From Bacteroidota bacterium (lineage in GTDB: Bacteria; Bacteroidota; Bacteroidia; Bacteroidales; UBA7960), in contig RECE01000185.1 of assembly GCA_007694165.1 (NCBI GenBank), positions 1-35,813 of the forward strand: DNA of 35,813 nt, in the 5' to 3' direction. The notes under the pieces are model-generated. The model ran no database searches. It had not been told where the DNA came from and saw only the letters and a program-made list of their open reading frames with translations. The position numbers and the translations under genes were made by a program. Below are positions 1 to 35,813 of the stretch, piece after piece (the stretch's first letter is position 1; every line of letters starts with the position of its first letter).

Positions 1-1824
1 GGAAATGGTTACATTGCTTTGTGCCGGATTGGGAAATAGCTTTAGGTTATGGCTCTTGTGTTGTTGAACAAAATCTACCAGGTCGAAATAGGCAATGAGT
101 GTAATGTCCTGTGCTGGCATGGAATAATTGAATGTTGGATCGGTGTATATGCTGCCGCTGCCCATTTCCAGCCACCTGATGAAACCATAACCTTCAGCAG
201 GTATGGCCGATAGCACAATTTCTTCTCCTTCCAGGTATTCTCCTGCTCCAGTGACTGTGCCACCCACCTGGGGTTGCCTTTGCAGTGTGAGGGTGTAAGG
301 AGGGTTGTCTTCACTGTAAAAATGCGCTGTGAGAGTGGCATTTTCAGCCGGCATGGTGTAAACCAACTGGGTTTGTGTTCCAATAACGGATCCGTTCTTT
401 CTCCAGTTGTGGAAAACATACCCCTGGTTGGGCGTAGCAGAGACTATTACCTGATCACCCTGATTATACGCACCATCACCGGATACCTGGCCACCCTCAT
501 GTGGCACGATCTGAAGCGTAAGCAGGTATTGGCCGGGTTCCCCATCTAAAAAATTGGCAGTGAGCGTGTGATCTTTGGCTTGCATAATATACTGAAAATC
601 TGGATTGGAACTTAACATGGTGCCATATTCATCTGTCCAGTTGAGAAACATGAATCCTGTGGATGGCAAGGCCTGCAAATATGCAATTTCCCCGGCCTGA
701 TAATAGCCGCTTCCGGCCAGGGTTCCGCTTCCTTCAGGACTTGCCTGCAGTAAAAGCTCAAAGTACTCTTCGCTGTAAAGTCCCCAGGTATCATTGATTG
801 TCATGTTTTGGGAAACAAAAATGGTTCTGTTTGGGTCACCCTCCCATTCGCCACCAGCCCAGCCGTCACCATAAGCATCAGAGAAGTATTTGTAGATATA
901 TTCTCCTGATTGCAATTCCATTGTGGTGCTGAAGATGGTGCCTTGACTATGGGTCATTTCAATGGATCCTTCATGGCCGGGCTCTGACCATCCAGTAAAA
1001 CTTCCGGTGAGGTAAACATTGTGCTGTTCGGGGTTAAATTCGGGAGTTTGAGCCATATTTACGTTGAAAGTGACCCAATGCATATCATCTGGTTCTCCCG
1101 CTATACCATATAGATTAAAAGCAAAGTCGTACTCAACTGGTCCAACTTTGGACTGACCCTCTGTACTTATGCGTGCGAGTTTGTTACTTTTGTTATTGTG
1201 GTTTTTCTGCCAGGAATGAAGGTCGTTGTCCACGGATTTATGCCATAAGAACCATCCATCACCATCCACAGATTGTACAGAAATCCAGCCGTTGGTAATA
1301 TAGGTGGCAGGTATGTTGAGCGTAAATTTCCAAACATTAAAACCTATTGACCATGGCTCTTGAGCATCAATGCTAGTGGTAGGTATATCCAGGTACTCGT
1401 TTGTCGGGCTTCCCCACTGTGGTTGATTAACGTTGTAAGGGTAGAATCTGATGTTGAAAAATAGTTGCTCGCCTGGGTCTGCATTTCCCCAACCTTCGCT
1501 ATCGATAATTGCGTACAGGCCAAACACTTCAATTTGGGTAACGCTGCCATTAACATCAGAAAAGTTATCTGCCACTTCATAATTGATATGAGTATGCAGG
1601 GCTGAAGTGTTTGCTCCGATATCACTTAAATCCATGTCCTGACCGTACAGTTCCCCGGGTGTGTTTTGGTTATGGTATGTGAAGTTGGCATAAAGAATTA
1701 GATTGTCTTCAGGAAGGGTAGTTGCCTCACTTTTTTTTTGCGTCACAGGCTGGGCGTAGCCAGTGCTTGTGAATAAAAACAATGCCACGAAAACAAAGGC
1801 ATTCAGTTGTAATTTTTTCATCAT
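1..1824 (-). CDS. Secreted T9SS protein with InlB-type repeats, partial (3' end outside window)
   Basis: Reading the minus strand from the ATG at 1824 gives 608 codons without a stop, so the gene runs off the left edge. The start MMKKLQLNAF is followed by a hydrophobic stretch ending in GYAQ, a clear Sec signal peptide (about residues 1-25). A second ATG at 1821 is equally possible; a TAA stop lies just upstream in frame. Residues about 30-245 look like a beta-sandwich with a VADNF motif, as seen in secreted Bacteroidota proteins. Residues about 250-350 contain VTFNVNMAQ and VYLTGSFTGW, resembling E-set/starch-binding-like modules. Three repeats follow from residues 355, 433 and 510. The last visible residues, LKLFPNPAQSNVTIS, are the beginning of a type A T9SS sorting domain. 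Most likely an exported or surface-attached protein; substrate unknown. Confidence 0.88.
   Translation of the reverse strand, partial: MMKKLQLNAFVFVALFLFTSTGYAQPVTQKKSEATTLPEDNLILYANFTYHNQNTPGELYGQDMDLSDIGANTSALHTHINYEVADNFSDVNGSVTQIEVFGLYAIIDSEGWGNADPGEQLFFNIRFYPYNVNQPQWGSPTNEYLDIPTTSIDAQEPWSIGFNVWKFTLNIPATYITNGWISVQSVDGDGWFLWHKSVDNDLHSWQKNHNNKSNKLARISTEGQSKVGPVEYDFAFNLYGIAGEPDDMHWVTFNVNMAQTPEFNPEQHNVYLTGSFTGWSEPGHEGSIEMTHSQGTIFSTTMELQSGEYIYKYFSDAYGDGWAGGEWEGDPNRTIFVSQNMTINDTWGLYSEEYFELLLQASPEGSGTLAGSGYYQAGEIAYLQALPSTGFMFLNWTDEYGTMLSSNPDFQYIMQAKDHTLTANFLDGEPGQYLLTLQIVPHEGGQVSGDGAYNQGDQVIVSATPNQGYVFHNWRKNGSVIGTQTQLVYTMPAENATLTAHFYSEDNPPYTLTLQRQPQVGGTVTGAGEYLEGEEIVLSAIPAEGYGFIRWLEMGSGSIYTDPTFNYSMPAQDITLIAYFDLVDFVQQHKSHNLKLFPNPAQSNVTIS
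70..762 (-). repeat. Three InlB-B-type (divergent) repeats in the left-edge protein
   Basis: Three protein repeats begin at residues 355, 433 and 510 of the minus-strand gene, spaced 78 and 77 residues. Each has the pattern (Y/F)xLxLQ, GxGxYxxGE/D, ATPxxGYxFxxW, a YxMPAxxxTLxAxF ending. This matches the divergent InlB B-repeat family, a small beta-rich module used as a spacer or binding unit in surface proteins. Confidence 0.75.
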
Positions 1825-1915
1825 GATTGCAATGGCTTAGTTAATAGTAATGCTGTTTTCTCCATCGAATGCGGTTTTGAGTTCCCTTTTGTTATGTGTG
1901 CTTTATAAGTAAATG

Positions 1916-1923
1916 CAAATATA
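1916..1923 (-). promoter_or_regulatory. Possible -7 box for the left-edge gene
   Basis: On the minus strand this reads TATATTTG, a full match to the Bacteroidota -7 element TAnnTTTG, and it is the only such match found on that strand between the two divergent genes. It lies about 90 bases before the ATG at 1824. No good TTTG -33 element is found 19-21 bases upstream, so the call is weak. Confidence 0.35.
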
Positions 1924-2325
1924 TTATTAAAACTTAAATAAAGTTAACAGAAAGCAAAAATCATAGGAGTTTAATATAGGCAAAACAGGTTTTATATCTT
2001 TCCCATAAAATTTGCGGAAAACGACTCAGAAAGGTGTCTTTTTTTCTTCTTAGTGATGCAAAGCAATTTAAATACATATATAGCTCCTGTTATAATCGAG
2101 AGCATATACCTGCGCACAGATGCAACTATATTCAATTTATCAGAGGATATTGTTTTTTATTTTATGTGAGCTAATTGTATCTGTCAGTAAAAAGACCCTT
2201 ATTATTGTCATTTCGTGGCCCTGACCAACATTTTCACCTAACCTATTTATATGTCGGTGGAAGATCAAGTGAAATCACCCGCTTTAAAACCGTAAAATAC
2301 GCAACTACTATCCGTGGAGCTACGG

Positions 2326-2356
2326 TTTGATAAGAGATTTATCTGATTTAGTTTTG
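2326..2356 (+). promoter_or_regulatory. Bacteroidota-type promoter for the giant-protein operon
   Basis: TTTG at 2326-2329 and TAGTTTTG at 2349-2356, with a spacer of 19 bases, match the Bacteroidota primary sigma consensus (-33 TTTG, -7 TAnnTTTG) at the preferred spacing. Transcription would start a few bases after 2356, giving a leader of roughly 185 bases before the ATG at 2550. No comparable promoter was found in the short gaps between the following four genes. Confidence 0.75.
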
Positions 2357-2539
2357 TAATAATCAGTTAATTAATGCCGCTTTTGAAATCGATTCTAAAT
2401 CTCAGTGAGTTAAGTCCTATTATTATTTGAGTTTATTGCGATTTATAAAGGTGGGTTTTATATTCAAGAGAACGTTTTGTGATTTGACGACAGAGCTAAA
2501 AACAAACCTAACAATTTACGCCAGGAAACTACCAATACG

Positions 2540-2545
2540 AAGGAG
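2540..2545 (+). promoter_or_regulatory. Ribosome binding site that decides the start at 2550
   Basis: AAGGAG lies four bases before the ATG at 2550. Strong Shine-Dalgarno sequences are uncommon in Bacteroidota, so its position supports this ATG over the upstream TTG at 2427. Confidence 0.65.
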
Positions 2546-2549
2546 CACG

Positions 2550-3593
2550 ATGAACAACAGGGAAGCCATACATCAATGGGTTGTCCAGGCCGCAAGGTTC
2601 GGTGTATTCCTGTTTTTTTATTTTACCCTGTTTTATGCTTCTGCCCAGGCCCCCCAGTTTTCGCAGTTTTATGCGGCTCCTCTTAATCTTGCCCCTTCCT
2701 TTGCCGGTGCTACCAATGGCAGCCGGTTGGTAATGAATTACCGCAACCAGTGGCCTCAGCTGGGCAATGCATTTGTAACCTACGCTTTTTCCTTCGACCA
2801 TTATTTTCACAATTACAGAAGCGGTGCCGGAGTGGTGCTCTTAAGAGATCAGGCCGGAAGCAGCCGCCTGGCCAATACCCGCGGAGGTCTGGTGTATTCC
2901 TACAATTTCAAGGTAGATCACCGCTGGACCATGCGCCCCGGAGTTCAGTTCCTTTATGAGCAGATTTCTATAGACAGAAACCGGTTGATTTTTGGCGACC
3001 AGCTATCCCTTACCGGGGATAATTCAAATTCCAGTCATACGAGTGTTGATATGGACCAGCGTGGGTATTTTGATGCTTCTTCTTCATTGCTGGTTTATTC
3101 GGCCAACACATGGGCGGGCTTAACCTTCGACAATATGATGCGCCCCAACCAGTCCATGACCAGTGGAGGTACCAGCAGGCTTCCCCTGAAATTTTCCGTT
3201 TATGGCGGTTATCGGTTCGATTATGGTGGCACCTACTCGCAGCAGGGGCATGAAAGTATTTCTATCGCTGCGCTTTATAAAAATCAGGGGACTTTTCACC
3301 AGTTCGACCTGGGAGTATACTGGTCGAAAGACCCCGTATCTCTGGGTTTGCTCTACCGTGGCATCCCTTTCCTGAAAAACCCTGCAGGGAGTATCATGAA
3401 CAACGATGCCCTGGTTCTGATGGGAGGCCTGCGCACACGCGACCTGCGCATTGGTTACAGCTATGACTTTACCATCAGCAGACTGATCAACAATACCGGG
3501 GGAGCCCACGAAATATCTGTTATCTATCAGTTTAACCAAATCCCAGCCGCCAAAAGGCATGGCAGGATACCTTGTCCCGACGGGCAATTGTAA
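2550..3593 (+). CDS. PorP/SprF-family type IX secretion system outer-membrane protein
   Basis: A 347-residue protein starting at the ATG preceded by AAGGAG. Residues about 1-33 form a signal peptide with a hydrophobic core (GVFLFFYFTLF) ending in ASAQA. The mature start, PQFSQFYAAPLNLAPSFAGA, is the family hallmark, followed by aromatic-rich alternating strands and a C-terminal strand ISVIYQF, as expected for an outer-membrane beta-barrel. The end IPCPDGQL resembles the CPxF-like tail of the family. SprF of Flavobacterium johnsoniae is needed for delivery of the giant adhesin SprB, and such genes usually sit next to type B sorting-domain proteins. The downstream giants fit that layout: 51 bases separate this gene from the first. 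Its partner is inferred from position only. Confidence 0.88.
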   Translation: MNNREAIHQWVVQAARFGVFLFFYFTLFYASAQAPQFSQFYAAPLNLAPSFAGATNGSRLVMNYRNQWPQLGNAFVTYAFSFDHYFHNYRSGAGVVLLRDQAGSSRLANTRGGLVYSYNFKVDHRWTMRPGVQFLYEQISIDRNRLIFGDQLSLTGDNSNSSHTSVDMDQRGYFDASSSLLVYSANTWAGLTFDNMMRPNQSMTSGGTSRLPLKFSVYGGYRFDYGGTYSQQGHESISIAALYKNQGTFHQFDLGVYWSKDPVSLGLLYRGIPFLKNPAGSIMNNDALVLMGGLRTRDLRIGYSYDFTISRLINNTGGAHEISVIYQFNQIPAAKRHGRIPCPDGQL

Positions 3594-3644
3594 GATGAGA
3601 AAAGTTTGATGTATCCCTCCTCTGAGGAGGTAAATTACAGAAAT

Positions 3645-6600
3645 ATGAAAAAATTTACGTTACAAACCATTATTTTTCTGATTATTACCCTGCAGGCTGC
3701 AGTGGTGAAGGCTCAGGATGTAGTGGATACCCTTTTTTATGAAGCTTTCAATGCTAACTTCATGCCTGCGGGATGGACGCAGGATAGGATTGTTTTCCAG
3801 AATCAGGATCCCCCGGATATTCATTTGCGTTGGAAATTCGAACAGGGGGTTGGTGTCACCGGAGGAATCCCTAATGCAGCAAAAGTGGGTTCTCATAACC
3901 TCTCTTTCCAAAAGCAGGGCAACTTTAGTTATGTAACCAAAATTATTACACCACCCATCGTGGTGGAAGGAGGAAATACATTCAAACCTGAGCTACGGTT
4001 CTGGCATGCCCAGCATGAACTCATTTTCTCAATAAATCCACCCAATTTTCGCAACGATTACTTGAAAGTCTATTACCGTCATGGTTTGAAAGGGGAATGG
4101 ATGGAGTTGATGCATTACGAATCACCCAATTCTCCTTGGGAAGCAAGGGCTCTGCTATTACCCGCTGGCCTTGACACCACTTACATCGCCTTTGAGGGGA
4201 TTACCAATTGGGGTGGCGGCGTGGTTGTGGATGAAGTGCAGGTTGTAGAAACCGAAGAATGGGAAATGTTCCTGGCAGATGTAACCACCCAGCGACCTAC
4301 CAGTGCCCGTATTGCTGCCGGTACCCAAAACAACCCCGTGAGCCGCACCCGTTTGCTGATTAGGGGAAATACAGGTGAATACACGCTCAGTAAATTTACA
4401 GTCGGATCCGGAAATACCACAGACGATGACCTGATGCCCCAGGGGGTAAAACTCTACCTTACCCGCGATCGCAATTTCTCTACCCAGTTTCCCGTGGGAA
4501 ACGCAATGGATTTTGTGAATGGCATGGCCGTTTTTGACAATTTGGATCTTACCCTGGCTGACGGATATTCCTACATCTGGGTTACGTATGACATAAAAGA
4601 AGATGCCGGAAACCTCCATAGGGCCAACTCCTGGATTCCTGCAGGGGGTATTTTGGGTTCCTGCAATGTGGCGCTTCCTGATGAAAACCAAAATCCGTTG
4701 GGCTCCCGCACCATATACCGCACCATTTTGTATGATGATTTTGAATTGGAAAACGGTTGGGAGCTTACCGGAGAGTTTGAAATCGATGAACCCCAGGGAC
4801 GGGGCGGAGCAGCCGAAGTGGGAGGGGGCGGAAACCCCGGACCCTCAAAAGCATTTATTGGCAGCAGGGTGCTGGGAACAGACATCACCGGACTGGGCAG
4901 CTCGCCAGGTAATTATGAACCCGACCTGGAAGAAAAAGCATGGACCGCCACATCTCCTTCCTTTGATTGTACCTATTATGGCGAGGTAACCCTCTCTTTT
5001 CAAAGATGGCTCAATGTATTCTATTCGGGCTATGAAGATAAAGTGAGTGTAGATGTAAGCATTGACGGAGGTGCCACATGGGGGGAAGTATGGCGAAATG
5101 ATGTGTTCGTGGGGTCCGCCATCAACTGGAGCGAGCAAACCATTGCTATACCCCAGGCAGATCGCCAGCCCAACGTAAAAATCCGTTTCACCCTGGGACC
5201 CACATCGTCCAATAACAATTACAGTGGCTGGCATGTGGATAACCTGATGGTGACCGGTAACTTTATTACCAGGGATACAGGCGTAACCGGCTGGCTTTAC
5301 CCTCAAACCGGCTGCGGTCTTACAGAAAATGAGGGAGTGGGTATTGTGGTGAGAAATTTTGCCATTGAACCTGCACCCGAAAACCTGCCTGTGGGTTACT
5401 CCTTAGACGGAGGCGCCACCTGGCATAAGGAATATATTGCCCAGCCCATCCCCTCAGGCGAATCAGTGACCTATGTTTTCAACACTAAGGTTGATTTGTC
5501 CCAGCCGGGGAATTACACCCTGCAGGCACGCACTTTTCTCGCAGATGATCAGTTTGATGACAACGACCAGTACAGCAAAGATGTTTTTTCCATTCCTACC
5601 TACAGCCGCCCTTATGCCACCGACTTTTCCGACAACAACGGATATTGGTTACCGGGAGGGCCTTCCGGATCATGGGAATGGGGTGTCCCTTCCGGAGCGG
5701 TGCTCAACAGTGCTTTGGAAGGCGCAAAAGCATGGGGTACCCATCTTGCCGGTGCTTATCAGAACAATGAAACAGGGTGGATTGAAAGCCCCTGTTTTAC
5801 TTTCCAGGAAGAAGATTACACGGTGCTGCAATTCATGCTCCAGACCCATACCCCCGAAAATGACGGAATAACTTTACAGTATTCACTCAATGAAGGTGCC
5901 AGCTGGCAGCTGATGGAAGCCTGGCAGGATACTTTGACCTGGAACTGGCATGATTCGGAGGCAATAGGATGGCTGGCATCCCGGTTTGGCTCAGGGAAAG
6001 GTTGGACAGGCGAAACCCTTCCTCCCAGACAAGTAAGGACAGTTTTGCCATTGTCCTTTAAAAACCAGGAGAAGATTCGGTTCCGGCTCGCTTTTGCCGG
6101 TGGTGTCAATGAATCTTTCGAAGGAGTTGTTTTTGACTCCTTTCGTCTGTATCAGGCCCCACCTGATGTGGGTATTGCACAGATAACAGAGCCTTTGGAT
6201 GATTGTATCCTTTCGCAGAATCAACCGGTGACGGTGGAGGTTTTTAATTACGGAATCAATGCTTTGCCTGCCGGAACCCAAATTCCGGTTTCCTTGCAGC
6301 TGGGAGCCTATGATGAAGTTACGGAATTGCTGGAGCTTGCTCAACCCCTTGCAGCAGGAGAGTCGGTCGCATATACCTTTGATGCCAGGTTTGATATGAC
6401 TGCCCCGGGAGATTATCCCGTGCTGGCATACACCGCATTGTCCGGCGATGATGGATTTTACCATCCCGGCCTGAGCAACGACTCTCTGCAAACCAGCGTC
6501 ACGGTTTTCGGTTTTCCCGAACCCGACCTGGGAGGGGATATCTGGTCGATTGTGCCCGATACACTGGAATTGCAGACTGCCGAAAGCTATGTGGCTTATC

Positions 6601-9600
6601 TGTGGCAGGATGGTTCTGATAATGCAACGTTTCAGGTAAGTGACCTGGCAACCCAAATGTACAAGGTTACTGTAACCGACGAAAACAATTGTGCTGCCTC
6701 CGACTCCCTGTGGGTCTTTGCCCACGATTTGCAAATGAGTGCTTTTGTGGCACCCGTGGATACCTGTATTTTTGAACATGAACAACCCATAGGGGTTCTG
6801 CTGGAGAATACCGGCCCGGGATTGCTGGCCGCAGGGGCAGAAATTGATGTGGTGCTTTATTATCAGCAGGCTTTTCTGGTGGAAGAAACCATCACCCTTG
6901 AGCAGAATTTATTGCCCGGAGAGGGACTTCAACATGTTTTTTCGGTTTTTCCCGACATGACGCCCCTGGGTATTTATGAACTAAGTGCTACGCATGCTTT
7001 CCCCGATGGCAATCCCGTCAATGATCAACTGACCGTGGAAGTGGAGTCCATCGGATACCCCATTATGGATATGGTGTCCGAGGTTATTACTCCCGATCCT
7101 CTAACGGTGTCGGTAGATGCAGGCGAAGGTTTTCATACCTATCTGTGGACCACCGGCAGTGAAGACCGTTTTCTTTTTCCTGAAGAATTTGGTGACTACG
7201 GGGTTACCGTAGGAAATGTCCTGGGATGTGAAACTTCTGCATCCGTTGCTATCATTCCCCAATACCTGGATCTGGAACTGGCCGGTGTGCTGGCGCCGCA
7301 GGTAATTTGTGCCGAAACCGGTGCAGTGGAAGTTGTTATTGAGATTCTTAACCATAGCAATGTTACCCTGGACACAGGTACCGGCTTTTCTGCTTCTTAT
7401 CGTTTCAGAAACAATGACTGGGTGGAGGAAGATGTGTTGCTGGAGGCTGACCTTGCACCGGGCGAATCAACTGTGCATGCTTTTACTACTTTAATCAACA
7501 ATATCGGTTCCGACACCTGGCAGCTGGAAGCAGCCCTGGATTTTGAGGGAGATGAAGATGATACCAACGACCTTCTGCAAGTTTCGAGAGGGGTTTACGA
7601 CCTGCCTGTACCGTTGTATTTCAATGAAATATATACCCTGCAGGCTGATACCCTTTTGCTGGATGCGGGTGAATTTGAAGGATATTTCTGGAACGATGGG
7701 TTCACAGGTCAGTTGTTGCCTGTTACCAGCCTTTCCAGTTATGAATATATCGTTACGGTTACCGACTTCAATGGTTGTTCGGGAACGGCATCGGTGCAGG
7801 TGTGGGCTTACGACCTCAATCTGGAAACATTGCTCCATCCTGTAAGCGATTGCACCATGGGTACAGAGGAGACAGTCACAGTCATGGTTAAAAATTCCGG
7901 ACACGATGTATTCGTGGACGGAGAAATATTTCCTTTGTCTTTATACCTTGACGAGACCTGGGTTGCTACCGAAGATTTGATTTTGCAGGAAGACTTGCTA
8001 CCGGGAGCCACCATAGCATTTGATTTTCAGACTACCCTTGATCTTTCGGAAATTGGTGTTTACCAGATTAAAATTTCTCACACACTGGCAGATGCAGTTG
8101 AAGAAAACAACATACTGGATCAAACCGTGGAAACCTTTGGCAATCCCGTTATTCCTTTGGTCAATGAAGTTTACACCACCCGTGCCGACACCCTGGTATT
8201 CGATGCCGGAGGTGGTTTTGTGGCCTGGCTGTGGCAGGATGGTTCCCAGGAGCAGTTTTTCACCCCCGATGTGATGGAGTCAGCCGAATATGTAGTGACG
8301 GTGCAAGATAGCAATGGATGTTTTTCCACCCACAGCATCTTTTTGCATGCATGGGATTTGTCAGTGAGTGAGCTCGTTTCACCGGCTAATCACTGCGAGC
8401 TGCCTGTAGAACCCGACGAAATTACCATCAGAATTGAGAATACAGGTCATGATAACTTTTTGGCTTCCACAAACATACCCCTCACACTGAAGCAGGGGGA
8501 GGATATACATACTGAAACCCTGGTGCTGGAAGAAACCCTCCATCCTGGCGAGTCTTTGTTGTACACTTTTTCCATCCCGTTTTTTACAGAAGAATACGGT
8601 GCCTATCCTTTTGAAATTTTTCATGGGTACTTTGACGCCCAGCCGGCCAATGACACATTGGTAAAAACCGTGTATATTACTGAGGAACTGATGGTTTTCC
8701 TGGGTGACGATATTTACTCCCTTCAGGCCGATACACTGGCCATTGATGGCGGGGGAGAATATGTTGCCTGGCTCTGGCAGGATGGATACGAAGGGCGGTT
8801 TTACACCCCTGATCAGCTGGAATCGGGGACTTACTCGGTTACGGTAACTGACATTTACGGTTGTGTGGGCAGTGCGTCGGTCAATGTGTTTGCTTTTGAT
8901 TATGCCATTGAAGAGCTGCTGGCTCCCTTGAGCAATTGCACCTTGTCGGGCGGAGAACATGTGGTGTTCAGGCTGGCCAACAGGGGACACGATGTTTTTG
9001 ATGCGGGGCAGGTTTTGATTTTTGCCTTTGAGGTGGAGGAACTGGCTGCATTCCAGGAGGATTTCGTTCTTGAAGAAGATTTGCTACCCAACCAAACCCT
9101 GATACTTACCACCGAAAATAGCTTTGATTTTTCTGCTGCCGGTTTGTATCCGCTCACCATTGAGTTGCTGCTCACCGATGCGAAAGATAGTAATAACGTA
9201 TTGACAGAAAATGTGCATGTTCCGGGATTGCCCTTGGTGAATCTGGGGGAAGACCTCCTTACCACACGTGCAGACACCCTTATGCTGGATGCCGGAGCAG
9301 GATTTAGCGCTTATTTATGGCAGGATGGTCACACCGAACAATTTTACACACCGCCAGTAATGCATTCCGCAACTTACTCGGTCACGGTTACTGATCAATA
9401 CAATTGTACAGCCTCAGGTTCCATCACCCTGTATGCGCACGATTTGGCCATCACGGCCCTTACCAGTCAGCAGGAGTTTTGCGGTCTGCCGCAGGGGCCC
9501 CAGGATATTACTGTGCAACTCACCAATACCGGTCATGACATGATTGTTGGTGGCCAGGAGATTTCTCTGACCCTGGTGCTCGGGGAAGAAACGGTGGAAG

Positions 9601-11339
9601 AACAGATAATTCTCGGGTCTGTAATGGCACCCGGAGATACGCTCTTCCATATTTTTGACAAAAAATTTGAGCCCGTTGATATCGGGTCTACACAACTGGA
9701 AATCTGGCATGACTTTGCCGATGCCCTTTCTGCCAATGATACACTGGTAGCAGAGTTGATAGTTCACGAACCCCCCGTTGCCGATCTGGGCCCGGAAATC
9801 TATACCCTCCAGGCTGACACCCTGATGCTGGATGCGGGAGAATCTTTTGTTTCTTACCTGTGGAATGATGGTTCTGAAGAGCAGTTTTTTACACCGTCTG
9901 TTCTGCATTCAGCTGTTTATTCGGTAGTGGTCACTGACGAAAATAACTGCACGGCCGAAAGTTCGGTGCAGGTGGTTGCCAATGATATTGCCGTTGCTTC
10001 CCTTGTTGATCCGGGTACGCTGATTTGCGGACTGCCGCAGGAACCTCTGCCGGTTTCGGTATTGCTTGTCAATACAGGTCACGATATACTGGCTGCCGGA
10101 TCCACCATTCCGGTCGGACTGGAGTTGCAATCTGTGGAATACCCGGAAGATTTGGTCTTGTTGCAGGATTTTGCTCCGGGCGATTCTCTGGTGCATCTCT
10201 TCGCGCAAACTTTTACCCCCGATGCTTTCGGAGACTATGCACTGGTTCTCTGGCATGGTATGGAAGATGTGGATCCGGGCAACAACAACCTGTCTGTTAC
10301 CATGGGTGTGCATCCCGCAGTATTGCCCGATCTGGGACCTGACATTTATACCCTTAGCCCCGATACCCTCTTGCTGGACGCCGGAGAAGGATACCATACC
10401 TACCTATGGCAGGATGGTTCGCAGGGAAGGTTCTTCACGCCCACGGCCATGTATTCGGCTGATTACAGCGTGGTAGTCTCTTCCGAAGAGGGCTGCCAGG
10501 GTACAGCTACCGTTAGGGTGAATGCTTTTGATTTTATGGTGGAACAACTCATTGCTCCCACCAGCAATTGTGCGCTCAGTGATGCAGAAAATCTGGTGTT
10601 CTCTTTACTCAATAACAGCCAGGACACCATTGCTGCAGGAGTCGACTTACCCTTCAACCTCAGAATAAACAATGATCTATGGCTGGAGGAACTGCATACG
10701 ACAGCTCAGGAGCTTTTGCCCGGAGAATCCCTGCAAATCACCTCCCACAATACATTTGATTTTTCTGGCGTCGATGATTATAATGTAGAGATTGCTTACA
10801 CCGGCACAGACGCCAATCCTGTCAATGACCTGCTTGAGACAGTTGTGCAGGTTACAGGGTTACCCTTTGTCTTTCTGGGGGAAGATATTATAACTTCCCG
10901 TCCCGATACCCTTGTGCTCGATGCAGGACCGGGTTATGCCTCCTATCTGTGGCAGGATGGTTCTTCCGGTTCGCAATATCATCAGGTACAGAATTTTGGC
11001 CTTCACTGGGTGGAGGTGACTGACCCCTGGGGTTGCCGGGCATCGGATACCCTGGAAGTTATATTGAGTACAAGGTTGTTAGATATTACTCACAACACTG
11101 TAATAAAAGTCTTTCCCAACCCGGCGGATGATTATCTTTACGTCCGTTTGGAAATGCCCGTTGAGAAGGTTTCTGTGGGTATAACCGATTTAACAGGAAA
11201 GCATATCAGAACGAATGATTATGAGAGGATTGGGAGAGAAGACCTTCGGCTGTCGGTGAGTTCGCTTCCCCCGGGCATGTATTTCCTGACCGTAATGATG
11301 AACGGCCAGCGGGAAGTGATACGGTTTATCAAGAAATAA
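3645..11339 (+). CDS. Giant secreted protein: MAM-like domains, nine 181-residue CARDB/Ig-like modules, type A T9SS tail
   Basis: From the ATG at 3645 the product is 2564 residues. MKKFTLQTIIFLIITLQ followed by VVKAQ is a typical signal peptide; an in-frame TTG (3606) and ATG (3609) upstream would only add a polar extension. Residues about 27-210 and 361-543 look like MAM/choice-of-anchor jelly rolls, separated by a segment (211-349) resembling the sialidase N-terminal BNR-associated domain. A CARDB-like domain (545-652) and a third jelly roll (655-836) follow. Residues about 841-2475 are nine tandem modules, each a CARDB-like half and an Ig-like half with DTLxLDAG, YLWQDGS and SVTVTD motifs. 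Residues 2480-2564, with IKVFPNPADDYLYV and LPPGMYFLTV, are a type A T9SS sorting domain. Probably an extended surface or matrix fibre. Ligand unknown. Confidence 0.9.
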   Translation: MKKFTLQTIIFLIITLQAAVVKAQDVVDTLFYEAFNANFMPAGWTQDRIVFQNQDPPDIHLRWKFEQGVGVTGGIPNAAKVGSHNLSFQKQGNFSYVTKIITPPIVVEGGNTFKPELRFWHAQHELIFSINPPNFRNDYLKVYYRHGLKGEWMELMHYESPNSPWEARALLLPAGLDTTYIAFEGITNWGGGVVVDEVQVVETEEWEMFLADVTTQRPTSARIAAGTQNNPVSRTRLLIRGNTGEYTLSKFTVGSGNTTDDDLMPQGVKLYLTRDRNFSTQFPVGNAMDFVNGMAVFDNLDLTLADGYSYIWVTYDIKEDAGNLHRANSWIPAGGILGSCNVALPDENQNPLGSRTIYRTILYDDFELENGWELTGEFEIDEPQGRGGAAEVGGGGNPGPSKAFIGSRVLGTDITGLGSSPGNYEPDLEEKAWTATSPSFDCTYYGEVTLSFQRWLNVFYSGYEDKVSVDVSIDGGATWGEVWRNDVFVGSAINWSEQTIAIPQADRQPNVKIRFTLGPTSSNNNYSGWHVDNLMVTGNFITRDTGVTGWLYPQTGCGLTENEGVGIVVRNFAIEPAPENLPVGYSLDGGATWHKEYIAQPIPSGESVTYVFNTKVDLSQPGNYTLQARTFLADDQFDDNDQYSKDVFSIPTYSRPYATDFSDNNGYWLPGGPSGSWEWGVPSGAVLNSALEGAKAWGTHLAGAYQNNETGWIESPCFTFQEEDYTVLQFMLQTHTPENDGITLQYSLNEGASWQLMEAWQDTLTWNWHDSEAIGWLASRFGSGKGWTGETLPPRQVRTVLPLSFKNQEKIRFRLAFAGGVNESFEGVVFDSFRLYQAPPDVGIAQITEPLDDCILSQNQPVTVEVFNYGINALPAGTQIPVSLQLGAYDEVTELLELAQPLAAGESVAYTFDARFDMTAPGDYPVLAYTALSGDDGFYHPGLSNDSLQTSVTVFGFPEPDLGGDIWSIVPDTLELQTAESYVAYLWQDGSDNATFQVSDLATQMYKVTVTDENNCAASDSLWVFAHDLQMSAFVAPVDTCIFEHEQPIGVLLENTGPGLLAAGAEIDVVLYYQQAFLVEETITLEQNLLPGEGLQHVFSVFPDMTPLGIYELSATHAFPDGNPVNDQLTVEVESIGYPIMDMVSEVITPDPLTVSVDAGEGFHTYLWTTGSEDRFLFPEEFGDYGVTVGNVLGCETSASVAIIPQYLDLELAGVLAPQVICAETGAVEVVIEILNHSNVTLDTGTGFSASYRFRNNDWVEEDVLLEADLAPGESTVHAFTTLINNIGSDTWQLEAALDFEGDEDDTNDLLQVSRGVYDLPVPLYFNEIYTLQADTLLLDAGEFEGYFWNDGFTGQLLPVTSLSSYEYIVTVTDFNGCSGTASVQVWAYDLNLETLLHPVSDCTMGTEETVTVMVKNSGHDVFVDGEIFPLSLYLDETWVATEDLILQEDLLPGATIAFDFQTTLDLSEIGVYQIKISHTLADAVEENNILDQTVETFGNPVIPLVNEVYTTRADTLVFDAGGGFVAWLWQDGSQEQFFTPDVMESAEYVVTVQDSNGCFSTHSIFLHAWDLSVSELVSPANHCELPVEPDEITIRIENTGHDNFLASTNIPLTLKQGEDIHTETLVLEETLHPGESLLYTFSIPFFTEEYGAYPFEIFHGYFDAQPANDTLVKTVYITEELMVFLGDDIYSLQADTLAIDGGGEYVAWLWQDGYEGRFYTPDQLESGTYSVTVTDIYGCVGSASVNVFAFDYAIEELLAPLSNCTLSGGEHVVFRLANRGHDVFDAGQVLIFAFEVEELAAFQEDFVLEEDLLPNQTLILTTENSFDFSAAGLYPLTIELLLTDAKDSNNVLTENVHVPGLPLVNLGEDLLTTRADTLMLDAGAGFSAYLWQDGHTEQFYTPPVMHSATYSVTVTDQYNCTASGSITLYAHDLAITALTSQQEFCGLPQGPQDITVQLTNTGHDMIVGGQEISLTLVLGEETVEEQIILGSVMAPGDTLFHIFDKKFEPVDIGSTQLEIWHDFADALSANDTLVAELIVHEPPVADLGPEIYTLQADTLMLDAGESFVSYLWNDGSEEQFFTPSVLHSAVYSVVVTDENNCTAESSVQVVANDIAVASLVDPGTLICGLPQEPLPVSVLLVNTGHDILAAGSTIPVGLELQSVEYPEDLVLLQDFAPGDSLVHLFAQTFTPDAFGDYALVLWHGMEDVDPGNNNLSVTMGVHPAVLPDLGPDIYTLSPDTLLLDAGEGYHTYLWQDGSQGRFFTPTAMYSADYSVVVSSEEGCQGTATVRVNAFDFMVEQLIAPTSNCALSDAENLVFSLLNNSQDTIAAGVDLPFNLRINNDLWLEELHTTAQELLPGESLQITSHNTFDFSGVDDYNVEIAYTGTDANPVNDLLETVVQVTGLPFVFLGEDIITSRPDTLVLDAGPGYASYLWQDGSSGSQYHQVQNFGLHWVEVTDPWGCRASDTLEVILSTRLLDITHNTVIKVFPNPADDYLYVRLEMPVEKVSVGITDLTGKHIRTNDYERIGREDLRLSVSSLPPGMYFLTVMMNGQREVIRFIKK
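6165..11066 (+). repeat. Nine-copy 543-base protein repeat (CARDB plus Ig-like module)
   Basis: The Leu codon before the WQDG motif, or its equivalent, falls at 6600, 7143, 7686, 8229, 8772, 9315, 9858, 10404 and 10947. The intervals are 543 bases seven times and 546 once, that is 181 or 182 codons. The copies differ substantially in sequence. Each carries one Cys near the start of the CARDB half and one near the end of the Ig-like half. Confidence 0.92.
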
Positions 11340-11371
11340 ACTGTAACGATGGTAAAAATATAGATAAAAAG

Positions 11372-14300
11372 ATGACAGGAAGAATACACACAGCAAAGCA
11401 AACTTGTAATGGCGCTCCAGCAAAAGGGTCGGCAAAAGGTTTGTATGTTTGGGTAAGGTATTTTCTTGCGATAGTGGTATTATTGGGTTTGACCCTTGAC
11501 TGCGTTTTATCTTTTGAAGTATATGCTGCAGATAATAGGTTAGTGTCTGCAAAAAACACCAAAAATGTTACGTGGGATTCACCTCCTTCTTTTTGTAACA
11601 ATACCGGACTGCAGGTTTTAACCGGTGCGCTGCCGGAAGGAGGAGCGTATAGCGGTACCTATGTTGATAAGGGCGAATTCGACACTGATGCTGCCAATCC
11701 CGGGGGGCATTGGGTAACTTATTCTTATACAGATGGTATGGGAAACAGTTCTTCTTCAGACGCTTTGATCATCGTCTTTGAAAACCCTCAGGCGGATGCC
11801 GGTGAAGCCATTGTTGTACCAAACGGTGGGCAAGTTGTTTTGGATGGATCTGCAACAGAAGGATCGGAGCCTTATGATTGGCAGTGGAGTCCTGCTGCGA
11901 TGGTAAATAATGCGAATATTTCCGGCCCGCAAACATTACCCATGGGCAATACGGTTAATTTTACGCTTACTGTAAGCGATGCAAATGGTTGTAAAAGCAC
12001 TGACAATGTTGTTGTGGCTGTTGCGAATAGTACTATTGTCTCTTTAATGCCTTTTGATCCGGTTTGTGTAAGTCAGAGTGTTGTTGGGCTCACCGGGGGA
12101 AATCCTTTGGGTGGAAAGTATTATGTCAATAACCAGACATCATCTTCTGAATTTGTTATACCCGCCAACCTTGGACCGGGAGAGCATCAGATTCATTATT
12201 TGGTTACAGACAACAATGGCCACATCAGCTGGGCTTCTCAAATACTTACCATATATCCTTTGCCCCAGATAGAGTGGGCAGGTGCGGGATTTTGCGATTA
12301 TGGAGGTTGGGTTGATCTGGAAGGAGCGCTGCCGGAAGGTGGAACCTATTTTGGGAATCATGTAATCAACAATCGGTTTAACCTCTCTCAGGCAGTCCCG
12401 GGACTTTATTCTATCTATTATACGCTAACGGACGCAAATGGGTGCAGTGCTACAAAAAATGCCATGGTAGAAGTACATAAACCTCCCCATGCCGAAGCAG
12501 GCCCCAATCAAACCGTTGTATTGGGTGAAACAGCCTGGTTGACGGCAGAGGATGGCGGAGAAAATGTCTATGAGTATGAATGGTCTCCTTCCGCCCTTTT
12601 GCCAGACCCGATGCTTCAGGTAGCAGAAACACATCCGTTAATTTCCTCCCAGGTCTTTAACCTTATTGTAACCGATTTACACACAAAATGTGTAGCGGAT
12701 GATTTTACTATTGTTCAAATCAGTGGGGGTGATGTAGAAATCACAAACGTTACTTATGGATCGTCTGTATGTTACGGAGACACTGTTTCTTTTGAAGTCC
12801 TTGCGGGAGGAGGAAGTGGAAATTACAACTATTATTGGTATAATACCCCACCTCCGTTTGGATTCCATATGAACCTCGATACAGGCAATCCGGTTTGGAA
12901 ATTTCAGGCTACAACCTCAGGCAATTTTACGTATTATTTAAGAGTAGTAGATGGTAATGACCCCAGCCAGTATGCCGATGGCGCTGCCGTTATTGACGTT
13001 TTTGAATTGCCTGTAGTGAATCTCGCAGATATTCACCCGGTTTGTGCCAATTCTCCCGGCTATTTCTTCCCGGATTATGAGTTTGGCATTTATTATATTT
13101 ATCAGGAAGTAGGTGGTTTTCAATATGAAATCCCCATTCCCTATAACCCTTATCCGTATTTCAATCCTGCTCAAATAGGAGAAGGAGAGTACACGGTTAT
13201 TTACGAGGTAACCAATGAGCATGGTTGCAGCAACAAGGCAGAAACGGGTTTTGAGATATGGCCCTACGTAAAAGCAGAATTTTATCTGCGTGTACCCGAT
13301 CGTTGTTTCAGCAATGCTATCACCATCAAGAATGATTCAAAGGGTGCTAATTCTTTCGTCTGGGATTTTGGAACCGAATTAGCCAATATTGAATTTCCTG
13401 ATGGCTGGACTCCCGATATGGTGGAGTTTGATCTGGTGTACCCAACTGTTACTGCACCTCAGGAATTTACCATCACCCTTACTGTTGAGGATGAGGACTC
13501 GGAATGTGATGATGTAATTTCCCGCTCTTTTACCGTTTATCCCAGGGCTGAGGCCTTTTTTGTGGGTGAGTATGATGGGTGCGCCCCCCATACCATTCAG
13601 TTTGAAGATCAATCCACCACCGGCCAGGCACTATACCATTTCTGGCGCTTCGGTGATGGTTCGCTCAGCATGGAACCCAACCCTGAGAAGACCTTTTACA
13701 ATTTCAGCCCTGTTGATTCGGTATTTACCGTAAGCCTTACCATTGCCACACAGGATTATTACTGCACCGAGACCTATAGTGCCGATGTAACGGTTTACCC
13801 GCAGACAGTTCCCGGTTTTGCCATCGACCCGGTGGAGCATTGCAGCCCTTATGAAGCCGTTTTTTCCAATGAAGCACTGCACGCCGAATGGATTACTTTT
13901 GATATGGGAGAAGGTACTTCGTTTACCACGGATGAGCCTGACACCCTCATGACATTTGTTCATGAGTATACCAACCTTTCTGCCACACCCGATACCCTTT
14001 TTGTAACCCAGACCATCGGGTTGGATCGCAACGATGACCAGGTGTGTGTAAAAGAATTTACCCGCCGGCTGGTGATTTTGCCCCAGGTGAAGGCAGTGCT
14101 TACAACTATCAACGTGGCACCTGAAGAGGGAGAGGATTTTGTTGCCGTATGTGCTCCTTTTACGGTGGAGTTTTCCGGAACCAGCTCTCTCAACGGACAT
14201 TCATTCTCCTGGATTTTTGATGACGGTGGTACTTCATCTGCAGCCGAACCTTCTCATACTTTTTACAATCCTACAGGATCTGTTATTGAACGTGAGGTCA

Positions 14301-17300
14301 TTCTGCGCACCGAAACCCTTTATGGTTGTGTGGATTACGATACCTTGATGATACACGTGCTGCCCGAGGTACATGCCAATTATACTTTCCTCCCCCAAAG
14401 CGGGTGCAGCCCGCTGGAAGTGGCTTTCACAAATACTTCTGTTTCCGGGTCTGCCATGACATGGTCCTGGAGTGATGAAAATGGCGATTTTTCTCAACAA
14501 CAACATCCATTGCATACTTTTTGGCATACATTGACGGAGTCTGTTCCGCAGGAATACCAGGTGCAGCTGCTGGCAGTCAACGCCCAGGGTTGCAGCGACT
14601 ATGTTGCTTCGGTTATCACCGTGAATCCCGAGGTGCAGGCCCATATCCATACGGAACCTGCACACACCGCCGGGGTACTGGAGGTTTGTGTGTCGGAAAC
14701 CATCAGGTTTTATGCAGAACATACCAACGGACCCAGCATGCATGCAGACTATTACGACTGGAGTTTTGGTCATGGCGATGCTTCTTCAGTGTCCATGAAC
14801 CCGGAGTTTACCTATCACCAGCCCGGAACTTACACGGTTACGCTGGGCGCATCTTCCCAATATAACTGCAGTGATGAGGCCATATTGACCGTTGTTGTTC
14901 ATCCCCTGCCCAATCCTGCATTCACCATTGATGTGGCCCAGGGATGCAGTCCGATGGAGGTAAATCTGAATTATGGTGCAGCACCGGTAGCCGGCTGGAC
15001 TTACCTGTGGGACTTTGATTTTGACGGTACTCCCGACTATACTTCCTATGCCCATGATGCCTTGCCTGCTTCCCATACTTTCACCAATACGGGAACAGAG
15101 ATAGAAACCTTTACCATGCAATTTCGCATTGAATCACCACAGGGTTGTGCCGGACAATTCTCCCGCGATGTGGTGGTCTGGCCCGAAGTGTCGGCCGTAA
15201 TTAAAACTACCCCGGAGCATGTTGATCATGAGCTTAGCTCCTGTGCCCAGTTTGAAGTGGCTCTGGATGGCTCTGAGTCGCACAATGCTACAGAATTCTT
15301 GTGGGATTTCGGCGATGGAATCACTTCCACACAGGCCAGTCCGGTGCATACCTTTTTGAATTTTGACCCGGAAAATGCGGTTACGTACAATGTACTGCTT
15401 ACCGCCCGCTCTCAGATTGGCTGTTTGGCCCAGGAGACCCTGCAGGTGGAGGTTACACCCAGGCCTTTGGCAGGATTTGCCGTGGTTATGCCATTGGCAT
15501 GCTCACCGGCTGAGGTTGAGTTTATCAATACCTCCATAGGTGCGACAGCATACGAATGGGATTTTGGCGATGGGAATGCTTCCATCGGGGACAATCCAAC
15601 CCATGTTTATGAGGTTTCTGCCGATGATTCCCCCACCACCTTCACCGTTACCCTGCGTGCCATCAACGATGGTTGTGAAAATGTCTATCAGCAGCAAATC
15701 ACCATCTATCCCTATCTGGAGGCAGATTTTGACTTTGAAATCATCGGAGATGGTTGTCATCCCCTTGCCGTCAATTTTACCAATACCACTACAGGTCATC
15801 CTGACCATTTGACATTTACCTGGAATTATGGTGATGGGAATTCCTCCTTTACTGGCAATGAAATCCATCAGCATGTTTTTGAGAATTTCAGCCCTGATAC
15901 GGATCAGACTTTCACCGTTCAACTAACAGCATCTTATGGGGATGTATGTATTGATGTGGTTGAAAAATATATTGTAATTCCTGCGCGACCCAAAGCTTTG
16001 TTTACCGTACCCAACAGCCCCGGTTGTGGCCCCCATGACATCGAGGTGATCAATCTTTCGGAAGGTGCAGTGGCGTTTCAGTGGGATTTTGGAGATGGTT
16101 CTGACTTTGTTCTGGACGAACACCCTGCACCTCACACTTACACGCGCACACCCGAAGAGGGTCCGGGCAATTACATCATTCAGCTGCACGTAACCGGCGC
16201 CAATGATTGCGTGCAGGTGTATGAGCAGGAAATATTGATTTACCCTGAAATTCATGCGCTGTTTTCCATGGATGATGCAGCAGGATGTCATCCCCACACG
16301 GTGGAGTTTACCAACCATTCAACCGGGGTGGAAACCTACTCCTGGAATTATGGCAACGGGCATACTTCCGGTGTTGCCGGGGAACTGCATTCTCGTACTT
16401 TCAACAATTTCAGCCATAGTGAAGAGGAGGTATTTACTGTAACCTTGCAGGTGGTTTCCGAATTTGGTTGTATGGATGAGATTTCTGCGGAGGTAACTGT
16501 TTATCCTGTCCCTGAGGCCGCTTTCCATACCAGCACGGCAGGGGGGTGCTCAACCTTGGAGGTGGAGTTCTTCAATACCTCCAACGGAAAAGGATTGACC
16601 TTTGAGTGGGATATGGACAATGGAACGGAAACCATTTTTGCCCAATCACCCCCTGCTCAGTTGTATGAGGTAGGTGCTGATCAGATACTTACGGTTTTTA
16701 GCCCCACCCTTACCGTCACCAACCCACAGGGATGTGTCAATGTCATCACCCATGATATCTATGTGTATCCTGAAGTGGAAGCTGCTTTTGAAGTCAACGT
16801 GTCAGAAGGCTGCCACCCCCTTACGGTGGAAATTACCAACCTGAGCGAAGGGGATTATGACCATCTCAATTTTGAATGGGATTACGGCGACAATCATACC
16901 TCTGAAACCCAGGCCGGAACTCACAGCCATACCTTCTACAATTACAGTCATGATACCGATGAGACTTTCATCCTGCGGCTTACGGCATGGTATGCCGATG
17001 AGTGTGTGGATGTTTTTGAAAAAGAAATTACGGTACTGGCCCGCCCCAAAGCTTCTTTCACCGTGTCCAACAGCCCGGGTTGTGCCCCGCATCCCATTGA
17101 AGTGGTGAATCAGTCGCTGGGTGCCGTTTCATGGAGTTGGAATTTTGGTAATGGAAGTGAACCGGTTGAAGAAGCTAATCCGGATCCGGTTACTTACACC
17201 CAACCTGCCGATGCCGGTGCAAAAGTATTTACCATTACCCTCGATGTGGAAGGTCTCAACGAATGTCCACACCAGTTTACCCAAGATGTGGTTATTTTCC

Positions 17301-20197
17301 CCGAAATTGAAGCCCTGTTTGCCACCAGCGTGAATGCAGGTTGCCATCCCCTGGAGATAATGCTGGAAGATCAGTCATCCGGGGCTGATTTCTGGTACTG
17401 GAATTATGGGGATGGTCATACTTCTCAAACCAACCAAACCGAACATTATCATACATTCTTCAACCATGATCATGTGGAAGAAGTCCATGATACCATACTG
17501 CTGACTGTGGTTTCCGAATTTGGTTGCACCAGCACCTTCCAGCGTATTGTAAGGGTGGATCCTGTACCACAGGCCATTTTTACCACGGATATTCCCGGAG
17601 GTTGTTCTCCTCTGGAAGTAAGCTTTCATAATCATTCGGTAGGAGCTACCCAGTATGAATGGGACATGGGAGATGATACTGACCTTCTTACCATAGCCGC
17701 ACCGCAGGACTATACTTATCAGGTTGGGCCTGACAATCCTCCGCATATATTTGCTCCGGTGCTTACCGTTTCCAACGAACGCGGATGCTTCGATTCTGAC
17801 TCCCATGAGATTTGGGTATATCCTGATATCGCTGCAGGGTTTACCGCCAGCATTATTGAGGGGTGCGATCCGCTGGTGGTGGATTTTGCCAATATTACAC
17901 AAGGTAACGAAGAAATTATCCATTATAAATGGAATTACGGTGACGGGAACATGTCTGTAACCTCAAAGAAGGAGCACAGGCATACCTTCCGCAATCACAG
18001 CCATACCAGCGATACTACTTTTATGGTGTCACTGCGGGCTTATTACTCCGAAAGCTGCTATGATGAAACCGAAATGGAAATCACCGTGCTGGCTCGTCCC
18101 AAAGCGTTGTTTGCCGTTCCCCAGAGCCCCGTTTGTGCTCCGGATTCACTGGAAATTATTAATTTTTCCGAAGGTGCCTTCCTGTATACATGGGATATGG
18201 ACGACGGGCAGGAACCACTCACAGACGCGCATCCAGGATACTATCATTACCATGTTCCTGCCGGAAGTGATGCCGGCGTCTTTACCATCAACCTGTTGAC
18301 AGAGGCCGGAAATGGTTGTCAGCACGATTATTCCCTGGAGGTAACAGTATTCCCTGAAATTCATGCCCTGTTTGCCATGGAGAATCACGACGGTTGCCAT
18401 CCGCTGGAAGTGGGTTTTGAAAACCTGAGCCAGGGGGTGGAGACTTACACCTGGACCCTGGGTGATGGGGAGCAAAGCCAGGATACCCCGGTGACGCATA
18501 CGTATCTTAATTACTCATCAACTCAATCGGTTGCCTATCCCGTTACCCTGAGCGTAATATCCCCTTACGGATGTGTAGATTTCTATGCTGATACAGTGAA
18601 GGTAAGACCTTTGCCTGCAGCTGAAATGGCAGTGTCAGAAACCACCGGTTGTTCTCCCTTTCAGCCCCAAATCACCAACCTGTCGGTGGGGGGTACCACG
18701 TTTATCTGGACGTATGGAGATGAAAATACCGCCGAAACTTCCGGGGACGAAATACCTGTGCATACATGGCACAATACAGGTGAACAACCACAGCATTTTA
18801 ATTTTATCATGGAAGCAATTAATGCTTTTGGCTGTAGCAATACTACAAGCAAAACCCTGACTGCATTCCCTGAGGTGACTGCCGGTTTTGTAGCTGCCGA
18901 TGAGATATATTCCAATTGCTCCCCCTTTGATGTGCGCTTTGAAAATCAATCGCTGCTGGCGGCTTATTATACCTGGGATTTTGGCGACGGCTCTTCTTCG
19001 GTTGTGACACACCCCTTGCATGCTTTTAAGAACACTACCCCTGAAATCATAAGCTATGATGTGCAGTTGCATGCTGCTTCGGTATATGGTTGCAAAGACA
19101 GTCTTGTAAGGCAGGTGCATGTGTATCCCACTCCGGAGGCGCATTTTGGTGTTACTCCGTTTGAGCAACCTTATCCAAATACCACCTTTACTTTTACCAA
19201 CCACACCAATCCCGGTGAGTTTGCCTATGAATGGCGCTTTGGTGATGGCGGAGTATCACATAGCCAGGATGATGTGTTTACATACAGTTACGTATGGGAT
19301 GAGGAGGATTTGAGTACGAAAACCTATCAGGTGGTATTGAATGCTTCCAACGATTATTGTTTCAGTGAGTTCAGCCGGATGGTTACCATTACCTCCCCTG
19401 TGCCGGAAGCACGCCTGAGTGGCGTTTTGCATGGCTGTGAGCCCCTGGAGGTAGCCTTTGAAAATCTGTCGCTGTATGCATGGGCCTGGAAATGGGACTT
19501 TGACGATGGCACGGTTTCCTTTGAACAACACCCGGTGCATACCTGGCATGAACACGGTATCTATGATGTAACACTGCTGGCAACAGGTGATGGAGGTACC
19601 GATACACTGGTGGTGCAGGTGGAAGTGTTTGAAAATCCAACCGCTGCATTTCAGTTAAAGGACAATCTCGTACTCATTCCCCATGAACCCCTTGAGGTGA
19701 TCAACAGATCGAAGCTTGGAGCTTACTATCTGTGGGAGTTTGGTGATGGAAACAGCTCCACAGAGTATGAGCCGGTGCACTATTATGAACTGCCGGGGTT
19801 GTATGATATTACCCTTACCGTCTGGACCCATACCGATCCCCAATGTGTGGACACAAAGGTGATGGATAACGGGGTGCGTGCTGATGAGTCGTGCCAGGTA
19901 TTGTTTCCCAATGTCTTTAAGCCTTCCACTGCAGGGCCTTCGGGAGGGGTTTACAATCCGTCGGATCTTACCAATGAGGTTTTTCACCCTTTATATGAGG
20001 GTGTATATAATTATGAGCTTGAAATTTTTACCCGCTGGGGTGAGTTGATTTACCGTACTACCGATCCCGCCATTGGCTGGGATGGTTATGTGCGGGGAGC
20101 CCTCGCCCAGGCCGGGGTGTATGTCTGGAGGGTGAGAGCCCGCTGTACTACGGGTGAGGTAATTGAAAAGGCCGGCGATGTTACGCTGATCAGGTAA
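11372..20197 (+). CDS. Giant PKD-array surface protein with type B (CHU_C) T9SS sorting domain
   Basis: Product of 2941 residues beginning 32 bases after the previous stop. The N-terminus is unusual: about 25 polar residues precede the hydrophobic segment YFLAIVVLLGLTL, ending near EVYAADN; a TTG start at residue 24 would give a more standard signal peptide. Residues about 60-630 are Ig-like repeats with GALPEGGxY, YTLTDANGC and AGPNQTVVLG motifs, typical of Bacteroidota adhesins. About 25 PKD modules fill residues 634-2840, with WDFGDG or WNYGDG cores, a GCxPLEV first strand and VTVYPE linkers. The last hundred residues contain LFPNVFKP, FTRWGELIY, GWDGY and AGVYVWRV, the gliding-motility-associated C-terminal domain. 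Likely exported through T9SS and displayed as a long fibre. It is a paralogue of the next gene. Confidence 0.92.
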   Translation: MTGRIHTAKQTCNGAPAKGSAKGLYVWVRYFLAIVVLLGLTLDCVLSFEVYAADNRLVSAKNTKNVTWDSPPSFCNNTGLQVLTGALPEGGAYSGTYVDKGEFDTDAANPGGHWVTYSYTDGMGNSSSSDALIIVFENPQADAGEAIVVPNGGQVVLDGSATEGSEPYDWQWSPAAMVNNANISGPQTLPMGNTVNFTLTVSDANGCKSTDNVVVAVANSTIVSLMPFDPVCVSQSVVGLTGGNPLGGKYYVNNQTSSSEFVIPANLGPGEHQIHYLVTDNNGHISWASQILTIYPLPQIEWAGAGFCDYGGWVDLEGALPEGGTYFGNHVINNRFNLSQAVPGLYSIYYTLTDANGCSATKNAMVEVHKPPHAEAGPNQTVVLGETAWLTAEDGGENVYEYEWSPSALLPDPMLQVAETHPLISSQVFNLIVTDLHTKCVADDFTIVQISGGDVEITNVTYGSSVCYGDTVSFEVLAGGGSGNYNYYWYNTPPPFGFHMNLDTGNPVWKFQATTSGNFTYYLRVVDGNDPSQYADGAAVIDVFELPVVNLADIHPVCANSPGYFFPDYEFGIYYIYQEVGGFQYEIPIPYNPYPYFNPAQIGEGEYTVIYEVTNEHGCSNKAETGFEIWPYVKAEFYLRVPDRCFSNAITIKNDSKGANSFVWDFGTELANIEFPDGWTPDMVEFDLVYPTVTAPQEFTITLTVEDEDSECDDVISRSFTVYPRAEAFFVGEYDGCAPHTIQFEDQSTTGQALYHFWRFGDGSLSMEPNPEKTFYNFSPVDSVFTVSLTIATQDYYCTETYSADVTVYPQTVPGFAIDPVEHCSPYEAVFSNEALHAEWITFDMGEGTSFTTDEPDTLMTFVHEYTNLSATPDTLFVTQTIGLDRNDDQVCVKEFTRRLVILPQVKAVLTTINVAPEEGEDFVAVCAPFTVEFSGTSSLNGHSFSWIFDDGGTSSAAEPSHTFYNPTGSVIEREVILRTETLYGCVDYDTLMIHVLPEVHANYTFLPQSGCSPLEVAFTNTSVSGSAMTWSWSDENGDFSQQQHPLHTFWHTLTESVPQEYQVQLLAVNAQGCSDYVASVITVNPEVQAHIHTEPAHTAGVLEVCVSETIRFYAEHTNGPSMHADYYDWSFGHGDASSVSMNPEFTYHQPGTYTVTLGASSQYNCSDEAILTVVVHPLPNPAFTIDVAQGCSPMEVNLNYGAAPVAGWTYLWDFDFDGTPDYTSYAHDALPASHTFTNTGTEIETFTMQFRIESPQGCAGQFSRDVVVWPEVSAVIKTTPEHVDHELSSCAQFEVALDGSESHNATEFLWDFGDGITSTQASPVHTFLNFDPENAVTYNVLLTARSQIGCLAQETLQVEVTPRPLAGFAVVMPLACSPAEVEFINTSIGATAYEWDFGDGNASIGDNPTHVYEVSADDSPTTFTVTLRAINDGCENVYQQQITIYPYLEADFDFEIIGDGCHPLAVNFTNTTTGHPDHLTFTWNYGDGNSSFTGNEIHQHVFENFSPDTDQTFTVQLTASYGDVCIDVVEKYIVIPARPKALFTVPNSPGCGPHDIEVINLSEGAVAFQWDFGDGSDFVLDEHPAPHTYTRTPEEGPGNYIIQLHVTGANDCVQVYEQEILIYPEIHALFSMDDAAGCHPHTVEFTNHSTGVETYSWNYGNGHTSGVAGELHSRTFNNFSHSEEEVFTVTLQVVSEFGCMDEISAEVTVYPVPEAAFHTSTAGGCSTLEVEFFNTSNGKGLTFEWDMDNGTETIFAQSPPAQLYEVGADQILTVFSPTLTVTNPQGCVNVITHDIYVYPEVEAAFEVNVSEGCHPLTVEITNLSEGDYDHLNFEWDYGDNHTSETQAGTHSHTFYNYSHDTDETFILRLTAWYADECVDVFEKEITVLARPKASFTVSNSPGCAPHPIEVVNQSLGAVSWSWNFGNGSEPVEEANPDPVTYTQPADAGAKVFTITLDVEGLNECPHQFTQDVVIFPEIEALFATSVNAGCHPLEIMLEDQSSGADFWYWNYGDGHTSQTNQTEHYHTFFNHDHVEEVHDTILLTVVSEFGCTSTFQRIVRVDPVPQAIFTTDIPGGCSPLEVSFHNHSVGATQYEWDMGDDTDLLTIAAPQDYTYQVGPDNPPHIFAPVLTVSNERGCFDSDSHEIWVYPDIAAGFTASIIEGCDPLVVDFANITQGNEEIIHYKWNYGDGNMSVTSKKEHRHTFRNHSHTSDTTFMVSLRAYYSESCYDETEMEITVLARPKALFAVPQSPVCAPDSLEIINFSEGAFLYTWDMDDGQEPLTDAHPGYYHYHVPAGSDAGVFTINLLTEAGNGCQHDYSLEVTVFPEIHALFAMENHDGCHPLEVGFENLSQGVETYTWTLGDGEQSQDTPVTHTYLNYSSTQSVAYPVTLSVISPYGCVDFYADTVKVRPLPAAEMAVSETTGCSPFQPQITNLSVGGTTFIWTYGDENTAETSGDEIPVHTWHNTGEQPQHFNFIMEAINAFGCSNTTSKTLTAFPEVTAGFVAADEIYSNCSPFDVRFENQSLLAAYYTWDFGDGSSSVVTHPLHAFKNTTPEIISYDVQLHAASVYGCKDSLVRQVHVYPTPEAHFGVTPFEQPYPNTTFTFTNHTNPGEFAYEWRFGDGGVSHSQDDVFTYSYVWDEEDLSTKTYQVVLNASNDYCFSEFSRMVTITSPVPEARLSGVLHGCEPLEVAFENLSLYAWAWKWDFDDGTVSFEQHPVHTWHEHGIYDVTLLATGDGGTDTLVVQVEVFENPTAAFQLKDNLVLIPHEPLEVINRSKLGAYYLWEFGDGNSSTEYEPVHYYELPGLYDITLTVWTHTDPQCVDTKVMDNGVRADESCQVLFPNVFKPSTAGPSGGVYNPSDLTNEVFHPLYEGVYNYELEIFTRWGELIYRTTDPAIGWDGYVRGALAQAGVYVWRVRARCTTGEVIEKAGDVTLIR
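13270..19890 (+). repeat. Array of about 25 PKD modules in the first PKD giant
   Basis: Modules of roughly 80-95 residues, each with a core like WDFGDG, an HTFxN turn and a TVxPE-type linker. Most have two Cys, one in the GCxPLEV strand and one near the end (FGCxD). The last three modules break this Cys pattern, having one Cys each. Confidence 0.85.
15716..18874 (+). repeat. Three copies of a four-PKD super-repeat in the first PKD giant
   Basis: Units begin at 15716, 16775 and 17828 and measure 1059, 1053 and 1047 bases. Each holds four PKD subtypes in fixed order: one with HxHxFxNxSxDTD and ending in a VLARP-like linker, one starting PKAxF with SPxCxP, one with GCHPxE, and one starting PxA with a longer turn before LTV. 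They correspond to modules 10-21 of this protein. Confidence 0.85.
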
Positions 20198-20221
20198 TTT
20201 TGTTACTAAATATTTAGGACC

Positions 20222-23200
20222 ATGCGAATACGACACATCCTTTTCTTGCTTTTACTTTCCTTCTCAGTTTCGGGCAGCTTTGCCCAGACTGCTAAGGAGT
20301 TCTGGTTTGCTGTGCCCAAAATTACCAAAGACCACCCTAACAATGCACCCAACACTCCTGCCAACTGGCGTTTTTTCTTCCGGTTTACCAACATGAATAA
20401 AGCTCATGAAGATAATCCTAATATCATCACCATCTCCATGCCTGCCAACCCGGCCTTTAATCCCCTGGTACTGGAAATGGATCCAGGAGGTATTGCCAAT
20501 ATCGATGTAACTGCTATTATTGAAGATATTTGGGTGACTGCTCCATGGGACGCCGCCTTAAGCAATGAACGCACCTATAACAGAGGTATTCTAATCGAAT
20601 CTCTCTATGATATGACTGCTTACTTTGAAGTGGGCAACCACTTTAATCCGGATATTTTCTCGTTGAAGGGATACAACGCTTTAGGTACCGACTTTTTTGT
20701 GCCCTTTCAGAACAGATCTCACAATGGTGGCTATAACCCCGATCGCCCCTACTCAGGGATTTACATTGTTGCTACAGAAGACAATACCACGGTTACTGTC
20801 ACTCCCTCCAGGCCGGCATTTGCCAATCAACCGGCAGATGTACCTTTTGATGTGGTTCTGAACCGCGGACAAAGTATTTCGATTTCTCCTCGTAACTATC
20901 TGGCAAATGCCGGACGATTGCCCGAAAATCGTCTTGCAGGAAGCCGGGTGCAATCAGATAGGCCCATTGCCATCACTACCAGCGATGATTCCGTTCATGG
21001 CATCACAGGATGCTTTGACCTTATTGGCGACCAGCTCATCCCTACCAACATTATCGGTACCGAATACATTGCCATGAAAGGGCGACTTACTGCATCTGAG
21101 TATTTTTACATAATTGCCACTCAGGATGAAACCGAAGTTTATCTTGATGGCTCTGCTGAAATTTATGCTACCCTGGATTATGCGGGTGATATGCTGAGAG
21201 TTGAATTCACAAAAGGAAGCTACCATATCCGAACCACCGAACCTGCGTATGTATACCATGTTGGGGGATTTGGCTGCGAAGTAGGAGGTGCGGTTCTGCC
21301 ACCGGTAAGTGTGTGCACCGGATCATTTAAGGTAGCATTTACCCGCTCCAAAGCTGAGCGGTTCTTCCTGAACATCCTTGTAAGAACCGGGGCAGAAGAT
21401 GGGTTTAAGTTAAATGGTGGTGCAGAAAATATGGTAATCAATGCCGCACAATTTCAGGCGGTACCTGGCACTGCTCAATGGCTCATGGCCAATATTGAAA
21501 TGAACCTGGCAACGATACCTGTGGGGGTTGCCACATTCATTGAAAACTCAAAAGATGTATTCCACCTGGGTATTATCAATGGAGGACCTTCAACAGGCAC
21601 CATGTACGGCTATTTCTCCAACTTCAACGAGTTAAAGGTCAATGCAGGTATTGGGAGTATTGGAGAAGGTGTCGATGGTCTCTTGTTCTGCTATGGAGAG
21701 TCTCAGCAACTGGTATCTACCGATGGAGTGAGCCATTACTGGTATCCGTCAGACTACCTGGATGATCCCCACAGCCAGAATCCCGTTACCAGCCCTGAAG
21801 AATCCATCGTTTACAATGTGGTGATTACCGGAGCCTGTCAGGTTACCGCAACAGCGCAGGTGGTCATCTATCTGATGCCACCGGTCAATGCACTCTTTAC
21901 CATAGATGAATCCATAGGGTGCGCTCCTTTTGATGTGCAGATAACCAACCAAACCCAGAATGTTTTTTACTACGCCTGGCAATTCGGAGATGGGCAGGGG
22001 TCGCATACGAATAATGCCACATTTACCCATACCTATCACAATTCCGGTCCCGATCCTGTAACTTATGATTTACAACTGGCAGGGTCTTTGGCCTTTTGTT
22101 CGGATACAGTTTCCACTCAAATCACCGTTTTGCCCCAGGTGCGCACACGCATTGATATCGATGGACATGTGCCCGATGACCAGGGAGTCATTTCCCTGTG
22201 TGCTCCTTTTGAGCTGGAATTTACCCATAAGGAAACCCTCAATGTACAGCAGTTTTTCTGGGACTTTGGCGATGGCAATACTGCTTCCTCCGAATCGCCT
22301 TCTCACACTTTTTATAACAACACTTCAGAACCGGTAATACGCACTGTTTATCTGCACGGCAGTTCGGAATTTGGAACCGACGGTGCCTGCGAATCGGTGG
22401 ATTCGGTAATGATAGAAGTCAGACCCGCTATTTCGGCCGGTTTTGTTTTTGATCCGCCTACCCATTGTAATCCCTACCCAATTACTATTACCAATACCAC
22501 CACGGGAGCCGGTAACAGTTACTGGGATTTCCTCAACGAGTCAGATACCCTGATCAATGACCAACAATTTACCCATTGGCTGGTAAACGAAACCCAGGAA
22601 ACAGAGCACACTATCCGTCTTTATGTGGAAAACGAATACGGCTGCTTTGATGAGCTGGAACGCACAGTAACCGTTTATCCGCTTCTCACGGCTGAGTTTG
22701 AGCCTTTGGAGTCGGTGGTGTGCGAGCCGGGCTTCATCGATTTTCCACATTCTTCCGTAGGAGCGGCAGAGTACCACTGGAATTTTGACGGCGCCGGCAG
22801 CTCTTCGCTGGAATTTCCCCAAAACATCCGGTTTGAGAACCACGATACTGAGAATGACAAGGTGTACAATGTGAAGCTCACTACTATATCCCAGTATGGA
22901 TGTGTGGAAGAGAAAATAGTTCCTGTAACCGTTGCTCCCAGGTTGAAATCCGGTTTCAGTATTGCATCCCCGGATTTGTGCAGCCCCCATGGCGCTGCGG
23001 TTTTGCAAATTCAGAACAGCAGCATCGGAGCCACGAGTGTGGATTGGCTCATAACCAATGATTATGATGCTGCGGAAGTTGCATTCAATGAAAGTGCAGC
23101 ACAGTTTGCCCACACCTTCAACAACACAACAGATGTACCCGTGACGTATACCATCACCCAGCGGGTGGAAAACCACCGTGGTTGCAACGAAGCAAAATCT

Positions 23201-26200
23201 CTGAATGTAACGGTATATCCCAGGGTGAAAGCAGAAATTGTCCCTGTGGAAAGTGGTTGCCATCCCCTGGAGGTTACCTTTAACCACAATGCGCTCAATG
23301 CGGAGTCTCTGCGCTGGGAGTTTACTGATGGTACAAGCTTCACCTCAGCAAGTGTAACCAGAACCTTCGTCAATACCAGTTATACCGAACCCCTTCAATT
23401 GGAGGCAAGGCTTTTTGCAGAGTCTTCCTGGGGCTGCCGGCACGATACGCTCTATACATTCACTGTAAATCCCAAACCCAGGGCTGATTTTAACATTCCC
23501 GTGACCCAGGGTTGCTCACCGATAACAATGGAAATGCTTGACAATAGTATTGTAAGCGGCAATGAACCCTATGAGTGGAAGTTTGGAATTGCCGAACCCG
23601 TTGACCTGGATTCCGGTAGCACAACTTTCACCTTTGAGAACAATACCAATGATGCGCTCAGTCAAACCGTTACCTTGCAGGTAGTCAATGAGTTTGGCTG
23701 TGTGGATGCTACTTCGCGCAATGTGTTGATTTATCCCGGTATCACTTCTGAATTTGCAGTGGATATCCTGAGCGGATGCGATCCGCTGGAGGTAACTTTT
23801 ACCAATAAATCCATCGGGGCATCCTCATCACAGCCCTATACGTGGAATTATGGTAATGGTACTTCCGTAGTGACGGAAACTACGCACAATCGGGTGTTCA
23901 GAAACCTGTCCCATACCGAAACAAAAACCTATACGGTAAAACTGCAGGCCACTTCATTGTATGGCTGTAAACACGAGGTTACTGAGCAGATTACCGTGAA
24001 TCCAAGACCCAAAGCCAACTATGCCGCCGAAAACCATACAGGATGCTCTCCTTTGGAAGTGGATTTTACAGATTTCTCCTTAGGAGGTGACCTGCAGTAT
24101 CAGTGGTATTTCAAAGACGGGGAGACGGTGTCAGACAATGGCAATACCTATTTTGAATACGTGCAACCCTGGGATGCCGGAGTAGGCAAATTTAAAAGCA
24201 GACTGGTGGTGTCCAATGAGTTTGGTTGCAAAGATTCTGTGGAAAAAAATATTACAGTGTATCCTGAGGTGATTGCTGATTTTACCTTCCAGGAAGAAGG
24301 TTGCCATCCGCTGGAAGTGCAGTTTGGCAATGAAAGCCTGGGAGCCTCTCAGTTTCAATGGACATTTGATGATGGCAACCTCAGCAACGACGAAGATCCG
24401 GTGAACGTCTTTTTCAATCACACCTACGATGAGGTAAAGACTTATGACGTGCTTTTACATACAGTTTCTTCGCATGGCTGTAATGCTGAAAAGCAGAAAA
24501 CGATTACGGTTTTCCCACTCCCAGTACCCTCTTTTACATTATCAAGAACAGAGGGGTGCTCTCCCCTGGAGATTGATATTTTTGACAACAGCTCGGGTAC
24601 AGGTAATGAAAACTTCTTCTGGCAACTGGGTGCGGATACATCTGAAGAGAGTGAATTGCCCACGCTTTTGTTTGAGAACGATGGCGAGCATATGGAAACC
24701 CTGGAAATCAGTCTTCTTCTTACCAATGAATTTGAATGCTCACGGAGTTTTCAACAGTACCTGACCGTTTTTCCCGATGTGAAGGCTGAATTCACCGTTG
24801 ATGACCTATCCGGCTGCGATCCGCTGGAAGTGAACTTCTCCAATCAATCGGAAGGAATAGGACTGATTTACAGCTGGAACTATGGCAATGGAACTTCTGA
24901 TGCCGGTAGTGATGAGCATACACGGATATTTCGGAACTTCAGTCATACAGACCCTGCAAACTTCGTTGTGGCACTTGAAGTAGAATCTTATTACGGGTGC
25001 AGAGACTCATGGCAGAAAACCTTAACAGTGTATCCCGTTCCCAAAGCGGACTATGCCCCTGATCTTATTTCAGGTTGTGCTCCTCTGAAGGTTTCCCTGG
25101 AAGATTTATCTATTGGGACTGAACTGAATTACTCCTGGGTAATGGGTGACGGCACCAATGACGATACGGCAGGAAATACTCATCACACGTTTTCAGTTGA
25201 ACCCGGTGGCGATGTAACAGATTTCTTTCCTAATCTTACAGTAACCAATACCTGGCAATGTTATGATTCTTTCCAGCGAAAAATTACAGTTTACCCTGAA
25301 GCGGAAGCCCGCTTTAAAACCGCACTGGAAAGTGGTTGTCATCCCCTGGAAGTCGGCTTTTCCAACAAAAGTACCGGTGATTATGAATTGCTCTGGAGTT
25401 TTGGCGATGGAAATGTGTCGGATGCCAATGACCCTATTCATACCTTTTTTAACAATTCGTGGAATACCATTAAAGAATTTACCGTTTCGCTGGATGTTTT
25501 GTCTCCTTTTGGGTGTGATGCCCGGGCGGATACCATCATTACTGTTTTCCCGGTCCCGGTAGCTGCTTTTGCTTCTTCTGTTGAAGAGGGCTGTTCGCCG
25601 CTGGATGTATCGGTGGTGAACCAAAGCCAGGGTACAGGCAATGAGAATTTTTCCTGGCAGGCAGGTAATTTCAGCTCTGAGGCTCATGAAGGGTTTATGC
25701 GCGTATTTGAAAACAGTGGCGAATGGGCCGACACCCTGCAGGTATCCTTACTTGTAGAGAATGAATTTGGCTGCAAGCAAACAACAGAAAGCCAGCTGGT
25801 GGTTTTTCCCGATATCTCTGCACAGTTCAGCATAGAAGGCAGCGAAGGTTGCCATCCGCTGGAACCTCTTTTCATCAACCATTCCCAGGGAGCTTCGGCA
25901 AGTGAACCCTATCGGTGGGTTTACGGCAATGGTACTTCCAATACCGATTCACTGCAACATTTCCGTTTATTTCATAACTTCAGCCATACTACCGCAAAAT
26001 CTTTTGATGTAACACTGTTTACCACTTCCCGCTATGGGTGCAAAGATTCTGTTCTTCATCAGGTAGTGGTATATCCTGTGCCTCATGCCGGTTTCGAAAC
26101 CGATTTGCAGGAAGGGTGTTCGCCGCTCGAAGTAAACTTTGAAGACCAGTCGCTGGGTTCATCACTGAGTTACCACTGGACTTTTGAAGAAGGGGAAGAG

Positions 26201-28177
26201 CAAACCGACCCGGGCGACGCGGTCTATACTTACACCCAGCCCTGGAATCAGGGACAGGGAATCTTTACCGGAAGGCTTCGGGTGACCAATACCTTCGGAT
26301 GTTTTGATGTGCATGAGCAGGTGATTACAGTTTTTCCGGATATCGTGGCTGATTTTAGCTTTACGGCCGAGGGCTGCCATCCGCTGGAGGTGCAGTTCGG
26401 TAATGCAAGCCTGGGAGCCAGTCTTTACCACTGGCGTTTTGATGATGGAAACTTTTCCAATGCTTCAGACCCGGTCAATATTTTCAAAAACAACTCTTTT
26501 ACCCAATCCAAAAATTTTGAGGTGGTACTCAATGCTGAGTCCTCCTTTGGTTGCCAGGCGCAGAAAACCGGCACTATCACGGTATTTCCCCGTCCTGCTG
26601 TAAATTTCTCCATGGAAAACGCCAAAGGATGCTCTCCATTGGAAGTGACTTTCAATAACCTAACCCAGGGAGTAAGCCAGTATGAATGGATGTTGGGGGG
26701 TGAATCATGGAATGGGGATGAGAGCGTTTTTCAGCGGCTTTTTATCAATCAGGGGGGAGAGCCCGATACATTGTTGATGTTGCTGACAGGTTCCAACCAG
26801 TGGGGCTGTGCGCGAAGTGTGCAGGAGGAAGTTGTTGTGTACCCTGAAGTAACCGCTTCTTTCACTTTTGTTGACGATCTACATGAGGGTTGTACTCCGC
26901 TGGCACTTGCGTTTCAGAACGAATCGCTGCTGGCTCACCGTTATCAATGGTCTTTCGGAGACGGCGCTGCTTCTTCCCATGTGAACCCTGCGCACGTATT
27001 CTACAATCATACCTCCGAAAATGCCTTGTTTGATGTTGGGTTGACGGCCATTTCCAGATATGGTTGTCAGGATCACACTTCCGCACATGTAACGGCTTTT
27101 GCAAGGCCGGTAGCCGACTTCGATGCTTCGCCCCACCGCCAGTTTTATCCTCAAAGAACGGTGTATGTTTCCAACTATTCCGGTCCCGGCGACTGGGAGT
27201 TTCACTGGGATTTGGGCAACGGGCATACCTTCACCACTTTAGATCGTGATTTGTTTGATTATACTTATCCCTGGACACCGGGCAATTATGCAAGTCGCAG
27301 CTTTGATATTACGCTGACTGTCTCATCCGAACACTGCTCAGGGCAGGCGGCACAGAAGGTTGAAATTCTGTCCCCATTTCCCATAGTGGGTTTTAGCCCC
27401 GCAGCACAGGGTTGTCCTCCGCTGGAAGTGCAGTTTTACAACGAAACCATGTACGGAGAAACCTTCTTCTGGGATTTTGACAACGGGCATACTTCCAATG
27501 ATGAAAACCCTATGCATACATTTTACGACCCGGGAACTTACAAAGTGATGTTGCGCATTGCCGGCGAAGGAGGTATAGATTCTACCTATCAGACCATTAC
27601 CGTGTTTGAACCTCCTGTGGCTGATTTCAGGATTGAAAGTAAATCCATTGAACTGCCTTACGAATGGGCACAATTCGAAAACCTGTCAGCCAATGCTTAC
27701 AGCTACTGGTGGGAGTTTGGTGATGGCAATGTGTCCGATGAAGAGCATCCGCGCCATTATTTTGCCGAAAAAGGCAGGTATGATATTACCCTCACTGTAG
27801 GCAATGATAGCGACCCGCAATGTTTTGATTCAGTTACCAGATCAGGGCTTGTAAATGTGCATGATATGCCCTGCCAGCTGCTCATGCCCAATGCTTTTAA
27901 GCCTTTGACAGAAGGAGCCACCGGTGGGGCCTATTCTCTCAGCGACCCCTCCAACCATGTTTTTCATCCCCTGCATGAAGGGGTGGAAGAGTACAAGCTG
28001 GAGGTTTTTACCCGCTGGGGAGAGTTGATTTTTATGTCTGAAGACCTCTGGGTGGGATGGGATGGCTACCATCGGGGTGTATTGGCTCCTGTGGGTGTGT
28101 ATGTGTACAAAGTCAAAGCCAGATGTGCCACCGGCGAGGTAATAGAAAAAAACGGCGATGTTACTTTGGTGCAATAG
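20222..28177 (+). CDS. Giant protein with IgGFc-binding-type N-terminal domain, PKD array and type B (CHU_C) T9SS sorting domain
   Basis: Product of 2651 residues, starting 24 bases after the previous gene with AGGA just upstream of the ATG. MRIRHILFLLLLSFSVSGSFAQ is a clean signal peptide. Residues about 22-470 resemble the IgGFc-binding protein N-terminal domain, with KEFWFAVP, HPNNAPN, ATEDNTTVTVTPS, RPIAITTSDDS and ATQDETEVYLDG in order. A short Ig-like region (about 500-552) leads into about 23 PKD modules (554-2550). The end, with LMPNAFKP, FTRWGELIF, GWDGYHRG and GVYVYKV, is the gliding-motility-associated sorting domain, closely similar to that of the preceding gene. Most likely a T9SS-exported surface adhesin; the head domain may bind glycoprotein or polysaccharide, but that is not shown here. 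Confidence 0.92.
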   Translation: MRIRHILFLLLLSFSVSGSFAQTAKEFWFAVPKITKDHPNNAPNTPANWRFFFRFTNMNKAHEDNPNIITISMPANPAFNPLVLEMDPGGIANIDVTAIIEDIWVTAPWDAALSNERTYNRGILIESLYDMTAYFEVGNHFNPDIFSLKGYNALGTDFFVPFQNRSHNGGYNPDRPYSGIYIVATEDNTTVTVTPSRPAFANQPADVPFDVVLNRGQSISISPRNYLANAGRLPENRLAGSRVQSDRPIAITTSDDSVHGITGCFDLIGDQLIPTNIIGTEYIAMKGRLTASEYFYIIATQDETEVYLDGSAEIYATLDYAGDMLRVEFTKGSYHIRTTEPAYVYHVGGFGCEVGGAVLPPVSVCTGSFKVAFTRSKAERFFLNILVRTGAEDGFKLNGGAENMVINAAQFQAVPGTAQWLMANIEMNLATIPVGVATFIENSKDVFHLGIINGGPSTGTMYGYFSNFNELKVNAGIGSIGEGVDGLLFCYGESQQLVSTDGVSHYWYPSDYLDDPHSQNPVTSPEESIVYNVVITGACQVTATAQVVIYLMPPVNALFTIDESIGCAPFDVQITNQTQNVFYYAWQFGDGQGSHTNNATFTHTYHNSGPDPVTYDLQLAGSLAFCSDTVSTQITVLPQVRTRIDIDGHVPDDQGVISLCAPFELEFTHKETLNVQQFFWDFGDGNTASSESPSHTFYNNTSEPVIRTVYLHGSSEFGTDGACESVDSVMIEVRPAISAGFVFDPPTHCNPYPITITNTTTGAGNSYWDFLNESDTLINDQQFTHWLVNETQETEHTIRLYVENEYGCFDELERTVTVYPLLTAEFEPLESVVCEPGFIDFPHSSVGAAEYHWNFDGAGSSSLEFPQNIRFENHDTENDKVYNVKLTTISQYGCVEEKIVPVTVAPRLKSGFSIASPDLCSPHGAAVLQIQNSSIGATSVDWLITNDYDAAEVAFNESAAQFAHTFNNTTDVPVTYTITQRVENHRGCNEAKSLNVTVYPRVKAEIVPVESGCHPLEVTFNHNALNAESLRWEFTDGTSFTSASVTRTFVNTSYTEPLQLEARLFAESSWGCRHDTLYTFTVNPKPRADFNIPVTQGCSPITMEMLDNSIVSGNEPYEWKFGIAEPVDLDSGSTTFTFENNTNDALSQTVTLQVVNEFGCVDATSRNVLIYPGITSEFAVDILSGCDPLEVTFTNKSIGASSSQPYTWNYGNGTSVVTETTHNRVFRNLSHTETKTYTVKLQATSLYGCKHEVTEQITVNPRPKANYAAENHTGCSPLEVDFTDFSLGGDLQYQWYFKDGETVSDNGNTYFEYVQPWDAGVGKFKSRLVVSNEFGCKDSVEKNITVYPEVIADFTFQEEGCHPLEVQFGNESLGASQFQWTFDDGNLSNDEDPVNVFFNHTYDEVKTYDVLLHTVSSHGCNAEKQKTITVFPLPVPSFTLSRTEGCSPLEIDIFDNSSGTGNENFFWQLGADTSEESELPTLLFENDGEHMETLEISLLLTNEFECSRSFQQYLTVFPDVKAEFTVDDLSGCDPLEVNFSNQSEGIGLIYSWNYGNGTSDAGSDEHTRIFRNFSHTDPANFVVALEVESYYGCRDSWQKTLTVYPVPKADYAPDLISGCAPLKVSLEDLSIGTELNYSWVMGDGTNDDTAGNTHHTFSVEPGGDVTDFFPNLTVTNTWQCYDSFQRKITVYPEAEARFKTALESGCHPLEVGFSNKSTGDYELLWSFGDGNVSDANDPIHTFFNNSWNTIKEFTVSLDVLSPFGCDARADTIITVFPVPVAAFASSVEEGCSPLDVSVVNQSQGTGNENFSWQAGNFSSEAHEGFMRVFENSGEWADTLQVSLLVENEFGCKQTTESQLVVFPDISAQFSIEGSEGCHPLEPLFINHSQGASASEPYRWVYGNGTSNTDSLQHFRLFHNFSHTTAKSFDVTLFTTSRYGCKDSVLHQVVVYPVPHAGFETDLQEGCSPLEVNFEDQSLGSSLSYHWTFEEGEEQTDPGDAVYTYTQPWNQGQGIFTGRLRVTNTFGCFDVHEQVITVFPDIVADFSFTAEGCHPLEVQFGNASLGASLYHWRFDDGNFSNASDPVNIFKNNSFTQSKNFEVVLNAESSFGCQAQKTGTITVFPRPAVNFSMENAKGCSPLEVTFNNLTQGVSQYEWMLGGESWNGDESVFQRLFINQGGEPDTLLMLLTGSNQWGCARSVQEEVVVYPEVTASFTFVDDLHEGCTPLALAFQNESLLAHRYQWSFGDGAASSHVNPAHVFYNHTSENALFDVGLTAISRYGCQDHTSAHVTAFARPVADFDASPHRQFYPQRTVYVSNYSGPGDWEFHWDLGNGHTFTTLDRDLFDYTYPWTPGNYASRSFDITLTVSSEHCSGQAAQKVEILSPFPIVGFSPAAQGCPPLEVQFYNETMYGETFFWDFDNGHTSNDENPMHTFYDPGTYKVMLRIAGEGGIDSTYQTITVFEPPVADFRIESKSIELPYEWAQFENLSANAYSYWWEFGDGNVSDEEHPRHYFAEKGRYDITLTVGNDSDPQCFDSVTRSGLVNVHDMPCQLLMPNAFKPLTEGATGGAYSLSDPSNHVFHPLHEGVEEYKLEVFTRWGELIFMSEDLWVGWDGYHRGVLAPVGVYVYKVKARCATGEVIEKNGDVTLVQ
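21883..27870 (+). repeat. Array of about 23 PKD modules in the second PKD giant
   Basis: Modules with WxFGDG, WNYGNGTS or degenerate cores and VTVYPE/VTVFPD linkers. Most have the same two-Cys pattern as the neighbouring protein, lost in the last three. Module n of this array lines up with module n+2 of the preceding gene. Confidence 0.85.
23741..26848 (+). repeat. Three copies of a four-PKD super-repeat in the second PKD giant
   Basis: Units begin at 23741, 24779 and 25814 and measure 1038, 1035 and 1035 bases (modules 8-19). The order is: a module with WNYGNGTS and HxRxFxNxSHT; one starting Px(A)xY/F with GCSPLEV or GCAPLKV; one with GCHPLEV; and one with GTGNENFxWQ or its equivalent. An additional half-unit (GCHPLEV plus GNEPYEW modules) lies just upstream, from about 23226. 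Confidence 0.85.
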
Positions 28178-28211
28178 GGTGTTTTTTATTCACGGGTTTT
28201 GGATTAACTTT

Positions 28212-28230
28212 ATGGTTGAAATTTAACCAT
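28212..28230 (+). other. Small hairpin before the thioredoxin-like gene
   Basis: ATGGTT (28212-28217) and AACCAT (28225-28230) are perfect inverted repeats around a seven-base loop. The hairpin ends nine bases before the ATG at 28240 and is followed by only TTT. It could affect translation of the next gene or mark an mRNA end, but may be chance. Confidence 0.3.
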
Positions 28231-28239
28231 TTTAGAAAG

Positions 28240-28557
28240 ATGACCTTCGAAGAATTTAATACCCTCAAAGCAGAACAGCCTGCAGTGATGCTGTACTTTT
28301 TTAATGATGTTTGCGGGGTATGTCATACCCTCCGTCCTAAAGTGGAAAACCTGTTGATGGAAGAATTTCCAAAAGTAAGATTTGTGCCCGTGAATGCCCT
28401 GGAAAGCATGGAGCTGGCAGGCCAGTTGCGTATGCTGAGTGTGCCGGGGATGTTGCTGTTCCTGGATGGGAAGGAGTATTTGCGCTACAATGGTATGGTT
28501 TCCCTGCAGGAGCTGGAGTCAAAAATCTTCAGGCCGTACCATCTGATGTTTGATTAG
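28240..28557 (+). CDS. Thioredoxin-family protein
   Basis: A 105-residue protein, the normal thioredoxin length, starting MTFEEFNTLK. It has the strand MLYFFNDVCGVCHTL with the redox pair Cys25-Cys28 (CGVC rather than the CGPC of classical thioredoxin), and the cis-proline strand SVPGMLLFLDG (Pro69). As called it has no signal peptide, so it would act in the cytoplasm as a disulfide reductant. It follows the PKD giants by 62 bases on the same strand and is probably the last gene of the unit. An upstream in-frame ATG at 28123, inside the previous gene, would add a basic and hydrophobic N-terminus. Its 3' end overlaps the convergent kinase gene by 29 bases. Confidence 0.82.
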   Translation: MTFEEFNTLKAEQPAVMLYFFNDVCGVCHTLRPKVENLLMEEFPKVRFVPVNALESMELAGQLRMLSVPGMLLFLDGKEYLRYNGMVSLQELESKIFRPYHLMFD

Positions 28558-30748
28558 CTGCTGCCGGCAGGCTGAACCATACGCGGGTTCCTTTGTCCGA
28601 CGCACTGTCAATCCATAACCGTCCATTGATTTTTTCCAGTAATTCTTTGGATAATTTCAATCCTATCCCAGAACCTTTTTCATTGGCAGTGCCGGGTTTG
28701 CTGATGGTTTTTTCTTCAAAAAGGCCCGCTATTTCTTTGGGATTAATCCCCATGCCCTGATCTTCAATACACACCTCAATATGGTTGTTGATATGCTTTG
28801 AGAAAACAGTTATTTTTCCTCCCTGGTGAGAAAATTTAATGGCATTGGTGAGCAGGTTGCGCAAAACCAGTTCGGTGATATTCCTTTCTGCCGTTACCAG
28901 CGTTTTTCGTTGTACCTGGTTGTCCACCTTGATCCCTTTCTGGGAAATCTGATTGTTAATACCCATGTTTACTTCGATGATCACCTTGTAGAGGTCAAAA
29001 TCAGTCAGCTCCATGTTTTCACTGTTCATCTGGATTCTTGACCATTCCAGCAGATTGTCCATAAGATTGTACACATTGACAATATTTTCCCTGATCAGGG
29101 GAAGTGTTTTTTCGCGGTAAGCTGTCCCTTTTTCTTCCATCATTTCGATGGCCATAAAGGCATAGGCCAGCGGGCCTTTCATGTCGTGGCTGATGACACT
29201 GAACAGCCGGCTTTTGTCCTTGTTGGCTTTTGTGAGCGCCTCTGCCTGCTTTTCAAGTGCAGATTTCTGATTTTCTATCTGGGTGTATGATGCCTGTAGG
29301 GCGTTATGGGCTTTCTGAAGTTTTTTGCGGTTTCTGAGTATATTGGCCAGTAAAATAGCCAGAAACAAAGCAATGGTCAGGATGAAAATGATCAGCGCAG
29401 TCTGGCGGTTGCTTTTTCTTTGTGCCAGCATCTCCCGCTCCTGTTGCTGCAACATCCATTCTTTCTCCCGCTGAAAATACTCATAGTCAGCATCCAGTCG
29501 GGCTGCTCTTCGCTGAATTTCGAAATTGTTGAGGCTGTCTGCAATCTGGGCTGCTTCTCTGAAATACGAAAAAGCTCTGTCAGTATCTCCCAGGGCTTCA
29601 TAGATTTCAGATAAGGCACTTGCAGATACTTCAAGGATTCTCATGTTGTCGATCTGCTTTCCCGTTTCTCTTCCTTTGCGGGCCAGTTCGAGGGCTTTGG
29701 CCAAATTTCCTTTTTTTGTTTCAATAAGGGCAAGTTTTACATTGATCCGTGCAGTAATATACTGGTCGCCAATTTCTTTTCCTGTTTCCAATGCCTGCAG
29801 GTAAAGCATTTCGGCCTGTTCAAGTTCACCGCGGTTGCTGGCAATATCTCCCTGGGAAACCAGTACTTTGTTGATGCCTCTTAAATCATTTACAGCCCTG
29901 GATAACTTAAGGGATTTATCAAAATACCATGAAGCACTATCAGCCCGGTTTCCCTGCATATGAATAAATCCAATGCTGTAGAGGTTGCTGCTCATGCCCC
30001 GCCTGTCATTGATTTCTTCTCTCAGCGATAATGATTCCCTGTGTTTTTCTATGGCATCATCAATCCTTCCCAGTTCATTGTATATGCTGCCAATATTATT
30101 CAGGGCCAGGGCCATTCCATTTTTATCTCCGAGGTTCTCAACGATTTTAAGTGCCTCCATCTGGGTGTCAAGCGCCTGAGAAATTCTGCCAAGATTATGG
30201 TAGATAAGACCGGTATTGATGAGATTGTAGGCGATGCCTCGTTCATTGTTTCGCTCTCTGTTGATTGCCAGGGATTTGGTGTAGTAATCCAGGGCGGCTT
30301 CGTTATTTCCCCGGATATCGTGAATGATGGCAATGTTGTTGTAATTGCTTGCCAGACTGCCTTTTAAATCCAGTTGCTCTGAAAGCTCCGCTGCCCGATA
30401 GTAGTTATCAAGGGCCTGGTCATAGCTGCCCACCGCATAGTGTGCAACTCCGATATAGCGAAGTGATTCCGCCATTCCCTTTTTATAACCAACCAGCGCG
30501 GCTGCATCATATGCTTTCTGTGCATAAATTAATAAACTGTCAGGGTCGGAGGGGTGGAAGGTTAGTGCCAGCTGGTTCAATGTGTTCACTCTAACGGTAT
30601 CTGAACCGGGAAAGTTGCCGGGGTCATGGAGAATCAGAATGTTTCTCAGACTGTCCTGTGCCGGAGATTGGCTGAAGACATTGCCGGTTAGCAGGAATGT
30701 CAGCAGTAATGCTGCGGGAAAAAATTTGCTTTTTTTGAAAATGTGCAT
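28529..30748 (-). CDS. TPR-containing sensor histidine kinase
   Basis: From the ATG at 30748 the product is 739 residues; a TTG at 30769 would add seven. Residues 1-26 form a signal peptide or first membrane segment (KFFPAALLLTFLLTGNVFSQ). About eight TPR repeats span roughly residues 60-410, with a short coiled segment after them. A transmembrane helix lies at about 450-470 (IIFILTIALFLAILLANIL), followed by a coiled coil. The kinase core has the H-box FSVISHDMKGPLA with the phosphorylatable His521, the N-box NLLTNAIKFS (about 636), G1 EDQGMGI (about 663) and G2 GSGIGLKLSKELL (about 692). No receiver domain is attached and no response regulator gene is next to it. The TPR part is probably periplasmic; its signal is unknown. 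Confidence 0.88.
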   Translation of the reverse strand: MHIFKKSKFFPAALLLTFLLTGNVFSQSPAQDSLRNILILHDPGNFPGSDTVRVNTLNQLALTFHPSDPDSLLIYAQKAYDAAALVGYKKGMAESLRYIGVAHYAVGSYDQALDNYYRAAELSEQLDLKGSLASNYNNIAIIHDIRGNNEAALDYYTKSLAINRERNNERGIAYNLINTGLIYHNLGRISQALDTQMEALKIVENLGDKNGMALALNNIGSIYNELGRIDDAIEKHRESLSLREEINDRRGMSSNLYSIGFIHMQGNRADSASWYFDKSLKLSRAVNDLRGINKVLVSQGDIASNRGELEQAEMLYLQALETGKEIGDQYITARINVKLALIETKKGNLAKALELARKGRETGKQIDNMRILEVSASALSEIYEALGDTDRAFSYFREAAQIADSLNNFEIQRRAARLDADYEYFQREKEWMLQQQEREMLAQRKSNRQTALIIFILTIALFLAILLANILRNRKKLQKAHNALQASYTQIENQKSALEKQAEALTKANKDKSRLFSVISHDMKGPLAYAFMAIEMMEEKGTAYREKTLPLIRENIVNVYNLMDNLLEWSRIQMNSENMELTDFDLYKVIIEVNMGINNQISQKGIKVDNQVQRKTLVTAERNITELVLRNLLTNAIKFSHQGGKITVFSKHINNHIEVCIEDQGMGINPKEIAGLFEEKTISKPGTANEKGSGIGLKLSKELLEKINGRLWIDSASDKGTRVWFSLPAAANQTSDGTA

Positions 30749-30876
30749 TATGCCTGATTTGAATAGCAATATAAAGTTAATGCTTTTTGAGAAGCGGATC
30801 CAATAAGAATTCCTTTCCTAACGCCTGATAGCTTATAAGCTTTTCTGACTGATGATTCGGGCGGTTATCCCCGGGA
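30749..30876. other. Gap between thrC and the kinase gene
   Basis: 128 bases. It contains a perfect 12-base palindrome, AGCTTATAAGCT (30830-30841), which is too tight to form a normal terminator hairpin. No clear promoter or terminator was found, so whether the kinase is co-transcribed with thrC is open. Confidence 0.4.
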
Positions 30877-32181
30877 CTAATCACTATACATCAGCAATTG
30901 TTTGAGCTCAGGATAATCGTTTGGCAGAGAAACAAACGATTCCTGTTTATGCTCAATGGCTTTAAGCTGATCGGGTAATGAACCTTTCATCTTCATATAC
31001 AGAGGAAGTGTCTCCGGGAATTTTGCCGGATGGGCTGTTTCCAGGAAGATTATATTGGCATCATTGTTTTCCTTTTCGAGGTATTCTCTGGCGCCCAGCC
31101 ATGCTACCGCACCATGCGGATCGGGAAGGTACTGATGGTTGTTCAGAAGATGGTGTATGGCCTGCCGGGTTTGCTCATCGCTGAATGAGCAGGCATAGAT
31201 GTTTTCCCTGAACTGTTGATGGTTGTTTCCGAAAAGCTCCATCATCCTTGCATAATTGCTGGGATTACCCACATCCATGGCATTGCTGATGGTTTGATGT
31301 GAAGGAACTGGGTTATACCTGGCTGTTTGAAAGTATACCGGTACCACGTCATTGCTGTTGGTAGCAGCCACAAACCGATGAATATTGAGTCCCATTTTCT
31401 GTGCCAGCAATCCTGCTGACAGGTTTCCGAAGTTTCCGCTGGGGACGCTGAAAACCAAAGGCCTGTAAGTATTGTTGAGTTGAGCCGCCGCATGGAAATA
31501 GTAAAACGACTGGGGCAGCAACCTGGCAATATTGATGCTGTTGGCTGATGTGATCAGGTGCTTCGTATTCAGCTCTTTGTCTGCCAGTGTCTTTTTGGCA
31601 AGTGCCTGGCAATCGTCAAAGGTGCCCTCTATCTCCAGGGCTTTGATATTGCCGCCCCACGTGGTGATTTGTTTTTGTTGCAGTGGGCTGACCTTGTTTC
31701 TGGGAAAAAGAACATACACCTCTATGCCGGGTACATTGAAGAAGCCGGCGGCCACGGCACTGCCCGTATCTCCCGATGTGGCCACAATGACCTTCAGGTT
31801 TTGCTGCTTTTTGCTCAGGAAAAAACCCATCAGACGCGACATAAACCTTGCTCCCACATCCTTGAATGCCATGGTGGGCCCGTGAAACAATTCAAGGGTC
31901 CGGATATTCTCATCAATACTAACCAGTGGCATATCAAAACTCAGCGTGTCGTAACAAATTCTTTTTAGCTCCTGATCAGGAATTTCACTTCCCAGAAACG
32001 ACTTCGCCACCCTGTATCCGGTTTCCTCAAGACTCATGGAAGGCAATTCATGCCAGAAATCCTCAGGGAGTTTTGGGATGCTTTGGGGCATGTATAAACC
32101 GCCATCATTAGCCAGTCCTTTAAGAAGGGCATATTGAAAATCAACAGGTTCCGATTGTTTATGGGTGCTGTAGTAGAGCAT
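30877..32181 (-). CDS. thrC: Threonine synthase
   Basis: A 434-residue fold-type II PLP enzyme that converts O-phosphohomoserine to threonine. GPTMAFKDVGARFMSRL contains the PLP-binding lysine (Lys107), and ATSGDTGSAVAAGF is the phosphate-binding Gly-rich loop. The N-terminal LYYSTHK and GGLYMPQSIPKL motifs are standard for bacterial threonine synthases of this length. It is the last gene of a thrA-thrB-thrC series on the minus strand and begins 38 bases after thrB. No Shine-Dalgarno sequence is evident at the start. Confidence 0.95.
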   Translation of the reverse strand: MLYYSTHKQSEPVDFQYALLKGLANDGGLYMPQSIPKLPEDFWHELPSMSLEETGYRVAKSFLGSEIPDQELKRICYDTLSFDMPLVSIDENIRTLELFHGPTMAFKDVGARFMSRLMGFFLSKKQQNLKVIVATSGDTGSAVAAGFFNVPGIEVYVLFPRNKVSPLQQKQITTWGGNIKALEIEGTFDDCQALAKKTLADKELNTKHLITSANSINIARLLPQSFYYFHAAAQLNNTYRPLVFSVPSGNFGNLSAGLLAQKMGLNIHRFVAATNSNDVVPVYFQTARYNPVPSHQTISNAMDVGNPSNYARMMELFGNNHQQFRENIYACSFSDEQTRQAIHHLLNNHQYLPDPHGAVAWLGAREYLEKENNDANIIFLETAHPAKFPETLPLYMKMKGSLPDQLKAIEHKQESFVSLPNDYPELKQLLMYSD

Positions 32182-32219
32182 AAGGGTTTGTTTCGAAAAG
32201 GTTTGATGGTGCTTGTATT

Positions 32220-33161
32220 CTATTGCATTCGTTTTACTATGGGCCCTGTTTTATTGATGGCCGACAGGTAAGGTGTTGAATCAATGCCATCTTTGCTCAG
32301 TCGTTCCTGAAGAAGGCTCAGTATCTTGCCAGCTGTTTTTTTATCTTTACAAAGGGTAAATACCGATGGGCCCGAGCCGGAAATCCCAAAACCCAGCGCG
32401 TTATGGTCAGTGGCAATTTTGCGCATTTCGTAAAAGTGGGGGATCAGCATTGCCCGCACGGGTTCTATGATAAAATCCTCCAGGCTGCGTCCAATAAGTT
32501 CTGTATTGTGTGTGCAAAATCCTGCCACCAGTCCTGCCACATTCCCCCACTGCTTGATGGCATCGGTCATGGGGATATTGGTTTTGAGTATTTTACGTGC
32601 TTCCAGGGTTGGGATTTCCACGTGGGGATAGAGTATCGCAGCATGAAGGTTTTCGGGGTAAGGCAGTCGAATTACATCCAGCGGGTCATAACTTCTGATG
32701 AGCACCAGCCCGCCCAGCAGGGCAGGGGCTACGTTGTCGGCATGGGCATTCCCGCAGGCCAGTCTTTCTCCTTCCATCGCCAGGGGCAGCAGCTCTTCAC
32801 GGGTTAAAGGGGTATCCGTCAATTCGTTGATGGCCACCAGTCCTGCTACGGCACTGGCCGAACTCGACCCAAGACCGCTACCAAAAGGCATCTGCTTGTA
32901 CAGTTCAATGCTTACCCCCTGGTGGATTCCTGTTTTCTCGAGGTAATAATTCACCACAGCGCTTACAATGTTCTGGTCGGGGTCTCGGGGCAATCGCCCC
33001 TCATCTCCTTCGATGTGGTCCAGGGTTACTTTGCCGGTGTCATTCAGATGCATAATGACTTTATCGCCCGGCTCGTGCAGGGCAAAACCCAGGATGTCGT
33101 AACCACAACCCACATTGGCCACCGAGGCCGGTGCAAAAACACTGATACTTTTACTTTCCAT
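32220..33161 (-). CDS. thrB: Homoserine kinase
   Basis: A 313-residue GHMP-family kinase that phosphorylates L-homoserine using ATP. The start is SISVFAPASVANVGCGYDILG, typical of ThrB, and the ATP-binding loop is PFGSGLGSSSASA at residues about 91-103. The C-terminal GFGISGSGPSVFTL is the third GHMP motif. It starts ten bases after the thrA stop, with AAGGA (33167-33171, minus strand) as ribosome binding site in that gap, which indicates translation in tandem with thrA. Confidence 0.95.
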   Translation of the reverse strand: MESKSISVFAPASVANVGCGYDILGFALHEPGDKVIMHLNDTGKVTLDHIEGDEGRLPRDPDQNIVSAVVNYYLEKTGIHQGVSIELYKQMPFGSGLGSSSASAVAGLVAINELTDTPLTREELLPLAMEGERLACGNAHADNVAPALLGGLVLIRSYDPLDVIRLPYPENLHAAILYPHVEIPTLEARKILKTNIPMTDAIKQWGNVAGLVAGFCTHNTELIGRSLEDFIIEPVRAMLIPHFYEMRKIATDHNALGFGISGSGPSVFTLCKDKKTAGKILSLLQERLSKDGIDSTPYLSAINKTGPIVKRMQ

Positions 33162-33171
33162 ACTCTTCCTT

Positions 33172-35622
33172 TTATTTTGCTGCTACCCTCACCAGGTCCG
33201 AAAGCACTCCGGCTGCCGTAACCTCTGCCCCGGCGCCGGGTCCTTTTATTACCATGGGATTATGAAGATAGCGGTTGGTGGTTAATGAAATGATATTATC
33301 GCTGCCGGTAAGATTGTAAAAAGGATGCTTTGCATCCAGCATCAGCAATTGGATAGCAGCCTTGCCATTGCTGAGTATACCCACGTAATGCAGGGCAAGA
33401 TTTTCTTTTTCTGCCTTTTGTTTCAGCGCTTCAAAAATGTTTTCTGCTTTTTCCAGCTCCTGGTAGAAACCTTCCAGTCCATCGGCATGCAGGCAGGCCT
33501 GAGGTAAAATGGGTTGGAGTTCAATATCTTCCAGCTCCATTTTCAATCCTGTTTCGCGCGCCAGGATCAACATCTTGCGGGCAAAATCGAGTCCGCTCAG
33601 ATCGTCCCTGGGGTCTGGCTCTGTAAATCCTTTGGCCTGTGCTTCTTTTACTACTTCGGCAAAAGTGCGCTTTCCCCTGTAGTTATTGAAAATGTAAGAA
33701 ATGGTGCCGGAAAGAATAGCCTCTATCTTGATAATGCGATCACCGCTGATGAGCAGTTCGTGAATGGTTTTGATGATAGGCAACCCGGCCCCCACCGAAG
33801 TTTCGTACCAGAAATCAGCATTGTTGCGTATAGCCGCATCCCTGTTAAGGATGTATTGCTGGTAGGAACCCGATACCCCAATTTTATTGCAGGCTACCAC
33901 CGAAATACTATGTTCGAAAAGCCTGGAATATAAGGAAGCTACATCGGGGCTCCCGGTATTGTCAATAAAAACCGAATTGGGGAGATTCTCGCCGATGGCT
34001 TTGTCGATAAAATCCTGAACTGTGGCTTTTTCTGCTTCGGTATCCAGCAAAGTCCTCCAGTGAGCAGGTGAAATACCCTCACCGTTTAAAAGCATACTGC
34101 TGCTGTTGCAAATGCCTGCCAGGTTGAGTTTTACCTGTCTTTTTTCTTCAAGAAACTGTTGGTGGGTTTTGATGAGATTCAGCAGCGTGCCGCCAATATT
34201 TCCCACGCCACAGCAAAAAACATTCAGGGTTTTTACGGGGGAAAGGAACATGGCATCGTGCACCGAATTCATGGCCTTGGAGAGATCCTGCTGGTCAATC
34301 ACCGTGGAAATATTCAGCTCTGATGAGCCCTGGGCAATGGCAACCACATTTACGCCGCTGCGCCCCAATGCACTGAAAAACCTTCCCGACAGGCCCTTGG
34401 TGTGGCGCATATTCTCACCAACAACGGCAATGATGCTCAGGTGATTTTCAATTTGTGGCGGACGGATTCTTTTCAGGGCCAGCTCTTGCTCAAACTCTTT
34501 GTGCAGGGCCTGGCTGGCAAATTCCTGGTCGGCTGGACTAACGGCCAGGGTAATGCTGTGTTCAGAGCTTGCCTGGGTAATGAGAATGATGTTGATTCCA
34601 TTGTCGGCAAGCACTTTGAACAGCCGCCCGCTGAATCCCCTGTTTCCTACCATGCCACTACCCTGCAGGGTAATGAGGCTTATCTGAGGAATAAAAGAGA
34701 TTCCTTTTATCAGTGAACCATTGGAAGAAGAACGCGGGCTTATGCGGGTGCCACGGAATTTTTGATTGAAAGTATTCCTGATAATGATGGGGATCTTTTT
34801 TTCCTGAGCCGGAATCATGGTGGGGGGATGGATTACTTTGGCCCCGAAATAAGATAGCTCTATGGCTTCGTCATAAGAAAGCTGGCGAATGGAGAAAGCC
34901 TTTTTCACCCATCGCGGATCTGCTGTCATGATTCCATCCACATCGGTCCATATCTGTATCTCCCTGCTACCGGTTGCAGCTGCAACAATGGCCGCTGTAT
35001 AGTCCGATCCACCTCTTCCCAAAGTGGTGGTATCACCCTGATCATTGGAAGCGATAAACCCTGTGAAGATATAAAACTCCGCATCGTTTTCGTCCAGGTA
35101 TGTAAGCACCAGCTTGCGGGTGATGGGGGTGTTGACATTGGCCTTGCCGAAATTGCTGTCTGTCCGGATGATTTTGCGGGTATCGACAAACAAGGTTTTG
35201 CCACAATTCTGGTTGATGAAATGAGAGACCATAAAACAAGACAACAACTCTCCGTAGGACAGCACTTTGTCTCTCACCCGCATGGAGGCTTCGCCGATGG
35301 CCTTGATGCCTGCCAGCAATTCTTCCAGCTCGTTGAACATCAGTTTCAATCCCAGTAAGGCATGATTATGGAGCCTAACCTCCAGAAGTTTTCTTACCAC
35401 CTCATAATGCTTTACCTCGAGAGCTTTCAAGCCTGAACTTACATCCTTTCCCCTGGTGGCTTTATCCATGAGCTCAACCAGGCTTGCCGTTACTCCATGC
35501 ATGGCAGAACAGACGATGATGGTTTTCTTTCCATCGTTCTTCATGGATTTAACAATGCTGATTACAGCGAGAATGGCCTCTGAACTGCCTACGGATGTTC
35601 CCCCGAATTTTAATACTTTCAT
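33172..35622 (-). CDS. thrA: Bifunctional aspartokinase/homoserine dehydrogenase
   Basis: An 816-residue fusion, the usual ThrA length, catalysing the first and third steps from aspartate to homoserine. The aspartokinase part begins MKVLKFGGTSVGS and has TTLGRGGSDYTAA near residue 205. Two ACT-type regulatory segments follow, SGMVGNRGFSGRLFKVLA and GENMRHTKGLSGRFFSAL, where threonine feedback binding would be expected. The homoserine dehydrogenase part starts near residue 465 with the Rossmann motif GVGNIGGTLL and contains LSGTISYIFN and FTEPDPRDDLSGLD. The start is supported by AAGGA (35627-35631, minus strand) four bases upstream. It lies 15 bases after the leuB stop. Confidence 0.96.
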   Translation of the reverse strand: MKVLKFGGTSVGSSEAILAVISIVKSMKNDGKKTIIVCSAMHGVTASLVELMDKATRGKDVSSGLKALEVKHYEVVRKLLEVRLHNHALLGLKLMFNELEELLAGIKAIGEASMRVRDKVLSYGELLSCFMVSHFINQNCGKTLFVDTRKIIRTDSNFGKANVNTPITRKLVLTYLDENDAEFYIFTGFIASNDQGDTTTLGRGGSDYTAAIVAAATGSREIQIWTDVDGIMTADPRWVKKAFSIRQLSYDEAIELSYFGAKVIHPPTMIPAQEKKIPIIIRNTFNQKFRGTRISPRSSSNGSLIKGISFIPQISLITLQGSGMVGNRGFSGRLFKVLADNGINIILITQASSEHSITLAVSPADQEFASQALHKEFEQELALKRIRPPQIENHLSIIAVVGENMRHTKGLSGRFFSALGRSGVNVVAIAQGSSELNISTVIDQQDLSKAMNSVHDAMFLSPVKTLNVFCCGVGNIGGTLLNLIKTHQQFLEEKRQVKLNLAGICNSSSMLLNGEGISPAHWRTLLDTEAEKATVQDFIDKAIGENLPNSVFIDNTGSPDVASLYSRLFEHSISVVACNKIGVSGSYQQYILNRDAAIRNNADFWYETSVGAGLPIIKTIHELLISGDRIIKIEAILSGTISYIFNNYRGKRTFAEVVKEAQAKGFTEPDPRDDLSGLDFARKMLILARETGLKMELEDIELQPILPQACLHADGLEGFYQELEKAENIFEALKQKAEKENLALHYVGILSNGKAAIQLLMLDAKHPFYNLTGSDNIISLTTNRYLHNPMVIKGPGAGAEVTAAGVLSDLVRVAAK

Positions 35623-35637
35623 GTTTTCCTTGTTAGG

Positions 35638-35813
35638 TTAGAAGTTTTTCTGAATAAAATCTGCCAGCCAATCGCCCACATCAGAAGTGGTGGATGCCTT
35701 TTCACGGTTGATATCTTCTGTTACAACGCCTTCTTCCAGTGAAGCTTCAACAGCTTTATGTATCATTTCTGCTTCAGCAGGCAGGTTGAATGCATATTCA
35801 AACATCAGAGCCG
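35638..35813 (-). CDS. leuB: 3-isopropylmalate dehydrogenase, C-terminal end only
   Basis: The minus strand from the right edge reads 57 codons and a TAA stop at 35640-35638. The residues include ALMFEYAFNLPAEAEMI, VEASLEEGVVTEDI and the ending STTSDVGDWLADFIQKNF, which match the end of LeuB: the helix after the active site, then a TxDI and S(T)xxxGD tail. LeuB oxidises 3-isopropylmalate in leucine synthesis. The rest of the gene lies outside the window. Confidence is limited by the short visible part; another isocitrate/isopropylmalate dehydrogenase family member is possible but less likely. Confidence 0.8.
   Translation of the reverse strand, partial: ALMFEYAFNLPAEAEMIHKAVEASLEEGVVTEDINREKASTTSDVGDWLADFIQKNF

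Follow-up and report, generated by a model that had tools for sequence, protein, structure and literature searches.

Equal module lengths in a type IX-secreted repeat protein of Bacteroidales, a probable stalk of alternating CARDB and Ig-like domains

Fibrillar adhesins and Periscope proteins are long surface proteins that carry tandem stalk domains (consulted parts of PMC8286594 and PMC8201768). The protein described here, P0001, likewise has tandem stalk domains, nine units of CARDB plus Ig-like domain; its modules are divergent, and their order is the same as in the array of a sister genome over the part compared. No adhesive domain was recognised among the Pfam matches of P0001, and its N-terminal Reelin-like region is a candidate. 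The grappling hooks of Aureispira, built from GhpA, are heptamers of a protein secreted by the type IX secretion system (T9SS), according to the part of PMC11205867 consulted; the neck of GhpA offers the closest structural comparison for the predicted CARDB-Ig pair among the matches listed. For type B proteins of the T9SS, PorP-like anchoring has been proposed (PMC9143113, consulted in part). A PorP/SprF gene and two giant proteins with CHU_C-like tails, as in SprB/PorP-type systems, share a tight gene row with P0001, which differs by its type A tail. The CARDB family itself (PF07705) resembles the modules in the fold of the CARDB half of our predicted model; the alternation with an Ig-like domain and the conserved cysteines set the present array apart. 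Tandem repeats in bacterial DNA that keep one size while their sequence varies have also been described and, as far as the part of that source consulted goes, are a different object (PMC8161180). The papers listed on indel rates and compensatory indels held nothing usable, and no description of an order-wide family of T9SS CARDB-Ig stalks was met in curated domain models or among the matches listed in the literature.

The window analysed here is the whole stretch of 35,813 nucleotides of contig RECE01000185.1, from a Bacteroidales assembly (GCA_007694165.1). P0001 is encoded by an ORF at 3606..11339 on the forward strand (2577 aa as listed); the ATG at 3645, ahead of a hydrophobic stretch that by eye looks like a signal peptide, is a likelier start. 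The N-terminal region includes a Reelin-subrepeat-B-like stretch at 5037..5252 (+) (PF21471, residues 478-549, 43.7 bits against a cut-off of 27, the better of two such stretches) and, ahead of the array, an isolated CARDB-like domain at 5268..5588 (+) (module profile match 68-176, E 7.4e-7). The protein ends in a T9SS type A sorting domain at 11109..11318 (+), which matched Por_Secre_tail (residues 2502-2571, E 1.1e-12, 48.5 bits against a cut-off of 27) and TIGR04183 (E 3.7e-10, 39.6 bits against 23). Directly upstream, at 2427..3593 (+), lies a gene for an outer-membrane protein of the PorP/SprF family (PF11751, E 2.2e-58). Downstream follow two giant PKD-array proteins, which served as controls: P0002 (11372..20197 (+), 2941 aa), with a CHU_C-like tail just under the curated cut-off, and P0003 (20222..28177 (+), 2651 aa), with an IgGFc-binding domain and a CHU_C tail. 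Because these four ORFs (2427-28177) share a strand with intergenic gaps of only 12, 32 and 24 bases, their arrangement suggests one operon.

Along 2427-28177, the type A protein sits after a gene of the PorP/SprF family and ahead of two giant PKD proteins whose tails are type B-like. In two of four further loci examined, relatives of the stalk gene are likewise flanked by giant PKD proteins, which have either a CHU_C tail or a weak match to CHU_C (L151:2803-8619 (-), L151:14649-21098 (+) and L157:2063-8734 (-)); the upstream neighbour of a paralogue in the window's own genome (L057) is an FMN oxidoreductase. By eye, many domains of the PKD arrays at 11372-28177 have a C-x-P motif near their start and a conserved-looking late cysteine, a pattern that recalls the CARDB and Ig cysteines described below. 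Elsewhere in the window, an ORF with divergent InlB B-repeats (Flg_new_2) at 1-1824 (-) runs past the left edge, and 28529-35622 (-) holds genes for a TPR histidine kinase and for three proteins that resemble an ordinary threonine gene row: threonine synthase, a GHMP kinase and aspartokinase-homoserine dehydrogenase.

An earlier note on this DNA had described nine modules of exactly 181 codons, with an anchor codon recurring every 543 bases in seven of eight steps and after 546 in the other. The recurrence was borne out by nine Trp anchors, in the motif aromatic-[LF]-W-x-x-G, at residues 1000, 1181, 1362, 1543, 1724, 1905, 2086, 2268 and 2449; the steps, in order, are six of 181 residues, one of 182 and one of 181. 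The description of the modules needed some adjustment. Nine anchors bound eight modules, each an Ig-like domain followed by a CARDB domain, although nine CARDB+Ig units do fit in 6165-11066, where nine CARDB domains alternate with nine small Ig-like domains. On the forward strand, the array opens with a first CARDB domain at 6162..6515 (module profile match 69-180) and continues with module 1 (6519..7061), module 2 (7062..7604), module 3 (7605..8147), module 4 (8148..8690), module 5 (8691..9233), module 6 (9234..9776), module 7 (9777..10322) and module 8 (10323..10865), all of 181 aa except module 7 at 182. It closes with a ninth Ig-like domain that has no CARDB after it (10866..11066; profile match 2-67 at 10869-11063), in which the last cysteine of the ORF is residue 2477. 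Nor is the length exact throughout: stepping from one CARDB cysteine to the next, which includes the first unit, gave 187, 181, 181, 181, 181, 181, 182 and 181, and in the alignment the first CARDB domain carries a 6-residue insertion that makes its unit 187 aa.

Internal lengths vary as well. Five segments were measured, each running from one residue-checked anchor to the next, the anchors being W, C, C, N, N and the W that follows. Modules 1, 3, 5 and 8 share segments of 29, 25, 14, 71 and 42 residues. Relative to these, module 2 (27, 27, 14, 72, 41) differs by -2/+2/+1/-1, modules 4 and 6 (29, 25, 15, 70, 42) by +1/-1, and module 7 (29, 26, 15, 70, 42) by +1/+1/-1. The strong difference in sequence between modules was confirmed, the eight full modules having pairwise identities of 24-44% in amino acids and 40-54% in nucleotides. 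Tandem Repeats Finder, with a longest period of 500, reported nothing in the window; a direct-repeat finder detected the diverged copies at the 543/546 spacing.

Profile matches and the predicted structure identify each repeat as one CARDB domain together with a small Ig-like one. P0001 as a whole scored 34.2 bits against the CARDB model (cut-off 22.7), though no single stretch passes alone; taken by itself, the Pfam model matched one of the eight window modules (E up to 1) and nine of 79 modules (E up to 0.01). A model of a CARDB domain with the following Ig domain, predicted from the nine window rows, had a mean pLDDT of 91.8 and a pTM of 0.76. Its CARDB half resembled solved CARDB structures (3idu_B, Z 11.3, rmsd 2.5 over 102 residues; 2kl6, Z 10.9), both of them of PF1109 from Pyrococcus furiosus. 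Among the matches listed, the highest Z spanning the whole predicted pair was that of the GhpA neck (9flp_A, Z 9.8, rmsd 4.1 over 154); 9flp was also the first match of Foldseek, and six other GhpA entries stood at Z 8.2-8.5 among the matches listed (the GhpA entries named include 9flp, 9fls, 9flv and 9g8b). The likeness is moderate, unrelated multi-Ig proteins reaching Z 8.2-8.8 at larger rmsd among the matches listed. No GhpA chain appeared among sequence-profile matches of the 8-module profile (E up to 1) or the 79-module profile (E up to 10), with which a distant kinship is still compatible. The resemblance of the predicted pair to GhpA is one of fold and domain order only. A model of two modules was weak (mean pLDDT 71.2, linker stretches below 50) and cannot fix the orientation of one module to the next; its PDB matches were beta-sandwich proteins of many kinds.

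Two cysteines were invariant in 79 of 79 aligned modules; in this alignment the 71 rows from outside the window were limited to spacings of 175-190 and include only two first modules. The Trp was invariant too, partly by construction, modules having been chosen by it. The window ORF has 22 cysteines, 18 of them at the CARDB and Ig sites and none elsewhere in the array. By standard Ig topology, the CARDB cysteine, which follows the second short strand, would lie at the pole facing the next domain, and the Ig cysteine, which precedes the last strand, at the pole facing the previous domain. Of 298 neighbouring pairs, 297 had both the CARDB cysteine and that of the next Ig domain. Within a module, where the Ig and CARDB cysteines are about 25 residues apart, 246 of 266 pairs had both; the 20 incomplete pairs (14 without the first cysteine, six without the second) were mostly weak profile matches at array ends. 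All 58 arrays with at least two anchors end on an Ig cysteine, 51 begin with a CARDB cysteine and 53 alternate strictly. The seven that do not begin so comprise four cut by contig ends, two affected by a 170-residue cut, whose first CARDB cysteine is present in the separate pair count, and one (G213) with Phe in its place. This pattern suggests a putative disulfide linking each CARDB cysteine to that of the Ig domain after it. A same-module disulfide is less favoured because it would leave the last Ig cysteine alone in 58 of 58 arrays, unless a later cysteine were used; seven of the 58 have a further cysteine after the array.

The copies in the array are old, and their order is common to the sister genome (G033). 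In a tree of 138 of the 140 collected modules (two fell outside the length filter), window modules 2-8 pair in order with modules 1-7 of the sister array, with support of 100/99 or 100/100. Window modules 4, 6 and 7 and their sister copies form one clade (100/97), module 2 sits in a clade (99/84) made mostly of the third modules of relatives, and the closest company of modules 5 and 8 in the tree is with modules that stand last in two other genomes. The two arrays differ by 173 substitutions and no gaps over 1300 residues; the N-terminal regions, compared through a separate contig of the sister genome taken for the start of the same gene, differ by 150 substitutions and three gaps over 1003 residues. 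The dN/dS between the arrays is 0.145 (dN 0.072, dS 0.500). From this value and the one-to-one orthology we conclude that the copies are old and their sequence constrained; the earlier note's picture of free sequence did not hold, as the invariant cysteines also attest. Modules 6 and 7 (9234-10322) have a low dS relative to the sister array (0.19 and 0.28, as compared to 0.46-0.90 in modules 2-5 and 8), which could reflect local recombination.

Relatives were sought in the family and the order. Counting the genome of the window itself, 23 of 47 genomes in the same family matched the modules at E up to 1e-10. Of 21 ORFs examined (again with the window's), 18 had at least two anchors and yielded 72 spacings: 181 in 47 (among them seven from the window and six from the sister), 182 in 19, 183 in five and 180 in one. 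Across the order, 56 of 393 genomes, again counting that of the window, matched at E up to 1e-25. Of the 55 others, 37 supplied 40 loci, drawn from the better matches; in these other families the 175 spacings that fell between 130 and 240 spanned 142-212, and just 24 of them were 181. The earlier note had held that homologues whose modules vary freely in length would refute selection on length. Module length does stay at 180-183 within the family; since the 40 loci vary from 142 to 212, freely varying homologues are largely what was found outside it. When named genomes were scanned with this protein's N-terminal region as found in six relatives, 36 loci came up. Matches covering most of that region lay in metagenome-assembled genomes of Bacteroidota, for the most part under the label Bacteroidales or Bacteroidetes and in one case Sphingobacteriia; short matches extended to Cloacimonadota, Phycisphaerales and others. 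Such relatives point to a Bacteroidales source for the window.

Indels proved scarce between orthologues. Across 11 five-anchor orthologues, the N-terminal 950 residues had 35 indel events to 4381 substitutions and the array 5 to 4461, or 7.99 and 1.12 indels per 1000 substitutions, rates that rest on fast trees and simple indel coding. Pairwise gap openings over the 55 orthologue pairs, per 100 substitutions, were 1.83 in the N-terminal region and 0.35 in the array. Among the window's own modules the figure was 2.39 at 34% identity, which is not below the N-terminal 1.83. The scarcity of indels that the earlier note anticipated is therefore firm between orthologues, but these figures do not show it for the window's own paralogues. 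The regularity of the window array exceeds chance, the neighbouring PKD arrays being less regular: with spacings limited to >75 and <100, those arrays, whose period is about 87 aa, covered 85-90 with an sd of 1.55 in 12 steps and 85-93 with an sd of 2.52 in 16 steps, compared with an sd of 0.33 on 181, and at 29-30% identity they showed 3.42 and 5.82 gap openings per 100 substitutions.

The lengths of the segments bear on what is conserved. In the family, each internal segment is nearly fixed in length; in the other families of the order, the lengths drift. The five lengths of 29, 25, 14, 71 and 42 were identical in 41 of 70 family modules (two of the 72 were dropped for want of checked anchors). 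Of the 29 off this template, 23 do not sum to 181; the six that do are window modules 2, 4 and 6 and their sister copies. The first two segments correlate at -0.97 over the 72 family modules, and none of 5000 shuffles was as even. Most of this negative covariance traces to a single inherited -2/+2 difference that separates two module types and is repeated over many rows; combinations between the two types, such as (29,27), (29,26) and (28,27), occur in other families. Parsimony in the family counted eight total-length events against 13 segment-length events, over about 6680 substitutions in 69 modules. Shuffling the segments gave 0.0085 for the nine distinct family patterns and 0.00215 for the eight window modules (0.0048 or 0.0215 after collapsing modules 4, 6 and 7 to one); these values are post hoc, since this array was picked for its constant spacing. 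Across the order, no compensation between segments was seen in either the variance or the shuffle tests. Total-length variance exceeded the summed segment variances in 149 modules (27.1 as compared to 19.2; 25 dropped) and, with three segments, in 170 modules (31.96 as compared to 22.4, or 12.5 and 11.4 for lengths of 175-195 only), and for 87 distinct patterns the shuffled variance was smaller or equal in 0.9958 of trials. Because total variance exceeds the sum of its parts, nothing holds total length outside the family, and a general constraint on length is ruled out by this lack of compensation together with the spacings of 142-212. The conserved quantity is mainly each segment, not the sum.

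We consider it likely that P0001 is a T9SS-secreted stalk whose equal module length is a by-product of old copying and of a fold constraint against indels. The events may have been as follows: one ancestral module of 29+25+14+71+42 residues would have been copied into an array, purifying selection on a compact two-domain beta-sandwich unit would have removed most indels, and equal module length would have arisen from this constraint and common descent. The CARDB-Ig disulfide would staple the unit, giving a stiff rod that, by analogy with other tandem stalks, could hold the domains of the N-terminal region, which may bind a ligand, at a distance from the cell. A fold constraint on its own does not demand everything observed: the cancelling changes in the window, the family correlation and the eight against 13 events all go beyond it. 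These same observations are what selection on module length itself, as the earlier note proposed, would predict. A periodic filament, regular stacking or lateral packing would let indels persist only if compensated, as they are in window modules 2 (-2/+2, +1/-1), 4 and 6 (+1/-1), and the shuffle values for the window, the nine patterns and the 72 family modules, like the family range of 180-183, point the same way. Yet the array was chosen for its regularity, the -2/+2 change is a single inherited paired difference counted many times, with intermediate combinations elsewhere, and most off-template family modules do not return to 181. Even in this array the first unit is 187 and module 7 is 182, and the order shows no compensation at all. 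The claim thus keeps the scarce indels and the cancelling in the window on its side, with no sign of it beyond this lineage, within which alone selection on total length is possible; as the explanation of the equal modules we think it rather unlikely. A more specific version appears improbable: in this family, the CARDB-Ig pair would be a rod unit stapled by its disulfide, and compensating indels would keep its residue count at 181-182 because successive or adjacent chains pack in register in a surface filament, with a layout like that of GhpA.

Chance would account for the equal steps if indels are rare enough to make them unremarkable, the cancelling being luck and choice of example. It is consistent with length changes being rare (47 of 72 family spacings are 181) and with the modules that cancel back to 181 being confined to one ascertained array and its sister, but it leaves unexplained about seven times fewer orthologue indels than in the N-terminal region, and we regard it as doubtful at best. 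Equality maintained by recent tandem duplication or gene conversion is hardly credible. The clade of modules 4, 6 and 7, and the grouping of modules 5 and 8 with the last modules of others, do indicate duplication at some time; the high nucleotide identity by which the earlier note would have recognised recent copying was looked for and is absent (40-54%), and recent tandem duplication is ruled out by that divergence, by the lack of any repeat reported by Tandem Repeats Finder and by the ordered, one-to-one orthology with the sister.

The array belongs to an ordinary kind: it is a probable stalk, secreted by the T9SS, in which CARDB and Ig-like domains alternate and the unit is probably stapled. 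A constant period in divergent repeats need not imply selection on length, and comparing segment lengths and their covariance across relatives is a cheap means of discriminating between the two. For the Bacteroidales, the finding points to an order-wide family of T9SS stalks with a conserved inter-domain cysteine pattern that may be tested as a structural staple.
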